NCBI RefSeq assembly: GCF_008153345.1
Contig: NZ_CP042818.1
Location: 2,232,001-2,296,000, forward strand
Reading direction: 5' to 3'
Source of the DNA: Treponema phagedenis
Lineage (GTDB): Bacteria; Spirochaetota; Spirochaetia; Treponematales; Treponemataceae
Length of the DNA stretch: 64,000 nucleotides
Below are positions 1-64,000 of this stretch, in pieces. How positions within the stretch are numbered: the stretch's first letter is position 1; every line of letters begins with the position of its first letter. The notes under the pieces were generated by a model that was given only the letters and a program-made list of their open reading frames with translations, was not told where the DNA came from and made no database searches. Made by a program: the position numbers and the translations under genes.

Positions 1-699
1 CACAATTTCTTCCGGCTCAAGATAAAAGCTTTGCCCCGATTGGGAATACTCATGAATGATTCCTTTAATTCTTCCTTTAAAATTGGAGCGCACCGAAAGT
101 ACTTGCCGTCCGTTTCGCAGCACGGGAATATTTGTTTGCAGTAAATCCCGCGTGTGTTCGTCGGTAAAATATGAGCGCATGGTTTTTTCAATATCCGATT
201 CAATGGCTGCAATTTTATTTTTTATGCTTCGCAGCTCCGGGATGTCTTTTAGGTCACCGTCTTCGTCTATAAATGAAAACACCGCTTTGTATACTTCAAG
301 AAGATTGGGAAATGTTCTGATAAATTGCAATACATCCTGCTGCGGCGTTTTATTTGCATTTGCTTTTTCAAAAGCATCTGCCCATGCGTGCAGCTCGTTG
401 CAATGCTTTGCGGATATTCCTATCGAATAGATTCCCTCAATGCTTAATGCGCTTCCCTCTTTGCCGAGACTTTGCAAAAACTCAATAAGGGGCGGGCGTT
501 TTTTTACCGGCGGTTCCGCTCCCGTTTGCAGCAATGATAAAAAATCCGAACCGAGTTTTTTTTCCGCAGTAATTTTTTCTTTATCCGTTAACGGTTTTTT
601 TTGAAGACACGCTGCCCTGCCCTCTTCGGTTACACAATATGCTGCGATGGCGGCGCATATCTTATTAAATTCCAATACTTCAAGTGTGTGTTCCGTCAT
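1..699 (-). CDS. mutS2: Endonuclease MutS2, N-terminal 233 residues (C-terminus beyond left edge)
   Basis: Reading the minus strand from ATG at 699 gives an open frame to the window edge, beginning MTEHTLEVLEFNKICAAI. Near residues 205-230 it carries the typical MutS2 stretch GRIKGIIHEYSQSG followed by LEPEE, the conserved segment before the ATPase core. MutS2 is a MutS-like ATPase that in other bacteria suppresses homologous recombination or rescues collided ribosomes. The ATPase and Smr nuclease domains lie outside the window. The start codon overlaps the rsgA stop as ATGA (699-696), so the gene is translationally coupled as the third gene of murI-rsgA-mutS2. The frame is inferred directly from the nucleotide sequence. 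Confidence 0.85.
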   Translation of the reverse strand, partial: MTEHTLEVLEFNKICAAIAAYCVTEEGRAACLQKKPLTDKEKITAEKKLGSDFLSLLQTGAEPPVKKRPPLIEFLQSLGKEGSALSIEGIYSIGISAKHCNELHAWADAFEKANANKTPQQDVLQFIRTFPNLLEVYKAVFSFIDEDGDLKDIPELRSIKNKIAAIESDIEKTMRSYFTDEHTRDLLQTNIPVLRNGRQVLSVRSNFKGRIKGIIHEYSQSGQSFYLEPEEIV

Positions 700-1667
700 G
701 AATAATCCTCGGCGGTAAGAGCTTCAAGTTCTTCACTGATAAGCCGCCAGCTTTCATAGCGGTCGGGATGGATGCCGCCGTTTTCCAGTGCATGCAAAAT
801 TGCGCAGCCTTCTTCGTGCGTATGCGAACAGGATAACCCGAAGGTACAGGTTCCCAAAAGTTTTTGCATTTCGGGAAAATACAAGGCAAGCTCATCGGGC
901 TTCATTCCCCAAATAGCAAAATGCCGAATGCCCGGCGTATCAATTACTTCGGTTTTTGATTCCGTACCGTCCCGAAAGCGGTGTGTTGCTTTAAGAAGTA
1001 TGCCCTGCGTTGTGGTGTGAATTCCTCGATCGTATTTGCTTGAAATTTCGGCGGTTCTTAAATTGAGTGTAGGATCAAGGGAATTCAGCAAGGTTGACTT
1101 TCCGACTCCCGACTGGCCGATAATAGCAACGGTTAAACCTTCAATTCGTTTTGCAAAGCGTTCCACGCCCGTATTGTTGAGCGCTGAAAGTTTCAGTGTT
1201 TCATAACCGATTCGTTCCCAATCGTTTATGCGCAGTCTTACTTCGTCCGTAGTATCAAGGTCGGTTTTGTTTATTACAATTAAAACGGGGATTTGTTCGG
1301 CTTCCGCCTGCACCAAAACACGGTCAATAAAACGCGGGCGAAACGGAGGGTTTGCGGGGCTGGTAACACAAACAAGTAAATCAATATTGCAGGCAAGGAT
1401 TTGCGGCTTATCCGTTTTTTGATTCCAACGCACAAAGTGATTTTTTCTTTTTTCCAACGAAACAATCTGTCCCTTTTCTTTGTCATGGGTATCTTCATCA
1501 ACTAATACAAAGTCCCCCGGAGCTAAAGGGTTATAATACCCTACCGGGTCTTCCAGTTTTTTTCCCCGTATGGAGCAATACCGAACGGTGCCGTCTTCAC
1601 AGCTGACATCAAAAAAATTATTGGCTCCGCAAAGAACCTTTCCTCTGATCAAAGAGCCCCCCCCCAT
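696..1667 (-). CDS. rsgA: Ribosome small subunit-dependent GTPase RsgA (YjeQ)
   Basis: This is a circularly permuted GTPase that acts late in 30S ribosome assembly. After an N-terminal OB-fold, the G4 motif NKTD (133-136) precedes G1 GQSGVGKSTLLN (184-195) and G3 DTPG (243-246), the permuted order diagnostic of the family. A C-terminal zinc knuckle follows with Cys274, Cys280, His282 and Cys288. The length (323 aa) is normal. Two starts are possible: ATG at 1667 inside murI, just before a run of nine G, or TTG at 1652 overlapping the murI stop as TTGA. Family proteins begin close to LIRGKV, which makes the TTG plausible. It is coupled upstream to murI and downstream to mutS2. Confidence 0.93.
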   Translation of the reverse strand: MGGGSLIRGKVLCGANNFFDVSCEDGTVRYCSIRGKKLEDPVGYYNPLAPGDFVLVDEDTHDKEKGQIVSLEKRKNHFVRWNQKTDKPQILACNIDLLVCVTSPANPPFRPRFIDRVLVQAEAEQIPVLIVINKTDLDTTDEVRLRINDWERIGYETLKLSALNNTGVERFAKRIEGLTVAIIGQSGVGKSTLLNSLDPTLNLRTAEISSKYDRGIHTTTQGILLKATHRFRDGTESKTEVIDTPGIRHFAIWGMKPDELALYFPEMQKLLGTCTFGLSCSHTHEEGCAILHALENGGIHPDRYESWRLISEELEALTAEDYS

Positions 1668-2452
1668 CGAAGTTGAAATAGTTTTGAATACATTCGATAT
1701 TGTTCTTCAATATGAGTATCAAGTGCTGCGGTTGCATAGCAGGAATTCGGCGGAGCATCAGGATTTTTTTTACAGGGTGCTATGCGTAATGCTTGATGAA
1801 TTACTCCGCTGCGTGTGTCTATTATTTGCATGTCAGATCCGGCAGCCGATTCAAAGACATCTTCGATATGTAAAAAATGAGTACATGCAAGAATAATTGA
1901 ATCCGTATTTGCTTTTTTGAATTGCTCAAGCGCCGGCTGTATTGCTTTTAATTTTTCCTCATAGGAATCGGTAATAAGTCCGTCTTCAATTTGCGCAATA
2001 AGTTCTTGATCCGCTCTTTTTTCAAAATAGCAGCCGCTGCCGAATTCTTCGATAAGCCGTTCCGTATACGGATCACAAACCGTACGTTCGGTTGCCAAAA
2101 TACCGATGCGTTTATTGCGTGATTGTTTAACGGCAAGTTTTATTCCGGGAACAGTACCGACAAAGGGAAGGGTAAATTTTTTCCGCAATGAATCCAATGC
2201 CATTACGGACATGGTGTTGCATGCCACAATAATGATTTCAGGATTAAATCGTGCAATCAGTTTTTCAACCGTTTCGGAAGCAAAGGCAATTACCTCTTCT
2301 TTTGTTTTTTTCCCGTATGGAAAGTGTGCATTATCGGCGACATAGACCATAGAAGCGTCGGGCTCAAGCTCATGTAAGTATTGCAAATACGGTAAGCCGC
2401 CGGTTCCTGAATCTATAAATGCGTATTGGTATTGCTCGTTTTTTTTCGTCAT
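1649..2452 (-). CDS. murI: Glutamate racemase
   Basis: This cytoplasmic, cofactor-independent enzyme converts L- to D-glutamate for peptidoglycan. It has the N-terminal substrate loop DSGTGG (14-19), the first catalytic cysteine in ACNT (77-80) and the second in ACTH (189-192), with the conserved ADNAHFPYG stretch at 40-47. The 267 aa length fits the family. It is first in the murI-rsgA-mutS2 operon, and its stop overlaps a possible TTG start of rsgA. The C-terminal codons run through the nine-G tract, so tract-length changes would alter its last residues. No strong Shine-Dalgarno is obvious upstream of the ATG at 2452. Confidence 0.95.
   Translation of the reverse strand: MTKKNEQYQYAFIDSGTGGLPYLQYLHELEPDASMVYVADNAHFPYGKKTKEEVIAFASETVEKLIARFNPEIIIVACNTMSVMALDSLRKKFTLPFVGTVPGIKLAVKQSRNKRIGILATERTVCDPYTERLIEEFGSGCYFEKRADQELIAQIEDGLITDSYEEKLKAIQPALEQFKKANTDSIILACTHFLHIEDVFESAAGSDMQIIDTRSGVIHQALRIAPCKKNPDAPPNSCYATAALDTHIEEQYRMYSKLFQLRWGGAL
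1657..1665 (-). repeat. Nine-G homopolymer at the murI/rsgA junction
   Basis: The coding strand has nine consecutive G residues (C on the plus strand). They encode the Trp-Gly-Gly near the murI C-terminus and, in another frame, the Gly-Gly-Gly after the upstream rsgA ATG. Poly-G tracts of this length are slippage-prone, and in T. pallidum such tracts vary in length and change gene expression. One added G would put murI in frame with rsgA; this follows directly from the two reading frames. Confidence 0.8.
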
Positions 2453-2669
2453 AGTTTTATCCGTTACTGGTTAAAATATAAAAGAGGAAGACTCTTTTTT
2501 GTAAAAGCGCTGCCTTTTTCTCGATACCGAGTTATCAGAGCTTTAACATGAAAACCTTCTTTATCGGAGTGTGCTTTCCGTTTTCCGCTATTTTTCGCTA
2601 CTGAATTCGAGCGGCAAAAAATACTGCGAAGTTCCTTCACGCATGGCTGTGTAGGGTGCGGACTGCGCG

Positions 2670-2866
2670 TTAGTGGCTTGGAGGGCATCGGGCAAGTTTT
2701 TCAAAACTTGTCCGATGGTACATTTTTGCGCGCCCAAAAAGCGCAAAAATACCGAAGCCGATAGGCGGAGCCCGGAATGACACGGCGGTTTGCGAGTGTT
2801 TAGTTCCGGCATGGGTAATGCAAAGCCGGCTTTACGAAAAAGTTCAAACCGCAACGCCCATATGAT
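2670..2866. repeat. Intergenic hairpin repeat family B, copy 1
   Basis: This about 200 bp segment is clearly related to 5171-5366. Shared blocks include TTTTTGCGCGCC with its pairing arm GCGCAAAAA, the GGAGCCCG segment, CGGCGGTTTG and the terminal TTCAAACCGCAACGCCC. A nested hairpin in this copy is CAAGTTTT-TC-AAAACTTG, and the matching position in the other copy is GCGCTTTT-TC-AAAAGCGC: same loop, different stem. The open frame running through it on the minus strand (to about 2929) looks incidental. The rest of 2453-2940 holds nothing I recognise except the promoter at its end. Confidence 0.7.
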
Positions 2867-2911
2867 ACCTTTTAGGCCTTCATGCTTAAGCTGTAACTGA
2901 ATAATATCCTT

Positions 2912-2940
2912 TTGACAAAAAAGCTGCAATACCGTACACT
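2912..2940 (+). promoter_or_regulatory. Promoter of the pentapeptide-repeat gene (leaderless type)
   Basis: A perfect TTGACA (2912-2917) is followed after 17 nt by TACACT (2935-2940). The -10 box ends 6 nt before ATG 2947, so transcription should start at or next to the start codon. No Shine-Dalgarno is present. Confidence 0.65.
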
Positions 2941-2946
2941 GTGTCC

Positions 2947-3474
2947 ATGTTTAGTACGAACTGCGTTCTGACAAAAGATGTTTTTCTCAAAGAGTACGGA
3001 GCGGAAAAAAATATCAACTCGGTTAATGTTTCCGATCAGGTTTTTGAAAATATTGATTTCTCGGAAAAGATACTTACCGGCACCTGCTTTTCAAACTCGG
3101 TGTTTAAGAATTGTATCTTTGACGGCATAAGAATGCGTATGTCTTTTTTTGAGTTTTGTCAATTTCAGAATTCATCATTTAAAAATTCCGATATACAATT
3201 CAGCTCGTTTTCGGGAAGTAGTTTTGAAAAGGTGAGCTTTAAAAATTCAGTCTTACTGCATAATAATTTTAATGGAATCCGTGCCGATGAAACCGTTTTT
3301 GATGATTCGGATTTGTATAATTCCCGTTTTATTGCCGCAAAACTGAAATTAACCGGCTTTAACAATTGCAATATACGTAAAACTCGTTTTTTTAAAAATA
3401 CCTATGATGCGGTATCATTTAAATCTTCAAATACACGGGAAGCGTTTTTTGGAAAAGGAGAAAATCCCGAATGA
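2947..3474 (+). CDS. Pentapeptide-repeat protein
   Basis: The protein (175 aa from ATG 2947) consists largely of pentapeptide-like repeats with aromatic or Leu centres, such as SNSVF KNCIF DGIRM and KNSDIQFSSFSGSSF, from about residue 40 to 165. These should fold as a right-handed quadrilateral beta-helix. There is no signal peptide or membrane segment, so it is probably cytoplasmic. Some family members mimic DNA and protect gyrase, but most have no known role and none is assigned here. A GTG at 2941 is in frame, but it lies immediately after the -10 box, so ATG 2947 is preferred. Its stop overlaps the next start as ATGA, forming a three-gene operon. Confidence 0.85.
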   Translation: MFSTNCVLTKDVFLKEYGAEKNINSVNVSDQVFENIDFSEKILTGTCFSNSVFKNCIFDGIRMRMSFFEFCQFQNSSFKNSDIQFSSFSGSSFEKVSFKNSVLLHNNFNGIRADETVFDDSDLYNSRFIAAKLKLTGFNNCNIRKTRFFKNTYDAVSFKSSNTREAFFGKGENPE

Positions 3475-4064
3475 AAATATATTTTCATTATTCAATCGGC
3501 AGTTTTACTAACTCCTATCTTGTCGGTAATGAAAAAACATCCGAGGCTATTATGGTTGATCCCGGACGCATTACAACGGAGATTATACACAATATTGAAA
3601 AAAATAATTTTTCTTTGCGAGCGGTTTTTATTACCCATTGTCATGCAACATATTATGATCATGGTTTGCAAACAATTATGAATGTATATCAGCCGGAAGT
3701 TTTTGCAGCAGACACCGAAGTTGATACAATAAAAACAAGCGTTTTGCGCGGAGACGGTTTAATTGAGCGAGCAGGTTTTACGATTGAATATTTTTCAGTT
3801 CCCGGATACTCTCCCGATTCTTATATGTTTAAAATACAGAATGTACTTTTCACCGGAGATTCGTTATCTGCGGGAATGATTGGCGAAACCGCAAATATCT
3901 ATGCGGGAAAAAACTTATTAAAAAATTTGCATACAAAGATTCTCTGCCAAGATGAAAATATTATTCTTTTTCACGGGCATGGGCCGCCTTCTTCATTGAA
4001 ATCTGAATTACTCTATAATGATGAGTTACATTATCCCTATGTATCTTTACAACCACAAGGATAA
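3471..4064 (+). CDS. Metallo-beta-lactamase-fold protein with altered metal motif
   Basis: The 197-residue protein has the order of a small glyoxalase-II-like MBL-fold hydrolase. The HxHxDH motif appears as HCHATYYDH (56-64), a spacing three residues too long. The usual PGHTPG motif is PGYSPDS (111-117), with Tyr replacing a metal-binding His. FTGDS (127-131, bridging Asp130) and HGHG (168-171) are retained. It could have an adapted metal site or be non-catalytic; the substrate is unknown. It is coupled to the pentapeptide gene by an ATGA overlap and followed 2 nt later by the next gene. Confidence 0.8.
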   Translation: MKIYFHYSIGSFTNSYLVGNEKTSEAIMVDPGRITTEIIHNIEKNNFSLRAVFITHCHATYYDHGLQTIMNVYQPEVFAADTEVDTIKTSVLRGDGLIERAGFTIEYFSVPGYSPDSYMFKIQNVLFTGDSLSAGMIGETANIYAGKNLLKNLHTKILCQDENIILFHGHGPPSSLKSELLYNDELHYPYVSLQPQG

Positions 4065-4066
4065 AC

Positions 4067-4483
4067 ATGAATACGGAATGTTTTTATGCAATTGTATTGC
4101 CGGGTAATTTGCTTTCTGTTTTGTATGAGGAGCAACGGCTTTTTCAAACGCTGATAGAATCTCAGTTTAGAAAAATGCCTCCTTTTTTGAAATATGAGAA
4201 AAGATATGATCAAAGCGTATTAAAAATCTCCGCGCCTGAATTACGAGACGGGTATTTGATTAGGCAATGCAGTATGCAGGGCGAAAAACTTTCAGAATGT
4301 TTTGTTTTAGGTTTTGGCGGTGTGCATGCCGAAAAACTGATAAAAACCATGCCTGAGTTAAAAGCGCAGAGTAAGGTGCAAAATATTTTTCTCCCCTTGC
4401 AGTGCAGCAATTGGCGGTTAGCAAAAGTAGAACTTACACATTACGGTACCTATGGGATATGCTGGAAACTGCGGGAACTATGA
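4067..4483 (+). CDS. Hypothetical protein, third gene of the pentapeptide/MBL operon
   Basis: I do not recognise this 138-residue protein. It has no signal peptide, membrane segment or metal motif. Its composition is mixed, with several aromatic residues and basic stretches, and it ends KLREL. It begins 2 nt after the MBL-fold gene stop, so it is almost certainly co-transcribed with it. Codon use matches its neighbours, which supports a real gene. Confidence 0.65.
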   Translation: MNTECFYAIVLPGNLLSVLYEEQRLFQTLIESQFRKMPPFLKYEKRYDQSVLKISAPELRDGYLIRQCSMQGEKLSECFVLGFGGVHAEKLIKTMPELKAQSKVQNIFLPLQCSNWRLAKVELTHYGTYGICWKLREL

Positions 4484-4536
4484 TAGCGGGTTTTTTGATG
4501 ACTCAATCCATTTTTCATGCATCCTGAATTGTCAAG

Positions 4537-5100
4537 TTAAGCTAGACACGGATACACAAAATCCATAAAAACTTCTATTGGTGTTTTGTATCCCAGGGAT
4601 TTTCGTGGGATGTTGTTTCTGTAATTGGCTACCGAAATAATCTCCGATTCTTCACTTATATTGAAGTCGCTCTTCTTTGGCAGTCCGTCTCTTCTGAGTA
4701 ACCCGTTTGAGTTTTCGTTCATTGTGTATTGACTCGGAAAAACGGAGTCTGGAAAAAAGATAGAGCTGTCATGCAGGGACAGATGTTTCTCTAATTAGAG
4801 AACTCCTTGCCGCAATCAAAGGTTATCGACTTGAACAGGTTTCTCGGTAATTTTTAAACCGGTGAATAAGCCTTTGTTAGACTGCAGCTAATCTTTTGTT
4901 CCTGTCGATTTCAGTGCGATAATTACTTTTGAAACACGCTCCGCAAGAGTGATGACCGTACTTTTATGATCTTTAGCCGACAATTTGACATTATTCAAAA
5001 TTATCCGAACTCGTTCTCATAGCGGAAAAATTCGTTTGATCAGTTGTACCGCGTGCGATAAAATACCTGTTTTCCCCTCCCCTGATAAAAGCATTTTTAT
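4537..5100 (-). pseudogene. IS30-family transposase remnant
   Basis: The minus strand at 4722-4537 encodes MNENSNGLLRRDGLPKKSDF... ending IPRKSLGYKTPIEVFMD, a classic IS30 transposase C-terminus (NENTNGLLRQ...PRKxLGYKTP). Further upstream other frames show TFDCGKEFS at about 4790-4840, matching the DNGKEF catalytic region, and VITLAERVSK at about 4900-4960, matching the first catalytic block. Frames are broken by stops and no intact ends are visible, so this is a decayed insertion sequence. The rest of 4484-5170 shows nothing else. Confidence 0.75.
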
Positions 5101-5170
5101 TCAGCTACCCCAGCGTAACTTCACGGGTGGTTAAAGAGCTTTATACCGCTTTACGTAGAAGAGATTTGCG

Positions 5171-5366
5171 TTAGGCGGACGGATGGCGGCGAGCGCTTTT
5201 TCAAAAGCGCGAAGCCGGATCCTTTTTGCGCGCCTAAAATAGCGCAAAAAGAGCCGCAGGCGATAGCCGGAGCCCGTAGTACGCCGGCGGTTTGTAAGTA
5301 CTGCGCTTCGGCAAACTTACGACTAAGCCGATGTTGAAAAATTTCAAACCGCAACGCCCGTATAGG
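5171..5366. repeat. Intergenic hairpin repeat family B, copy 2
   Basis: This is the partner of 2670-2866, with the same block order and the same terminal CAAACCGCAACGCCC. Internal hairpins include GCGCTTTT-TC-AAAAGCGC, TTTTTGCGC with GCGCAAAAA, and GTAAGT with ACTTAC around a GCTTCGGC loop. It lies just upstream of the rpsU promoter, whereas copy 1 lies upstream of the pentapeptide promoter. Confidence 0.7.
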
Positions 5367-5419
5367 TATAATTTTTATTTTTACTGCCTAAACCGCTTTG
5401 TTGATACATTATAAGCTGC

Positions 5420-5448
5420 TTGACAGTGCTGAATAAATTTGCTATCTT
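5420..5448 (+). promoter_or_regulatory. rpsU promoter
   Basis: A perfect TTGACA (5420-5425) is followed after 17 nt by TATCTT (5443-5448). A strong ribosome-binding site AGGAGGTGAG follows at 5477-5486, upstream of the GTG start, so this mRNA has a conventional leader. Confidence 0.7.
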
Positions 5449-5494
5449 TTTTATCTATATTAACGGTTCTACCGGTAGGAGGTGAGTATTTTAA

Positions 5495-5704
5495 GTGGCT
5501 TATATAACTGTCGATGATTCTGAAAATTTAGAAAAAGCGATTAAACGTTTTAAGAGACAGGTAGAAAAAGAAGGCATTATTCGTGAGTGGAAAAAAAGAG
5601 AATATTATGAAAAGCCTTCAACTATTCTTAACCGAAAAAAGAAGGCGTTACAGCGTAAACTAATGAAAAAAAACCGCAAAACATACGATTCAAAAGCGTA
5701 TTAA
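5495..5704 (+). CDS. rpsU: 30S ribosomal protein S21
   Basis: This 69-residue basic protein has the S21 pattern: [20 protein letters not shown], then REYYEKPS, then a lysine/arginine-rich tail. S21 sits on the 30S platform near the anti-Shine-Dalgarno region and assists initiation. The start is GTG at 5495, set by the AGGAGG site 8 nt upstream. It has its own promoter and terminator and is monocistronic. Confidence 0.96.
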
Positions 5705-5724
5705 TTGCGTGTTTTAACGGAAGA

Positions 5725-5762
5725 AGTGCGGAATGTTCATTTGGACAACCGCGCTTTTTTTT
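5725..5762 (+). terminator. rpsU rho-independent terminator
   Basis: AGTGCGG (5725-5731) pairs with CCGCGCT (5749-5755) with one G-T wobble. An inner TGTTC/GGACA helix extends it, and a run of eight T follows. Confidence 0.8.
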
Positions 5763-5765
5763 ATA

Positions 5766-5795
5766 TTGACTTAACCATATAAAATCCTGTATCTT
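5766..5795 (+). promoter_or_regulatory. def-fmt promoter (leaderless type)
   Basis: TTGACT (5766-5771) is followed after 18 nt by TATCTT (5790-5795). Only 6 nt separate the -10 box from ATG 5802 and no Shine-Dalgarno exists. Confidence 0.6.
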
Positions 5796-5801
5796 TTAAG
5801 T

Positions 5802-6305
5802 ATGGAAATATTGTATTTAGGGGAAGAGTCTTTGAGGCAAAAATCAATTCCCGTTGAAAATATAACTGAAGAAATCAAAGATTTGGTACAAAAGATGTTT
5901 GTTACCATGAAAATAAAAGACGGAATTGGGCTTGCCGCCCCGCAAATAGGAAAGAATATTCGACTCTTTGTTACAGGAGTAAATAATGAACAACGGGTAT
6001 TTATCAACCCTCAAATTATAGAAACATCGGAAAAAGTTTGCTCGTATGAAGAGGGCTGTTTAAGCATTCCTCAAATATATGAAAAGGTTGTGCGCCCCGA
6101 AACTGTTACGGTACAATATCAAAATATTGACGGCAGACGAAAAACGCTTCAGGCAACCGGTTTGCTCGCCCGTGTTATTCAACATGAAAACGATCATTTA
6201 GACGGCGTATTGTTCATTGACAGAATAGACGAAAAGCTGCGAGAAGAAGCGATTAAACTTTTTGAAAAAAAGAAAAAACCAATAAAGAAAAAGGCTGCTG
6301 TTTGA
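5802..6305 (+). CDS. def: Peptide deformylase
   Basis: This metalloenzyme removes the N-formyl group from nascent proteins. All three family motifs are present: GIGLAAPQIG (41-50), EEGCLS (83-88, metal-binding Cys) and QHENDH (127-132, His128 and His132 bind metal and the catalytic Glu lies between). Length 167 aa, with a lysine-rich C-terminal tail. It is first in an operon with fmt, overlapping it as TGATG, so the formylating and deformylating enzymes are co-expressed. Its message is predicted to be leaderless. Confidence 0.96.
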   Translation: MEILYLGEESLRQKSIPVENITEEIKDLVQKMFVTMKIKDGIGLAAPQIGKNIRLFVTGVNNEQRVFINPQIIETSEKVCSYEEGCLSIPQIYEKVVRPETVTVQYQNIDGRRKTLQATGLLARVIQHENDHLDGVLFIDRIDEKLREEAIKLFEKKKKPIKKKAAV

Positions 6306-7273
6306 TGCTGAAAATACTCTTTGCGGGAACCCCTGAATGTGCGGTTCCCGTTTTACATGCTATCGCACAAAAGCATCATATAGTCGGCATTTTAACGCGC
6401 CCGCCCGCTGCAGTCGGCAGATCAAAAAAACTTATTCCTTCCGCTGTTGCACTTGCAACGGAAGTATTAAAATCAGAAAAACGCATAAGCCCTGCCGCCC
6501 CTCTTTTTACCCCCGAGAAGCTGAATAAGGATGTAAGAGAAGCAATAGCAGCAGTATCGCCGGATGTCATGGTATGTTTTGCATACGGAAAAATATTCGG
6601 GCAAAGCATGCTTGATTTATTTCCTCTAGACGCAATCAACATTCACCCCTCATTATTGCCAAGGTGGCGCGGCAGTACTCCGGTGCCTGCCGCCATTTTA
6701 GCCGGCGACACCAAAACCGGCGTTACCGTACAGCAAATGGCGCTCGAAATGGATGCGGGGGATATCCTTGCACAATGTACAATTCCGCTCGACGGATCTG
6801 AAACAGCGGAAAGTCTTTTAAACCTTTGTGCGCAAAAATCTGCGGACTTAACACTCTCCGTTTTGCAAAAGATAACAGATAAAACTCTTTCTCCGATGCC
6901 GCAAGATCATTCAGCGGCAACTTTTTGCGGAATGCTTACGAAGGAAATGGGCTTAATAAACTGGCACAATTCCGCTGAGGAAATCGATAGGAGACATCGG
7001 GCTTTTGTGCCGTGGCCCGGAACCTTTACGTATAAAAACAACGAAAAACTTTCTATTCAGGCGCTTGCAATTGCGACGTCGGAAAATACTCAGAATGCAG
7101 AGCCGGGAACTATTTTGACTGCGGATAAAAAAAACGGCATTTTAGTGCAAACGGGAAAAGGAATCATTTCTCTTATACAATTGCAGCGAACGGGGAAAAA
7201 AAGCCTCTACTGGAAAGATTTCTTAAACGGTTCTGCAGAATTTTTGACAGGAAAATTCAATGCATCTTTATGA
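6305..7273 (+). CDS. fmt: Methionyl-tRNA formyltransferase
   Basis: It transfers a formyl group from 10-formyl-tetrahydrofolate to initiator Met-tRNA. The N-terminal transferase domain starts LKILFAGTPECAVPVL and contains the catalytic stretch INIHPSLLPRWRGSTPVP followed by MDAGDIL. A C-terminal OB-like domain includes RAFVPWPGTF. ATG 6305 shares one base with the def stop (TGATG); a TTG one codon earlier is less likely. Length 322 aa, normal for the family. Confidence 0.95.
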   Translation: MLKILFAGTPECAVPVLHAIAQKHHIVGILTRPPAAVGRSKKLIPSAVALATEVLKSEKRISPAAPLFTPEKLNKDVREAIAAVSPDVMVCFAYGKIFGQSMLDLFPLDAINIHPSLLPRWRGSTPVPAAILAGDTKTGVTVQQMALEMDAGDILAQCTIPLDGSETAESLLNLCAQKSADLTLSVLQKITDKTLSPMPQDHSAATFCGMLTKEMGLINWHNSAEEIDRRHRAFVPWPGTFTYKNNEKLSIQALAIATSENTQNAEPGTILTADKKNGILVQTGKGIISLIQLQRTGKKSLYWKDFLNGSAEFLTGKFNASL

Positions 7274-7314
7274 CAGAAGTATCTATATACCCGGCACAAC
7301 GCTTTTTGATAGCT

Positions 7315-7525
7315 TGATCCGTTTTTAATTTATTCTTATACAAATCTTAAAAAAATTATATAAATAAGAGTCCGACACAACACAACGGTAAGCAAACTTA
7401 CCATAGGGCAAAGCGTTAATAATTTGCCTCCGCTTTGCCAACGAGTTTAAAAGCTTCAATTTTACAAAACAGTGTTGATGCTTTTAAACATCGTTTGGAA
7501 TTGGGCAAGGTGGCGGTTTGACATA
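7315..7525 (-). repeat. Truncated MITE/hairpin-cassette repeat, reverse orientation
   Basis: On the minus strand this reads AATTCCAAACGATG, then the H1 hairpin (GTTTAAAAGC and GCTTTTAAAC around a 25-nt loop), CTCGTTGGC, then a CTATGGTAAGTTTGCTTACCG segment, GTGTCGGACTC and an AT-rich end with AATTAAAAACG. The outer left terminal repeat seen in fuller copies is missing. It fills the gap between fmt and the nifJ terminator. Confidence 0.7.
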
Positions 7526-7550
7526 AGATCAATTTTAATTTTTAAATAAA

Positions 7551-7589
7551 AAGCCCCTTTCGATTAACTAATCAAAAGGGGCTTTTTTT
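7551..7589. terminator. Bidirectional terminator between fmt and nifJ
   Basis: AGCCCCTTT (7552-7560) pairs with AAAGGGGCT (7575-7583), with an A run before and a T run after. It can therefore terminate transcription from either side, most usefully nifJ on the minus strand. Confidence 0.8.
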
Positions 7590-7605
7590 ACAACCTCAAA
7601 AAGAA

Positions 7606-10600
7606 TTAGAAGGGTCTGTCAGCAAGATACTTATATTCTTGCCACTGCCTTCTTGTTTTCTCTTCCGCGGCTTTTAAGAGCATTTCTGCCCGTTCGGGAT
7701 TTGCATTTTTCAATGTCTTAAAGCGAACTTCTTTGTACATAAAGTCTGCAAGTTTGAAATCAGGCTCCTTGCTGTCAAGCTGGAAGGGATTTTTACCTGC
7801 CGCAACAAGACGCGGGTCATAGCGGTAAAGCGGCCAAAGGCCCGAACTCACCGCTTCTTTCTGATGAGACATTCCCTTGGTCATGTTAATTCCGTGAGAG
7901 ATACAATGGCTGTATGCAATAATAATTGCAGGGCCGTCATAACTTTCAGCTTCACGGAATGCCTTAATTGTCTGAGACATGTTTGCGCCCATTGCAATTC
8001 TGGCAACATAGACATATCCGTAACTCATCGCCATCATACCGAGGTCTTTTTTGCTTGTGGTTTTACCCGCAGCGGCAAATTTTGCAACCGCACCGATCGG
8101 GGTTGCCTTTGACATCTGCCCGCCGGTATTTGAGTACACCTCTGTATCAAGTACGAGTACCTTAATATTTTTTCCCGATGCAAGCACGTGATCCAAACCG
8201 CCATAGCCGATATCGTATGCCCAGCCGTCACCGCCGAAAATCCAAACGGAGCGGCGTACCAAATGATCCGTTAACGAAAGCATTTCTTTTGCAAGCGGAT
8301 CGGAGCTCTTTTCCAGCTCTTTTCGCAAGTCCGCAACAAAGGCTCTTTGGTCTTCAACAGCGGAATCTTCTTCCTGAGTATTCGCTAAAATTTTCGCAAT
8401 GACATCTGCCGCAATATTTTTGTCTTTTAATTGGCCAGCTACCTCGCGTGCATATTCGGCAAGTTTATCGCTGGTAAGCCGCATTCCGTAGCCGAATTCG
8501 GCGGCATCTTCAAACAGTGAATTTGACCATGCAGGGCCTCGTCCGTCGGCACGTTTTGCATACGGAGTAGTCGGCAAGTTACCGCCGTAGATTGAAGAAC
8601 ACCCGGTTGCGTTTGCAATAATTGCGCGGTCTCCCGCAATCTGGCTCATCAGTCTGATATACGGTGTTTCGCCGCAGCCGGGACAGGCTCCCGAGAACTC
8701 AAACAGAGGTCTCTTCATGGAAACACCTTTTGGAACACTTAAGTTAAGTTTTCGCGCATCCGGATCCGGAAGATTTACAAAAAATTTCCAGTTCTTTGAT
8801 TCTACCTCACGGTGTTCTACAAAACTTTCCATGTTGATTGCTTTGCGCGTCGGATCAGCCTTATTCTTTGCCGGACACTGCTCAACACAAAGGGCACAAC
8901 CGGTGCAGTCTTCAGGGGACACTTGAATAGTAAAGGCAGCGTTTTCAAACTCTTTACCTTTATAGGCACATGATTTAAATTCCTTCGGAGCCTTATCCAG
9001 TTCTTTTTTATCGTATGCTTTCATGCGAATAACCGCATGGGGACAAACCATTACGCATTGCCCGCACTGGATACAAACCTCGGAATCCCAAATCGGAACA
9101 TGCTCGGCAATACTGCGTTTTTCGTATTGAGTGGTTCCCGTCGGGAAGGTTCCGTCAACCGGCAACTGACTTACTTTCAGCTCATCGCCCTTATTAAGAG
9201 CCATCTCACCCAGAACGTTTTGTACGAATTCGGGAGCATCGGCGGTCATTGCCGAATGGCGAGTTACTTTGCTGTCGGCTGTTTTCGGATACTCTACTTT
9301 TTCAAGTCCCGCAAGAGCCATATCAATTGTTGTAATATTTTTCTGAACAATTTCGGCACCTTTTTTGCCATACGTTTTTTCGGTAAATTTCTTGATAAGA
9401 CCTACCGCCTCATCTTCGGGAAGAATACCGAATATTTTAAAGAAAGCTGTCTGCATGATGACATTGATACGTGTGCCCATTCCCGCTTTTTCCGCAATAG
9501 ACATTGCATCAATTACATAAAACTTTGCTTCTTTTTCGATAATTTGTTTTTGTACCTCAACCGGTATTTTTTGCCAAATCTCATCCTTACCATAGGGAGC
9601 ATTTAAAAGGAAGGTACCGCCCTTTTTCAGGGTTTTGAGCATATCAAAGGTTTCAAGATAGGTAAATTTATGGCAAGCCATAAAATCGCTTTGGGTAATA
9701 AGATAGGGCTTTCTGATTTTGTTCTTTCCAAATCGAAGGTGAGAGATGGTAAAACCGCCGGATTTTTTACTGTCATAGGCAAAGTATGCCTGTGCATTAT
9801 TATCCGTTGCCTCACCAATAATTTTAATAGAGTTCTTGTTTGCTCCTACCGTACCGTCGGCACCGAGCCCGTAGAACATTGCCTGATGCATATCCTTATC
9901 ATCAAGATGGAAACTGGGATCATAATCAAGGCTGGTATGAGTAACATCATCAGTAATACCGACTGAAAAATTCGCAATCTTCTTTCCGCTCAAATTATCA
10001 AAAACACCTTTTACCATTGCAGGGGTAAATTCTTTAGAGCCAAGTCCGTATCGTCCTCCAAGGATAAGCGGATAATGCGTAAAGGGGCATTCTTTTTTAA
10101 ACTGCATTTCTCCAATTGCGGTGCGAACATCCTCGTATAGGGGCTCGCCAAGAGCTCCGGGTTCCTTTGTTCTGTCAAGAACCGCAATGGCGGTAACTGT
10201 TGAAGGAAGAGCCTTTACAAAGGCTGAGGCATCAAAAGGACGATACAGGCGTACCTTTACAAGCCCGCATTTTTCTCCTTTTTCATTTAGCGCATCAACA
10301 GTTTCTTCTACTGTATCCGCACCTGACCCCATTAGAATAATAACTTTTTCGGCATCGGGGGCTCCGTAATAGTCAAACAGATGATATTGTCTACCGGTAA
10401 GTTCGGCAAACTTATCCATTGTTTTTTGTACAATTGCCGGAGTTGCCTGATAATACTTATTCACAACCTCCCTGCTTTGGAAGTATACATCGGGATTTTG
10501 TGCGGTTCCGCGAATCATCGGCTTTTCGGGTGTTAAACCGCGCGTGCGATGTTCGCGTACTAACGTATTATTTACCATTTTTTGCATAACTTCATACGAA

Positions 10601-11160
10601 ACTTCTTCTACTTTTTGAATTTCGTGTGATGTTCTAAAGCCGTCAAAAAAATGCAGAAACGGAACCCGCGCTTCCAAAGTTGCGGCATGCGCAATAACCG
10701 CAGAATCCATAACTTCCTGCACGCTGTTGGAAGCAAGCATTGCCCAGCCGGTTTGACGGCAGGACATTACATCCTGATGATCACCGAAAATAGACAAAGC
10801 ACTGGTAGCCAATGCTCTTGCAGCCACGTGGAAAACCGTACTGGTCAATTCTCCGGCAATTTTATACATATTCGGAATCATAAGGAGCAGTCCTTGTGAA
10901 GCGGTAAACGTTGATGACAAAGCACCGGTTGTTAAAGCACCGTGAACAGCTCCGGATGCGCCGCCTTCGGACTGCAACTCTACAACAGAGGGCACCGTTC
11001 CCCAAATATTTTTCCGCCCTTGAGCCGAATACTCATCGGCAAGCTCTCCCATCGGACTTGACGGGGTAATAGGATAAATCGCGATAACCTCGCTTAAAGC
11101 ATGGGCAACATAGCCGGCGGCTGTGTTACCGTCAATCATTACAAGATTTTTTTCAGACAT
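7606..11160 (-). CDS. nifJ: Pyruvate:ferredoxin (flavodoxin) oxidoreductase
   Basis: This single-chain 1184-residue enzyme oxidises pyruvate to acetyl-CoA and CO2, reducing ferredoxin or flavodoxin. Domain order is the canonical fused one. The N-terminal pyrimidine-binding domain has YPITPSSPMGELAD near residue 30. Domain II, the gamma-type domain and the EKR region follow. Two [4Fe-4S] motifs, CIQCGQCVMVCP and CTGCALCVEQCP, lie near 690-760. The C-terminal thiamine-diphosphate domain has CPGCGETPY, GGDGWAYDIGYGG and NTGGQMSKATP. A good AAAGGACGG ribosome-binding site precedes the ATG. This is the central energy enzyme expected of an anaerobic treponeme. It is monocistronic, with a terminator just downstream. 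Confidence 0.97.
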   Translation of the reverse strand: MSEKNLVMIDGNTAAGYVAHALSEVIAIYPITPSSPMGELADEYSAQGRKNIWGTVPSVVELQSEGGASGAVHGALTTGALSSTFTASQGLLLMIPNMYKIAGELTSTVFHVAARALATSALSIFGDHQDVMSCRQTGWAMLASNSVQEVMDSAVIAHAATLEARVPFLHFFDGFRTSHEIQKVEEVSYEVMQKMVNNTLVREHRTRGLTPEKPMIRGTAQNPDVYFQSREVVNKYYQATPAIVQKTMDKFAELTGRQYHLFDYYGAPDAEKVIILMGSGADTVEETVDALNEKGEKCGLVKVRLYRPFDASAFVKALPSTVTAIAVLDRTKEPGALGEPLYEDVRTAIGEMQFKKECPFTHYPLILGGRYGLGSKEFTPAMVKGVFDNLSGKKIANFSVGITDDVTHTSLDYDPSFHLDDKDMHQAMFYGLGADGTVGANKNSIKIIGEATDNNAQAYFAYDSKKSGGFTISHLRFGKNKIRKPYLITQSDFMACHKFTYLETFDMLKTLKKGGTFLLNAPYGKDEIWQKIPVEVQKQIIEKEAKFYVIDAMSIAEKAGMGTRINVIMQTAFFKIFGILPEDEAVGLIKKFTEKTYGKKGAEIVQKNITTIDMALAGLEKVEYPKTADSKVTRHSAMTADAPEFVQNVLGEMALNKGDELKVSQLPVDGTFPTGTTQYEKRSIAEHVPIWDSEVCIQCGQCVMVCPHAVIRMKAYDKKELDKAPKEFKSCAYKGKEFENAAFTIQVSPEDCTGCALCVEQCPAKNKADPTRKAINMESFVEHREVESKNWKFFVNLPDPDARKLNLSVPKGVSMKRPLFEFSGACPGCGETPYIRLMSQIAGDRAIIANATGCSSIYGGNLPTTPYAKRADGRGPAWSNSLFEDAAEFGYGMRLTSDKLAEYAREVAGQLKDKNIAADVIAKILANTQEEDSAVEDQRAFVADLRKELEKSSDPLAKEMLSLTDHLVRRSVWIFGGDGWAYDIGYGGLDHVLASGKNIKVLVLDTEVYSNTGGQMSKATPIGAVAKFAAAGKTTSKKDLGMMAMSYGYVYVARIAMGANMSQTIKAFREAESYDGPAIIIAYSHCISHGINMTKGMSHQKEAVSSGLWPLYRYDPRLVAAGKNPFQLDSKEPDFKLADFMYKEVRFKTLKNANPERAEMLLKAAEEKTRRQWQEYKYLADRPF

Positions 11161-11349
11161 AAAACCGTCCTTTGATAAGTAGTGTGTGAATATCTATATT
11201 CTATCTATATGTTAATGATAAAATATACCTACCTATAGGATACTATCTTTATCCCTTTTTTTCAAGAGCGAATTATTCTATATTTTGATTAAATTCTTCA
11301 ATAAATATGTACGGAATTATGTACGAAAAAAAGTGAAAGACTGGACGCT

Positions 11350-11660
11350 CTTTATACTAATCGAAGTATTAACAAACAGCCTACGGATTTAAGCATGCCC
11401 CTACTCAATTCCAAACGATGTTTTAAAGCATCAGCACAAAACTGTAAAATTGAAGCTTTTAAACTCGTTGGCGAAGTTGCTGTAAATTTTCAAAACTTCG
11501 CCCCTGCTCAATTCCAAACGATGTTTTGCCTGTACTCCAGCGTAAACAGGCAAAACTCGTTGGCGAAGTTGCTGTAAATTTTCAAAACTTCGCCCTATGG
11601 TAAATTACTTGCCGTTGCGCCGTGTCGAGCTCTTTTTCATGATTAGATGAATTAAATAAT
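11350..11660 (+). repeat. MITE/hairpin-cassette repeat with two cassettes
   Basis: Two tandem units follow AATTCCAAACGATG. The first has the stem GTTTTAAAGC with GCTTTTAAAC. The second, in the same flanks, has GTTTTGCCTG with CAGGCAAAAC (about 11523-11557). Each is followed by CTCGTTGGCGAAGTT and its pairing arm AACTTCGCC. The array ends CTATGGTAAATT...CCGTTGCGCCGTGTCGAGCTC and decayed AT-rich sequence. The rest of 11161-11803 holds only nifJ upstream sequence and, near 11743, a weak TTGATT-type promoter candidate for feoA. Confidence 0.7.
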
Positions 11661-11803
11661 TGAGATATCAAAAGAACGGTTAGCGGGTTTTATCTTTTTT
11701 TCATTCTTTTTGCAAAAAGTTTGCAAAAATGCTTTTTACTACTTGATTAAAATATCCGTTTATAGTACTTTTAGCACAGAGATATTGTTACCTGGAGTTT
11801 ACA

Positions 11804-12031
11804 TTGATACCATTGATTGTTTTAAAGACAGGTGAAAAGGCTTCGGTGTTAAAATTTGACGGAACAGGAGCCGAGTTTACCCGATTACGCAGCTTGGGAA
11901 TTGACGTTAACACGGAACTAACTGTTGTAACCTCGCAAGCGGATAAAAAGGGGCCGATGCTGTTGTTGGTAAACGGTGCAAAGTATGCAATTGATTATAA
12001 CTTGGCTTCTAAAATTTTTGTGCTTATATAG
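11804..12031 (+). CDS. FeoA-domain protein (first copy)
   Basis: This 75-residue protein has an SH3-like FeoA fold: a charged beta-strand start, TRLRSLGIDVNTELTVV in the middle and GPMLLLVNGAKYAIDYNLASKIFV at the end. FeoA proteins bind or regulate the ferrous iron transporter FeoB. The start is TTG at 11804, supported by GGAG 7 nt upstream; no ATG is available. It is separated from the second FeoA by 157 nt containing its own promoter-like site, so it may be a separate transcript. Low sequence identity to the second copy suggests distinct roles. Confidence 0.85.
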   Translation: MIPLIVLKTGEKASVLKFDGTGAEFTRLRSLGIDVNTELTVVTSQADKKGPMLLLVNGAKYAIDYNLASKIFVLI

Positions 12032-12099
12032 AAACCGAATCTTAAGTTCGATTCAAGTTTCGCCTTGTATTTGCGAAACATTGCTGATTAACTTGCAGT

Positions 12100-12134
12100 T
12101 TATAAGACTTTAAGACGTGGCTTTGTCTTATAAT
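12100..12134 (+). promoter_or_regulatory. Inverted repeat overlapping a perfect -10 box upstream of feoAB
   Basis: TTATAAGAC (12100-12108) and GTCTTATAA (12125-12133) are perfect inverted arms separated by 16 nt. The right arm overlaps TATAAT (12129-12134). No good -35 is seen. This looks like an operator for a metal-responsive repressor, but the regulator identity is inference. The spacing also allows an RNA hairpin. Confidence 0.5.
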
Positions 12135-12188
12135 GTTAAAAAAATTAAGGGATTATCAACATCCGGAAAAATTTTTTAGGAGAATGAA

Positions 12189-12419
12189 ATGACGCTTGAT
12201 GAGCTGGAACAGGGTAAAAATGCAGTAATTGAAAATTTAGAAATAACAGGCAGCACCTTGCAGCGGCTTATAAGTTTAGGGTTTACCCCCGGAGCTGAAG
12301 TCTCAGTTGTTAGAAAAGCGCCGTTTTTAGATCCCTTCGATATTTCTATTTGCGGTTCTCTTGTGGCAGTACGAAGAGATGAGGCAAAAAGAATTATTAT
12401 CAGAGAGTTAGCCGAATGA
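12189..12419 (+). CDS. feoA: FeoA-domain protein (second copy, coupled to feoB)
   Basis: This 76-residue FeoA protein contains LQRLISLGFTPGAEVSVV and a C-terminal VAVRRDEAKRIIIREL. It is preceded by TTTTTTAGGAGAATGAA, giving a good ribosome-binding site for ATG 12189. Its stop overlaps the feoB start as ATGA, the usual tight FeoA-FeoB arrangement, so this is the copy most likely to partner FeoB directly. Confidence 0.9.
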   Translation: MTLDELEQGKNAVIENLEITGSTLQRLISLGFTPGAEVSVVRKAPFLDPFDISICGSLVAVRRDEAKRIIIRELAE

Positions 12420-15241
12420 AACAGGACCAGATACATATCGCATTTGCGGGGCAGCCAAACTCAGGGAAGTCAACTTTGTTTAACATGATGACTGGCGCCC
12501 GCCAGCATGTCGCAAATTATCCGGGTATTACCGTAGAGAAAAAAACAGGCAATTATCAAGCGTTTGGACAATCCGTATTGATAACCGACCTGCCCGGAAC
12601 CTATAGTCTTACCTCATACTCTCCCGAAGAAAGGGTTTCCCGGAATTTTATTCTTTTTGAAAAGCCAAATCTTTTAGTCAATATTACCGATGCGTCAAAT
12701 TTAGAGCGGCATTTATATCTTACGTTTCAGCTTTTGGAAATGCAGTGCCCTGTTATCATGTATTTAAACAAAACGGATATTGCAACATATCAAGGGCTTA
12801 AAATCGATATCGATAAATTGTCGCAAACGCTGGGTATTCCGATTATTGCCGGTTCGGCAAAAAGGAAAGAGCATGCACAGGAACTTAAACAGTGCATAGC
12901 AGAAACTACGGGACATACACAAAACCCGTATATGCTTTCGTACGGAAAAGATATGGAAGCCTGTCTTGCAGCAATTGTTGAACGGTTGCAAAAGGCTCAA
13001 AAAAATGCCGAAGATGCGGTGCCGTTGCGTTGGCTTGCAATTAAACTTTGCGAAAATGATTCCGCCGTGCGCAATGAGCAAAAAGAAAAATTTGAAGAAT
13101 TCGATTCTATTTTACAATATATAAGCGAGCTTGAAGCACAGCACAAAGAAAAACATAAACACAGCTTTGAAATTGAAATAGCCCTTGCCAGAGCGGGCGC
13201 CGCAAAAAAAATTATTGCCGATTGCGTTACCAAAGTTGCGGCTGATAAAAAAACAGTTGAGCGGGTACGTTTAAAAAGAAGAATCTTTGAAGGGCTTTCC
13301 GCTCTCACACTCTTTTTTGTTACCTTTCAGATTCTTGATGCGGTTTTGGTAATGTTTCCCGGCGTGTTTCAACACAATAGCGTGCGGCTTTGTATAAATC
13401 TTCTGCTTTCAGGGATTTTTACCGGCGGGGCTGCTTTTATCTATGTGAAAGGCGGAGAAAATGCCGTCAATGCCACCGACCGGGTTGATAAAGTCTTGTG
13501 CCACCGCGTGTTCGGTATTCTTATTCTTGTGGAACTGGTGCTGGTCTTTTATTGGATAACCGTTATTCTCGGATATAAGATGACTGATAAGGTTTTTCCG
13601 GTTTTTAAATTTTTCCGTTCTATTGTATCGCAACTTATTCCCGCTCAAGGTTTAATAAGTGAAGGACTGTTACGCGGTCTTTTTTTAAACGGTATTATTG
13701 ACGGCGCGATTATGATTCTAAACTATGTGCCGATTTTCTTCTGCCTTTTTGCGCTTATTGCCTTTTTAGAAGATGTGGGTTATATGGCACGCCTTGCTTT
13801 TATAATGGATAGGATTCTTCGTAAGTTCGGATTACACGGGCAGTCTACCTTACCGATGATTCTCTCCGGGGTTATTATGGGCGGCTGTGTTGTTCCCGGC
13901 GTTATGTCAACCCGCACAATTCGTGATAATAAATCCCGGTTAGTTACCATTCTGATTTTGCCGCTTTTAAATTGTATGGCTAAGATTCCTTTTTATGTGC
14001 TTATTACCGGAATCTTTTTTGTGCGCTATCAGTGGCTTGTGCTCGGCGGCATTTCTTTTATTACGTTATTGGTAGCACTCATTGTGGCAAAGTATTTTAG
14101 TTTATATGTGGTGCAAGGCACGCCGGAACCATTTGTGCTTGAATTGCCCGCATATAGTTTGCCGACTGTGCGCGGAGTGCTTACCAGAACTTTTGAGCGA
14201 TTGTGGAGCTTTATCAAAAAAGTTGCTACAACCGTCGTTGCCGTTTCGGTTGTGATTTGGGCAGGCGTCAGTTTCCCCGCAATGGGTGAAAAGGAACAAG
14301 CAGTATTTAATACCGAAAGGGACACCTATATTCACAATTTTGTACGCAGCCTGAACAATTCCTATGCTCCGTATTTTACCTCTGAAAAAGGATTTTTAGA
14401 TTATCAAAATCTTACGGAAAGAATGTATTTGCTTGAAACACTTACCTCTTTCGGCGGAGAAAAGGCGGCGGCGCGCAGCATGAATAGACTCTTTTTGGAA
14501 AACCCCGAAATGACCAAAATTGCTTTGCGCGGAAAACTTGAGCTTGGCGATACTATTCACGCATTTAAAGACTACTTTACCCGGTATGCGGCAGCAGAAA
14601 AAGATTTTATAAACGCTTATGCCAAAACACCCGACTTTCAAAAACCGATTATGAAATCCGCCTTTTACGGCTATTGGCAGCGCATGAATCCTTTCTTTTT
14701 TGCAATTGTGCGTACGGGCTCTATCAGCATAAGCGGCACAAGCGTGGTTGACCGCGATGCGGCGGCGATGACAAGATCATTACGCACCGCTTTTGCAGAC
14801 CTAAAATTGATCAGTGTACATTATCACCGCGAAACACTGGAACATTCAGCGCTTGGGTACCTTGGTAAAGGTATGGAGCCGGTTACCAAATACGCAGGTT
14901 TTGACTGGAAAATAAATATCGCAATACTCGGATCTTTTGCGGCAAAGGAAGCCCTTGTTTCAACCTTAGGCACTATTTACAGTGTGGAGTCCGCAAGCGA
15001 GGACAGCGGAAAGCTTTTGGAAGCACGGATTCAGGATAAAGAAACCGGTATGACTCCTTTGGACGGACTTACCATAATGATTTTAATCGCTTTATTCCCG
15101 CCCTGTATTGCAACAATGATTGCAACAAAAACAGAAACTCAAAGTATCGGTTGGACAGCGTTCAGTGTAATATATCCGGTTGTCTTAAGTTCGCTGGTTG
15201 CGGTGTTTGTCTTCCAGTTCGGAAGGCTTTTAGGATTTTAA
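12416..15241 (+). CDS. feoB: Ferrous iron transporter FeoB with about 190-residue insertion
   Basis: The N-terminal G domain has G1 GQPNSGKST (13-21), G3 DLPGTYSL near 60, G4 NKTD near 121 and a G5-like GSAK. Transmembrane gates follow, including LPMILSGVIMGGCVVPGVM and the conserved C-terminal FDWKINIAILGSFAAKEALVSTLG. At 941 aa it is much longer than the roughly 650-770 aa usual for the family. The excess lies at about residues 620-810, a mostly hydrophilic, helical-looking segment between two membrane spans where FeoB normally has a short extracytoplasmic loop. It is followed by exported metal-binding-type genes, suggesting the loop docks a periplasmic partner (inference). Confidence 0.93.
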   Translation: MKQDQIHIAFAGQPNSGKSTLFNMMTGARQHVANYPGITVEKKTGNYQAFGQSVLITDLPGTYSLTSYSPEERVSRNFILFEKPNLLVNITDASNLERHLYLTFQLLEMQCPVIMYLNKTDIATYQGLKIDIDKLSQTLGIPIIAGSAKRKEHAQELKQCIAETTGHTQNPYMLSYGKDMEACLAAIVERLQKAQKNAEDAVPLRWLAIKLCENDSAVRNEQKEKFEEFDSILQYISELEAQHKEKHKHSFEIEIALARAGAAKKIIADCVTKVAADKKTVERVRLKRRIFEGLSALTLFFVTFQILDAVLVMFPGVFQHNSVRLCINLLLSGIFTGGAAFIYVKGGENAVNATDRVDKVLCHRVFGILILVELVLVFYWITVILGYKMTDKVFPVFKFFRSIVSQLIPAQGLISEGLLRGLFLNGIIDGAIMILNYVPIFFCLFALIAFLEDVGYMARLAFIMDRILRKFGLHGQSTLPMILSGVIMGGCVVPGVMSTRTIRDNKSRLVTILILPLLNCMAKIPFYVLITGIFFVRYQWLVLGGISFITLLVALIVAKYFSLYVVQGTPEPFVLELPAYSLPTVRGVLTRTFERLWSFIKKVATTVVAVSVVIWAGVSFPAMGEKEQAVFNTERDTYIHNFVRSLNNSYAPYFTSEKGFLDYQNLTERMYLLETLTSFGGEKAAARSMNRLFLENPEMTKIALRGKLELGDTIHAFKDYFTRYAAAEKDFINAYAKTPDFQKPIMKSAFYGYWQRMNPFFFAIVRTGSISISGTSVVDRDAAAMTRSLRTAFADLKLISVHYHRETLEHSALGYLGKGMEPVTKYAGFDWKINIAILGSFAAKEALVSTLGTIYSVESASEDSGKLLEARIQDKETGMTPLDGLTIMILIALFPPCIATMIATKTETQSIGWTAFSVIYPVVLSSLVAVFVFQFGRLLGF

Positions 15242-15258
15242 CCTAAGGAGATTGTAAA

Positions 15259-15297
15259 ATGATAACCATAAGAAAAAATGACAAGGAGTACAAATGA
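15259..15297 (+). CDS. Possible 12-codon leader/coupling ORF
   Basis: ATG 15259 is preceded by AAGGAG (15244-15249) and encodes MITIRKNDKEYK. Its TGA overlaps the ATG of the next gene as ATGA. The downstream start has its own AAGGAG inside this mini-ORF. It could couple translation of feoB to the following gene, or be chance. Confidence 0.35.
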   Translation: MITIRKNDKEYK

Positions 15298-15830
15298 AAA
15301 AAATATACCTTCTCTTAGTTTTGATAATAAGCGCACCCGTGCTTTTTGCGCACACTCCCCTACTCACCGTTGAGGATAACGGAGACGGAACAATATATGT
15401 GCAGGGAGGTTTTTCAAACGGCGCTTCTGCGGCGGGAGTTAAGCTTTATTTAACCGACAAAAATACCGGCGAAAAACTTTGGGACGGGGAATTTCCCGCC
15501 GTAGGAGAAATCAATCTTGAGATTCCCGCTGTTCCGTACACCGTTACCTTTGATGCGGGGCCGGGACATGTGGTTGTAAAAGACGGACCTCTTTATGAAA
15601 GAGGTGCGGATGATGCGCCGGCTCAAAAAGACGCTACCGAAAACGGCGGCACCGTTACTGCGGGATCGGTTGCAGCCCCGTCCGCAAGCTGGGTTCCTAT
15701 GGATACCGTTTCCGCAATGCCGAGTGTCGGCCCATCCTTTACTGCAATAGCAGCGCTTTGCCTTGCCATACTCAACCTTGTGTTAATTCTTTTCTTGTTC
15801 AGGAAAATAAAAAACAGGAGTTCATTGTGA
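15294..15830 (+). CDS. Exported protein with AHTPLL start, NikL-like, C-terminal membrane anchor
   Basis: A signal peptide (MKKIYLLLVLIISAPVLFA) precedes AHTPLLTVEDNGDGTIYVQG, a mature N-terminus starting with histidine near a predicted processing site. A carboxypeptidase-regulatory-like beta domain follows, ending FDAGPGHVV. After a low-complexity Ala/Thr/Ser linker there is one transmembrane helix (about 148-168) and a basic tail. The shorter paralogue at 21102 shares the whole first domain but lacks linker and anchor. Similar small proteins accompany DUF4198 proteins in bacterial nickel/cobalt uptake loci; applying this here is inference. It overlaps the next gene by 4 nt. Confidence 0.7.
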   Translation: MKKIYLLLVLIISAPVLFAHTPLLTVEDNGDGTIYVQGGFSNGASAAGVKLYLTDKNTGEKLWDGEFPAVGEINLEIPAVPYTVTFDAGPGHVVVKDGPLYERGADDAPAQKDATENGGTVTAGSVAAPSASWVPMDTVSAMPSVGPSFTAIAALCLAILNLVLILFLFRKIKNRSSL

Positions 15831-16855
15831 AAAAACTTGTACTCACTGCCTTTTTATTTACATCCGCTTTTTTTCTTTTTGCTCATTTTCAAATGATATA
15901 TACCTCCTCTTCCATAATTGAGCAAAATGCAAAATCGGCAGGCTTTATTCTTACCTTTACTCACCCCTTTGAATCGGGACTCACCATGGATATCGGAAAA
16001 AACGAGCAGGGAGAAATCAAAGGTTTAAAAGAATTTTACTCTATTCATAAAGGAAAAAAACTTGATCTTCTTTCGATGATAAAAGAGAGTGAATTTACCT
16101 CTGCCGAAAATAAGGCTTCCGCATATACGTTTACATTGGATAAAGATTCCGGTTTTAGAGGCGGCGGCGATTGGGTGCTTGTTGCCGTTCCGCATCCCTA
16201 TTACGAAGCAAGCGAAGAAGGCTACATTCAGCAGATAACAAAAGTTTTTATCAATAAGGCGGGGCTTGCCACCGATTGGCAAACTGCCTGTGTAAAAGGC
16301 TATCCCGAAATACTGCCGCTGGTAAAACCTTATGATATATGGAAGGGAAGCATTTTCCGCGCGGTTGTTTTGGATTCAAACGGAAAGCCCGTTCCGTTCG
16401 CGGAAATTGAATTTGCACATATCAATTATGATATTGATATGCAGGCAAAGGCATTTACCGGAAAAGCAAAATTGGAACAAGCGGGCGGCGGTATTATTTT
16501 GGCTGACGCAACCGGAGTTTTTGAATTTATTCCTCCGTGTGCCGGCTACTGGGGATTTTCCGCCCTCGGCGTAGGAAAAGAAAAAGAATTTTCCGGCAAA
16601 GCGCTTTCTCAAGATGCGGTAATCTGGATTGAGATAAACAAGGATGAAACGGAGCCTGCCCCAGCCTCAAATGAGAATGAAGAAAAAACCGCTGCAAGTG
16701 AAGAAACTTCAGCGTCCGAAAAAGATCGGGAACCCCGAAAGGATGATTTTTCTCCTGCAGCCTTAATTATTGTTATTTTATTATTTGCGGTTATGTTTGC
16801 ATGGCCGCCGATATTCAAAAAAATGTCGGAAAAATCGGAGAAAAAAGACAGTTAA
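15827..16855 (+). CDS. DUF4198-family exported protein with C-terminal membrane anchor
   Basis: Starting at GTG 15827 (CAGGAG 7 nt upstream, GTGA overlap with the previous stop), the 342-residue product has a signal peptide ending LFAHFQMIYTSSS. A DUF4198 domain follows, with FTHPFESGLTMDIGKN, FRGGGDWVL, VKPYDIWKGSIFRAVV and a late GYWGFSALG. An acidic Glu/Ser-rich linker leads to a single membrane helix near 310-330. DUF4198 proteins are periplasmic components tied to metal uptake. The neighbouring feoB and Cys-rich protein suggest that iron is the metal (inference). It is a tandem paralogue of 16884-17705. Confidence 0.8.
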   Translation: MKKLVLTAFLFTSAFFLFAHFQMIYTSSSIIEQNAKSAGFILTFTHPFESGLTMDIGKNEQGEIKGLKEFYSIHKGKKLDLLSMIKESEFTSAENKASAYTFTLDKDSGFRGGGDWVLVAVPHPYYEASEEGYIQQITKVFINKAGLATDWQTACVKGYPEILPLVKPYDIWKGSIFRAVVLDSNGKPVPFAEIEFAHINYDIDMQAKAFTGKAKLEQAGGGIILADATGVFEFIPPCAGYWGFSALGVGKEKEFSGKALSQDAVIWIEINKDETEPAPASNENEEKTAASEETSASEKDREPRKDDFSPAALIIVILLFAVMFAWPPIFKKMSEKSEKKDS

Positions 16856-16883
16856 TCTAAACAAAGAATTACTGAAGGAGTTT

Positions 16884-17705
16884 ATGATGAAAAAAAATAT
16901 AGGAATACTGCTGCTTTTATGCGCAATCGGCGCAACCGTGTTTGCACACCATCAAATGATTTACACCCCTGCATCAGTCATTGAATCAAATGAAGTCAAT
17001 TTTAAAATCACTTTTACGCACCCCTTTGTGTCCGGTCATACCATGGATATCGGAAAAAATGAGCAAGGAGAAATAAAAGGATTTGAAAAGTTTTTTTCAG
17101 TGCATAAAGGAAAGATTCAGGATTTGCTTCCGAGCCTCAAAAAAACAAGCTTTTCAAGCGCGGAAAATTCCGCCTTGGCCTTTGACCTTGTACTGGATAA
17201 AACAAACGGTTTTCGGGGAGGCGGAGACTGGGCACTTATCGGCGTCCCCTACCCTTATTTTGAAGAAGCGGAAGACGGATATATTCAGCAAATCACGAAG
17301 GTTTTTATTAACAAGGCGGGACTTGCAACCGATTGGAAAAATCGCTGCGCCGAAGGCTATCCTGAAATTCTCCCTTTGGTAAAACCCTATGACGTATGGG
17401 TTGGCGGAGTATTTCGCGGCGTGGTTGTAGACGCAAACGGTAAGCCGGCACCGAATATAGAAATAGAAATTGCCTATATCAATTACGATGTAAATATGGA
17501 AAAAAGTGCGTTTGAAAAAACACCGAAGACAAATCGGGGCGATGCAATTATTCTCACCGATTCAAACGGTGCCTTTTCCTTTGTGCCGACTGAAAGCGGA
17601 TACTGGGGATTTTCCGCCTTGGGTGCGGGAAACAAAAAAGAATTCTCCGGCAAAGCGCTGTCTCAAGATGCGGTTTTATGGATTGAAGCAAGTCTTCCAA
17701 AGTGA
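16884..17705 (+). CDS. DUF4198-family exported protein, soluble paralogue
   Basis: This 273-residue product has a signal peptide ending TVFAHHQMIYTPAS and the same DUF4198 core as the preceding gene (FTHPFVSGHTMDIGKN, FRGGGDWAL, VKPYDVWVGGVFRGVV, GYWGFSALGAG). It stops right after LWIEAS, without the acidic linker and membrane helix, so it should be free in the periplasm. The two copies arose by tandem duplication. The start ATGATG at 16884 has AAGGAG 5 nt upstream. The mature protein begins His-His, a possible metal ligand pair. Confidence 0.8.
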   Translation: MMKKNIGILLLLCAIGATVFAHHQMIYTPASVIESNEVNFKITFTHPFVSGHTMDIGKNEQGEIKGFEKFFSVHKGKIQDLLPSLKKTSFSSAENSALAFDLVLDKTNGFRGGGDWALIGVPYPYFEEAEDGYIQQITKVFINKAGLATDWKNRCAEGYPEILPLVKPYDVWVGGVFRGVVVDANGKPAPNIEIEIAYINYDVNMEKSAFEKTPKTNRGDAIILTDSNGAFSFVPTESGYWGFSALGAGNKKEFSGKALSQDAVLWIEASLPK

Positions 17706-17713
17706 GGAAATAA

Positions 17714-17905
17714 ATGGTCGAAAAAATTATTATCGGTGTTGCGGTTGTTGCAATAGTTTTGTTGTTTGTCAGAAAATATTACAGAATATTTACGGGTAAA
17801 GCTTCAGCATGCAGTTGCGGCGAAAAAAACGATATGAAAAACGGATGCGGCTGCTGCTGTTCAGCATGCCACGATACAAAAGAAAAAAACGAAGGGGAGG
17901 GATAA
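17714..17905 (+). CDS. FeoB-associated Cys-rich membrane protein
   Basis: The 63-residue protein has one N-terminal membrane helix (VEKIIIGVAVVAIVLLFVRK), then a cytoplasmic-type tail with clustered cysteines (ACSCG, NGCGCCCSACH). This is the pattern of the FeoB-associated Cys-rich membrane protein family, found with feoAB in many anaerobes. Its presence at the end of the run of DUF4198 genes ties the whole 12189-17905 segment together as one iron-uptake operon. Confidence 0.85.
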   Translation: MVEKIIIGVAVVAIVLLFVRKYYRIFTGKASACSCGEKNDMKNGCGCCCSACHDTKEKNEGEG

Positions 17906-18092
17906 AAAATATACAACCCATAAAGTAACTCTTTACTAACATTAGTATTTATTTTATTATAAAACTGACAATAAACGGTATCAATTCAAGGCTGATATCG
18001 GGAACTGTCAAAACACAATGTAAAAGATAAGGTAGATTAAGAATTCAAAAGAGCAGGAAATTTTGCATAAGTGAATACTATCAACCTTACCA

Positions 18093-18112
18093 TATAACCG
18101 GACGGTTATAAT
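18093..18112 (+). promoter_or_regulatory. Palindromic operator overlapping a perfect -10 box, upstream of ZinT-like lipoprotein
   Basis: TATAACCG-GA-CGGTTATA (18093-18110) is a perfect 8-bp inverted repeat. Its right arm merges into TATAAT (18107-18112). No strong -35 is visible. The gene start at 18141 has its own GAGGAG site. A repressor binding here would block RNA polymerase; its identity is unknown. Confidence 0.55.
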
Positions 18113-18140
18113 TCATGACTATAGAGGAGATTCAATAGAT

Positions 18141-19349
18141 ATGTTAAAAAAAACAATCGATATAAAACATATATCGTTTTTTATGTTCATTACAGTATTT
18201 TTCATTGCCTGCCAATCGGTACCAAAATCCGAAACCGAAACAATAGCGAAAGGGAATGAAATGGCGGCGTGGAAGGGCGAATGGGTTTCCCTTGACACCA
18301 TAAAAACAGATGCAGCTTTGGAAGATTCTTATACAGAAGCTGCAAAAAGCATGGCGCATTATACGGTAGAAGGTTTTAAAGCTGCTGTTGCAGATATGTA
18401 TCAAACACCTGTTGTAAAAATGAAATTTGACGGAACAAACACCGTCCTGCTTACCGTACAAAATAACAAAGGAGTAATAGTCGAAATCCCTTGTGAGTAT
18501 GTATACAAAGGAAAAGTTGCGGTGATCGGTGAAAAAAATCGTTTTTGGTATACCTTTGAAGCAGCAAAAAATATCCGCGAATTAAAAAATGCAAAATACC
18601 TTATCGCTCTTCCGCCCAAACAAGATAATAACGGTATCCTGCACTGGCATGCACGCATAAGCAGTCATGATATTGACTGGCTTGTAAACGGAAAAAAAAC
18701 ATGGCCTACCTATGTTGCCGAATCAACGCCACAAGAAAAAATGATTCAAAATCTTAAAGAAAGCATCCGCACAATGCCTACACAAATTCCTGAAAAACCA
18801 TTTGAGCAATATGCGGATGGCGGAAAATGGATTAACAGACCGGCAGTATTTGACAATACCGGCAAAGAAGTTTTGGCAGTATATGAAAAAATCATCAAAG
18901 AGTTTGCCGGCAAAAATCCTAAAGGCGGAGATTTTACCAAAGAAGAAATCATAGCGGAAATAAAAAAGAACGATAAAACTCTTAACACCCTTGATGACTT
19001 CACCCACCTCTCTTTTATTACTGAGGGAAAGAAAAATGAACTCATTGTATACAAAGGGGAAAAAATAGTTTTTCAATCAGAATATAAACGGGTGGCACAA
19101 AGTGCATCAAAACCGTATATCACCATGCGTGCAGAAAAAAAAGATGCGGGGAAATTCTCACTCATCTCTTTTGTGGTAGTACACGGAGCTCCTATGTATC
19201 ATTTCCATTTATGGTACGGCAGAAATGAGGCAGACCTTGAAAATCAGGAAGGAGTGCCTACCTGTTTTTCAACAACAAAAATATCAAACGAAACATTTGC
19301 AAACTATATTGAAAAAACATGCCGCAGAACATTGACTGCGGAAAACTGA
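18141..19349 (+). CDS. ZinT-like lipoprotein, tandem domains (copy 1)
   Basis: The N-terminus has a lipoprotein signal with lipobox FFIACQS. The first domain matches the ZinT/YodA pattern: WKGEWVSLD near residue 35, YTEAAKSMAHYTVEGFKA, and LHWHARISSHDIDWL followed by WPTYVAE near 190. A second, more diverged half repeats it with YHFHLWYGR near 370. ZinT proteins are periplasmic zinc or metal binders that feed ABC importers. Here a lipid-anchored double-domain version sits beside the Feo/DUF4198 genes. It is 402 aa, and 19467-20666 is a clear paralogue. Confidence 0.7.
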   Translation: MLKKTIDIKHISFFMFITVFFIACQSVPKSETETIAKGNEMAAWKGEWVSLDTIKTDAALEDSYTEAAKSMAHYTVEGFKAAVADMYQTPVVKMKFDGTNTVLLTVQNNKGVIVEIPCEYVYKGKVAVIGEKNRFWYTFEAAKNIRELKNAKYLIALPPKQDNNGILHWHARISSHDIDWLVNGKKTWPTYVAESTPQEKMIQNLKESIRTMPTQIPEKPFEQYADGGKWINRPAVFDNTGKEVLAVYEKIIKEFAGKNPKGGDFTKEEIIAEIKKNDKTLNTLDDFTHLSFITEGKKNELIVYKGEKIVFQSEYKRVAQSASKPYITMRAEKKDAGKFSLISFVVVHGAPMYHFHLWYGRNEADLENQEGVPTCFSTTKISNETFANYIEKTCRRTLTAEN

Positions 19350-19466
19350 GTTTACGGAATTTCGATTCGGCATCATGCCTGAATCTGAGATTGATAAAAA
19401 TGCGTAATTTTAAAAACAGATAAAATTACGCTACCACACAATTTAGTGACATATAGGAGGTTATGT

Positions 19467-20666
19467 ATGTCTAAAAAAAGAATTGGTACCTTACTTGTAC
19501 CTGTTTTTATGGCGCTTGCGGTATTCTTTACCGCATGTCAATCCGCACCCGATGCGGAAAGCGGTGCAACACCGAAGACGGGAGAGCTTGCCGGGTGGAA
19601 GGGTGAATGGATTTCTTTTGGTGATACAAAAGACGATCCTTCTTTAGAAGCCGCATATAAAGAAACAGCGGAAAAAATGCCTAATTACACGGTAGAGGGA
19701 TTCAAAGCCGCTTTTGCCGCAATGTATAAGACACCGGTAGTAAAGGCAAAATTTGACGGCAGCAATAAAGTAAAATTCACCGTACGTGATGCTGACGGCA
19801 AAGAAAAAGAAATTGCATGCGAATACAAGTACATCGGAAAAATTCCGGTTCCCGGATATGAAGGCTCCTCTTGGGAAGCTTTTGAAGCGGTAAAAGATGT
19901 ACGCGGTTTATCACAGGCAAAATACATGGTTCTCTTTCCGCCACACTCTCACGATGGCGGCATGCTTCACTGGCATGCACGTTTCGGAGCAAGGAGTGCC
20001 GAAGCCATAGCAAAAGACACAAGCTTCTGGTGGCCGACCTTTGTTTCAGCATCAATGTCAAAAGAAGATCTTTTAAAAGAAGCGAAAGAAGGCATAAAAG
20101 CAATGGGCTCCATGTTCGATAAATCTCCCTTTGAATCCTATGCAGCACAGGGACGCTGGATGAACAGCTCGTTAATCTATGACAACACAAGCAAAGAAGT
20201 TTCGAATGCATTTGATAAAATCATCAAAGAATTTGCCGGAAAAAATCCCAAAGGCGGAGACTTTTCAAAAGCGGATATCATTGCCGAAATGAAAAAAGCA
20301 TACGGCACAACCGATGATTTTTCCCATATTGAGTTCGTAACCAAAAAAGGAAAAAACGAACTTGTTCTGTATAAAGACGGCAAAGAAGTTTACAGAGCCG
20401 CTTACAAAAGAGTCGCAGACAATCCGTCAAAACCCGGAATGCTTGCGGTTGCAACAGACAAGGGTGGAAAATTTAAGACAATTTCTCTTACCGGCGCACA
20501 CGGAACGCCGATGCATTTCCATCTTTGGTACGGTGCAAGTGATATTGATTTAACGCAATTCACCACAAAACCGACCTGCATCCCCGAAAATACAAGCAAT
20601 GCCGACATTGCGGTACGTGTTGAAAAATCATGCAGATCAGTATTGAATTCAATCCTGATAAAATAA
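19467..20666 (+). CDS. ZinT-like lipoprotein, tandem domains (copy 2)
   Basis: This paralogue of the preceding gene has lipobox FFTACQS, WKGEWISFGD, LHWHARFGARS followed by WWPTFVSAS, and a second-half MHFHLWYGASD. An upstream in-frame GTG at 19446 would read through the GGAGG ribosome-binding site; ATG 19467 lies just after that site, so it is chosen (399 aa). Histidine clusters around PPHSHDGGMLHWHARFG suggest a richer metal site than in copy 1. The duplication may reflect different metals or expression conditions. Confidence 0.7.
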   Translation: MSKKRIGTLLVPVFMALAVFFTACQSAPDAESGATPKTGELAGWKGEWISFGDTKDDPSLEAAYKETAEKMPNYTVEGFKAAFAAMYKTPVVKAKFDGSNKVKFTVRDADGKEKEIACEYKYIGKIPVPGYEGSSWEAFEAVKDVRGLSQAKYMVLFPPHSHDGGMLHWHARFGARSAEAIAKDTSFWWPTFVSASMSKEDLLKEAKEGIKAMGSMFDKSPFESYAAQGRWMNSSLIYDNTSKEVSNAFDKIIKEFAGKNPKGGDFSKADIIAEMKKAYGTTDDFSHIEFVTKKGKNELVLYKDGKEVYRAAYKRVADNPSKPGMLAVATDKGGKFKTISLTGAHGTPMHFHLWYGASDIDLTQFTTKPTCIPENTSNADIAVRVEKSCRSVLNSILIK

Positions 20667-20686
20667 AACCGTAATTATTTTAATAC

Positions 20687-20736
20687 GATACGCAAGGCGC
20701 CGGATATACGAGCACTTTGCGTATCCTGCGGGTTTT
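20687..20736 (+). terminator. Probable terminator after the ZinT-like genes
   Basis: GATACGCAA (20687-20695) pairs with TTGCGTATC (20717-20725). A T-rich but interrupted stretch follows, so efficiency is uncertain. Confidence 0.5.
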
Positions 20737-20777
20737 GCTTTTTCCGAAAACCGGATTTGCAAAACAGAGATTATATT

Positions 20778-21042
20778 TAATGTAACGTTCTTTATGATAA
20801 CTCAACAAAGTTTTTTAATTCGTTCCATACGAATCATAAAAAAATTTTATAAAAAGAGTTCGACACGGCACAAGGGCGAATCCTTGGAATTCCTACCTTT
20901 GATTCGCCTACGAGTTTTAAAGCTTCAATTTTATAGTTTTGTGTTGATGCTTTAAAACATCGTTCGGAATTGAACAAGGGTGAGCAATTTGCCATAGGAA
21001 TGCTGAACCGCAAGCTATTATTGTTGATAGAACGTTACACTA
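20778..21042 (-). mobile_element. MITE-like element with intact terminal inverted repeats
   Basis: The ends are TAATGTAACGTTCT (20778-20791) and AGAACGTTACACTA (21029-21042), inverted repeats matching at 13 of 14 positions and both bordered by TA. In between, in reverse orientation, lie the AT-rich segment, GAGTTCGACACGGC, a GGCGAAT/ATTCGCC-type hairpin, one H1 hairpin (GTTTTAAAGC/GCTTTAAAAC) and CAATTTGCCATAGG. No coding capacity is evident. This 265 bp copy best defines the family. Confidence 0.75.
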
Positions 21043-21101
21043 ATTGCGATAAGACAGAGGTAAAACGTCTGTTCTTACCAAACAATGATAAGGAAGAAAA
21101 A

Positions 21102-21413
21102 ATGAAAAAACGAAATGTCATTCTTATTTGTCTTTTAGCCTTTGGGGCTGCTTTTTTGATTGCTCACACTCCATTATTGTTATGCTATGATAACGGAGAC
21201 GGAACTATCACCTGCGAAGGCGGATTTTCAGACGGCTCCAGTGCAAAGGGCGTAGAAATCCGCGTGGTCGATAACAAAAACAAAGTTTTAATTAAGGGCA
21301 AACTTGATAAAAACAGCGAGTTTACTTTTAAGCGCCCTAAGGGAAACTTTTCGGTTATCTTTGATGCAGGCCCCGGACATGTGGTCAAAGTAAAATCAGA
21401 GGATATTGAATAA
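21102..21413 (+). CDS. Small exported AHTPLL-type protein, paralogue of 15294 gene
   Basis: The 103-residue product has a signal peptide ending FLIAHTPLLLCYDNGDGT and the same beta domain as the 15294 gene, ending FDAGPGHVVKVKS, but no linker or membrane anchor. The open frame extends upstream into the MITE, but ATG 21102 with AAGGAAG just before it is the evident start. It is probably a soluble periplasmic form. It has a clean terminator downstream. Confidence 0.75.
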   Translation: MKKRNVILICLLAFGAAFLIAHTPLLLCYDNGDGTITCEGGFSDGSSAKGVEIRVVDNKNKVLIKGKLDKNSEFTFKRPKGNFSVIFDAGPGHVVKVKSEDIE

Positions 21414-21443
21414 TTTTCCTTAAAAGATTTTATGCAGCCGACA

Positions 21444-21481
21444 CAGGCAAGCTCGATTATGAGCTTGCCTGCTTTATTTTT
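21444..21481 (+). terminator. Rho-independent terminator
   Basis: CAGGCAAGCTC (21444-21454) and GAGCTTGCCTG (21461-21471) form a perfect 11-bp stem with a 6-nt loop, followed by a T-rich tract. Confidence 0.8.
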
Positions 21482-21495
21482 CAGGTGTAAAACCG

Positions 21496-22035
21496 CTAAG
21501 AATAAATTTGTTTTGCAAGATCAATTCTGAATTCATGCAGGGCAACATCATTATTAGTATAACAGAGTGTATCAAATCCGGTAATTTGAAATCCGTGTTT
21601 TTGGTAAAACCGGATAGCATTATAGTTACAGCTTTCAGTATCAAGAACAACGGCACGGCAATGCAAATGCGCAGCCCTTGATTCGGCAAATTCCAACAGC
21701 AAAGATCCGATATGGTGCGAGCGGTATTTAGATTTTACATAAATGTTCAAAATGCGCAAACGCCTAATCCATTTTTGTTGAATCATCTCGATAAAGCCGA
21801 TAACCTCATTTTCGTTTTCAACACCGTATACCATAGCACCCGCTTCTTCAAAAAGATTAATCGTATAGCGTTTTTCAGTAAGCTTTTCAAAATCCTTTTT
21901 AATAAGTTTAAAAGCATCCCCTCCCCCATCACGGTTAATCTGTAAATCAAAATACGAAGGAGTTTTGTACTTTACGGGGATCTTACATGCAAGATCATTT
22001 TTGTGTAGTTTAATAATTCGATAATCAGTCAACAT
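21496..22035 (-). CDS. GNAT-family N-acetyltransferase
   Basis: The 179-residue protein has the GNAT core. The central strand VIGFIEMIQQ leads to LNIYVKSKYRSHHIGSLLLE, the acetyl-CoA-binding motif A, and VVLDTESCNYNAIRFYQKHGF is the typical motif B. The N-terminal DLQINRDGGGDAFKLIKKDFE is reminiscent of small-molecule or antibiotic acetyltransferases, but no substrate can be assigned. It is monocistronic, with repeats on its upstream side. Confidence 0.8.
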   Translation of the reverse strand: MLTDYRIIKLHKNDLACKIPVKYKTPSYFDLQINRDGGGDAFKLIKKDFEKLTEKRYTINLFEEAGAMVYGVENENEVIGFIEMIQQKWIRRLRILNIYVKSKYRSHHIGSLLLEFAESRAAHLHCRAVVLDTESCNYNAIRFYQKHGFQITGFDTLCYTNNDVALHEFRIDLAKQIYS

Positions 22036-22129
22036 AAAAATAGCTCAAATATAAGAACCCCGATAGTTAATCGAAGTTACCATTTTTATTGTACCAAAAA
22101 AACTGCTTCTAAAAATTTTTTACTAGAGT

Positions 22130-22748
22130 AGTGTTTTTTGATAAGTTAATTGTATTTTTTTAATACATCTTACCCAAAATGTAAAAAATTTTATAAAAAA
22201 GAGTTCGACACGGCGCAACGGTGAGTAATTTACCATAGTGATGCTGAATCCGCAGTCCCTTATTGTTGATACTTCGATTTTTATAACAGGAAGTTAATTA
22301 CAAAACGCTACACTAGTGTAACGTTTTTTTGATAAGTCGATTAATTTTTTTTAATACATCTTACCAAAAACGTAAAAAATTTTATAAAAAAGAGCCCCTG
22401 TTTAGTTTTTGCCGTCCATGGCAAAAACTAAACCACGAGTTTTAAAGCTTCAATTTTACAGTTTTGTGTTGATGCTTTAAAACATCGTTTCTGCTTGGAA
22501 CCACGGGCGTCCGTGCCCGTTCTGATTTTGCCGTCCATGGCAAAAACTAAACCACGAGTTTTAAAGCTTCAATTTTACAGTTTTGTGTTGATGCTTTAAA
22601 ACATCGTTTCTGCTTGGAACCACGGGCGTCCGTGCCAGTTCTGATTTTGGCAACGGTGAGTAATTTACCATAGGAAAGCTGAATCCGCAGTCCCTTATTG
22701 TTGATACTTCGATTTTTATAACAGGAAGTTAATTACAAAACGCTACAT
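22130..22748 (-). mobile_element. Two head-to-tail MITE copies, one carrying a duplicated hairpin cassette
   Basis: The first element runs from about 22130 (TAGTGTTTTTTGATAAGTTA) to CAAAACGCTACACTAG near 22315. A second starts at the shared junction (ACTAGTGTAACGTT) and ends CAAAACGCTACATAAG at about 22749. The second holds two tandem copies of a 121-bp cassette. Each copy consists of GTTTAGTTTTTGCC/GGCAAAAACTAAAC, the H1 hairpin with a 25-nt loop, and GGAACCACGGGCGTCCGTG. All are in reverse orientation. The element end overlaps the thiN stop codon. Confidence 0.75.
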
Positions 22749-23408
22749 AAGATTGAAGCCGCAGCGGTATTCTTTAAGCGGAGAAAGGAAAACTAAAAAC
22801 CTTCCGCTTTGTACGGCAAGCTCTATGGGTTTGCCGTCAGAGCGGTTACTCAGGCTGACCTGTCCCGATTGCCAGTTTACCGTATCAAGTTCCCAATGCA
22901 AACCGCGCGAAGAGATAAAACCGCACGGCTCACCGGCGGGGAAAACAGAAATGGCGGCGTTTTCGGCTCCGTCTATTCTGAGCGTTTTGACGGCGCAGTC
23001 CTCACCAACGCAATACACAAGCCCTGCATCATAGAGCCAAAGCCGCGGAGGCTTTTTTTCTCTGAATATCCGTGCAACCGATAAAAAGTGATCAGCGCGC
23101 CCGCCGCCGGCTCCGCAGATAATAATATCCTGTGCACCCTTTTCCTTTGCCGCAAAAACCGCAAGCTCAGTATCGGTAAAATCCTTATCGCAAGGGTGCA
23201 GCTGCACCTGCGCTTCTGGGTAGGCGTGCAGTAATGCCTTATTTTGCAAACTGTCCATATCGCCCAGAATAATATCGGGCGTAAAGCCGGCGGATGCAGC
23301 CGCCTCAAGCCCCGAGTCCGCAGCGATTATAATACTGTCGGGCAAAAAGTATTTTGAGGCAATCGCATAATCGGGCTGACTGCCGCCGGTAATAATTATC
23401 GCATTCAT
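22743..23408 (-). CDS. thiN: Thiamine pyrophosphokinase
   Basis: It converts thiamine to thiamine diphosphate, the cofactor of the nifJ product. Motifs are ADSG (30-33), GDMDS (48-52), the magnesium/ATP stretch KDFTDTELA near 80 and GGRADH near 103. Length 221 aa, as usual. The last codons ATG TAG lie within the terminal repeat of the adjacent MITE, so insertion redefined the C-terminus. Its ATG directly follows the stop of the NtrC-type regulator, placing it third in a kinase-regulator-thiN operon. Confidence 0.92.
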   Translation of the reverse strand: MNAIIITGGSQPDYAIASKYFLPDSIIIAADSGLEAAASAGFTPDIILGDMDSLQNKALLHAYPEAQVQLHPCDKDFTDTELAVFAAKEKGAQDIIICGAGGGRADHFLSVARIFREKKPPRLWLYDAGLVYCVGEDCAVKTLRIDGAENAAISVFPAGEPCGFISSRGLHWELDTVNWQSGQVSLSNRSDGKPIELAVQSGRFLVFLSPLKEYRCGFNLM

Positions 23409-24779
23409 TTAAACTTCTTGCACACTCTCTTTTGCTTCTTGCTCATATTTATCAAGTTTGGTGTGCAGCGTTTTTCTTCCGATACCGAGTACATCCGCAG
23501 TTTTGGTTTTATTTCCGCCTTGTGCCGCAAGCGTTTGCAGAATAATTTCTTTCTCAGCCTCAGCCATGCTTACGCCCATCGGTACTCTAATGGAAGAAAA
23601 ATCTTCGATTTTTCTGACAGGTTCGGGCAGATCATCAAAGCGGATAATTGAATCAGAGCTCATCACAACGGCGCTTTCAATGCAGTTGCGAAGCTGCCGT
23701 ATGTTTCCTGGCCAATCATACGCATACAAGGCGGTGCGCGCTTTCGGCTCAATCGAGGTTATTTCTTTGCCGTTTTCATCTGCAAACTCTTTTACAAAGG
23801 CGGTAATCATCAGCGGCAGATCGTCCTTTCGCTCCCGAAGCGGCGGCACATGAATATGCACCACATTAAGGCGGTAATACAAATCTTCGCGAAAGGTACC
23901 GTTTTTTATTTCTTCTTCCAAGTTTCGGTTTGTCGCCGAAATAACGCGTACATCAACATCAATGGTTTCCTGACCGCCCACCCGCTCAAATTGCCGCTCC
24001 TGAAGCACACGCAAAAGTTTTACCTGCACCGCCATGCTCACTTCTCCGATTTCATCAAGAAAGATGCTGCCTTTGTGTGCAAGTTCAAAACGACCTTTTA
24101 CCCGATTGATTGCGCCGGTGAAAGCGCCTTTTTCGTGCCCGAATAACTCGCTTTCCAAAAGCCCTTCAGAAAAAGATGCGCAGTGAACTTTCACCAACGA
24201 GTTATCTTTTCGGGCGGATAAGTTATGAATAGCATTTGCAATAAGCTCTTTTCCTACGCCGCTTTCTCCGGTGATAAAAACAGAAGCTTTTGAGGCGGCG
24301 GCTTTTTTGACTGTCTCAAACACTTTTTCCATTACTGCGGTTTTGCCGATGATATGCTCAAAAGATTTTTTGTCTCCCAACTCTTTTAGCAACTCTCGGT
24401 GCTGTAACACAAGCTCACGATTTTGTAAGGCGCGGCGTACCAGTAACGAAAGCCGGTCAAGGTCAAGCGGTTTGGTTAAAAAATCATAGGCACCGGTACG
24501 CATCGCTTCAACAGCTGTTTCCACTGTGCCATGCCCAGTAAGCACAATGACGGGAACACCGGGAGTTTCGGAGCTTATTCTTCGCAGCACTTCTTCGCCG
24601 CTTATTTCGGGCATTTTTAAATCGGTTATGACAAGATCAATATCATTGGAGAAGGCAATATCCAAACCTTTTTTTCCGTCGGAAGCGGTGAACACTTCAT
24701 AGCCTTCATCTTCCAAAGACATTTGTAAACCTTCCCGAATATTTTTTTCATCGTCAATAATTAAAATACTGAATTTCAT
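23409..24779 (-). CDS. Sigma-54-dependent NtrC-type response regulator
   Basis: The receiver domain has the acidic pocket IDDE and phospho-acceptor Asp53 in ITDLKMP, with Lys103 in LTKP. The AAA+ domain has Walker A GESGVGKE (171-178) and the sigma-54 contact loop GAFTGA (218-223). The C-terminal Fis-type helix-turn-helix reads NKTKTADVLGIGRKTLHTKL. It should activate transcription from -24/-12 promoters. It overlaps the kinase gene as ATGA, so they form a two-component pair. Targets are not evident in the window. Confidence 0.95.
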   Translation of the reverse strand: MKFSILIIDDEKNIREGLQMSLEDEGYEVFTASDGKKGLDIAFSNDIDLVITDLKMPEISGEEVLRRISSETPGVPVIVLTGHGTVETAVEAMRTGAYDFLTKPLDLDRLSLLVRRALQNRELVLQHRELLKELGDKKSFEHIIGKTAVMEKVFETVKKAAASKASVFITGESGVGKELIANAIHNLSARKDNSLVKVHCASFSEGLLESELFGHEKGAFTGAINRVKGRFELAHKGSIFLDEIGEVSMAVQVKLLRVLQERQFERVGGQETIDVDVRVISATNRNLEEEIKNGTFREDLYYRLNVVHIHVPPLRERKDDLPLMITAFVKEFADENGKEITSIEPKARTALYAYDWPGNIRQLRNCIESAVVMSSDSIIRFDDLPEPVRKIEDFSSIRVPMGVSMAEAEKEIILQTLAAQGGNKTKTADVLGIGRKTLHTKLDKYEQEAKESVQEV

Positions 24780-26005
24780 ATGGACTCCCGTTTCTTTTTA
24801 TCAGATTTCGTTTTTTCCGTTAGATCAAACGGATCGTTCATTTCATTTTTATTCTCTAAAAGTAATTGGTTTTCATGCCGATGAATCGGAAGATAAACCG
24901 TAAAGCAGGTTCCCTCTCCGACAACCGAGTCTACATGAATATCTCCGTTATGTTCTTTTATTACTTTATATGCCATTGTAAGTCCGAGTCCGGTTCCGTC
25001 AGACTTAGTGCTAAAATACGGCTCAAATATTTTGTGTAAGTTTTCTTCAGAGATTCCCTGCCCCGTATCTGAAATATAGATTTCAATAAAATCATCCTTC
25101 CAGGTGGTATAAATAATAAGTGCGCCTCCCGTTTTCATTGCAGCTTTCGCGTTAGTTAAAAAATTCATAAAAGCCTGTCTAAGTAATCGCTCATCGCCTT
25201 GAATGATTGGGATGGTTTTATCAAGGCGGAGTGAGAAATAAACACCGCTTTTTTTAAATTCATCAAGAAAGGTTTGATGTAAATCATTTATTATTTTGTT
25301 GATATTAACCGGGGCAAGCTCAACTTGCAATGGACGTACCGCAAAAAGAAAGTTTACCACAATTTTATTTAAGCGATCAATTTCTTCTTCTACCACGTTA
25401 AGATGTTTTTGTGCTTTTTCATTAATATGTAAATCACATGCTTTAAAATTTTTGCGCAGTAATTGCACATGAATGCTAATAGCCGCAAGAGGATTTTTTA
25501 TTTCGTGCGCAACCGCCGCCGCAAGATTGGTTAAGCTTGCAAGACTTTCCAAACGGCGATGATTTATTTCAGTTCGTTTTTTTTGCGTTATGTCTTCCAG
25601 TAAAATAATCGTACCGCGAACCCGATGCTCTTCCACTAAGGGCAGCACTGAAATTTCTATATAACGGCTTCCGGAATCTCGGGAGAGAATAAATTCTTCG
25701 GTTGTCTCCCCTTCTTCATTTTGTATAACGGAAGAAATAAAAGCGGCGATTTTCTCATCGTCAATATATTCCCAAAACGGTTTGTCGGAAGATTCGTGAA
25801 ATGTTCTTCCGAGAATACGTGCTGCCGCCCGATTGGTTTTTACCGCGGTGTGAAAAGAGTCAAGCACAATCACTCCGTTGCTTAATGAGTCCATCATTGC
25901 CTCAAGTAATGAATACTCTTCGGCAATACGACCGATCAAATCCCGCAATTGTGCTTCATTCATTTTAGAAGATTTGTTAATTGCCCGAGAGATAAATTCT
26001 CTCAT
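24776..26005 (-). CDS. PAS-domain sensor histidine kinase, cytosolic
   Basis: From ATG 26005 (the GGAGG within ATGGAGGATAGT is its ribosome-binding site, so the earlier ATG at 26017 is unlikely) the product is about 409 aa. A PAS domain (about 30-135, EAMMDSLSNGVIVLDSF) is followed by the H box VAHEIKNPLAAIS, the N box LRQAFMNFLTNAKAAM and the G boxes DTGQGIS, FSTKSDGTGLGL. No membrane helix is present, so it senses a cytosolic signal as NtrB-type kinases do. It is the partner of the overlapping sigma-54 regulator. Confidence 0.93.
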   Translation of the reverse strand: MREFISRAINKSSKMNEAQLRDLIGRIAEEYSLLEAMMDSLSNGVIVLDSFHTAVKTNRAAARILGRTFHESSDKPFWEYIDDEKIAAFISSVIQNEEGETTEEFILSRDSGSRYIEISVLPLVEEHRVRGTIILLEDITQKKRTEINHRRLESLASLTNLAAAVAHEIKNPLAAISIHVQLLRKNFKACDLHINEKAQKHLNVVEEEIDRLNKIVVNFLFAVRPLQVELAPVNINKIINDLHQTFLDEFKKSGVYFSLRLDKTIPIIQGDERLLRQAFMNFLTNAKAAMKTGGALIIYTTWKDDFIEIYISDTGQGISEENLHKIFEPYFSTKSDGTGLGLTMAYKVIKEHNGDIHVDSVVGEGTCFTVYLPIHRHENQLLLENKNEMNDPFDLTEKTKSDKKKRESI

Positions 26006-26069
26006 ACTATCCTCCATAAAAATTTTTCCGTGCTTTTGGAATAAAACGAAAAAGCACCGTAAATAAGCA

Positions 26070-26104
26070 ATGTTTTGGCAATCTCAATTGAAAGCCAAAA
26101 CTCG
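26070..26104. repeat. Solitary H1-type hairpin module
   Basis: ATGTTTTGGC and GCCAAAACTCG flank a 14-nt loop. The outer ATG and CTCG match the H1 cassettes of the arrays, but the stem differs (GTTTTGGC/GCCAAAAC) and no other MITE sequence surrounds it. The remaining 26018-26271 shows nothing else I recognise. Confidence 0.5.
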
Positions 26105-26271
26105 ACAGATAAAAAGTTTTTGCAGTGTTTTATACAATACGTACTCGGCGATCTTTCGCTGCAAAGATTAAAAACTCAAGCGCAGATAAAAAATTCCGGC
26201 AAAGTTTAATTTTCTTTTATACTATACGTCATTCAAAAATAGCGTTAGAACATAGCTGCAGTGCATAATTT

Positions 26272-27567
26272 TTAACACACCTCTTTCATTTGTTCGGCAC
26301 AATTTTCAAGAACCGCTTGAGGAGAAAGATTAAAAATATCCACCGAAGATTGCGCAGTATGTAACAGTTTTGAAAAATTTGCATAAGTTTCCGTTTCTTT
26401 TGCAGAGAGCGTTCCCGCTCGCAATCCTTCCCGCAAAAATAAAATAACATGGGCAAGAAATAATCGGTACACTGTGCGGGATTTACATCCTTGCAATAAT
26501 TTTATTATTTCCGATATGCCGGAACCGGTTTTCGGAAGAATAGTTTTCCGATATGTTTGCACACTTACGAAAAGCGTTTCAGGAATTGCTTTTTTTTGAG
26601 CACTGCTGCGTTCAAACATATTTTCCAAAAAGAGCGCGGCAGCTTCTTTTATATCTTTTTCTGAAACAGGCAAAAAGCTATAAAGATATTGCTGCAGTAA
26701 ACTTACCTGTCCGAAGTTTTTCTCATCGGGAACTTCCGATCTGAATACACGTTTGATTACTTCTTTTTCCGCATCAAAACTGCGATCAACAAAGGCGTAG
26801 GTTCTGACGCGCGATAAAATCGTCGGAATGATTGCCGCACGCCGCGCAGTGGTCAAAATAAAGGTTGCATACTCGGGCGGCTCTTCAAGTATTTTCAGAA
26901 AGGCGTTGCGGGCGGATTCTTGCATTTTATCGGCGTTTTCGATAATCACTGTTTTTCTTTTACCTATCGGCATAAGTCTAACCCATGCGGATACTTTACG
27001 TACCTGATCAATCGGAATGCTCTCATACATGCAATCATGTTGCAGTTTTTCGGCAGTAGCGCAGATTTTATCAATCTGTTTTTCTATCTTTGTATAATCA
27101 ATCGTCGAATCCGTTTTTGTTGTTGCATCAATAAAACCCACCAGTTCTTCATCTAATGTCGCAAGCAGAGGAGCAGCTTTTAAAAATCGTGTTTCAGTCG
27201 GCTCCCATAAGCGAGCATCAAAACGAGCGGTGAGCTTTCGTATTGATCGAATAAAAAGATAGCGGGACGGTATTGTTTTTGCAGATAAAAAAGCATGGGC
27301 CGCGGCTCGTATTTCGCATCCCGTATCTCGCTGCCCGATAATTATAAGATCGGGTGAAGTCATTTCCCGTTGTTTCAGACAGGAAGGACATGCACAACTC
27401 CATTCGGCATTACCCGTACAAGATACTATTCGCGAAAGTTCGAGGGCGGTAGTAAGTTTACCTGCTGCTTCCGGCCCCGAAAAAAGAATAGACGGCGGCA
27501 ATGTATGTGCCGTGATATCATCAATAAGAAGCTTGATCGTTTGTTGTTCAATCACATTCTCAAACAT
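26272..27567 (-). CDS. holB: DNA polymerase III delta-prime (HolB)-like clamp-loader subunit
   Basis: The AAA+ N-terminus begins MFENVIEQQTIKLLIDDI, with a non-standard P-loop GPEAAGKLTTA (31-41) as in delta-prime subunits. A zinc-ribbon-like CACPSC follows near 58-63. Later come MPIGKRKTVIIENADKM (Walker B region) and LEEPPEYATFILTT. At 431 aa it is longer than E. coli HolB (334 aa), with extra sequence around residues 90-190. It follows cvpA by 6 nt with GTGAGG before the ATG. It is part of the murG-cvpA-holB operon. Confidence 0.88.
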   Translation of the reverse strand: MFENVIEQQTIKLLIDDITAHTLPPSILFSGPEAAGKLTTALELSRIVSCTGNAEWSCACPSCLKQREMTSPDLIIIGQRDTGCEIRAAAHAFLSAKTIPSRYLFIRSIRKLTARFDARLWEPTETRFLKAAPLLATLDEELVGFIDATTKTDSTIDYTKIEKQIDKICATAEKLQHDCMYESIPIDQVRKVSAWVRLMPIGKRKTVIIENADKMQESARNAFLKILEEPPEYATFILTTARRAAIIPTILSRVRTYAFVDRSFDAEKEVIKRVFRSEVPDEKNFGQVSLLQQYLYSFLPVSEKDIKEAAALFLENMFERSSAQKKAIPETLFVSVQTYRKTILPKTGSGISEIIKLLQGCKSRTVYRLFLAHVILFLREGLRAGTLSAKETETYANFSKLLHTAQSSVDIFNLSPQAVLENCAEQMKEVC

Positions 27568-27573
27568 AAAACC

Positions 27574-28053
27574 TCACTTAATAAGATGAAAAAACCTTGA
27601 GCTGTCAACAATAAAAGGAGAAAGGAGTTTTACAAAAATACTGTCAGCCAGAAATGGTTGTAAATTGATAATGGGCTGTACATGCAAGATTATCAGGATA
27701 AGCGCAATAACTAAAAGCCCTTCGGCAATCCCTAAAAAAAAGCCTAGCGCTCTGTCAAGATTTGTCATGGTTGCTCCGGTAAACATTGAGCCGACCAGCA
27801 GTTGAAGCAGTTTAACGCCAATGTAGGTAACTACAAATAAAAGCAAAAACGAAACAATGGATGCGAAAAGCGTTCTCCCTATAAAACCAACTAGAAAAGG
27901 TGTAAAGGGTTTATAAAAAAGGACGGCAGCCAGCAATGCTCCGAGCACAGCCGCTTTTGAAAAAAACTCTTCAATAAAACCCTTTACCGCAACCTTTACT
28001 ACGATAATAAGAAAAAGCGCTCCAAAGATTAAATCAGCAACAACTATTGTCAT
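27574..28053 (-). CDS. CvpA-family membrane protein
   Basis: This 159-residue protein has four predicted membrane helices (about 5-22, 29-48, 62-85, 101-124), the size and layout of CvpA, with the conserved start VVADLIFGALFLIIVVKVAVKG and the LDRALGFFLGIAEG stretch. CvpA proteins have been linked to envelope integrity and colicin V export; the molecular role is unsettled. The gene overlaps murG by 4 nt, consistent with an envelope function. Confidence 0.85.
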   Translation of the reverse strand: MTIVVADLIFGALFLIIVVKVAVKGFIEEFFSKAAVLGALLAAVLFYKPFTPFLVGFIGRTLFASIVSFLLLFVVTYIGVKLLQLLVGSMFTGATMTNLDRALGFFLGIAEGLLVIALILIILHVQPIINLQPFLADSIFVKLLSPFIVDSSRFFHLIK

Positions 28054-29162
28054 ATTTTTTTCTCTAACTCCGCAATTAGTAAATCCGCAATATACTCGGC
28101 TGGTTTTTGTTTGCCTAAATGCAAAGCAGCTTCGTGCGCAACACGCAATTTTTCCGGATTATGCAGCAAGTCTTGTAAAAGAGCGATGAGATTTTCCGCT
28201 GTAGTTTTATTGCCGCTTAAAACAAAGGCAGCTCCTTTTTTTTCAAAAAAAGCGGCATTATCAAGCTGATCCCCGCGCGATGAGCCTTTTTCCAAAGGTA
28301 CCAAAACCATGGGCTTTCCTGCGGCAGCGCACTCCCAAATAGAGTTTGCGCCGGCACGGGAAAGTACAATATCCGCTGCGGCAAGCACCTGCGGTATTTC
28401 CTCCCGAATAAACGGAAAATACTGATATGAATCAGCGGCATGAATTTTTTGTTTTATCAATTTTGCCTGATCGACATTTGCCGCCCCGCATTGATGCACC
28501 ACATAAAAATGCTCCGTAAGGAAAGAGATTGACTCAAACACTAAATCATTTATTTGCCGCGCCCCTAAACTGCCGCCTTGTATAAAAAGCAAGGGCTTTT
28601 TTGTATCAATATGCAAAAAGCTTCTGCCCGCATCCGCCTTCGCCGTGTAAAAATCAAGGCGCACCGGATTCCCCGTATACACAGCCTTCCCTTGCTGCTC
28701 TTTTTTTAAGAACTGAATTGTTTCAGGGTACGCGACAAAGATTTTTGCTGCGCTGCGACTATTGAGCCTTGTGGCAAGACCGGGCGTAAAATCTGATTCA
28801 TGGGTAATAACCGGAATTCGCAAAAATTTTGCAGCCATACAAGGCGGAACGGACACAAAGCCTCCTTTGGAAAATACAAACGCCGGTTTTAACGTTGCCA
28901 GCAAATACAGGGATTTTATAAAACCTCCCGCAACCTTAAACACGTCAACAAAGTTTTGCAAACTGAAATATCTGCGCAGTTTTCCCGCCGGAATGCCCTT
29001 AAACGGAAGTCCTCCGCTTTCCACATACGAGCGATCCGCTCCCTTCTCGTCTCCGATCCAGACAATCGAAATGCCTTTCTTTTGAATCATTACCTCGGCA
29101 ACGGCAAGACCGGGGAAAATATGCCCGCCCGTACCTCCGCCGGTAAATACAACATAGCTCAT
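28050..29162 (-). CDS. murG: UDP-GlcNAc:undecaprenyl-P-P-MurNAc-pentapeptide GlcNAc transferase
   Basis: This peripheral membrane enzyme makes lipid II. It has the N-terminal GGGTGGH loop (8-14), the second glycine loop IQGGSLGARQIN near 193 and the C-terminal donor-binding SRAGANSIWECAAAGKP near 265. Length 370 aa. It is the first gene of murG-cvpA-holB. Its start at 29162 has no ribosome-binding site, and a -10 box ends 7 nt upstream, so the message is probably leaderless. Confidence 0.96.
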   Translation of the reverse strand: MSYVVFTGGGTGGHIFPGLAVAEVMIQKKGISIVWIGDEKGADRSYVESGGLPFKGIPAGKLRRYFSLQNFVDVFKVAGGFIKSLYLLATLKPAFVFSKGGFVSVPPCMAAKFLRIPVITHESDFTPGLATRLNSRSAAKIFVAYPETIQFLKKEQQGKAVYTGNPVRLDFYTAKADAGRSFLHIDTKKPLLFIQGGSLGARQINDLVFESISFLTEHFYVVHQCGAANVDQAKLIKQKIHAADSYQYFPFIREEIPQVLAAADIVLSRAGANSIWECAAAGKPMVLVPLEKGSSRGDQLDNAAFFEKKGAAFVLSGNKTTAENLIALLQDLLHNPEKLRVAHEAALHLGKQKPAEYIADLLIAELEKKI

Positions 29163-29169
29163 GGCGCAA

Positions 29170-29197
29170 AGTGTATCACAATGACGCAGTTTTGCAA
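29170..29197 (-). promoter_or_regulatory. murG promoter (leaderless type)
   Basis: On the minus strand, TTGCAA (29197-29192) is followed after 16 nt by TACACT (29175-29170), then 7 nt to the ATG. No Shine-Dalgarno is present. Confidence 0.5.
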
Positions 29198-29388
29198 AGA
29201 GCCGGCAAAAAATGCGTAAAACATTAGAGCCATATTTATTTCGGAAGCGTAAAAAAATAAATTTGAAAGAGCTTGTTTTTCTTTAGATGTGAATTTGCAA
29301 AATTTTGCATAAAACTCAACACAAGAGAATAAAAAGTTTGATAGCCGTATTTGTTAGGCAAAATAACAGTATCCGGAATAATTCTCAT

Positions 29389-29686
29389 TAGTATAGCGTT
29401 TTGTAATCAACTTCCTTGTTGGGTTAATCAAAACATTAACAGGTGTCTTGCAGATTTAACATTGCTATGGTAAATTGCCCACCGCTACTCAATTCCAAGC
29501 GATGTTTAAAAGCATCAGCACAAAACTGTAAAATTGAAGCTTTAAAACTCGTTGGCGAAGTTAAAGCGAATTTCTAAAACTTCGCCCTTGCGCCGTGTCG
29601 GACTCTTTTTTATAACAGGAAGCTTTAAAACTCGCAAGGCATAATTTTGCCATTTTTATAAGATGTATTAAAAAACGCTGTATTGT
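29389..29686 (+). mobile_element. MITE with one H1/H4 hairpin cassette
   Basis: It begins TTAGTATAGCGTTTTGTAAT and ends ATTAAAAAACGCTGTATT, matching the family's inverted ends. The interior has CTATGGTAAATTGC, an H1 hairpin (GTTTAAAAGC/GCTTTAAAAC), CTCGTTGGCGAAGTT with its AACTTCGCC arm, and GTGTCGGACTCTTTT. A second end-like sequence (CAGAACACCGCAATAG) lies near 29706-29722, hinting at a nested or decayed copy. The rest of 29163-29857 holds the murG promoter and AT-rich sequence with no recognisable gene. Confidence 0.7.
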
Positions 29687-29857
29687 GCAGCAGTAAGTTA
29701 ATTCCAGAACACCGCAATAGCTTCATAATGACTCATACCTATTCCCCTAAAGCGCATATCTTTTTTGCCGATGCTGATAGTACGTTATTATTTTGTAATT
29801 TTGATTATAAAAATTAAAGCAATATTAATTCAGGAAAATTCTATTGGGAGGCTTATT

Positions 29858-32662
29858 TTGCAGCGAAATTTTCATGTATTTTTAAAAAAACTTACCGGAA
29901 TCATCGGCAGTCTTGTACTCGCTTGTATAATCTTTTCCTGTACCTCTACGCCTCTGCCGGAACGGAAGCAAACTCTTTTTGAACTTATACAAGAAGGAAA
30001 TATCGAAGGCTTAAAAGAACGTTTTAGTAAAGAGTCCGTAAATATCCGTGACAGTGCGGGAAATACCTTATTGCACGCAGCGGTTAAACAAAATAATGAG
30101 ATTATTATTCGATTTTTATTAAGTATGCGTGCTAATCCTGAAGACACCGACAGTATGGGCAGAACACCTTTGATGCTTGCTATAACCGAAGACTGCCTTG
30201 AGGCTGCAAAAGTTTTGGCCGAAGCAAATGCAAATATTTTTGCGTATGACGGTAATAATGATACTCCTTTCGCTCTTGCTGCCCGAAAAGGAAGCGCAAA
30301 GTATATTCTAACCGCACAAACAGTTTTACAACAGGACAAGGACGGAAGGACGCCGCTACATTACGCCGCCATTGTATTAGATGAAGAGTTGGTAAAAGAT
30401 ATTCTAAAAGAAGGCAATCCTATACAAAAAAAAGATAAAGACCACAATACTCCTTTGCATTTGGTATATAAAAAAACCAATCATATTGAAGCGGCAAAAA
30501 TTGCAGCGCTGCTTTTACGTGCCGGAGCGGAACCTTTACACAAGAGTTTTGATGAATTTGAAATAGCGGTATTAAAAAGAAATTACTCAATGCGTTTTAA
30601 TAGCGGAAATACAGCTTTGCACATGATGGCAAAAGAAGGGTTCCTTGGTTTTATTCGGTATTTAATCGCACAAGGCGTTGACTTAAATGCAAAAAATGTT
30701 GCAAGCTCAACCCCCTTACACGAAGCGGTACGCAACGGTCATGCCGATGCAGTGCAAGTACTCTTACTTTCCGGAGCAGACCCAAATGCGCGCGATGCTT
30801 CTTCAAATACTCCGCTTCATATTGTTATGCCAAAAGAAAAGCGTATACGTATTTTCACCGATTTACTTAATGCGGGAGCGCTTCCTTCTTTAAAGGACAT
30901 TTACGGTGAAACTCCATTACACATTGCAGCTCGAGTGGGAATGGATGTAAGTATCATTAATCAGTTAATCCGTGCGGGAGCGGATGTAAATGAACGGAAT
31001 AAAAAAGGAGAAACACCTCTTTTACTTGCAATTGATCGAAACAATATTGCTGCAGCAACATATTTTGTTACGCTTGGAGCGGATATTAATGCGGAAAACA
31101 TTGATAAAGAAACTCCTCTTACAAAAGCGTTTGACAAAGGACTTGAAACCGTTAAAGCAATTATCACTCCGCAAAACCTGGGCGGAAGAGATTCCCTCGG
31201 TAGAAGTCCTTTACATATTGCAGTAATAAAATCCTGCAACACGGATATTCTGCGCTTTCTCCTCAGCGAAAAAAAGCAAATATCAGCAGGAGATCAAATG
31301 GGAAACACACCGCTGCATTATGCGGTTGCCAATAATGACAAAGTTGCAGGGGAGCTTTTAATGGCAGAAGGTGCCAGCATTTTTGTGGCGAATATGCAAG
31401 GAGCTTCTCCTTTAAAAACCGCCCTTACACAGGTTGGTGGCAGAGAAGGTTGGATATTAAATCAAAAAACCATTAATGCCCAAGATAGTGCCGGAAACAC
31501 GCCGCTGCATTATGCTGCCGAATGGAAGCTTGTTTCTATTATGAACTATATTATTCTCAAAGGCGGTAAAATTGATGCCCGCAACACAAATGCGGAAACG
31601 CCTCTTTTCAGTGCGGTAAAATCAGACAGCGCCGATGCCATACGGCTTTTACTGCATCCCGAAACAGGCAAGAGCGCAAATATTGATGCACGAGACTTTT
31701 TAGGGAATTCCGCATTGCATGCCTGCATACGCTGGTCGTCGTATGATGCGGCGGAAGCTTTACTGGAAGAAGCAAAGTTAAAACAAATTGCGCTACAAAA
31801 TGCGCAAAACCTTGCAGGAAAAGCCCCTTTACACGATGCGGCGGAGCAAGAGCAATTAAACTTTATCCGATTACTCATTGAATATTATGCAAAAATAAAC
31901 ATCGGAGACGAGACCGGAAAATCTCCTTTGGCGGATGCCGTAATTTACGGAAGAAAAGAAGCGGTACGCATGTTATTGGAAAATGGCGCATCCCCGGTAC
32001 AGCAAGATATGTACGGACGGACAGCCTTCCATGAAGCGGTAAATCTTGGATCCTTAGCGATTATTACCGAAATTAGAACCGCCGGAGGAAATCCGCTTGC
32101 ACGCGATTCCTTCGGTACAACACCGCTATCACTTGCCCTCTTTATGGGAGACACCTTTGTTGACACTGTTGTAGGCACAAATCCAATGCTTGCAAATTCA
32201 GACGGAGACTCACCGCTTCATATTGCAATAGCTGAAAATGCAAAAGAACACACCTTAAAACTTTTGCTGAACAAAAAATATCAGGTAAACAAGCGAAACA
32301 GAACGGGCTCATCAGCTCTCCTTACCGCTGTAAAAAACGGAAGAAAAGATTTTTGCAAAGATTTACTTGAAGCGGGTGCCGATCCTTTTTTAACAAACAA
32401 TGCGGGAGAATCTCCGCTATCAATAATGCTTTCCGAGCAAACAGACATGATCGATATTTTTGCAAATTTCGCGGCTCAAAAAACCGATGTTATCGGAGAC
32501 ACCATATTGCATTATGCCGCAAGAATTGCAAATGCGCAAACAGTTAAAAAACTCATCAGTATGAATAAATTCAATCTGCTTGAACGAAACACTGCCGGAG
32601 AAACTCCCCGCGATGTTGCCCTCCGCTGGAAACGCAGTGATATTGCTCAGTTACTTAATTAA
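29858..32662 (+). CDS. Giant ankyrin-repeat lipoprotein
   Basis: Starting from TTG 29858 (GGGAGG 7 nt upstream) the product is 934 aa. A lipoprotein signal with lipobox IIFSCTS is followed by more than twenty ankyrin repeats of about 33 residues, recognised by recurring TPLHxA, GADxNAR and GxTPL patterns, running to the C-terminus (TAGETPRDVALRWKRSDIAQLL). In-frame ATGs at 29765 and 29771 lack a ribosome-binding site and would hide the signal sequence. It is probably a lipid-anchored periplasmic or surface scaffold; ligands are unknown. It is monocistronic, followed by a strong terminator. Confidence 0.88.
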   Translation: MQRNFHVFLKKLTGIIGSLVLACIIFSCTSTPLPERKQTLFELIQEGNIEGLKERFSKESVNIRDSAGNTLLHAAVKQNNEIIIRFLLSMRANPEDTDSMGRTPLMLAITEDCLEAAKVLAEANANIFAYDGNNDTPFALAARKGSAKYILTAQTVLQQDKDGRTPLHYAAIVLDEELVKDILKEGNPIQKKDKDHNTPLHLVYKKTNHIEAAKIAALLLRAGAEPLHKSFDEFEIAVLKRNYSMRFNSGNTALHMMAKEGFLGFIRYLIAQGVDLNAKNVASSTPLHEAVRNGHADAVQVLLLSGADPNARDASSNTPLHIVMPKEKRIRIFTDLLNAGALPSLKDIYGETPLHIAARVGMDVSIINQLIRAGADVNERNKKGETPLLLAIDRNNIAAATYFVTLGADINAENIDKETPLTKAFDKGLETVKAIITPQNLGGRDSLGRSPLHIAVIKSCNTDILRFLLSEKKQISAGDQMGNTPLHYAVANNDKVAGELLMAEGASIFVANMQGASPLKTALTQVGGREGWILNQKTINAQDSAGNTPLHYAAEWKLVSIMNYIILKGGKIDARNTNAETPLFSAVKSDSADAIRLLLHPETGKSANIDARDFLGNSALHACIRWSSYDAAEALLEEAKLKQIALQNAQNLAGKAPLHDAAEQEQLNFIRLLIEYYAKINIGDETGKSPLADAVIYGRKEAVRMLLENGASPVQQDMYGRTAFHEAVNLGSLAIITEIRTAGGNPLARDSFGTTPLSLALFMGDTFVDTVVGTNPMLANSDGDSPLHIAIAENAKEHTLKLLLNKKYQVNKRNRTGSSALLTAVKNGRKDFCKDLLEAGADPFLTNNAGESPLSIMLSEQTDMIDIFANFAAQKTDVIGDTILHYAARIANAQTVKKLISMNKFNLLERNTAGETPRDVALRWKRSDIAQLLN

Positions 32663-32727
32663 GAATACATTCTTAAAAAAATCACACACACGTGCGGTAT
32701 TTTACTGCAAGCTATTTCGATTTGATC

Positions 32728-32777
32728 ATTATTCACCATTGTATACAAGCATACAATGGTGAATAATAGTTTTTTTT
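32728..32777 (+). terminator. Strong terminator after the ankyrin lipoprotein gene
   Basis: A perfect 17-bp stem (32728-32744 with 32751-32767), with loop ACAAGC and a run of eight T. Confidence 0.85.
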
Positions 32778-32924
32778 ACCCTGCTCTTCTTCATCGCTTA
32801 TGGTATAAAATCCGATTCCGCAATTGTTTTTCAGATATGCGGTTTAACTGCTCTATCACTTGCGAAACAAATCCCAATGCTAAACGAAATTCATCAATCT
32901 AAAAGAGTGCCGCTATTTCGCAGC

Positions 32925-32953
32925 TTGATTTAATCTCCGCTTTTTTTTATTAT
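32925..32953 (+). promoter_or_regulatory. recO promoter (leaderless type)
   Basis: TTGATT (32925-32930) is followed after 17 nt by TATTAT (32948-32953). Seven nt separate it from ATG 32961 and there is no Shine-Dalgarno. Confidence 0.65.
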
Positions 32954-32960
32954 TTTATAC

Positions 32961-33722
32961 ATGGCAAATCGTTCACGAACTGCGGAAGCTTTGGTGCTTT
33001 CTTTAGGAGAATTCGGAGAAGGGCATCGAATGGTGCGTTTATTTATTAAGGAAGATACTACGTGCTCGCTCTTGCACGCTGCCCTGTACGGCGGCGCAAA
33101 AAGTAAGGCACGCAGTTCTATTGCCCCTTATCAAACCGGAACCGTCTGGTTGTATTCAAATCCGATCAAAAACACGCATTCGATAACCGACTTTGCCATT
33201 ACCTCATATCGTTTTAGTATTAGAGAAAGTCTTGTCCGTTTATGGAGCGCCGCTCTTTGCGCGGAGCTTATCGATGCAACAAAGGGAAATATCAGCTGGG
33301 TTTTGGTAAACGCGTTTCTTGACGGCATAGAAAACCTTCCGGACAATGAGTGCAAAGTCGCCCTTATCAGATTTTTGTGGCGAGTATTATTGGGCGAAGG
33401 GATTGCTCCGGAAATTGACTGCTGCGCCGCGTGCCGAAAAAGCTTTACCGATTTATTGGCAAACGAATATTTTTATTATCATACGCATGAGGAGCTCTGC
33501 CTTTGCAGCAGCTGCAGCGATATATCACAAAGCGGTTTTCAACTAAGCAAAGAAGCGCTTTTTTTTCTGCTCGCCGTGAAAGAAAAACCTCCCGCCTATT
33601 CGCGGGCGCTGCCGCTTTCCCAACAAACCTACGGAATGCTACGGCGTTTCCTCTTTTACCTTATCACCAAAATGAACGGCAAAAAACTGAACACCATTGA
33701 AAGCGCGCAAGGTTTGCTCTAA
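32961..33722 (+). CDS. recO: DNA repair protein RecO
   Basis: RecO helps load RecA on SSB-coated DNA. The N-terminal OB-fold is seen as RTAEALVLSLGEFGEGHRMVRLF, with the typical YGGAKSK around residue 43. A helical domain follows, then a zinc site with CCAAC near 153 and CLCSSC near 181. Length 253 aa. The TAA stop (33720-33722) is the first three bases of the downstream MITE terminal repeat, so the C-terminus may have been set by that insertion. Confidence 0.87.
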   Translation: MANRSRTAEALVLSLGEFGEGHRMVRLFIKEDTTCSLLHAALYGGAKSKARSSIAPYQTGTVWLYSNPIKNTHSITDFAITSYRFSIRESLVRLWSAALCAELIDATKGNISWVLVNAFLDGIENLPDNECKVALIRFLWRVLLGEGIAPEIDCCAACRKSFTDLLANEYFYYHTHEELCLCSSCSDISQSGFQLSKEALFFLLAVKEKPPAYSRALPLSQQTYGMLRRFLFYLITKMNGKKLNTIESAQGLL

Positions 33723-34032
33723 TGTAGCGTTTTGTAATTAAGTTGCTGTTACCTTAATCGGAGCATCACCAACAAAAGCGTGCGGATTCAGTATCACTAT
33801 GGTAAATTGCTCACCGTTGTCAAACTCAGAACGGGCACGGACGCCCGTGGTTCCACGCAGAATTGAGTTTGAAAACTACCACAGCGCACTCGGAGTTTTC
33901 AAACTCACAGGTTTCATTTTGCCACGGACGGCAAAATGAAACCGTTGTGTCAAACTCTTTTTTATACAATTTTTTACGTTTTTGGTACGATGTATTAAAA
34001 AACGAATTGACTTATTAAAAAACGCTGTACTA
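33720..34032 (+). mobile_element. MITE carrying three different hairpins
   Basis: The ends are TAATGTAGCGTTTTGTAATT (left) and TTATTAAAAAACGCTGTACTA (right), inverted and TA-bordered. The interior after CTATGGTAAATTGCTCACCG has an H3 hairpin (GAACGGGC-ACGGAC-GCCC...GTTC), an unusual H1-position hairpin AGTTTGAAAACT/AGTTTTCAAACT, and an H2 hairpin GGTTTCATTTTGCC/GGCAAAATGAAACC. It fills the recO/RseC-like gap. Confidence 0.78.
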
Positions 34033-34054
34033 AACGTGCATATCTTTTTAAAAG

Positions 34055-34531
34055 CTAATTTCCGATAACTTCGGGAAAAACGCGGTCGCCGAGAACGTGT
34101 TTTATAAGGAAGGCAAGCAGGGTTCCGCAAATTAATCCTACCAAAATTCCGAGTATGGCGGTTCCTTGATTATCCGTATAGCGAAAAATGAGTCCATAGC
34201 CAAGCGCCGCTAAAAAAAGAGGTACGATAATTGAAATAAGGATTTGAATCAGCGTTTGCATTTTTGTAGTGATTACCGTTACCGCATCTCCAATCGAAAG
34301 ACTTTTACCTTTTTTATTTAATGCGATAACTTCGTTTCCGTTTATCACAAAAAGCCCTGTCTCCGCATGTTCATAATTACAGCCTGCGCAGGAAGGGCGG
34401 GAAGCGGCGTTAAAAGTATCGGTAGACTTAATTGAACAGGCGCACGTATCCTGTATGAGTTCTATTTTTAGTTTTTGAAATCCGTCTTTTGATTTTTTTT
34501 CAATTGCTTTTACTATTCCCCGTTTTCTCAT
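34055..34531 (-). CDS. RseC/MucC-like membrane protein
   Basis: The 158-residue protein starts with a small beta domain containing TCACS and SCAGC cysteine motifs (about 29-33 and 48-52). Two membrane helices follow (about 92-115 and 122-145). This matches the SoxR-reducing/RseC family, whose members modulate redox or envelope-stress factors or act with Rnf-type complexes. It overlaps the YmdB-like gene by 32 nt. The family assignment rests on layout and cysteine spacing only. Confidence 0.6.
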   Translation of the reverse strand: MRKRGIVKAIEKKSKDGFQKLKIELIQDTCACSIKSTDTFNAASRPSCAGCNYEHAETGLFVINGNEVIALNKKGKSLSIGDAVTVITTKMQTLIQILISIIVPLFLAALGYGLIFRYTDNQGTAILGILVGLICGTLLAFLIKHVLGDRVFPEVIGN

Positions 34532-35321
34532 GTTTTTCTCCTGATACTATAATTCGCTCTATGGTTTTTGCCGTGCCGTCATCATTGACTTCCAATACAA
34601 TCCCTTGTAAGCAGGGACATTCCCAACTATGGCGGGTGAGATTAAAAAGCCCCGTTTTATATTCTTGTATTTTACCTTGCGGGTCAAAACCTCCCACCGA
34701 ATAAAAACTGCCGGTTCTCCCCGAATCGGTGATATAAGCGGTTTTTTCAGATAAGATAGTTTCATCGGCGGTGGGAACCTTGTTTCCCGATCCGATTACT
34801 GCGGAAACTTTTCCGTTCAGAAAAAACCCCATTGTTTGCTTTTCCGCGGTTGACAAAGCCGCATAATCAACGATAACAGCGGAAGTTTCTTGTTTTATTT
34901 TTTCTATTGTTTCAAGCAAAAAAGGAAAAGGATTATCTGCAACGATTTTCCGTATTCCCATTCTTCCTAATAAAGAGATAACTGCAAGCTTTTTTTTATT
35001 CAAATTTGAATAAAAGATTCCCATGCCTTTTCCGGGACTTTCAGAAGATACATTCATAGGACGCAAAACATAGGAAAGAGTATCCAGTTTTTCGGTTAAA
35101 TCAGGCTTTTGAAAAATAGATTCTCCTGCGGTGATACAGTCAACGCCCAGTTTGTGCAAGTATCCCGCATGCTGCCTTCCAAGGCCGGAAAAACCGGTTG
35201 CGGAATTTGCATTGGCAATAATAAAATCAGGACGATATTGTTTACGCAATTGAGGTAATAATTCTTTTACCAAAAACACTCCGACTTTCCCGATAAGTTC
35301 CGCTATATATATAATTTTCAT
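34500..35321 (-). CDS. YmdB-family protein with eroded metal-binding site
   Basis: The 273-residue protein aligns along its whole length with the YmdB/TIGR00282 metallophosphodiesterase family (RPMNVSSESPGKGMG, ISLLGRMG, NPFPFLLETI, KVPTADETILSEKTAYITD). Yet each position that binds metal in the family is changed: Asp8 to Glu, Glu39 to Asn, Asn40 to Ser, Asn67 to Glu, His68 to Ser, the FHAE histidine to Ala154, and both THTH histidines to Gly179 and Lys181. It should be inactive as a phosphodiesterase, perhaps retained as a binding or structural protein. It is coupled to a TPR gene (ATGA) and the RseC-like gene. Confidence 0.85.
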   Translation of the reverse strand: MKIIYIAELIGKVGVFLVKELLPQLRKQYRPDFIIANANSATGFSGLGRQHAGYLHKLGVDCITAGESIFQKPDLTEKLDTLSYVLRPMNVSSESPGKGMGIFYSNLNKKKLAVISLLGRMGIRKIVADNPFPFLLETIEKIKQETSAVIVDYAALSTAEKQTMGFFLNGKVSAVIGSGNKVPTADETILSEKTAYITDSGRTGSFYSVGGFDPQGKIQEYKTGLFNLTRHSWECPCLQGIVLEVNDDGTAKTIERIIVSGEKHEKTGNSKSN

Positions 35322-35854
35322 TCCTTTTCCTCGTCAGGGTAATTCATTTGTTCTAAAAGTTTTGTGCAAATTGCCGCTTTTTCATCGTTTTTAAGCACAA
35401 GATACGTATCCCGTAAATTAAATACCGCATCTCCGAGATCGGGCATCAAAGAAACGGCGGTCTCAAATGAGCGTAAGGCTTCGGTATATTCTTTTTTATT
35501 AAATAAAAGAGTCCCGTAATTATTCCATATTCTGCCGCTATCGCTTTCCAAGTTAAGTGCGCGCATATAGGCTTTTTGCGCAGCCTCAATTTCTCCGGTT
35601 TCGTGTAAAATAACGCCGAGTGTGTCCCAGATGTCCGCATCAAAAGGATCGCAACGGGCAGCCTGATACAAAGCGCTGGTGCAATCCGTTTTTTTCTTAA
35701 GTGCATAATAACTTAACCCTAAATTAAACCACATCAGGCTATTATGAGGTTCCATTCTTAAACCTTTTCGAAGACAGGCAATAGCCTCCGCATGCAACCC
35801 TTCCGCAGCAAGAGTTACAGCAAAATCATTTAAATAATCGGCTGTTTCTTTCAT
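35318..35854 (-). CDS. TPR-repeat protein
   Basis: From ATG 35854 (AGGAGG just upstream; the longer frame to 35890 is disfavoured) the product is 178 aa, with about four tetratricopeptide repeats such as SLMWFNLGLSYYALKKKTD, ADIWDTLGVILHETGEIE and GRIWNNYGTLLFNKKEY. No signal peptide. TPR proteins mediate protein contacts. It is first in the operon with the YmdB-like and RseC-like genes, overlapping the former as ATGA. Confidence 0.85.
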   Translation of the reverse strand: MKETADYLNDFAVTLAAEGLHAEAIACLRKGLRMEPHNSLMWFNLGLSYYALKKKTDCTSALYQAARCDPFDADIWDTLGVILHETGEIEAAQKAYMRALNLESDSGRIWNNYGTLLFNKKEYTEALRSFETAVSLMPDLGDAVFNLRDTYLVLKNDEKAAICTKLLEQMNYPDEEKE

Positions 35855-35932
35855 ATTGTCCTCCTGGTCGTATATATTATACTCAAACATACATTTTCAT
35901 TTGTTTTAAGAAAAACAAATCTTGTATGTACC

Positions 35933-36967
35933 CTACTCCATACTATGAAAAAGATCGGCAATAAGTTTTGCCGCCGGCTTAGCGGGAAAATGACCGCAAA
36001 GTTGCAGTACGGAAGCTTCTATCATTTGAATCCCGTAATTTTTTGCCCGCTCCGCCGCCTTGGAAGAATTCAAGAGCTCAATGCATTCCCGTATTGCCTG
36101 AGATTCTATTCCTTCTTTTTTTGCCGTTTCAAAATAACTTTGAATCTTTTGCAGATCTTCGGGATGTTCTTCAAGATGAAATATTACCGGAAAGCTTTTC
36201 TTTCCTTCGACAATATCATCTCCGATATTTTTTCCTTTATTTCCTCCCGTGATATTTTTTGCATCATCTAAAATTTGAAATCCGATCCCTATCGATTCCA
36301 TTGTTTTCCCGTATTGCTCTGTAGCTTCCTCCCCTGCTCCGCCGGCAAGAAATCCGATTTCCGCTGCAAGCCGTGCAAGCGATCCGGTTTTTAACGCAAT
36401 CATTGCCATATATTCTGCCCGCGAGGGGATAAAATTCGAGTTTCTATGCCAATCGATATCCATTGCCTGCCCAAGATGTAAGTTGGTTAAATTTTTATTA
36501 ACCGTCCGATACAGAGAAAGCTTTAATTCCGAAGAAGAAGGATACGCATTGATAATTGACATTGCATGAAAGTAAAGCCAACTCGCCGCATTTATCGCCG
36601 TATCCGTGCCGTATTGTATGTGGATAGCCGGTGCACCTCTTCTGGTTTCGGCGGAATCTTCTATATCATCGTGAATAAGGCTCGCCGTATGGATAAATTC
36701 AATTACCGGCGTTAAGGCATAGGCGCGGTACGCATCACCGCAGGCAAGTTCCGCGGATAGCACTGCAACCAAAGGACGCCATCTTTTACCGCCTCGCAGT
36801 ACTAAGTCTTTGCAAGGCTTAAGCAGCGGCAAAATATGACGCGGTAAAACTGCTTCGGGTATATCTGAAAAACTGAGGTTTACCCAGTCCTGATCAATAT
36901 ATTCCAGCAATGCCGCGTATAATGCTTCTTCTATTCGTTGCAATCGCTGCGCAAATTCTTCACTCAT
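35933..36967 (-). CDS. Polyprenyl diphosphate synthase
   Basis: The 344-residue product (ATG 36967) has the allylic substrate motif DDIED (100-104) preceded by LIHDD, the GGKRWRPL start of the active site (59-66), and the second aspartate region ILDDAKN followed by GKNIGDDIVEGKKSFP. It should make the long isoprenoid chains for undecaprenyl phosphate or quinones; product length cannot be read. An upstream in-frame extension to 37204 runs into the divergent gene and is rejected. A TATAGT ends 6 nt before the ATG with no Shine-Dalgarno, although no good -35 accompanies it. Confidence 0.9.
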   Translation of the reverse strand: MSEEFAQRLQRIEEALYAALLEYIDQDWVNLSFSDIPEAVLPRHILPLLKPCKDLVLRGGKRWRPLVAVLSAELACGDAYRAYALTPVIEFIHTASLIHDDIEDSAETRRGAPAIHIQYGTDTAINAASWLYFHAMSIINAYPSSSELKLSLYRTVNKNLTNLHLGQAMDIDWHRNSNFIPSRAEYMAMIALKTGSLARLAAEIGFLAGGAGEEATEQYGKTMESIGIGFQILDDAKNITGGNKGKNIGDDIVEGKKSFPVIFHLEEHPEDLQKIQSYFETAKKEGIESQAIRECIELLNSSKAAERAKNYGIQMIEASVLQLCGHFPAKPAAKLIADLFHSME

Positions 36968-37154
36968 GCGTATACTATAGCCTATGTGCACAAAATTTTC
37001 TATAGGGGATGCCGCATGTTTTACAAAAGTCAAGAAATTCTTAAAATAATGGAGTATTTCCGCCGCCTCAAGCCTTATAGGTTTTTTGTTTTGCGTATAG
37101 TTCCTAGCAAACTTAACACGGATTAAAAACACACACAATTTACCATTTACCATC

Positions 37155-37183
37155 TTTACAAATACAGTGGAATTTAGTATTAT
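37155..37183 (+). promoter_or_regulatory. Promoter of the Wzz-like gene
   Basis: TTTACA (37155-37160) is followed after 17 nt by TATTAT (37178-37183), which ends 9 nt before ATG 37193. The leader would be only 2-3 nt. Confidence 0.5.
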
Positions 37184-37192
37184 CGTAAAGAT

Positions 37193-38191
37193 ATGAATGA
37201 CCAAAATGATGAAATCAGTCTGATTGATATTTTTGCCGTGCTCTGGCGCAGAAAAAAAATGATTATAGGAGCCACCCTTTGTTCGGCGATAGTTATAGTT
37301 ATTCTCTCCATTATTTCAATGGTACTACCTGCAGAAAAGTCTTTTTTACCTAATGTATATACTTCTACCGCTTTGATGCTCATCAATGATAGCCATGGAG
37401 GAGGAATGAGCAGTCAATTGCAAAATGCCGGTTTAGAATCTTTTGCAGGCATGCTAGGTGGTATGGCAGGAAAAAAAGGATTAAATTACGGGCAGCTTGC
37501 GGTGTTTCTTACAGAAACAAATGCTTTTTTGGACACTGTTGTAGATACTTTTGATTTAATAAAAAGATATAAAATCACAAAATTCCCTCGCTCAGGAAGC
37601 AGACGGCTGTTAAAAAAATATATTAAAGCAAAATATGATGAAAAAACAGGAGTTTTTACTGTGAGCTTCACCGATATAGATCCTGTCTTTGCCCACCAAG
37701 TCACAAGTTTTATTGCTCAATACTATGAAAAAAGATTTGATGAACTTGGACTAGATGTTGATAAACATCAAAAGGCAGGCATGCAGGAAACTATGAATTT
37801 AGCGGTAAAAAAAATACAGAAACTTATGGAAGAAAGAAAAAAACTTGAAGCCAGTGTTTCGATGGGATTTAGCGGCAATATTCCCGCGATTAGCCTGGAA
37901 ATGGAGCGTTTGGCAAAGGAGATTGCCGCACAAGAAGCTTTTTATACTCATTTGAGGGTGCAGGAAGAAACGATGAATCTTGAGCAGCGAGCCAATGTTC
38001 CTATTTTTCAGATACTTGACGCCAGCGAAGTTCCCGATCAAAAATCAGGTCCGTCAAGAGGTATGCTTTGCATCATAACAGTTTTTGCAGTGTTTTTTCT
38101 TTCTATATTTTTTGCTTTTATATTACAATCAATTGAAAATATAAAAAATGATCCTGATACACTAAAAAAATTAAAAGGAACGGAATTGTGA
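37193..38191 (+). CDS. Wzz-type polysaccharide chain-length/co-polymerase protein
   Basis: The 332-residue protein has the Wzz layout. A cytosolic start SLIDIFAVLWRRKKMI leads into a first membrane helix (about 22-46). A long periplasmic coiled-coil region (about 60-285) includes KKIQKLMEERKKLEASVSM, and a second membrane helix lies near 292-314. The pre-helix motif VPDQKSGPSRG is the usual Pro-rich motif before TM2. No tyrosine-kinase domain is attached. It overlaps the Wza-like gene by 4 nt, so together they form a surface-polysaccharide export pair; glycosyltransferases are not in the window. Confidence 0.88.
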   Translation: MNDQNDEISLIDIFAVLWRRKKMIIGATLCSAIVIVILSIISMVLPAEKSFLPNVYTSTALMLINDSHGGGMSSQLQNAGLESFAGMLGGMAGKKGLNYGQLAVFLTETNAFLDTVVDTFDLIKRYKITKFPRSGSRRLLKKYIKAKYDEKTGVFTVSFTDIDPVFAHQVTSFIAQYYEKRFDELGLDVDKHQKAGMQETMNLAVKKIQKLMEERKKLEASVSMGFSGNIPAISLEMERLAKEIAAQEAFYTHLRVQEETMNLEQRANVPIFQILDASEVPDQKSGPSRGMLCIITVFAVFFLSIFFAFILQSIENIKNDPDTLKKLKGTEL

Positions 38192-39687
38192 AAAAGAGGC
38201 TTTTTTTTGTTTTTTGTTTTTTGGCTTATAGTATATGCCAGCAGACAATACTTGCTCAACAAACAATAGATACACAACAGGCGATGTCAAATCCGAACTA
38301 TCTGGTTACCCCGGGGGATATGTACAGACTTTCCTATGCAGTTGGAACAACGAAAATTGATTATACAATAGCGGTAGATATTTCTTATCGAGTGAGGATT
38401 TCAAACTTAGCAATTATTAATGTACGAGGCATGACTTTTTCAGCATTTAAAAACGAGGCAGAGCGAATTGTTTCAAAAAACTATCCCTTAAGTGCAGTAC
38501 AGTTGGCAATGATTTCTCCTGCCCGGTTTTCGGTCATCGTCAAGGGAGAAGTAAAAACAACCACCGAGGTTCCCTGTTGGGCATTGACAAGGCTATCGGC
38601 AGTGGTTACTCCTCTTTTAACACAATATTCGTCAATAAGAGATGTTTCCATAACATCGGTAACGGGTGAAACTAAAAACTATGATATTTTTAAAGCTGCA
38701 AATGAGGGTGCTTTGACGGAAGATCCATATCTTCGGCCGGGAGATATCATTACCATACAAAAGCTTCAACGTTCGGTTGTTTTAAAAGGTGCGGTAAGGC
38801 GGCCGGGGACGTACCAGCTTTTAGAAAATGAAAATTTGGAAACCTTAATCAATTTATATGGCAAGGGATTTACAGATTCTGCAAACTTAGCCGGAATAAA
38901 AATAAACCATGCGATAACCACGGAAGAAACGGATGCAAATGCCGAATTTGCGGATTGGTCTGAACAAGCACAGGATGTTGCTTTAAAAAACCGAGATACG
39001 ATCATTGTGCTCGATAAAGAAGATTCACATCAAGTTGTTTATTTTGAAGGAGCCTTTTCTTTTAAGAATTCCTCTTTAGTTTCAGGGGATAAAATAGTTT
39101 CAGGGGATAAAATAGTTTCAGGGGATAAAATAGTTTCAGGGGATAAAATATCGGATTCTATTATCCCTGTACAATTTACACGAGGTGATACTCTCGCTTC
39201 TGCAATACGAGAAAGAAGGACATGGTTTGGTCAGTATACCGATACAGCGGCAGCATATCTATTACGTGAAAACAAGCGGATCCCCATAGAGTTAAACAAG
39301 ATACTTTACGATATCGAATATCAATGTCCGATTGAATTACAGGCAGGTGATAGATTAATAGTTCCTATTCTAGTGCAACAGGTTACCGTGTCGGGAGCTG
39401 TTATGCGGCCCGGCAGATACCCTTATGCACCCGGCCGTACATGGAGTTATTATATCGGTCTTGCGGGCGGCTTTGATACCAACCGAAATACGGGATCGGC
39501 TGTAATTATCAGAGATATTTATGGAAAAAAACAAGACAAAAAAACTCCGATTATGCCTGAAACCGAAATTTATGCAAAAAGTAACTCTTTCCTTTATAAT
39601 TTTAGTCTATATGCCCCGATTATAACGGTTAGCGCTACAGTTGTCACTGCTGTTATTGCGGTTTTAACATTTGTGTACAAAAAATGA
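38188..39687 (+). CDS. Wza-like polysaccharide export protein with SLBB domains
   Basis: The 499-residue protein has a signal peptide (ending ILAQQT), then a poly-export domain (NYLVTPGDMYRLSYAVG, VDISYRVRISNLAIINVRG). SLBB-type repeats (VVLKGAVRRPGTYQLLENE and VTVSGAVMRPGRYPYAPGR) follow, and a C-terminal membrane helix (about 472-494). The C-terminal helix resembles the outer-membrane helix of Wza. No lipobox is seen. Four copies of VSGDKI (about 298-321), encoded by an 18-bp minisatellite, sit in a loop region, so loop length may vary between strains. Confidence 0.87.
   Translation: MKKRLFFVFCFLAYSICQQTILAQQTIDTQQAMSNPNYLVTPGDMYRLSYAVGTTKIDYTIAVDISYRVRISNLAIINVRGMTFSAFKNEAERIVSKNYPLSAVQLAMISPARFSVIVKGEVKTTTEVPCWALTRLSAVVTPLLTQYSSIRDVSITSVTGETKNYDIFKAANEGALTEDPYLRPGDIITIQKLQRSVVLKGAVRRPGTYQLLENENLETLINLYGKGFTDSANLAGIKINHAITTEETDANAEFADWSEQAQDVALKNRDTIIVLDKEDSHQVVYFEGAFSFKNSSLVSGDKIVSGDKIVSGDKIVSGDKISDSIIPVQFTRGDTLASAIRERRTWFGQYTDTAAAYLLRENKRIPIELNKILYDIEYQCPIELQAGDRLIVPILVQQVTVSGAVMRPGRYPYAPGRTWSYYIGLAGGFDTNRNTGSAVIIRDIYGKKQDKKTPIMPETEIYAKSNSFLYNFSLYAPIITVSATVVTAVIAVLTFVYKK
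39079..39150 (+). repeat. In-frame 18-bp minisatellite, four exact copies
   Basis: The unit GTTTCAGGGGATAAAATA occurs four times without mismatch, coding (VSGDKI)4 inside the Wza-like protein. A unit length divisible by three keeps the frame open whatever the copy number. Confidence 0.97.
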
Positions 39688-39745
39688 TTAAAAACATTAT
39701 TTATAAAGAAGAGTTTATAATCAATATGCCTAAGGTTAAATCGTA

Positions 39746-39782
39746 TAGAAACCTTTGAAATACCAATTTTTAAAGGTTTCTA
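39746..39782 (+). terminator. Stem-loop after the Wza-like gene
   Basis: A perfect 11-bp stem (TAGAAACCTTT with AAAGGTTTCTA) around a 15-nt loop. Only a short T stretch follows, so it may act as a terminator or 3-prime stabiliser. Confidence 0.45.
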
Positions 39783-39972
39783 ATAGGGATGTTTTTCTGA
39801 AGGTTACTACTAAACCACAAGATAAGGGCTTGCCATGTCTCTTTGAAAAGTTTTCTGAGTTTTTAGAAATTTCCTTGTGTCTATTTTGAATGAACACTTA
39901 CAAATTAAATCTTGAAAAATATGTATCGAGTTACGAATTTTGATACGTTTGTTTTATTATCAGTGTCAACCG

Positions 39973-40026
39973 TATAAGTTTTATTGTCTTTAATCTGTGA
40001 TAATTTCACCCCTATAAGTTTTATTG
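39973..40026 (+). promoter_or_regulatory. Paired direct repeats upstream of the DUF4954 gene
   Basis: TATAAGTTTTATTG occurs at 39973-39986 and 40013-40026, 40 bp apart (about four helical turns). The second is about 125 bp before the gene start. They could bind a regulator twice on the same DNA face, or be part of a small decayed element. The remaining 39783-40149 shows nothing else. Confidence 0.35.
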
Positions 40027-40149
40027 ACGATATTAAAAAAAAATCTTGATACCAAATTTATATAATGAGATAAAAGTGCATGGGTTATAGTCGGTTGCAT
40101 CGGTGTAAATGATATAAAGATAGAAATAATCAATCAGATGGAGGGTGTT

Positions 40150-42318
40150 ATGGGAAAACTGCATGTGTTGCCTGCAGATAGTTTTGGACTAAATTTCATT
40201 ACAAAAGAATATATCCCTGTCGGAGAAGATGAATATTATCTTCGCTTTAAACAAAACTCGGAAAAAAATCACCGCTGGCGCGCGCTCACGTTAGGAGAGC
40301 TTGAATCTCTTATCAAAAACGGTAACTCTTGCACTGATTGGAATAAAATCTTAGTAGAAGATCCGTTTAACGCGCATCTGATCAAGAATTCCTTTTTTGC
40401 CGGTCTTGTGCGGATTTCAGCTTTAGAAGAAAATTATTTAAAATATCATGATTTTACCGTACCGACCGGCATAACAAATAGTAAAATTATTTCCTCCGAC
40501 ATCGGCAAAAACTGTGCAATTCATGATTGTGCTTACATCTCTCATTATATCATTGGAGATCATGTTATTTTAAGCAGAATTGATGAACTTTGTGCTACAA
40601 ATCATGCAAAATTCGGGGAAGGAATTATCAAAGAAGGAGAAGATGAATCTGTACGAATAAGTATTGAGGTGGTTAATGAAGCGGGAGGCAGAGAGGTTTT
40701 ACCCTTTGCGGAGATGATTCCCGCTGATGCGTTTTTATGGGCACGATATCGAGACAATAAAAAACTTATTGAAAGATTTAAGAAAATAACTCAGGAGCAG
40801 CGGGATAATAGACGAGGATACTACGGAATAATCGGTAGCGAGGCTGTTATAAAAAGTTGCTGTATTATTAAAGATGTCAGCTTCGGGGAATCCGTCTACG
40901 TAAAAGGTGCAAATAAGTTAAAAAACTTGACGGTAAAATCATCCTCCAATGAACCAACCCAAATTGGTGAGGGCGTGGAGCTGGTAAACGGTATTATCGG
41001 TTTTGGATGCAGAATTTTTTACGGCGTCAAAGCGATACGTTTTGTACTGGGCAATAACTCGGCCTTAAAATACGGAACACGTTTTATCCACTCAATACTC
41101 GGGGACAATTCCACTATTTCTTGTTGTGAAGTTTTAAACTCTCTTATTTTTCCTTATCATGAGCAGCACCACAATAATTCATTTTTGATTGCAACCATGA
41201 TACAGGGACAGTCAAACATGGCAGCCGGCGCAACGGTCGGCTCAAATCATAATACCCGCGGCAATGACGGAGAGATTATTGCCGGCAGAGGTTTTTGGCC
41301 GGGACTTTCAAGTACTTTAAAACATAATTGTAAGTTTGCATCTTTTGTGCTTCTTAATAAAGGAAACTATCCGTCTGAACTGAATATAAGCTTTCCGTTT
41401 AGTCTTGTCAGTGAAAATGCTCAAAAAAACAGACTTGAAATAATGCCGGCTTATCACTGGATGTATAATATGTATGCGCTCATACGCAATAACAAAAAAT
41501 TTGCGACTCGAGATAAACGCATTACAAAAATTCAAAAGATAGAAACAAATTGCTTTGCTCCCGATACTGCGATGGAAATGGAGGATGCAATTGCAGAACT
41601 TAATTCGCTTATTGAACAAACCTGGCAGAAAGCGGGGAATCCGTTCCTTTCCGCGAAAAAAATTATTGCATCGCATGAAGCGGAGATAAGAAACATGCTG
41701 ATTATTGTGCCAAATGCGGAAAGATTAAAAGAAAGAGAGAGTGTTTTATTAAAACCTATTGAAGCATGGCATGCGTATCATGATATGCTTATCTGGTATG
41801 GGGTCAAAACACTTTTTGATTTTTTTGAAAAAGAACATTGCTCAATTAAAAAATTTGAGCATATAACACTTGAAGAAGTTGAACGAAACTGGGTAAATAT
41901 GGGCGGGCAACTTGTCCCTGAAAAAAAACTTTTTGCACTTATGGATAGAATAGCAAACGGAGACTTTTTAACCTGGAATCAAATACACGAGGAATACGAG
42001 GTGTTATATGCGCAATATCCTTATGATAAGGCGGAAAATGCGTATGCCGTACTTTGCCGAATTAAAGGAGTATCAAAACTAACCAAAGAGCTTTGGAATG
42101 AGTATATTGATGAATCTCTTCGGATAAGAAAATTTATTGAAGAAGAGATTCTTAAAACAAAACTCAAAGATTACACTAATCCTTTTAGAGATATTACGTA
42201 TCGTAATAAAGCCGAACGGGATGCCGTACTCGGGAAGGTTGAAGACAATCCGATAATACAAGAATCAAAGATTGAAACAGAGTATTTTTTTTCTCAAGCG
42301 GAAAAAATGCGATTATAG
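40150..42318 (+). CDS. DUF4954-family left-handed beta-helix protein
   Basis: The 722-residue protein matches the DUF4954 family of treponemes and Bacteroidetes. Its middle (about residues 95-400) has hexapeptide-type repeats (SKIISSDIGKNCAIHDCAYISHYIIGDHVIL, in pieces) expected to form a left-handed beta-helix, as in sugar-nucleotide acyl- or nucleotidyltransferases. The conserved GSNHNTRGNDGEIIAGRGFWPG stretch lies near 365-385. The C-terminal half is helical. No function is established. ATG 40150 is chosen because the earlier ATG 40138 is part of the GGAGGG ribosome-binding sequence. Confidence 0.85.
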   Translation: MGKLHVLPADSFGLNFITKEYIPVGEDEYYLRFKQNSEKNHRWRALTLGELESLIKNGNSCTDWNKILVEDPFNAHLIKNSFFAGLVRISALEENYLKYHDFTVPTGITNSKIISSDIGKNCAIHDCAYISHYIIGDHVILSRIDELCATNHAKFGEGIIKEGEDESVRISIEVVNEAGGREVLPFAEMIPADAFLWARYRDNKKLIERFKKITQEQRDNRRGYYGIIGSEAVIKSCCIIKDVSFGESVYVKGANKLKNLTVKSSSNEPTQIGEGVELVNGIIGFGCRIFYGVKAIRFVLGNNSALKYGTRFIHSILGDNSTISCCEVLNSLIFPYHEQHHNNSFLIATMIQGQSNMAAGATVGSNHNTRGNDGEIIAGRGFWPGLSSTLKHNCKFASFVLLNKGNYPSELNISFPFSLVSENAQKNRLEIMPAYHWMYNMYALIRNNKKFATRDKRITKIQKIETNCFAPDTAMEMEDAIAELNSLIEQTWQKAGNPFLSAKKIIASHEAEIRNMLIIVPNAERLKERESVLLKPIEAWHAYHDMLIWYGVKTLFDFFEKEHCSIKKFEHITLEEVERNWVNMGGQLVPEKKLFALMDRIANGDFLTWNQIHEEYEVLYAQYPYDKAENAYAVLCRIKGVSKLTKELWNEYIDESLRIRKFIEEEILKTKLKDYTNPFRDITYRNKAERDAVLGKVEDNPIIQESKIETEYFFSQAEKMRL

Positions 42319-42382
42319 GTTTAGAACATTTGCTAAAATCTTTTTCAAAACACTGATAGGAAAATGAAACTCCGCTTAGTTT

Positions 42383-43732
42383 TTAGTGCTTTTTTTCAAA
42401 ATTCAAAGCATTTTTCATAACAATCGGCTGACCTGTGGCATCAAGGGCGTCTCTCCAGAGCGACCCTTCAGGATCGACGTACTTTCGTTGACTTACAACA
42501 ACATCAATCGGTAGATGCACAAATTTATTGTGTACAAGTCCGACAATCATCTTTGTTTTTCCGCACATAGCAGCATGCACCGCGTTATTACCTAAGCGTT
42601 CGCAATAAATTGAATCTATGGGCGCAGCAACAGCGGATCTGATTTGGTAGCTTGGATCAATATATTTTAAATTGATGTGCATATCAATCAACTTAAAATA
42701 TCGCTCAATGGCTTCTTTTAAATGAAGCCCGATATCCGCCAAACGTTTATTGCCGGAAGCGTCTGTTGCATTTTTACTTTCCATTATATCTTGTCCCGCA
42801 CCCTCGGCAACTACGATTACTGCATGGTGACGAGCTAAAAGTCTTTTTTCAAGATGTTTTAAAAACCCGTTTTCTCCTTCAATATCAAAGGGAACTTCAG
42901 GGATTAAGACAAAATTCGTTTCGTGGCTTGCAATTGCGGTATGTGTGGCAATAAAACCTGACTCTCTTCCCATTAATTTTACAAGTCCTATTCCGTTTAT
43001 TTGAGAATGTGCCTCCATATGGGCGGCAGCAACCGCCTCTGTCGCTTTTACAACAGCTGTATCAAAGCCGAATGATTTTTGAATAAACGAAAGATCATTA
43101 TCAACTGTTTTAGGGATACCGACAACCGCTATCTTCAATTTTCTGCGTTCAATTTCTTCGGCGATTTCCTTCGCTCCCTTTTGACTTCCGTCGCCGCCGA
43201 TAACAAAGAGTATGTGCAAATTTAATCGTTCAATGCCGTCAACAATATCCGTAACTCGATTGCCGCCGCCACGAGACGTCCCCAATAATGATCCGCCTGT
43301 TCTGTGACAGTCATCAACAACATCGGGGTTTAACGGAAGAATATCAAAACCGTAATCGTATAAAAGCCCTTTAAATCCGAATTTAATACCGCTTATCCTT
43401 TTGACGCCGTATCTGCGCCAAAGGCAGCGAACAATAGAGCGAATAACATCGTTTAAACCGGGGCATAAGCCGCCGCAAGTGATAATCCCCGCATGAACAT
43501 GGTTAGGGTTAAAAAAAATCTTCTCTCGCGGCCCTGCCCGCTCAAGCAGCTTTGTTCGATCAAAAGGACCGATTGCTTCATTTATTTTTGAATCAAGTGG
43601 ATAATGTATGTATTGATCATCATACACATAATTCGGAATATAATCCCCTGAAGTATTTGATAAATGTATTGGAGAGTGAATTTTACATTCTCCCAATGAT
43701 TCAATTGAAAAATTAAGACTGTCTATATTCAT
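42383..43732 (-). CDS. 6-phosphofructokinase, PPi-type lineage with ATP-type signature residue
   Basis: The 449-residue enzyme phosphorylates fructose 6-phosphate in glycolysis. Motifs are [10 protein letters not shown] (86-95), GGDGS (179-183), PKTVDND (207-213), GFDTA and MGRESGF. In this superfamily Gly in GGDG goes with ATP use and Asp with PPi use, whereas Lys in PKTxDND goes with PPi-type ancestry. This protein has Gly plus Lys, the combination of the ATP-using trypanosomatid enzymes, so ATP dependence is predicted from a PPi-PFK ancestor. It is convergent with the DUF4954 gene. Confidence 0.9.
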
Positions 43733-43814
43733 ATTTTTCCTTCCTTATAGTACGTTTTGATGCGCGAAACCTATTAAAGTATACCGATAAGCATAAAAAA
43801 GCACAAGCAGTTTG

Positions 43815-44290
43815 TACTGACCCCCATTTTTTGGACACGAAAGTTATTTTTTTAAGCAACCTGCGTTCTAAAATCAACAGGTGACTTCCAACCCAATTTT
43901 TTTTGAATTCTTTCATTGTTAAAGAATTCAATGTACTTACCTATAAGTTCTTCCATCTGTTTATAAGTGAGTAATCCATTTTCCAATGTACCATAATAAC
44001 CACTCTCACACTTAATGGTTCCAAAAAAGTTTTCTATACAGGCATTATCCCAACAGTTTCCACGCCGGCTCATGCTTTGTATCATTCCAAGTTCAGTGAG
44101 TTTTTCTCGGTACGCATGTGATGTATACCGTTGCTCCTTGATCGCTATGTAGCAGGACTCCTTCAAGACTATATTTTTCGGCTCGGTGCGTAACGGTGTC
44201 AACAGCAAGTTGTGCATCCACATGCCGTGAACACCTCACACCCATACGTGTGAACACTCTGCCTACATAATGGCAGACGGGATGCGGATG
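43815..44290 (-). pseudogene. IS150-type (IS3 family) element remnant, orfB C-terminal part
   Basis: The plus-strand left end TGTACTGACCCCCATTTTTT is a typical IS150-group terminus. The minus strand from 44223 encodes a C-terminal orfB piece (SMSRRGNCWDNACIENFFGT, then YIEFFNNERIQKKLGWKSPV), including the DDE glutamate in NFFGTIK. The preceding part lies in another frame (VDTVTHRAEKYSLEGVLLHS DQG), showing a frameshift. The rest of the element is missing, replaced by hairpin-repeat sequence at about 44285. Confidence 0.85.
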
Positions 44291-44395
44291 TAAGCATTCC
44301 CATGGTAAACTGCCCACCGTTGCTCAATTCCAAACGATGTTTTGCCGGTCACTCCAACGTAACCAGGCAAAACTCGTAGGCGAACCAAAGGTAGA
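44285..44395 (+). repeat. Partial hairpin-cassette repeat
   Basis: TAAGCATTCCCATGGTAAACTGCCCACCGTTG is followed by CTCAATTCCAAACGATG and an H1-position hairpin, GTTTTGCC and GGCAAAAC around a 20-nt interior, then CTCGTAGGCGAACC. The right half of the family consensus is absent. It is joined directly to kinase sequence. Confidence 0.65.
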
Positions 44396-44678
44396 TTACG
44401 GTGCGGAAAACGGGATAATTGATATTGCAGTTAAAAGCAGAGATGAAAAAATAAGCATAAGTATAACCGATTACGGAAAGGGATTTTCTCACGAAGATTT
44501 GCAAAAATCAAAACAACAATTTTACCGCGGAGATAAAAGCAGAAACTCACCCAATCACTTTGGTATCGGTTTATATATCGCCGATCAAGTTGCAAAGCAG
44601 CACCAAGGGAATTTATCACTTTCAAACTGCACTCACCATCCCGGAGCCGAAGTCGAAATATCTATACCTATAAATTAG
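44396..44678 (+). pseudogene. Decapitated histidine kinase (ATPase domain only)
   Basis: The open frame starting in the repeat at 44337 reads from about 44400 as the end of a HATPase domain: ENGIIDIAVKSRDEK, ITDYGKGFS (G1 box), FGIGLYIADQVAKQHQG (G2 box) and EVEISIPIN at the C-terminus. The H box, most of the N box and all sensor regions are missing, and the 5-prime end is fused to the hairpin repeat. It is a gene fragment, not a functional kinase. Confidence 0.8.
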
Positions 44679-44776
44679 CCTCTACAAATTGCCCCTGTAA
44701 AAAAAACTCTAGTCCACTCAGTGAAAAAATTTTATTGATGTGATATAATACTCGAAATTAAACACACGAGGATTTT

Positions 44777-46000
44777 ATGAGTAGAAGCGAGATAAGAGAA
44801 AGGCTGAAGCTACGACAAGTTACAAAAAAATATTTAAAGCAATTTAATGCGCTATTGCGTTATGCGTTTCAAGTAACAGATAAAGAACTGCAAAGTATCG
44901 GCTGGGAGGACGAAGAGATTCGAAAATCCAAGTCTCCGATATTTGATAAGGCAAAGGTATTCGGCTGGTTTGACGGCAGCAAGCTTGCATCGCAGGTAGT
45001 AATTTTTCCAATGAGGATGAATATACACGGAAAGATTTATGATATGGGCGGCATCACCGGCGTCGCGACATATCCTGAATATACAAAAATGGGATTGATG
45101 CACGAGCTCATTATAAAATCACTTAATGACATGCGCGAAAATCATCAAAGCATTTCACTTCTATATCCGTACTCAATTCCCTTTTATCGTAAAATGGGGT
45201 GGGAAATTATTTCCGATAAGATGAGTTATACTATTAAAGATACACAGCTGCCAAAATATGTAAAAGTTTCCGGCATGGTTGAGCGGGTTGATGATGACAA
45301 CGCTGACTACCGTGAGCTGCATAATCGCTTTTGTTTAAAACGGCACGGAATGTTGCTGCGAGATGAGCTTGCATGGGAAGAATATTGGCGCTGGGATTCG
45401 GATGATGTTATCGTTGCTCTTTATTATGATGAAAACCATGTTGCACAAGGATACATTGTCTATTTATTGGAAGAAGAAGTTTTTAAAATAAAAGAATTGG
45501 TGTATCTAAATCAGGAAGCCCGCCATGCTTTGTGGAATTATATCGGCGCGCATTTTTCGATGGTCGATAAGGTTAAGGGTTATAATTACGCAAATGAGCC
45601 GATGGCGTTTTTGCTTGAGGACAGCGAAATCTCGGAAAACATCCGCCCATATTTTATGGCGCGCATTATTGACTTTGAGCAATTTATTTTAGATTTCCCT
45701 TTTGCTGCCCGCTTCGATAAATACAAACTGCATTTTATTATCGATGATCCGATGGCCGAGTGGAATTGCGGAAGCTTTTCCGTTACATGGGATGCCGCAG
45801 GAAAAACACAGTGCACGCGCGGCGGCACGGAAGGGCTTGAGGTTACGCTTTCAATCCAAACGCTTTGCACTATGCTGATGGGATACAAGCGCCCTTCATA
45901 TTTGCGCCGCATTGAAAGAATTACCGCAAACGATGACGCTATTGATTTGCTCGAAGATATAATCCCCGTCGAGCAGCCGTATTTTAGCGATTATTTTTAA
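44777..46000 (+). CDS. Eis-like GNAT acetyltransferase
   Basis: The 407-residue protein has the Eis architecture. The first GNAT domain has MGGITGVATYPEYTKMGLMHELI, the acetyl-CoA loop, and YPYSIPFYRKMGWEI. A second GNAT-like domain follows, and a C-terminal sterol-carrier-like domain (about 290-400) ends in a buried carboxylate (SDYF), as in Eis where the C-terminus acts as base. Eis enzymes acetylate amines, including aminoglycosides; the native substrate here is unknown. ATG 44777 follows ACGAGGATTTT. Separated by 20 nt from the SRPBCC gene, so likely co-transcribed. Confidence 0.87.
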   Translation: MSRSEIRERLKLRQVTKKYLKQFNALLRYAFQVTDKELQSIGWEDEEIRKSKSPIFDKAKVFGWFDGSKLASQVVIFPMRMNIHGKIYDMGGITGVATYPEYTKMGLMHELIIKSLNDMRENHQSISLLYPYSIPFYRKMGWEIISDKMSYTIKDTQLPKYVKVSGMVERVDDDNADYRELHNRFCLKRHGMLLRDELAWEEYWRWDSDDVIVALYYDENHVAQGYIVYLLEEEVFKIKELVYLNQEARHALWNYIGAHFSMVDKVKGYNYANEPMAFLLEDSEISENIRPYFMARIIDFEQFILDFPFAARFDKYKLHFIIDDPMAEWNCGSFSVTWDAAGKTQCTRGGTEGLEVTLSIQTLCTMLMGYKRPSYLRRIERITANDDAIDLLEDIIPVEQPYFSDYF

Positions 46001-46020
46001 AAGGGGGAAAAACCGCACCA

Positions 46021-46431
46021 ATGGCAAAATCAAACTTTAAAGCCACAATCCAACAGCCTATCAAAAAAGTTTGGGAGACGGTAACGGATCTTAAAAATTA
46101 TTCGTGGCGAAGCGATATCGAAAAAATTGAAATTATAAGCGACAAAGAATTTATTGAATACACAAAAGACGGATTTAAAACCGTCTTTACCACAACAGTA
46201 TTTATGCCGCATGAGCGCTGGGAATTTGATATGGAAAATAAAAATATAAAAGGTCATTGGGTTGGACTCTTTTTTGACCATGGAGACAAAACAATGATTG
46301 ATTTTACCGAAGATATTCAGTGCAGGAAATTCTTTTTAAAACCTTTTTTTAAGATTTTTATCGACCGCTATTTACAAAAACAGCAGCAACACTATTTTCA
46401 GGATTTACAACGGGAGTTGGAAAGAAAGTAA
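46021..46431 (+). CDS. SRPBCC (START-like) domain protein
   Basis: The 136-residue protein has the helix-grip start FKATIQQPIKKVWETVTDLKNYSWRSDIEKIEI and the repeated beta strands of polyketide-cyclase/START-type ligand-binding proteins, ending with a long C-terminal helix. The ligand is unknown. No signal peptide. AAAGGGGG lies upstream of ATG 46021. Probably an operon partner of the Eis-like gene. Confidence 0.75.
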   Translation: MAKSNFKATIQQPIKKVWETVTDLKNYSWRSDIEKIEIISDKEFIEYTKDGFKTVFTTTVFMPHERWEFDMENKNIKGHWVGLFFDHGDKTMIDFTEDIQCRKFFLKPFFKIFIDRYLQKQQQHYFQDLQRELERK

Positions 46432-46479
46432 AAGAAAAACAATAAAAGCTGCAAAATCAAACTTTGGGAATTCTACGAG

Positions 46480-46960
46480 AAAAGATCTCAACACAGCCTA
46501 ACGGTTGGTAATTTAGCATAGGAATGTTTAAAGCGGTAAGCGTTATTGTTGATACATTCTTTAGTAGTAACTTAATTACAGAATGTTTTCTCCTCTTGTG
46601 CAAATTGCGTGAAATTTAGAAATTACCCCGATTTTGCCTGCCGCACATAACAATTTCTCTTAAGAGAAAAATGAGTTGCGGTTAAAGAAAAAGCATTTCG
46701 CGGTCAATACAAAACTGTAAAATTGAACCTTTTAAACTCGCAGCCACTGTAAACAAGAATAGCAAACATTACATTCAGAACCGCCACGGACGGCGGTAGT
46801 TCCAAACAGAAGCGACGTTTTAAAGCAAAGTAATTTGCAAAGCTTTAAAACTCGCAAGGCATAATTTTGACAAGGACGTCAAGATTAAGTCGTGGTGGTT
46901 CCAAACAGACGGTTTAGTTTTTGCCATGGATGGCAAAAACTAACCTGGACTCTTTTTTAA
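46480..46960. repeat. Composite MITE/hairpin-cassette region downstream of nrdD
   Basis: At 46480-46585 there is a decayed reverse MITE (CAACACAGCCTAACGG, GGTAATTTAGCATAGG, AATTACAGAATGTTTT). From about 46705 forward cassettes follow: CTGTAAAATTGAA with TTTTAAACTCGCAG, an H3 hairpin GAACCGCC-ACGGAC-GGCGG, an H1 hairpin CGACGTTTTAAAGC/GCTTTAAAACTCG with a 15-nt loop, and an H2 hairpin TTTTGCC-ATGGAT-GGCAAAA, ending GGACTCTTTTTT. Nothing else is visible in 46432-47003. Confidence 0.65.
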
Positions 46961-47003
46961 GAAAACTAAATTCTCACCGGGAAAAGAGTACTGCGCTCGG
47001 ATT

Positions 47004-49112
47004 TTAGCTTTTTGCTTTTTCCTGTTCGAGTTCGGCTAAGCGCTGTTCAAGTTCGGCAATGCGTTCTTGTTTGCAGTGCGGGCATTCAAACTGTTCGCCT
47101 TCGAGGTAGCCGTGTTTGGGGCAAATCGAGAAGGTGGGCGAAATTGAAAAATAGGGGATTTTATAGGTTGAGGCAACCGCTTTGACCAAGTCTCTGCATG
47201 CTTGCCAGTCTTTGATGGCTTCGCCGAGGAAGATGTGAAAAACAGTGCCGCCGGTGTATTTTCGCTGCAGGCTTTCCTGATGGTCGAGGGCATCGAATAC
47301 GTCGTTTGTGTACATGACGGGAAGCTGGCTTGAGTTGGTGTAGTACGGGTCATCCTCGCCTGAAGCGATGATGTCGGGGAACTGTTGTTTATCGTGACGG
47401 GCAAGCCGGTACGAGGTGCTTTCCGCCGGAGTTGCTTCAAGGTTAAAAAGGTCGCCGGTTTCTTCCTGAAAGTCGGCAAGCCGCTGCCGCATATAGGTTA
47501 ACACCTTTTCCGCAAATGCCTTTCCCTCGGGGCTTACAATATCTTTTCCGAGGAAGTTGAGGCAGGATTCATTCATGCCGCAGATTCCGATGGTAGAAAA
47601 GTGGTTGTTCAGGTGTTTCAGGTACCGCTTGGTGTAGGGGAAAAGTCCGCCGTCAAGCAGGCGCTGCACCACTTTGCGCTTCATTTGCAAACTTTGTTTT
47701 GCAAGCTGCAACAGATAGTCAAGGCGGGCAAAATAGTCGTTTTCGGTTTTTGCAAGATAGCCGATTTGCGGCATGTTCAGGGTTACCACGCCGATTGAGC
47801 CGGTAAACTCATCGGAGCCGAAAAGCCCGCCGCCGCGTTTGCGCAGTTCTCGTTTATCAAGCTGCAGCCGGCAGCACATGGAGCGCACATCGCTCGGGTT
47901 TAAATCGGAGTTAATAAAATTCTGGAAATACGGAGTGCCGTATTTTGCCGTCATTTCAAACAGCAGTTTTGCATTCGGGCTGTTCCAGTTAAAATCGGCG
48001 GTTATATTATAGGTCGGTATCGGATACTGAAAACCGCGCCCCGCCGCATCTCCTTCAAGCATCAGCTCAATAAAAATTTTATTGATAACGTCCATCTCTT
48101 TTTGGCAATCGCCGTAGGTAAAGGCTTGCTCTTCGCCGCCGATAACTGCGGGAGTGTTTGCCAGATCCTTCGGGCAAACCCAGTCAAGGGTAATATTGGT
48201 AAAAGGGGCCTGACTTCCCCAGCGGCTCGGCGTGTTTACTCCGTAGATAAAACTTTGCAAACATTGTTTTACCGCTGTTTCATTGAGCGCATCGCTGCGG
48301 ACAAAGGGCGCGAGGTAGGTGTCAAAGGAACTGAATGCTTGTGCGCCCGCCCACTCGTTTTGCATGATGCCGAGGAAATTGACAATTTGCTGAATGAGGG
48401 TGGAAAGGTGTTTTGCCGGTTTTGAGGTAATTTTATCGGGGACGCCGCCTAACCCTTCCTGTATAAGCTGGCGAAGCGACCAGCCGGCGCAGTAGCCCGA
48501 AAACATTGATAAATCGTGAATATGAAAGGCAGCCGTTTGATGCGCTTCGGCAATTTCGGGACTGTAGATATTTTTGAGCCAGTAATTTGCGGTAAGCGTG
48601 CCGGAATTATGCAAAATTAACCCGCCGAGGGAGAAGTTGACATTGGCGTTCTCGTTTACCCGCCAATCGGATTGACTGAGATAGCCGTCCATTGTTTCGT
48701 TGATGTCAAGCATGAGCTTTTGTGCGTTCCGAACCGCCTCCCGCTTTGCCCGATATAAAATATAGGCTTTTGCAATCGGCGCCTCGTTTTCGGCGATTAG
48801 GGTGGTTTCCACCGTGTCCTGAATTTCCTCGATTGCGGGAATAGAGTTCGCATGGCGCCCTGAAAGGAAGGTTTTTAAGTTTTCGATAACTTTTTCTGTT
48901 AGCCGCTCCGCCTTTTCAGGGTTTTCCGCCCCTTCCGCCGCCGTAATTGCTTTGGAAATTGCAGCGGTAATCTTGTTTTTATTAAATGCCTGAATTTCGC
49001 CCGAGCGTTTTACAACCGAGCGCAGAAAGGGTTTTTCTCGTTCAAATCCGCCTTCCAAAAGAGGTTTCCATTCAGGGAACACCGTTTGTCTGCTTTCTTG
49101 TTTAATTTCCAT
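47004..49112 (-). CDS. nrdD: Anaerobic (class III) ribonucleotide reductase lacking a recognisable glycyl-radical loop
   Basis: The 702-residue protein has an ATP-cone (about 30-125, VVKRSGEIQAFNKNKITAAI), then the class III core (FHIHDLSMFSGYCAGWSL, INSDLNPSDVRSMCCRLQLD, GSIGVVTLNMPQIGYL, GICGMNESCLNFLG). The C-terminal zinc region begins CPKHGYLEGEQFECPHC (664-680). Family members then continue into a glycyl-radical loop (RVVGY-like). Here the protein ends after 22 more residues in a charged helix (IAELEQRLAELEQEKAKS) with no RVxGY. No nrdG activase gene is adjacent. It is coupled to nrdR by a 10-nt overlap, under the NrdR-box promoter. Confidence 0.9.
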   Translation of the reverse strand: MEIKQESRQTVFPEWKPLLEGGFEREKPFLRSVVKRSGEIQAFNKNKITAAISKAITAAEGAENPEKAERLTEKVIENLKTFLSGRHANSIPAIEEIQDTVETTLIAENEAPIAKAYILYRAKREAVRNAQKLMLDINETMDGYLSQSDWRVNENANVNFSLGGLILHNSGTLTANYWLKNIYSPEIAEAHQTAAFHIHDLSMFSGYCAGWSLRQLIQEGLGGVPDKITSKPAKHLSTLIQQIVNFLGIMQNEWAGAQAFSSFDTYLAPFVRSDALNETAVKQCLQSFIYGVNTPSRWGSQAPFTNITLDWVCPKDLANTPAVIGGEEQAFTYGDCQKEMDVINKIFIELMLEGDAAGRGFQYPIPTYNITADFNWNSPNAKLLFEMTAKYGTPYFQNFINSDLNPSDVRSMCCRLQLDKRELRKRGGGLFGSDEFTGSIGVVTLNMPQIGYLAKTENDYFARLDYLLQLAKQSLQMKRKVVQRLLDGGLFPYTKRYLKHLNNHFSTIGICGMNESCLNFLGKDIVSPEGKAFAEKVLTYMRQRLADFQEETGDLFNLEATPAESTSYRLARHDKQQFPDIIASGEDDPYYTNSSQLPVMYTNDVFDALDHQESLQRKYTGGTVFHIFLGEAIKDWQACRDLVKAVASTYKIPYFSISPTFSICPKHGYLEGEQFECPHCKQERIAELEQRLAELEQEKAKS

Positions 49113-49569
49113 AATTATCTCCTATTTGTTTTACTTCATTGACAAATTCTTCGAGGTTGGTGAATTGCTTATACACCGAGGCAAAGCGAATATAAGCTAC
49201 CTTATCAACCGAGTACAGCCGCGTCAAAACCATTTCGCCAAGGCGGGTGCTTTCGATTTCGTTTGAGCCTTTGCTTGCCATCACTGCACTGTCTTCTATT
49301 TCGGTTACAATGTTTTCGATGGTGGTCATCGAAACCGGCCGTTTTTCTAACGCACGCTGAATACCGCGCTCAAGTTTTTTGCGGTCAAAAGGCTCCCGCC
49401 GCTGATCGCGCTTAATAACCATAAAAGGTTTTTCTTCGATTTTTTCATAGCTGGTAAACCGGTACCCGCAGGCAAGACATTCCCGCCTGCGCCTGATACA
49501 ATCGCCTTGTGCAAGCGTGCGGGATTCCATCACCTTATCATCAAAACTTCCGCAATGGGGACAGCGCAT
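49102..49569 (-). CDS. nrdR: Transcriptional repressor NrdR
   Basis: NrdR senses nucleotides and represses ribonucleotide reductase genes. It has the N-terminal zinc ribbon CPHCG...CLACGYRF (3-37) and an ATP-cone domain (VIKRDQRREPFDRKKLERGI onward). Length 155 aa, as in the family. GGAG precedes ATG 49569. It overlaps nrdD by 11 nt, forming an autoregulated operon with two NrdR-type boxes in its own promoter. Confidence 0.96.
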   Translation of the reverse strand: MRCPHCGSFDDKVMESRTLAQGDCIRRRRECLACGYRFTSYEKIEEKPFMVIKRDQRREPFDRKKLERGIQRALEKRPVSMTTIENIVTEIEDSAVMASKGSNEIESTRLGEMVLTRLYSVDKVAYIRFASVYKQFTNLEEFVNEVKQIGDNYGN

Positions 49570-49576
49570 TTTTAAA

Positions 49577-49639
49577 CTCCAAAATATAGTGTTTTTATTA
49601 GTATTTTTGCATAATAAACACTATATTTAGTGTTGTCAA
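49577..49639 (-). promoter_or_regulatory. nrdR-nrdD promoter with NrdR box in the spacer
   Basis: On the minus strand TTGACA (49639-49634) and TATTAT (49616-49611) are 17 nt apart. The spacer is filled by the near-palindrome ACACTAAATATAGTGT (49633-49618), a NrdR box. A second, half-conserved box (ACACTATATTTTGGAG) lies at 49592-49577, 41 bp away (about four helical turns), in the leader. Confidence 0.8.
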
Positions 49640-49685
49640 GAGAAAGGGTGAAAATTGGCAGATTTTAGACACGATGATGCGTTGT

Positions 49686-49745
49686 ATTAAGGGGCTGCTG
49701 CCCCTTAAACCCCGCTTTGGTGTGCTGCGCACCAGCGGTTGGAGG
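49686..49745 (+). repeat. GC-rich hairpin repeat family C, left of the IS3 element
   Basis: AAGGGGC-TGCT-GCCCCTT followed by AAACCCCGCTTTGG and GGTG-TGCTGCG-CACC. Related hairpins lie at 51120-51330, on the other side of the insertion sequence, and a weak one near 55323. Confidence 0.6.
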
Positions 49746-49811
49746 TCTTGTAAAATTTATTGTTTGGAAATGTCAATATCAGTTCAGTATTTTTATCCCC
49801 TAAATGTATGT

Positions 49812-50729
49812 TCAAGCCACTCCATTCTTTTTCTTTGTGACTTTCAGCCGATACAATGTCGGCGGCAAACCATCCTCATTGACCGTACTGATTCTTTTCC
49901 GGTTGTAATAGACCATGGTGTATTGCCATACAAGCGTTTTCACTTGTTCCCGCATCATCTTTGTTGTATCGATTCTATATAAAAGTTCTTTCTTTAGTGT
50001 TGCAAAAAAACTTTCCATGCGCGCATTGTCATAACATTTTCCAACATCACTCATGCTTTGGATAGCTCTGAATTTTCTAAGCGTTTGTTTATACGCTATG
50101 CTTGTAAATTGGCCTCCGGCATCACTGTGAACTATGACTCCGGCTCCAAGCTGCCTCATTTCAAACGCTTCGGTTAGTGCTCGTATGCACAACTCTTTTT
50201 TCATATTACTATCCATCGCAAGCGAGACAATCTCTCCGCCACAGGCATCGAACATCGGACAGATGTATAATTTTCCGTCAGCGCAGGGAACTTCTGTTAT
50301 GTCCGTGAAGTAGAGTGTATCCGGTTCTGATGCATAAAAGTTTCGCTTTACTAAATTTTCAGGTCGTTGCGCTTTTTTATCCGCTTTGGTAAGTCCGTCA
50401 GGACTTCTGCGGCTTTCATGCAGGAGATTTCCCTTTTTCATGGCATTTCGTACCGTCGCATACGACTTGGGATTGCCTCGCTGTTTAAGAGCGCTCACCA
50501 TTCGCACAACGCCATAATTATCATTGTAATAATCTTCCTCGATAATCTTATGTATTTCGGCCAGAAGAAGCTGCCAGCGTTTCGGTTTATTACGATTTTG
50601 TTTCCATTTGTAATAGCCTCTTTCGCTGACGCCTAACGCTTTGCATATCGACAAAACCGGATGGCTTTTTTTGCCGTCGGCATTTTCATACGTGTAAAAA
50701 ATATATGCAAAGATAGTGCTTTTTTTCAC
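49812..50729 (-). CDS. IS3-family transposase OrfB (DDE integrase domain)
   Basis: The 305-residue frame has the HTH_21 segment SICKALGVSERGYYKWKQNR, then the catalytic triad region: Asp in YFTDITEVP, Asp in VIVHSDAGGQF and Glu in NARMESFFATLKKE. Conserved VYYNRKRISTV and GLPPTLYR lie near the C-terminus. The start used is GTG 50729, but the functional transposase is probably OrfAB made by -1 frameshifting in orfA. Confidence 0.93.
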   Translation of the reverse strand: MKKSTIFAYIFYTYENADGKKSHPVLSICKALGVSERGYYKWKQNRNKPKRWQLLLAEIHKIIEEDYYNDNYGVVRMVSALKQRGNPKSYATVRNAMKKGNLLHESRRSPDGLTKADKKAQRPENLVKRNFYASEPDTLYFTDITEVPCADGKLYICPMFDACGGEIVSLAMDSNMKKELCIRALTEAFEMRQLGAGVIVHSDAGGQFTSIAYKQTLRKFRAIQSMSDVGKCYDNARMESFFATLKKELLYRIDTTKMMREQVKTLVWQYTMVYYNRKRISTVNEDGLPPTLYRLKVTKKKNGVA

Positions 50730-50734
50730 TTCTT

Positions 50735-51007
50735 TCAGCCCTTCACGAAAAAAGCGAGTGCGCCTTGCAAGATTTCGTTGGCTTCTTTGAGCTCTTTGAT
50801 TTCGCGTTGGAGCTGTCTCTCTCGCTCATCCAAAACGATAGCTTTTGCCGTTGCAGCTCCGTCGCTTGCTTTATAGCGATTTTTCGTTTTTCGCCAATCG
50901 GTCAGCGTCCCGTATGAAATACCGAGATTCTTCGCCGATTCTTTTGTGCCGATTTCATCAGACAGTTGTAATGCCTGCTGTTTAAATTCTTGACTATAAC
51001 GTCGCAT
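50735..51007 (-). CDS. IS3-family OrfA (helix-turn-helix)
   Basis: The 90-residue protein has the HTH motif YSQEFKQQALQLSDEIGTKESAKNLGISYGTLTDWR, then a leucine-zipper-like coiled coil (ERERQLQREIKELKEANEIL), as in IS3-family OrfA. AGGAGG precedes the ATG. It ends in the slippery region at 50747-50753. Confidence 0.92.
   Translation of the reverse strand: MRRYSQEFKQQALQLSDEIGTKESAKNLGISYGTLTDWRKTKNRYKASDGAATAKAIVLDERERQLQREIKELKEANEILQGALAFFVKG
50747..50753 (-). promoter_or_regulatory. Predicted -1 ribosomal frameshift site in orfA
   Basis: On the coding strand T TTT TTC lies in the orfA frame (GCT TTT TTC GTG). Slipping back one base gives TTT TTT CGT GAA, which stays open into orfB. This is the standard way IS3 elements make OrfAB. 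Confidence 0.65.
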
Positions 51008-51119
51008 AGTATCCTCCTACTATTCCCTATTATATACCTTAGGGGCTTTTTTGACTGTACGTTTATTATATCCTTCCAGTTTTCAGTTGTGGTGGGCACG
51101 CAATAGTGGATGTGTATTG

Positions 51120-51475
51120 TGGAAGTTCTCAGCGGCTGCTGCGCAGGGCTTTGCAGGCTTATGCTTCGCATTAAGGGCTTGGGCAGCCCTTAGACCTGCC
51201 GTTTTATGCGTTGCATTAAGGGGCTGCTGCCCCTTAGACCCCGGATTGCAGGTGCTGCTGCGCAGGGCTGGTTGCGCGTATGCTTCGCATGCAGGGCGTT
51301 ACGGCACCCCTGCACTGGAGGGATGTAAATTTCAGGACGGGCATGGATAGTGGTGATTCCGTGCAGGAGCGATGTTTTAAAGCAGGACTGATTGCAAAGC
51401 TTACCGGATTTAAGCATCACTATGGTAAATTGCTCACCGTTGCGCCGTGTCGAACTCTTTTTATAAGAAGAAAAT
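51120..51475 (+). repeat. Family C hairpins followed by a minimal MITE fragment
   Basis: From 51120 to about 51330 there are GC-rich hairpins: AAGGGC...GCCCTT, AAGGGGC-TGCT-GCCCCTT and ATGC-TTC-GCAT. The AAGGGC/GCCCTT and AAGGGGC/GCCCCTT pairs again show stem variation in the same flanks (ATTAAGG...CCTTAGACC). From about 51405 the MITE core without cassette follows: GCATCACTATGGTAAATTGC, TCACCGTTGCGCCGTG, TCGAACTCTTTTTATA. Nothing else is seen in 51060-51507. Confidence 0.6.
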
Positions 51476-51507
51476 CTTGCCGCTTTGCTTTTTGCCGGTT
51501 TTTGCGG

Positions 51508-52929
51508 TTAAAAGTCTGCAAGTTTTGTTGCGCGGGGGAAGGGGATTACATCGCGGATGTTTCCCATGCCGGTAACATAGAGCAGTAAGCGGTCAAAGCC
51601 GAGTCCGAAGCCCGAGTGGGGCACGGTGCCGTATTTTCGTAAGTCTAAGTACCACCAGTAGTTTTCTTTTGCAAGCCCGAGCTCATTAATTCGTTTTTCA
51701 AGGGCTGCGTAGTTGTCTTCCCGTTCGGAGCCGCCGATTATTTCCCCTAAGTACGGTACCAGTACGTCCATTGCGCGCACTGTTTTTCCGTCCTCGTTCA
51801 TTTTCATGTAAAAGGCTTTAATTTCTTTCGGATAATCGGTTACAATGACCGGCCCCTTAAAGACGGTTTCGGTTAAATAGCGCTCGTGCTCGGTTTGTAG
51901 GTCGCAGCCCCAGTAGGGCGTAAACTCAAAGGCGGATTTGTTTTTTTCCAACAGCGCAACAGCTTCCGTGTAGGTAATGCGTGTAAAGGGCGTGGTTACT
52001 ACCTTTGTCAGCATATCGATCAAACCGTTTTTAATGCGCGAATCAAAAAAGGCTAAATCCTCCCGGCATTTTTCCAAAGCCCATTTCAGTAAATGCACTA
52101 CAAACTGCTCGGCCAGGTCCATAGTCTGTTCCAAATGGAAGAAAGACATTTCAGGCTCAATCATCCAGAACTCCGACAAATGGCGCGTGGTGTTTGAGTT
52201 TTCGGCGCGGAATGTCGGCCCGAAGGTGTACACGCGCGAAAGGGCGGTGGCATAGGTTTCCAGCTCAAGCTGTCCCGAAACAGTGAGGTTTGCCTCTTTT
52301 CCGAAAAAGTCCTGCGTGTAATCGACTGCAAAGGTTTCGGGGTTTGTTTTTTCTTTTAAAGCTTTTTGCACAATTTCTTGAATATTCAGCGTGGTTACAT
52401 GAAACATTTCTCCCGCGCCTTCACAATCGGAGCCGGTAATAATCGGCGTATGTACATACTGAAATCCGTGTTCCTGAAAAAAACTGTGCACGGCGAAAGA
52501 CATTTGATTTCGCATCCGCGCAACTGCGCCGAAGGTATTGGTACGCGCCCGCAAATGCGCAATTTCGCGCAAAAACTCAAGCGAGTGATTTTTCTTTTGT
52601 AATGGATAAGAGTCTACCGGCGCTTCACCGAAAACCAGAATGCTTTCCGCCTGTACTTCTGCCGCCTGTCCCGAAGCGGGGGATGGGACTAATTTTCCTT
52701 TTGCACAAACCGATGCCCCCGTACTGATACGTTTTAATTCTGCTTCCGTTTCGGCGCTTATTCCGCGCTCCCTATCAAAAGTTATTTGAATTGAACCAAA
52801 ACAGGAGCCGTCATTTACTTGCAGAAAAATTAAATTCTTTGTTTCGCGCTTGGTGCGCACCCAGCCGTACACGGCAATTTCCCGTCCGTCAGGTTCAAAA
52901 GTTAAAATCTCTTTAATTAAATTAATCAT
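51508..52929 (-). CDS. asnS: Asparaginyl-tRNA synthetase
   Basis: This class IIb synthetase charges tRNA-Asn. The N-terminal OB-fold (REIAVYGWVRTKRETKNL) is followed by motif 2, FRAENSNTTRHLSEFWM, and motif 3, GFGLGFDRLLLYVTGM, near the C-terminus. Ser/Asn-type residues and the overall 473 aa length fit AsnRS rather than AspRS. It is monocistronic, with a promoter whose -10 lies 8 nt from the start. Confidence 0.95.
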   Translation of the reverse strand: MINLIKEILTFEPDGREIAVYGWVRTKRETKNLIFLQVNDGSCFGSIQITFDRERGISAETEAELKRISTGASVCAKGKLVPSPASGQAAEVQAESILVFGEAPVDSYPLQKKNHSLEFLREIAHLRARTNTFGAVARMRNQMSFAVHSFFQEHGFQYVHTPIITGSDCEGAGEMFHVTTLNIQEIVQKALKEKTNPETFAVDYTQDFFGKEANLTVSGQLELETYATALSRVYTFGPTFRAENSNTTRHLSEFWMIEPEMSFFHLEQTMDLAEQFVVHLLKWALEKCREDLAFFDSRIKNGLIDMLTKVVTTPFTRITYTEAVALLEKNKSAFEFTPYWGCDLQTEHERYLTETVFKGPVIVTDYPKEIKAFYMKMNEDGKTVRAMDVLVPYLGEIIGGSEREDNYAALEKRINELGLAKENYWWYLDLRKYGTVPHSGFGLGFDRLLLYVTGMGNIRDVIPFPRATKLADF

Positions 52930-52937
52930 AGAAAACG

Positions 52938-52966
52938 ATAGTATGCTTTTTTTGCCGCTTGGTCAA
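52938..52966 (-). promoter_or_regulatory. asnS promoter (leaderless type)
   Basis: On the minus strand TTGACC (52966-52961), 17 nt spacer, TACTAT (52943-52938), then 8 nt to ATG 52929, with no Shine-Dalgarno. Confidence 0.65.
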
Positions 52967-52995
52967 GCCGTGCGTTTGGGGTGAAAAAATGCGTG

Positions 52996-55143
52996 TTATT
53001 CAACTTTGAACTTTGTCATTTCATCGGTTAATTTTTTGATGCTTGTGTTGGTTTCCTTTGTAACGCTTTCAACAGTATACGCCGCTTCATTGATTTGTCC
53101 TGTACCGGCGGACATTTCACGCACGCTGTTGTTTATAGTTTCCGCAATCTCTGTTAAATTTTTCATTTTAACAAGAACTTGATTGCATTCATCTCGTAGT
53201 TCAAATGAGCCGTTTTTTACTTCATCGGTGATGCTGTTAATCTCAGATACCGCTTGTAATACCTGTGCGCTGCCCTGCCTCTGTTCATACATGGCGTTCA
53301 TGATAACTTCTTCCTGATTTTTAACCGCAGTAGTTAAATCAAAGCTTTCTTGAAATAATTTTTCCGCTCGGATTGAATCAGCGGCAACAGCATCAATTTT
53401 TGTTTTAAGTTTTTTTAAAACAGCGGTTATGTTTTTCCCTTGCGAGCCGGACTCTTCGGCCAGTTTTCGTATCTCATCGGCAACCACGGCAAAACCTTTT
53501 CCCGCCTCTCCCGCATGAGCGGCTTCAATTGCAGCATTCATGGCTAAAAGGTTTGTTTGACTTGCAATATGCTGGATAACATTGCCTGCCTCAATCAAAC
53601 TATCAGACTCGTTGCTGATTTCTTGCGTAACTGCTGCCGAATTCATCGTAGTAAGTTTTACTTCTTCTGCCTTATCCTCCAGCTTTTTGATAAGAAGGCT
53701 GTTTTTTTCAAGGATACGCGTAACAGATTCTATATTTGCGACAATCTCTTCGATAGCCGCCGATGATTCGGTTACCGCCACCGCCTGTGTATCAATCTTT
53801 GCGCTCAAATGTCCTAAACCTTTTGTCATATCTTGCATAGTATCTGTTGTCTCATGGATGCTTGTAGCGTGGTGGATGACCTTATTGTTTACCCCATTGA
53901 TGTTCACGGTAATCTGTTTTATGGCTCCTGCCGTTGATGCGGTGCTGTCTGAAAGGATGTTGCCGCTTTGTGTTAATAACTCAATAGTGTGTAGCACTGT
54001 TGTAAGACTTTCGCGAATTTTTTTTATGGTTTGATTGAATGCTATAGAAAGTTGCGCTATCTCGTCATTGCCCTGCACCGGTAAGGATACGGTTAAATCG
54101 CCTTCACCTTCAGAAATATCGGTTAAATGGGCAGCTGTTTGTCGTATGGGCTTAACAATTCTTTGTGTAATCAAGGCTATAAGGAGCCCCGCAGCTGCAA
54201 GTAATACAAGTGTGATGATGATTATGGATCGGATAATATCAATATACATTGCAAACATTTCCGACTCTTCCATAAATGCTATAATTTTCCAGTCCAAGCC
54301 TTTAATTACATGAATGTTTACTACCCATTTTTTCCCGTCCATCATAATGGCTGCGCCACCGGATTCAATATCCTGTAGCTTGGCAAGGTCGGCGCTTCCG
54401 GAGTCTTTAAGCGTTTTAAAATTTAACTGCGGATGTTTAGGATCTGCAAGGATTGTACCGTCATCTTGTACAAGTATTATATGTCCGGTGTTTCCTATTT
54501 TTGTTTCGCCTATCATTTTTGTCAAGTTATCTAATGTAACCTCAATGGTCATATTTCCCACCATTTGTCCTGAACTTGAAAAAATTGATTTTGACAGACA
54601 GACGACAACTTTACCTATTGTTGAGCGGTAGGCTTTTGTGATGATAGTATTTCCTTTTGCCGCCGTTGCCAGCTCGTACCAGCCTCGCTTTCGGGGGTCG
54701 TAGCCGGCAGGCATCTCGCCGTCAAACGATGTGGCATATCCTCCCCAAATAGTTCCCATACAAACTTCGGCATATTCAGGAAACGCATCATAGAACTGCT
54801 TGTATAGCTGCACCATTCTTTGCTCGGTTTCGCTTTTGACGGTATCGCTTACTTTTATATCATGCGTATCGGCGGTATACGTATGAAGAGAAGAATCGGC
54901 ATTTTTTGAATAGGGATGCTTTGACAACAAGGTTAAGTTTTTGTCGGTGTTTTCAATAAAGGCGAATATACTATTTCCTATATGCGATAGTTCCGCCGAT
55001 GCACTTTTATGAAAAGAATTACGCGCATTTGTTTTAAGCTTAATGCCGATCGTAATAGCGGTAACAAGCATGAGAAAAATGCAAATAGAATAAAAGACAC
55101 CGTAAATTCTGGCAGAAATTGATACTCTAAATCGTGAATTCAT
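52996..55143 (-). CDS. Methyl-accepting chemotaxis protein with Cache-type sensor
   Basis: The 715-residue receptor has a first membrane helix (about 10-30) and a large periplasmic region (about 35-300). Cache features include [29 protein letters not shown] and [21 protein letters not shown] second helix (about 305-330), a HAMP domain ([25 protein letters not shown]) and the signalling hairpin tip [36 protein letters not shown] (in pieces) follow. The ligand is unknown. AGGAGG lies just before ATG 55143. It steers motility through CheA/CheW. Confidence 0.95.
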
Positions 55144-55339
55144 AACAACCTCCTGATATTTAGCTTTATGTATTTAGAAAATACCGGAAAATACTCATAG
55201 CGTAATTAGGCGTTCTATTATTGCATACAAGAAAAAAGATGATCGACGTACCTCACAAGATATATCAAAAGTATTGAAAAAACAAGGAAAAAAAGATAAG
55301 AGAGACAGGGCTTACGCGTGCACAAGGGGCGGCTCCCCA

Positions 55340-56115
55340 TTGAACCCCGGAAAATTCCAAGCGATGGTTAAAAACTGTCGCACCTTTTGAATAGGAGTTT
55401 TTAAAAGCTATTGTTGGTATAACGTTTTGTAATTAACTTCCATATGTATTAATCAAAGCATCAACACTGTTTTGTAAAATTGAAGCTTTAAAACTCGCAG
55501 GTTTAGTTTTTGACACGGACGTCAAAATCAGAACAATGTAAAACGATGTTTAAAAACTACCACACCGACATAAATAGGAGTTTTTAAACTCGCAGCACTG
55601 ATTTAATCAAGAATACTAAAAATCAGGGCGTGGCGGTGGTTCCATACAGCAGCGATGTTTTAAAGCAAAAGTATTTGCAAAGCTTTAAAACTCGCAGGTT
55701 TGGTTTTACCACAGACGGCAAAATCAGAACGGGCACGGACGCCCGTGGTTCCAAGCAGAAGCGATGTTTAAAAGCATCAACACTGTTTTGTAAAATTGAA
55801 GCTTTTAAACTCGCAAGGTATAATTTTGCCAAGGACGTCAAAATCAGAACTGCCACGGATGGCAGTGGTTCCACGCAGAAGCGACGTTTTAAAGCAAAAC
55901 AATTTGTAAAGCTTTAAAACTCGCAGGGTTGGTTTTGACATGGACGTCAAAACCAACCCGTAGTGTCGAACTCAGAACTGCCACGGATGGCAGTGGTTCC
56001 AAGCAGAAACGAAGTTTTAAAAGCACAAATTTTTTCTAAGTGCTTTTAAAACTCGTGGTTTAGTTTTTGACACGGACGTCAAAACCAAACCGTTGTGTCG
56101 GAATCTTTTTAATAA
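55340..56115 (+). repeat. Large hairpin-cassette array (about five composite cassettes)
   Basis: The array is built from a repeating order: GAAGCGATG, H1 hairpin, CTCGCAGG, H2 hairpin (TTTTGAC-ACGGAC-GTCAAAA or TTTTGAC-ATGGAC-GTCAAAA), TCAGAAC, H3 hairpin (GGGC-ACGGAC-GCCC or TGCC-ACGGAT-GGCA), TGGTTCCAAGCA, then again. H1 stems and loops differ from unit to unit: GTTTTAAAGC with 25- or 15-nt loops, GTTTAAAAACT/AGTTTTTAAAC near 55549, GTTTTAAAAGCAC/GTGCTTTTAAAAC near 56012. A MITE-like TATAACGTTTTGTAATTAAC lies at about 55416, and the end has GTTGTGTCGGAATC. Frames across it repeat peptide motifs and are not genes. 55144-55340 holds mcp upstream sequence and a weak family C hairpin. Confidence 0.75.
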
Positions 56116-56126
56116 AAAAGCGCCCC

Positions 56127-56155
56127 TTGTGTAAGCGCCTCTAATTTCTTATAGT
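56127..56155 (+). promoter_or_regulatory. Promoter of GH3-miaA (leaderless type)
   Basis: TTGTGT (56127-56132) is followed after 17 nt by TATAGT (56150-56155), then 7 nt to ATG 56163, with no Shine-Dalgarno. Confidence 0.55.
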
Positions 56156-56162
56156 AGAGCGC

Positions 56163-57359
56163 ATGAGAAAATACGGCGGTTTGTGGGCGTTTTTTTTGTT
56201 TTTTGCGGTCGGCAGTGCGGCGGCACAGGATGGGCTTGTCGGCTTTGTGTCGAGTTTGCCGGCAGAGCAAAAGGCAGCGCAGGTTTTGATGGTAAGTATC
56301 GACGGTAAAAATACGTTTGATTCTTCTTCAAAGAAGTTTTTTAATCGGTTGGTGCCGGGAGCGGTGTTGTTGTTCGGTTTTAATATTGCCGACACGCCGC
56401 AGGGTGTGCAAAGTTTTTTGCGGGACTGTACAAAGGGCTTTGCAGAAAATGCGGAAAAACATCGGGTTGAGTTTATTCCGCCCCTGTACGCAACCGATAA
56501 TGAAGGCGGCGCGGTGTATCGGTTGAAAAAGATTCAGTCGGCGCTTCCTTCGGCGCAATCGGCGGCGGAAGCGTTTTCGTCAGCCGAGGCAAAAACTCTG
56601 TATGAGGCAACCGCCGCCCAAACCGCAATTATCGGCATCCATTTAAACCTTGCCCCCGTTGCGGAATGCAGTGCTGCCGAAACGCTGCAAACCTTAGGCG
56701 CCCGCACTTTTTCTGAAAGCCCCGAAAAAAACGCTGCCTATGCGGCAAGCTTTGTAGCCGGCATGCAAAAAGAAGGCGTGCTTGCAACGCTCAAACATTT
56801 TCCCGCAACCGGCAATTCAGATCCGCATAAAGAAAAATCAACCCTATCGGTTTCCCGATCTGAATTGAATACCCGCGTTGAACCGTTTAAAAAAATAATC
56901 GAGTCCGCCACGCCTGCCGCCGTGCTTGTCTCGCACACCAATGTTTTGTGCATTGAAGATGTTCCCTTTTGTTTTTCCAAAAAAGGCATTGAGCTTTTGC
57001 GCAAAGACTTACGGTTTTCCGGGCTGATTATTACCGATGATTTGGCAATGCGGGCTTTAAAAGAGGGCGGGCACACCACCGCCGACAATGCCCTTAGAGC
57101 CTTAAAGGCAGGCTGCGACATGCTCATGTGCTCCGAAAAAGGAATTCATGCGATTGTTCAAAAAATTGCCGAAGAAGCAAAAAGAGATTCCGAGTTTGCA
57201 GCTCGGCTTGATGAGGCGGTGCTGCATGTTTTGCAGGCAAAGCAAAAGGCAGGGCTTATCTGCGATACAGGGAAGGCGCTGCCGCAGCCCGCGCCTGATT
57301 GGCAGCGGTATCAAAAAGCAAAAGAGCGGGCAACGGAGGTGCTGAAAAAACTGCCATGA
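56163..57359 (+). CDS. Exported family 3 glycoside hydrolase (NagZ-like)
   Basis: The 398-residue protein has a signal peptide (ending AAAQDG) and one GH3 barrel with the NagZ layout: LATLKHFPATGNSDPHKE near 207-224 (mobile loop with the catalytic Asp-His pair) and LIITDDLAMRAL near 288, whose Asp is the nucleophile. The usual KHFPGHG is changed to KHFPATG. It probably hydrolyses beta-N-acetylglucosaminides, for example from peptidoglycan, but outside the cytoplasm. It is coupled to miaA by an ATGA overlap. Confidence 0.85.
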   Translation: MRKYGGLWAFFLFFAVGSAAAQDGLVGFVSSLPAEQKAAQVLMVSIDGKNTFDSSSKKFFNRLVPGAVLLFGFNIADTPQGVQSFLRDCTKGFAENAEKHRVEFIPPLYATDNEGGAVYRLKKIQSALPSAQSAAEAFSSAEAKTLYEATAAQTAIIGIHLNLAPVAECSAAETLQTLGARTFSESPEKNAAYAASFVAGMQKEGVLATLKHFPATGNSDPHKEKSTLSVSRSELNTRVEPFKKIIESATPAAVLVSHTNVLCIEDVPFCFSKKGIELLRKDLRFSGLIITDDLAMRALKEGGHTTADNALRALKAGCDMLMCSEKGIHAIVQKIAEEAKRDSEFAARLDEAVLHVLQAKQKAGLICDTGKALPQPAPDWQRYQKAKERATEVLKKLP

Positions 57360-58264
57360 AATACAATGTCAGCTTTAGCCGAAATGAACACAATATGGCG
57401 GTGGTGCTCGGCGCAACCGCAACAGGCAAAACCGCCTTTGCAGTAGAACTTGCCCACTCATACGACGGCGAAATTATTTCCGCCGACTCGCGGCAAGTAT
57501 ATCGCAACCTTAACCTCGGTACCGGAAAAGACTTACACGAATACGGCACCCTACCCTATCACCTCATTGATATCTGCAAACTTGATGAAGAGTACAATGT
57601 ATTTCAGTTTCAAAAAGCGGTGTATCGGCTGATTCCGGAAATAGAAAAAAGAGGAAAGCTGCCGATTGTCTGCGGCGGCACCGGCTTATATCTTGATGCC
57701 TTGCTGCGAAACTACGAACTTATTCCGGTTCCGATAAACGAGGCGCTGCGGGAATCTTTACACGATACAAGCATGGACGACTTGCGCACAATGCTTTTTT
57801 CATTAAAGAGCAAAGAAGCGATTCACAACAAAACCGATTTGGAACAGCGCGACCGGCTGTTACGCGCAATAGAAATTGCCTCTTTTTATAAAGAGAGTCC
57901 GAATGCGCGCGCCGCGGCGGAAAAAGAGCGGCCGCATATGCAACCGAAGGTATACGGCATACGCTTTGAACGAAGCGCACTGCGCAAAAGAATTTACACA
58001 CGGCTTGTCAACCGCATCGAAGCCGGCATGATTGAAGAGGTTGAAGCTATTCATCAAAACGGGTATTCATGGGAAAAGCTTGAAAGTCTTGGACTTGAAT
58101 ACCGATTCACCGCCGAGTATTTACAAAACAAAATCCCTTCAAAAGAGGCATACATCGATACACTTTTCCGCGCCATCTGCCAATTCGCAAAACGCCAAGA
58201 AACATGGTTCCGCCGTATGGAAAAAAACGGCGTGCACATACACTGGCTTGAAGGAATTTCGTGA
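57356..58264 (+). CDS. miaA: tRNA dimethylallyltransferase
   Basis: It adds the dimethylallyl group to A37 of tRNAs reading UNN codons. It has the P-loop LGATATGKTAF (18-28), the DSRQVYRNLNLGTGK substrate loop, GGTGLYLDALL near 105 and the C-terminal TLFRAICQFAKRQETWFR. Start ATG 57356 overlaps the GH3 stop as ATGA; upstream in-frame starts lie inside GH3. Length 302 aa. The hairpin array begins immediately after its stop codon. Confidence 0.95.
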   Translation: MKYNVSFSRNEHNMAVVLGATATGKTAFAVELAHSYDGEIISADSRQVYRNLNLGTGKDLHEYGTLPYHLIDICKLDEEYNVFQFQKAVYRLIPEIEKRGKLPIVCGGTGLYLDALLRNYELIPVPINEALRESLHDTSMDDLRTMLFSLKSKEAIHNKTDLEQRDRLLRAIEIASFYKESPNARAAAEKERPHMQPKVYGIRFERSALRKRIYTRLVNRIEAGMIEEVEAIHQNGYSWEKLESLGLEYRFTAEYLQNKIPSKEAYIDTLFRAICQFAKRQETWFRRMEKNGVHIHWLEGIS

Positions 58265-58830
58265 TAAAAGAGTTTTGCCTAATGCTCCAGCGTAAACAGG
58301 CAAAACTCGCAAGTGAAGCAAAAGGAAAGTACCAAAGTTTCGCCTATTGTTCTGCAACAGCCTTCTTGCTGCAAAACATTTACCCTATGGTAAACTGCCC
58401 ACCGTTGTCAAACTCAGAACGGGCACGAACGCCCGTGGTTCCAAACAGACGGTTTAGTTTTTGCCATGGACGGCAAAACTCAGAACCACCACGGATGGCG
58501 GTGGTTCCACGCAGCAGCGATGTTTTAAAGCAAGACTATTCGTAAAGCTTTAAAACTCGTGGTTTAGTTTTTGACAAGGATGTCAAAATCAGAACTGCCA
58601 CGGATGGCAGTGGTTCCACACAGACGGTTTAGTTTTTGGCACGGATGTCAAAAATCAGAACGAGCACGGACGCCCGTGGTTCCAAACAGAAACGATGTTT
58701 TAAAGCAAAATAGTTTGTAAAGCTTTAAAACTCGTGGTTTAGTTTTTGCCACGGACGGCAAAAACTAAACCGTTGTGTCAAATTTTTTTTATAAAATTTT
58801 GTATGTTTTGTATAAGAGGTATTAAACACT
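58265..58830 (+). repeat. Large hairpin-cassette array downstream of miaA
   Basis: It begins directly at the miaA stop with GAGTTTTGCCT...AGGCAAAACTC, an H1-position hairpin. Then come CTATGGTAAACTGCCCACCG and alternating H3, H2 and H1 hairpins: GAACGGGC-ACGAAC-GCCC, TTTTGCC-ATGGAC-GGCAAAA, GAACCACC-ACGGAT-GGCGGTGGTTC, GTTTTAAAGC with a 15-nt loop (twice), and TTTTGAC-AAGGAT-GTCAAAA. It ends with a long palindrome GGTTTAGTTTTTGCC/GGCAAAAACTAAACC, GTTGTGTCAAATTT and an AT-rich tail with GTATTAAACACT. Confidence 0.75.
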
Positions 58831-58890
58831 ATTTGAGTTATCAAAAGAATACTGCGGTAGAACCATGTATTCCCGACAATGCGCAAATAA

Positions 58891-58920
58891 AAAAAAGAGA
58901 GGACGCTGCCTCTCTTTTTT
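58891..58920. terminator. htpG terminator, bidirectional
   Basis: AAAAAAGAGAGG (58891-58902) and CCTCTCTTTTTT (58909-58920) form a perfect 12-bp stem with a 6-nt loop, T-rich in either direction. Confidence 0.85.
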
Positions 58921-58930
58921 TATAAATAGG

Positions 58931-60847
58931 TTATGCTTCAAGCAAACGGTTCATGCGTTTGATAAAGTCGATCGGGTCTTTCAGTTCGCCGCCTTCGGCA
59001 AGGAGGGCTTGTCCCAATAAGACAATGGAAACATCGGCGATAAAGGTTTCGTCATTATTGTCTTTGAGTTTTTGTACAATGGGATTGTTTGCGTTAATTT
59101 CCAAAATCGGTTTTATTGCCGCATGATTTTCCTGCCCCATTGCGCGCATAAGCCGCTCCATCTGCAAGCTCGGGTCATTTTCGTCAACAACAATACAGGA
59201 AGGAGACTCCGCAAGCCGCTTGGAAATGCGCACTTCTTTTACGCGGTCGCCTAAGGCTTTTTTCACCTTTTCAAGAACCGGCTTAAAATCTTTTTCCGTT
59301 TCTTCCGCAGTCTTTTTTTCTTCTTCGGTATTCAACTCATCTTCTGAGCCTGCACGGTTTGCCGCCTTAAGTTCCCAGTCCTTATATTTGCCGATAGTCG
59401 GAATAACAATATCGTCAATTTCATCGCTCATAATTAAAACCTCAAGACCCTTTGCCTTGTACGCCTCAAGGTGCGGAGACTGACGCAAGTTCTTTTCATC
59501 GGCACCGGTAATATAGTAAATAGCTTTTTGGTCGGGCTTCATACGCGATACATAATCGGCAAAGCTTGTCCACTCATCTTCTTTTACTTCGGAGGAGGTT
59601 GTCTTAAAACGCACTAGTTCCAAAAGCTCATCCTTGCGCTCAAAATCGCTGTATAAGCCTTCTTTTAAGGGACGGTTGTATTCAGCGATAAACGTTCCGT
59701 ATTTTTCCTTATCGTTTTCCGCAAGCTTTTTAAACTCGCCAAGCAGTCTGTTCACCGAAGCGTTTCTAATGGCGGAGAGAATTCTGTTTTGCTGCAAGAT
59801 TTCCCTGCTCACGTTCAGCGGCAAATCTTCGCTGTCGATAATACCGCGTACAAACCGCAAATACACCGGCAGCAATTCTTTTTCGTCATCGGTGATAAAC
59901 ACGCGCTTGACAAAAAGTTTTACGCCCGGGCGGTAATCCGCATGGAACATATCAAAAGGCGCCTTTGCCGGAACATAAAAGAGCGTCGTATACTCTTGTG
60001 TGCCCTCAGCCTTGGTGTGCAAATACAAAAGCGGATCTTCGGAATCATGCGAAAGCGATTTATAAAAGTTTATATAATCTTCTTCTTTTAACTCATTTTT
60101 ATTTTTTTGCCATAAGGCGCTTGCGTCATTTATTTTATCACAATGAGCGGACTCCGATTTTACCGTGCCCTTATCATCATAATCTTTTTGCGTGTAATGC
60201 AGATAAATCGGAAAAGCAATATGATCCGAATATTTTTTGATAATCTGCTCAATGCGCCAGCGGGTAGCAAACTCTGAATCCTCTTGATTAAGATGCACAA
60301 TTACACAGGTGCCGTGGCTGCCTTCAGGAACATCATCGATAAGCGGAAAATCCGTGTCCTCCGCCTCTTCCAGCGTATAAGAATCCTTCCCGTCGGAAAT
60401 CCATTTCCACACCTTTGACTCGCCCGCCTTTTTGGCAATCACCTCGATTTTTGAGGCAACCATAAAAGCAGAATAAAACCCGACACCGAACTGCCCGATA
60501 AGGTTGGAATCTTTTTTTTCATCATTCGCCAGCTGCTCCAAAAAAAGCTTGGTGCCGGATCGGGCAATAGTGCCGAGATTGCTGCGAATATCTTCATCAT
60601 TCATGCCGATTCCCGTATCGCGGACAATCAGCTTATTTGCGTCCTCCTCAAACGTAATATCAATACGCGGATTAAACACAACCTGCTTATACGCCTCATC
60701 CGAAACGGTCAGATACTTTAATTTGTCTAAGGCATCGGAGGCATTCGAGACAAGCTCCCGCAAAAAGATTTCCTTGTTTGAGTACAATGAATGAATAATC
60801 AGCTGTAACAACTGATTTACTTCGGTTTGAAATTCATACTTTGCCAT
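58931..60847 (-). CDS. htpG: Chaperone protein HtpG (Hsp90)
   Basis: The 638-residue ATP-dependent chaperone has the N-terminal ATPase motifs NKEIFLRELVSNASDAL, DTGIGM and GQFGVGFYSAF. The middle domain has RGIIDSEDLPLNVSRE, and the C-terminal dimerisation domain contains ADVSIVLLGQALLAEGG. An acidic insert (EDELNTEEEKKTAEETEKD) lies near 490-510, at the middle/C-terminal junction. AAGGAA precedes ATG 60847. It is monocistronic, with its own terminator. Confidence 0.96.
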   Translation of the reverse strand: MAKYEFQTEVNQLLQLIIHSLYSNKEIFLRELVSNASDALDKLKYLTVSDEAYKQVVFNPRIDITFEEDANKLIVRDTGIGMNDEDIRSNLGTIARSGTKLFLEQLANDEKKDSNLIGQFGVGFYSAFMVASKIEVIAKKAGESKVWKWISDGKDSYTLEEAEDTDFPLIDDVPEGSHGTCVIVHLNQEDSEFATRWRIEQIIKKYSDHIAFPIYLHYTQKDYDDKGTVKSESAHCDKINDASALWQKNKNELKEEDYINFYKSLSHDSEDPLLYLHTKAEGTQEYTTLFYVPAKAPFDMFHADYRPGVKLFVKRVFITDDEKELLPVYLRFVRGIIDSEDLPLNVSREILQQNRILSAIRNASVNRLLGEFKKLAENDKEKYGTFIAEYNRPLKEGLYSDFERKDELLELVRFKTTSSEVKEDEWTSFADYVSRMKPDQKAIYYITGADEKNLRQSPHLEAYKAKGLEVLIMSDEIDDIVIPTIGKYKDWELKAANRAGSEDELNTEEEKKTAEETEKDFKPVLEKVKKALGDRVKEVRISKRLAESPSCIVVDENDPSLQMERLMRAMGQENHAAIKPILEINANNPIVQKLKDNNDETFIADVSIVLLGQALLAEGGELKDPIDFIKRMNRLLEA

Positions 60848-61009
60848 ATATGTTCCTTAAGTTACGTGAAAATTGCGCTGTTTTTTTTCCGGGCAAGCGT
60901 ACACCCGACGAGCCTTTTTTGCACAAAAAGCCCTGTATTAAAAATACTAAAAAAACACCTTACCGGCAAGTTTTCAAATGCAAGGCTCTGAAACTTCTCA
61001 CATACCGGG

Positions 61010-61410
61010 TCATTAAAAAAGAGCCCGACACGGCGCAACGGTGAGTAAACTTACCATAGGCAAAATGGAACACTCGAATTTTTTCTGTCCAAAACTGTAA
61101 AATTGAAGCTTTAAAACTCGTAGGCGAAGTTATAGCAAATTTTTAAAGCTTCGCCCCTGTCAAAATTCCAAACGATGTTTTAAAGCATCAACACTGTTTT
61201 GTAAAATTGAAGCTTTAAAACTCGTAGGCGAAGTTATAGCAAATTTTTAAAGCTTCGCCCCTGTCAAAATTCCAAACGATGTTTTAAAGCATCAACACTG
61301 TTTTGTAAAATTGAAGCTTTAAAACTCGTAGGCGAAGTTATAGCAAATTTTTAAAACTTCGCCCCTGATCTTTTTTATAATATAGATGAATTAAAAAATC
61401 AGCTGAAAAT
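61010..61410 (+). repeat. Three tandem 104-bp hairpin cassettes with MITE flanks
   Basis: The left flank is an inverted MITE core (AAAAAGAGCCCGACACGGCG, CAACGGTGAGTAAACTTACC). From about 61066 a 104-bp unit repeats three times, the first copy partial: AATTCCAAACGATG, H1 hairpin with 25-nt loop, CTCGTAGGCGAAGTT, ATAGCAAATTTTTAAA and the arm GCTTCGCC. Copies 2 and 3 are nearly identical (phase markers at 61108, 61212, 61316). Of 60848-61435, the first 160 bases show nothing recognisable. Confidence 0.8.
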
Positions 61411-61435
61411 ATCAGAAAACGTTATGCTACGGTTT

Positions 61436-62080
61436 TTACCGCACATCAAGGATTTCAGCCGCGAGCGGAGACAGGATCGTTACCGCTGTTTCTTTAGAAA
61501 CGCCGTTTATTTTGATGAGGCAAATCTTGGTATCGGCAGAGCTTCCGTCGCGGATAACCATTGTGATGATATTCCCGCCCGCATCGGCAATTCCCGCCGT
61601 GATATGCTTAAGCACTCCGTGTCCTTCTTTCAGCAGCAAGGTGATACGTACTCCTTCTTCGCGCGCTCCGAAGAGATTGATAAAGAGTTTAAAAAGGTCG
61701 CCGTCGGAAACAATGCCGACAAGCGCATCGCCGCGCATAACCGGCAAGGCGCTTACCTTATTGTCTACCATGATGCGCGCAGCTTCCTCAACGGCAACAT
61801 CTTCAGTAATAGTGATAACATCTCTTTTCATCACTTTTTCCACTTTCAGTTTTGAAAGTAAATAATTTATTTCGTAGATGTCAAGAGCGGTTGCAGAAGA
61901 GGGGCTTGCATTGAGTAAATCCCGTTCGGTTATTATACCGATAAGGTGATTGCGCTGATCAAGCACCGGCACACGTCCTATTCCTTCTTTTTTTAAAAAC
62001 GCAAGAGCATCGGGGACAGACATCTCCGGATGAATATATAGCGGAGTGTTTGTCATAATACTTGCAACATCCATACGCAT
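61436..62080 (-). CDS. CBS-pair and ACT domain protein (AcuB-like)
   Basis: The 214-residue protein has two CBS motifs (DVASIMTNTPLYIHPEM to ITERDLL, and VEKVMKRDVITITEDV to VSDGDLF). A C-terminal ACT-like domain follows (about 140-210, VRITLLLKEGHGVLKHITAGIADAGGNI in pieces). Such proteins sense adenine nucleotides and amino acids. A GGGAGG site precedes ATG 62080, 27 nt after livF, so it is last in the livM-livG-livF operon and may sense branched-chain amino acid status (inference). Confidence 0.88.
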   Translation of the reverse strand: MRMDVASIMTNTPLYIHPEMSVPDALAFLKKEGIGRVPVLDQRNHLIGIITERDLLNASPSSATALDIYEINYLLSKLKVEKVMKRDVITITEDVAVEEAARIMVDNKVSALPVMRGDALVGIVSDGDLFKLFINLFGAREEGVRITLLLKEGHGVLKHITAGIADAGGNIITMVIRDGSSADTKICLIKINGVSKETAVTILSPLAAEILDVR

Positions 62081-62107
62081 TCCTCCCTGATAATATACGG
62101 GAACAGT

Positions 62108-62815
62108 TTACTTTGTTCCCAAATAGGCTTGGCGGACCGAATCATCATTCAGTAATTCTGCGCCCGTCCCTGTTTTTACAATACTGCCGGTTTCAAGCAC
62201 ATAGGCACGGGTGGCTATGTGCAAAGCTTTAAACGCATTTTGTTCGACCAGCAATATTGTAATACCTTCACTATTTATTATACGGATAATATTAAAAATT
62301 TCATCTACTAATATCGGCGCAAGCCCCATCGAAGGTTCATCAAGGAGCAGTAAACGGGGGCGGCTCATCAGTGCGCGCCCGATTGCAAGCATTTGCTGCT
62401 CGCCGCCTGAAAGGGTTCCGGCAGCTTGCCCTTTCCGTTCAAGCAAGCGAGGAAAAAAATCAAAGACGCGCTGTAAATCTTTTTGTATGCCTTCTTTATC
62501 GTTTCTAAGATAGGCGCCCATTTCAAGATTTTCCATAACGGTTAAATTAAAAAACACCCGTCTGCCTTCGGGAACTTGCACAAGTCCCATGCGTACAATA
62601 TCTGCGGGCGGCAATGCGGTAATGTCTTTATCCAAAAAGGAAATGCTTCCGCTTCTTTTTTTGATGATATTGGAAAGCGTATGCAGGGTTGTTGTTTTGC
62701 CGGCTCCGTTTGCACCGATGAGCGTACAAATTTCCCCTTCATTGACCGTAAACGAAATACCGTGCAGTGCTTGAATATTTCCGTAAAACACTTCGAGATT
62801 TTGTACGTTAATCAT
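62108..62815 (-). CDS. livF: Branched-chain amino acid ABC transporter ATPase LivF
   Basis: The 235-residue ATPase has Walker A GANGAGKTT (33-41), signature LSGGEQQMLAIGRAL, Walker B LLLLDEPSMGLAP and switch His/Gln region LLVEQNA. The end VKTGTGAELLNDDSVRQAYLG is typical of LivF. It overlaps livG by 8 nt. Confidence 0.94.
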   Translation of the reverse strand: MINVQNLEVFYGNIQALHGISFTVNEGEICTLIGANGAGKTTTLHTLSNIIKKRSGSISFLDKDITALPPADIVRMGLVQVPEGRRVFFNLTVMENLEMGAYLRNDKEGIQKDLQRVFDFFPRLLERKGQAAGTLSGGEQQMLAIGRALMSRPRLLLLDEPSMGLAPILVDEIFNIIRIINSEGITILLVEQNAFKALHIATRAYVLETGSIVKTGTGAELLNDDSVRQAYLGTK

Positions 62816-63656
62816 ATAATGAGTCCTCCGAGCCGAGATATGCTTTTATAACCTGCGGATTATGTACAACTTCCTCAGGAGAGCCGGCAGCGATAACCTT
62901 TCCGTAATCCAACACAATAATCCGCTCGCAAATGCCCATAACAAGTTTCATGTCGTGCTCAATTAACAAAACCGTCAGCTGGAATTCTTTTTTGATAAAG
63001 CTGATAATTTCCATCAGTTCGCTTGTTTCCTGCGGATTCATGCCTGCTGCGGGTTCGTCTAAAAGTAAGAGCTGCGGACGAACGGCAAGGGCACGCGCAA
63101 TTTCGAGCCGCCGCTGTTCTCCATACGAAAGATTTTTTGCATAGTCATTGATTTTATCTTCCAGCGATAACAAACGGAGTAATTCACGCGCTCTTTTTCG
63201 TAATGCGGTATCATCGGCATAAAAATTTCCCATACGGAATACCGCATCCGTAACCGTTGATCGTTTTTCGTTATTTAATGCAATCAGAATATTATCTTCC
63301 ACAGTTAAATTATTAAACAGGCGGATATTCTGAAATGTGCGCGCAATTCCTAATTTTGCATGATGCCATGGTTGTTTTCCTTGCATCATAGAGCGGCTGG
63401 CCTGCCGATCGTAATACGTAATAGTGCCCGAAGTGGGCGCATAAATACCGGAGAGCATATTAAACACTGTTGTTTTACCCGCCCCGTTCGGCCCGATGAG
63501 CCCGACCAACTCATTGCGGTTGAGCACACATGAAAAATTGCTGACCGCACATAAGCCGCCGAAAATCATTGAAAGGGAATCCGCCTCTAAAAGCGTAGGA
63601 CTAATTCGTCCGGAATATTCTTTTTCCGTCTGTTTTTTTACAAAGAAAAAAGGCAT
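62808..63656 (-). CDS. livG: Branched-chain amino acid ABC transporter ATPase LivG
   Basis: The 282-residue ATPase starts with an extension (MPFFFVKKQTEKEY), then Walker A GPNGAGKTT, the LivG-type LGIARTFQNIRLF, signature LSYGEQRRLEIARAL, Walker B LLLLDEPAAGMNP and LLIEHDM. Its start shares one base with the livM stop (TAATG). It is part of livM-livG-livF. Confidence 0.95.
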   Translation of the reverse strand: MPFFFVKKQTEKEYSGRISPTLLEADSLSMIFGGLCAVSNFSCVLNRNELVGLIGPNGAGKTTVFNMLSGIYAPTSGTITYYDRQASRSMMQGKQPWHHAKLGIARTFQNIRLFNNLTVEDNILIALNNEKRSTVTDAVFRMGNFYADDTALRKRARELLRLLSLEDKINDYAKNLSYGEQRRLEIARALAVRPQLLLLDEPAAGMNPQETSELMEIISFIKKEFQLTVLLIEHDMKLVMGICERIIVLDYGKVIAAGSPEEVVHNPQVIKAYLGSEDSLYD

Positions 63657-64000
63657 TATGCGTCCTCCCTTTCTGCTTGTTTTTTACCAAAAAGTCCCTG
63701 TAGTTTTTGAGCCGCTGCGCTAAAGGATAGCTCTTTTGAACCTAAGAGTCCTTGGGGACGGAAGAGCATAACAATAATTAACAGCATCGGATAAATCAAT
63801 AAGCGGAATTCCTGTAAGAACCGCAAGAGTTCCTGCAAATAGGTTAATACAAAAGCGGCGATTATTGAGCCGGTAATATTACCGATGCCGCCGAGTACAA
63901 CAAAGATGAGGAAATCAACACTCTTATTAAAAGAGGCGATATCTGGTTTTACAAACCCGAGAAAGGGTGCGTAGAGGGCGCCGGCAAGCCCCGCAACAAA
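63656..64000 (-). CDS. livM: Branched-chain amino acid ABC permease LivM, C-terminal part
   Basis: The minus strand from the right edge encodes VAGLAGALYAPFLGFVKPDI, then DFLIFVVLGGIGNITGSIIA (the conserved permease EAA-like region GGxGxxxG), a membrane helix FRLLIYPMLLIIVMLFRPQGLLG and a charged tail ending EREDA. This is the C-terminal 114 residues of LivM; the rest lies beyond the window. Confidence 0.9.
   Translation of the reverse strand, partial: FVAGLAGALYAPFLGFVKPDIASFNKSVDFLIFVVLGGIGNITGSIIAAFVLTYLQELLRFLQEFRLLIYPMLLIIVMLFRPQGLLGSKELSFSAAAQKLQGLFGKKQAEREDA

Follow-up and report, generated by a model that had tools for sequence, protein, structure and literature searches.

The window analysed here, a stretch of 64,000 nucleotides, spans positions 2,232,001 to 2,296,000 of the Treponema phagedenis genome, a single contig of 3,372,116 bases, and contains arrays of short hairpins that were read directly both here and in another twelve 20-kb stretches from this genome. 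The typical array consists of tandem copies of a unit of about 110 bp with three hairpins in the order H3-H1-H2. With loops in square brackets, H3 has the form AACGGGC[ACGGAC]GCCCGTGGTTCCA and H2 the form stem[ANGGAC]stem, with a stem length of 7-15 bp, and the H1 between them has the form CGATG-stem-loop-stem-CTCG. On the forward strand, the H2 hairpin TTTTGAC[ACGGAC]GTCAAAA is located at 55508-55527 and the H3 hairpin ACGGGC[ACGGAC]GCCCGT at 55729-55746, followed by H3-H1-H2 units at 55849-55961 and 55977-56094, the first of which includes the full H2 hairpin GGGTTGGTTTTGAC[ATGGAC]GTCAAAACCAACCC at 55926-55959. Two more units are located on this strand at 58485-58599 and 58660-58774, the latter with an H2 of 15-bp stem at 58736-58771, and another at 33831-33947, while the array at 46780-46943 has H3 and H2 hairpins at 46780-46797, 46867-46882, and 46914-46943. 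On the reverse strand, a unit at 22396-22520 is accompanied by a second tandem unit at approximately 22503-22640.

The H3-H1-H2 unit is TD-2 RNA (Rfam RF03162) or a local variant of it. The gathering cut-off of this family, 48.7 bits, was exceeded by the units at 22396-22520 (59.5 bits), 58660-58774 (59.0 bits), 33831-33947 (55.4 bits), and 55977-56094 (51.3 bits), and those at 55849-55961 (48.0 bits) and 58485-58599 (47.7 bits) scored just below it. The Rfam model and the window agree in the three hairpins and their order, with covarying stems, and the consensus loops in Rfam are AuGGAu and AcGgAU. The units in the window differ from the model in that H1 is longer, the inner stem of H2 is GCC or GAC rather than GUAC, and the units are placed in tandem, often within a miniature inverted-repeat transposable element (MITE). 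TD-2 belongs to clan CL00124 together with TD-1 (RF03155), which contains H1 in the opposite orientation.

The arrays are present where the initial annotation had placed them, but several details were revised. Its four hairpin types in a regular order resolve into the three-hairpin unit and a separate array type, in which H1 is paired with a fourth hairpin, H4, and which lacks the GGA loop. Such arrays were read directly on the forward strand at 11397-11600 and 61066-61375, and neither of these two has a match in Rfam. In these arrays and in one more at 29384-29690, the H4 stems vary with their pairing kept, and the variants across the genome include GGCGAAGTT, GGCGAACC, and GGCAAAGCG. The H1 flanks CGATG and CTCG hold as the general form, but the stem AGTTTGAAAACT is flanked by TTGAG/CTCA, and the stem GTTTTGGC, although it exists, stands alone as a hairpin near 26072-26101 and lacks the CGATG flank. 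The H2 stems are often shortened to a half-palindrome in the tandem arrays, and the full-length form is mainly seen in the last copy. Neither the Rfam family, nor the CsrA motif in the loop, nor the MITE that carries many of the arrays had been recognized.

The MITE carrier and the distribution of TD-2

Many arrays in the T. phagedenis genome sit inside the MITE. Empty copies of this element are about 184-189 bp long, have terminal inverted repeats, and end in TATARCGTTTT.., and identical 4-bp flanks, taken as target-site duplications, were found in 14 of the 26 copies measured, so that short length, inverted termini, and target duplication are all in evidence. The YTAR-like duplication resembles that of the IS5 family. 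The hairpin modules take up the central part of the element, with CACCGTTG on one side and the GTGTCG..CTCTTTTTT end on the other. In the window, an empty copy without the hairpin module at 22133-22315 adjoins a filled copy at 22313-22749, both on the reverse strand; the latter contains the array at 22.4 kb and was identified from partial BLAST matches at its two ends and a match to the terminal inverted repeat. The unit at 33831-33947 is also located inside a filled copy, with ends resembling the inverted repeats at 33723 and 34029. Elsewhere in the genome, a MITE with hairpin modules follows directly after the csrA stop codon (near position 1,713,640 of the contig; 1720-1900 in the stretch read), and at 43800-44340 in the window, the remnant of an array lies next to a reading frame that resembles a transposase, by eye one of the IS3 type.

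With one empty copy as the query, at least 51 matches were obtained in the T. phagedenis genome, where 40 of 575 candidates were scored, and a single match of 21 bases in the rest of the genus. The MITE is thus local, but the hairpins are not. The H3 core CACGGAYGNCNGTGGTTCCA, with at most one mismatch, occurs in 372 copies in the T. phagedenis genome, as compared to none for the reversed control, and TD-2 matches were present in 32 of 60 sampled genomes of the family and in 39 of 119 of the order. Many Treponema genomes contain TD-2 in multiple copies. Most genomes of the T. denticola group and the congeners have TD-2 at or near the scoring limit, and it is absent from one of the seven genus genomes examined, which is 1.14 Mb in size. 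The comparisons below use stretches of sampled genomes, many of which were chosen because they contained TD-2 hits. The matches in other genera often retain ANGGAN on different stems, a tendency to be read with the fact that the search model itself favours GGA. A literature search retrieved no paper that links TD-2 to CsrA, nor any for TD-2 and Treponema, and neither TD-1 nor TD-2 is named in the main text of a 2010 paper that described 104 candidate RNAs.

Some of the distant matches lie on mobile sequences. An equal spacing of about 3.25 kb between TD-2 matches in two genomes was considered as a sign of a mobile element, but the contig looks like a prophage, and an ANGGAN hairpin is present in just one of the two matches. 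Two prophage-like contigs of another family (L292 at 7295 and L293 at 6540) contain the same hairpin, CATGAAAAAATGCC[ACGGAG]GGCATTTTTTCATG. Furthermore, genomes from two different genera share a block of about 10 kb at 91-97% identity (L194 at 3879-14427, and L226) that carries a TD-2-like hairpin, which suggests a recent transfer of the block.

Stem pairing, loop conservation, and module exchange

The initial annotation had claimed that the stems are exchanged with both arms changing together, and this was borne out. For a set of H2 hairpins picked by the loop and the upstream H3 flank, with the arms ignored, each 5' arm pairs with its own 3' arm at a mean of 9.23, 10.52, and 11.04 of 12 positions in three species groups. 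When the 3' arms were shuffled among the copies, the means dropped to 7.35, 6.45, and 7.93, with maxima of 8.09, 7.19, and 9.20 in 5000 permutations, and when the pairing partner was slid by 1-3 bases, only 2-5 of 12 positions paired. Among 69 congeneric H2 hairpins, retained only if at least 9 of 12 positions paired, non-Watson-Crick pairs account for 31 of 828, and three or four Watson-Crick types are seen in most columns. Mismatches in the H2-type stems, read on the GGA strand, are more often G-U than A-C (45 versus 25, p = 0.02, a value that is optimistic since the copies are related). The excess comes from two species groups, with 13 versus 16 in the denticola group, and H1 stems have no G-U excess.

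The loops of H2 and H3 are hexaloops of the form A-N-G-G-A-N, in which GGA is nearly fixed and positions 2 and 6 are free, a pattern described here for the first time. In 30 paired congeneric copies of H3 that were located by the 3' flank, GGA is present in all 30 and an A at the first position in 26, while the second position is C in 12, T in nine, A in six, and G in three. The same pattern of nearly fixed GGA and free flanking positions was obtained when H2 was chosen as the best hexaloop hairpin regardless of its loop. Of all perfect hexaloop hairpins with a stem of at least 7 bp in 304 kb of the T. phagedenis genome, 58 of 119 have an ANGGAN loop, as compared to 0 of 31 after shuffling. 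The H1 loops of the H3-H1-H2 units have no conserved motif. The stems would be free to change in matched pairs, since it is mainly the pairing and the loop that seem to be under constraint.

Comparisons of orthologous loci, a check that the initial annotation had named, revealed turnover at the level of modules. At one site in three species, the flanks are nearly identical, but H2 is GATGAAAAATGTAC[ACGGAT] in L232, GATGAAAAATATAC[AAGGAC] in L260, and GATGAAAATCGGAC[ACGGAT] in L247, with matched arms in each, and L232 also differs from the other two in H3 and H1. Between L260 and L247, the H2 stems differ by four changes on each arm, which points to replacement of a block rather than stepwise compensation. 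In another pair of orthologous loci, one contains a single unit (L214) and the other none (L216), and in a third pair (L236 and L254) the difference amounts to 188 bp, bounded by copies of a short repeat, with a chimeric, poorly paired hairpin retained in L254. These differences indicate that the variation is neither single-arm noise nor the result of whole-array duplication only. Recombination, or copying between paralogs, probably replaces hairpins or units as a whole, and point changes would persist when compensated. In another array, compared between two species (L246 at 6512-6607 and L257 at 6178-6273), three loops all differ at position 6, GGAT in one and GGAC in the other, possibly due to a shared mutational or conversion event.

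The initial annotation had listed three causes of the matched stems without choosing between them, and these are partly supported. Pairing may be generated by mutation, if one arm is rewritten from the other by replication slippage or template switching, in selfish repeats that simply persist. The very few mismatches in the long stems and the block replacement of four positions per arm agree with such a process, as does an H1 loop, about 1.5 kb into each of the loci L140 and L149, that reads AC in one and GT in the other, its reverse complement, as if inverted. Template switching may thus contribute, but it leaves unexplained why GGA is fixed and positions 2 and 6 are free in H2 and H3, but not in H1, across genera with different stems, and we consider it improbable as the main explanation. 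Selection on a folded strand, another of the three causes, is supported by the strong covariation and by loop columns that are fixed while the stems change.

CsrA binding as a candidate function

In the congeneric H2 hairpins, the inner stem is mostly GUAC/GUAC, with A-T at the second pair in 63 of 69, T-A at the third in 56, and G-C at the fourth in 57. Together with the ANGGAN loop, this gives RUACANGGANGU, which matches the consensus of CsrA ligands selected by SELEX, RUACARGGAUGU, mostly presented in six-base loops (PMC7652899). The motif occurs 84 times in the vincentii stretches and 40 times in the denticola stretches, and scrambled or reversed patterns 1-11 times. Hairpins exposing ANGGA are also the preferred targets of CsrA in sponge sRNAs (PMC7366521), and the arrays contain multiple hairpins of this kind. 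The explanation that we consider best, and towards which we lean, is that the TD-2 units are RNA-borne CsrA-binding hairpins that would serve as sponges or affect the RNA of which they are part. In both the first and the third hairpin of the unit, H3 and H2, an A-N-G-G-A-N hexaloop tops a stem that is usually closed by C-G, which makes each a candidate CsrA site, and the middle hairpin, H1, without a conserved loop, may be a spacer. Once transcribed, by read-through or from promoters of their own, each unit could capture CsrA, and the many dispersed copies might titrate the protein in the manner of CsrB and RsmZ in the gammaproteobacteria, or influence the carrying transcript.

The folded strand could also be DNA, with a protein that recognizes the ANGGA loop on a folded single strand and moves or recombines the modules in the way known from REP/RAYT or attC systems. 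The units are dispersed, gained and lost singly, randomly oriented to genes, and partly borne by the MITE, as would be expected of such modules. The fit of the loop and the inner stem to an RNA-binding consensus and the excess of G-U over A-C in two of the three species groups argue against it. Furthermore, no Y1 transposase (Y1_Tnp) was found in the genome of the window or in 13 TD-2-bearing relatives, which weakens the REP-type recombination that the initial annotation had suggested. We give this alternative little credence. Compared by eye to attC sites, the H1 arms, GTTTT..AAAAC, run opposite to the core ends RYYYAAC..GTTRRRY that enclose a cassette gene, and there is no gene between the tandem units.

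Ordinary 3'-end structures, such as terminators or RNA stabilisers below many genes, would account for the strong predicted RNA fold of the arrays (z = -5.9) and for the T-run near the MITE end. However, the orientation of the units to upstream genes is unbiased, a terminator needs no conserved loop sequence, and terminator-like sites are mainly found on the other strand, all of which makes this explanation very unlikely. The units show no preference for co-orientation with neighbouring genes (40 versus 30 in tandem intergenic regions), and a role specific to 3'UTRs was discarded due to this random orientation. Promoter-like sites are not enriched at the units, so that a promoter of their own likewise found no support. 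Given the random orientation and the lack of promoter enrichment, transcription of the GGA strand remains putative.

CsrA is encoded in all seven genus genomes and in 40 of the 41 other family genomes searched. With csrA in almost every family genome searched, finding it says little in favour of CsrA binding, and presence versus absence was dismissed as a discriminating test. The T. phagedenis CsrA is 41% identical to that of Escherichia coli, retains L4 and R44, and matches solved CsrA structures, and its gene follows fliW in the order flgL-fliW-csrA. In T. denticola, the cluster is flgN-flgK-flgL-fliW-csrA, and CsrA sites have been proposed near flaB1 and flaB2 (PMC9481697). Some observations count against CsrA binding or are not explained by it. 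The H2 stems of 7-15 bp appear long for CsrA ligands, as those from SELEX mostly have at most four contiguous pairs (PMC7652899). In the T. phagedenis genome, GUAC is lost, with inner stems of GCC/GGC or GAC/GTC and a single RUACANGGANGU in 304 kb. The H1-H4 arrays have no GGA loops, and in the draft genome G014, TD-2 matches are present while the search for CsrA gave no hit.

We tentatively extend the CsrA-binding explanation to a distributed sponge in treponemes, the capacity of which would be set by the copy number and transcription of the repeats rather than by one sRNA gene, although we regard this extension as rather doubtful. With the same reservation, and only jointly with it, the MITE may have amplified the repeats to about 370 H3 sites in the T. 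phagedenis genome. If the loops are CsrA sites, TD-2, for which Rfam lists no function, would gain a specific one, and the spirochaetes would have a CsrB-like layer of control; the literature on spirochaete CsrA that we examined covers FliW and flagellin targets and describes no sponge RNA. A regulatory binding site would then have been spread by repeat turnover and MITE amplification, with stems drifting in pairs, and the repeats would constitute a natural library for studies of CsrA specificity.

The BOX elements of Streptococcus pneumoniae provide one parallel, in that they are also modular repeats, vary in how many middle modules they contain, and have an RNA-like structure, but their sequence is unrelated to that of the treponeme units and they are not known to have a CsrA-type loop. 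The BrickBuilt MITE of Porphyromonas gingivalis is likewise intergenic, is bounded by terminal inverted repeats, and encloses a tandem array that varies (PMC4596501), but its unit is a 23-nt minisatellite, as compared to the treponeme unit of about 110 nt with three hairpins, which is more widely spread than its MITE. The sponge sRNAs CsrB/CsrC and RsmX/Y/Z likewise contain several ANGGA-loop hairpins per RNA. While these sRNAs come from dedicated genes, between one and a few in number, in the gammaproteobacteria, the candidate sites in the treponemes are hundreds of dispersed repeats.
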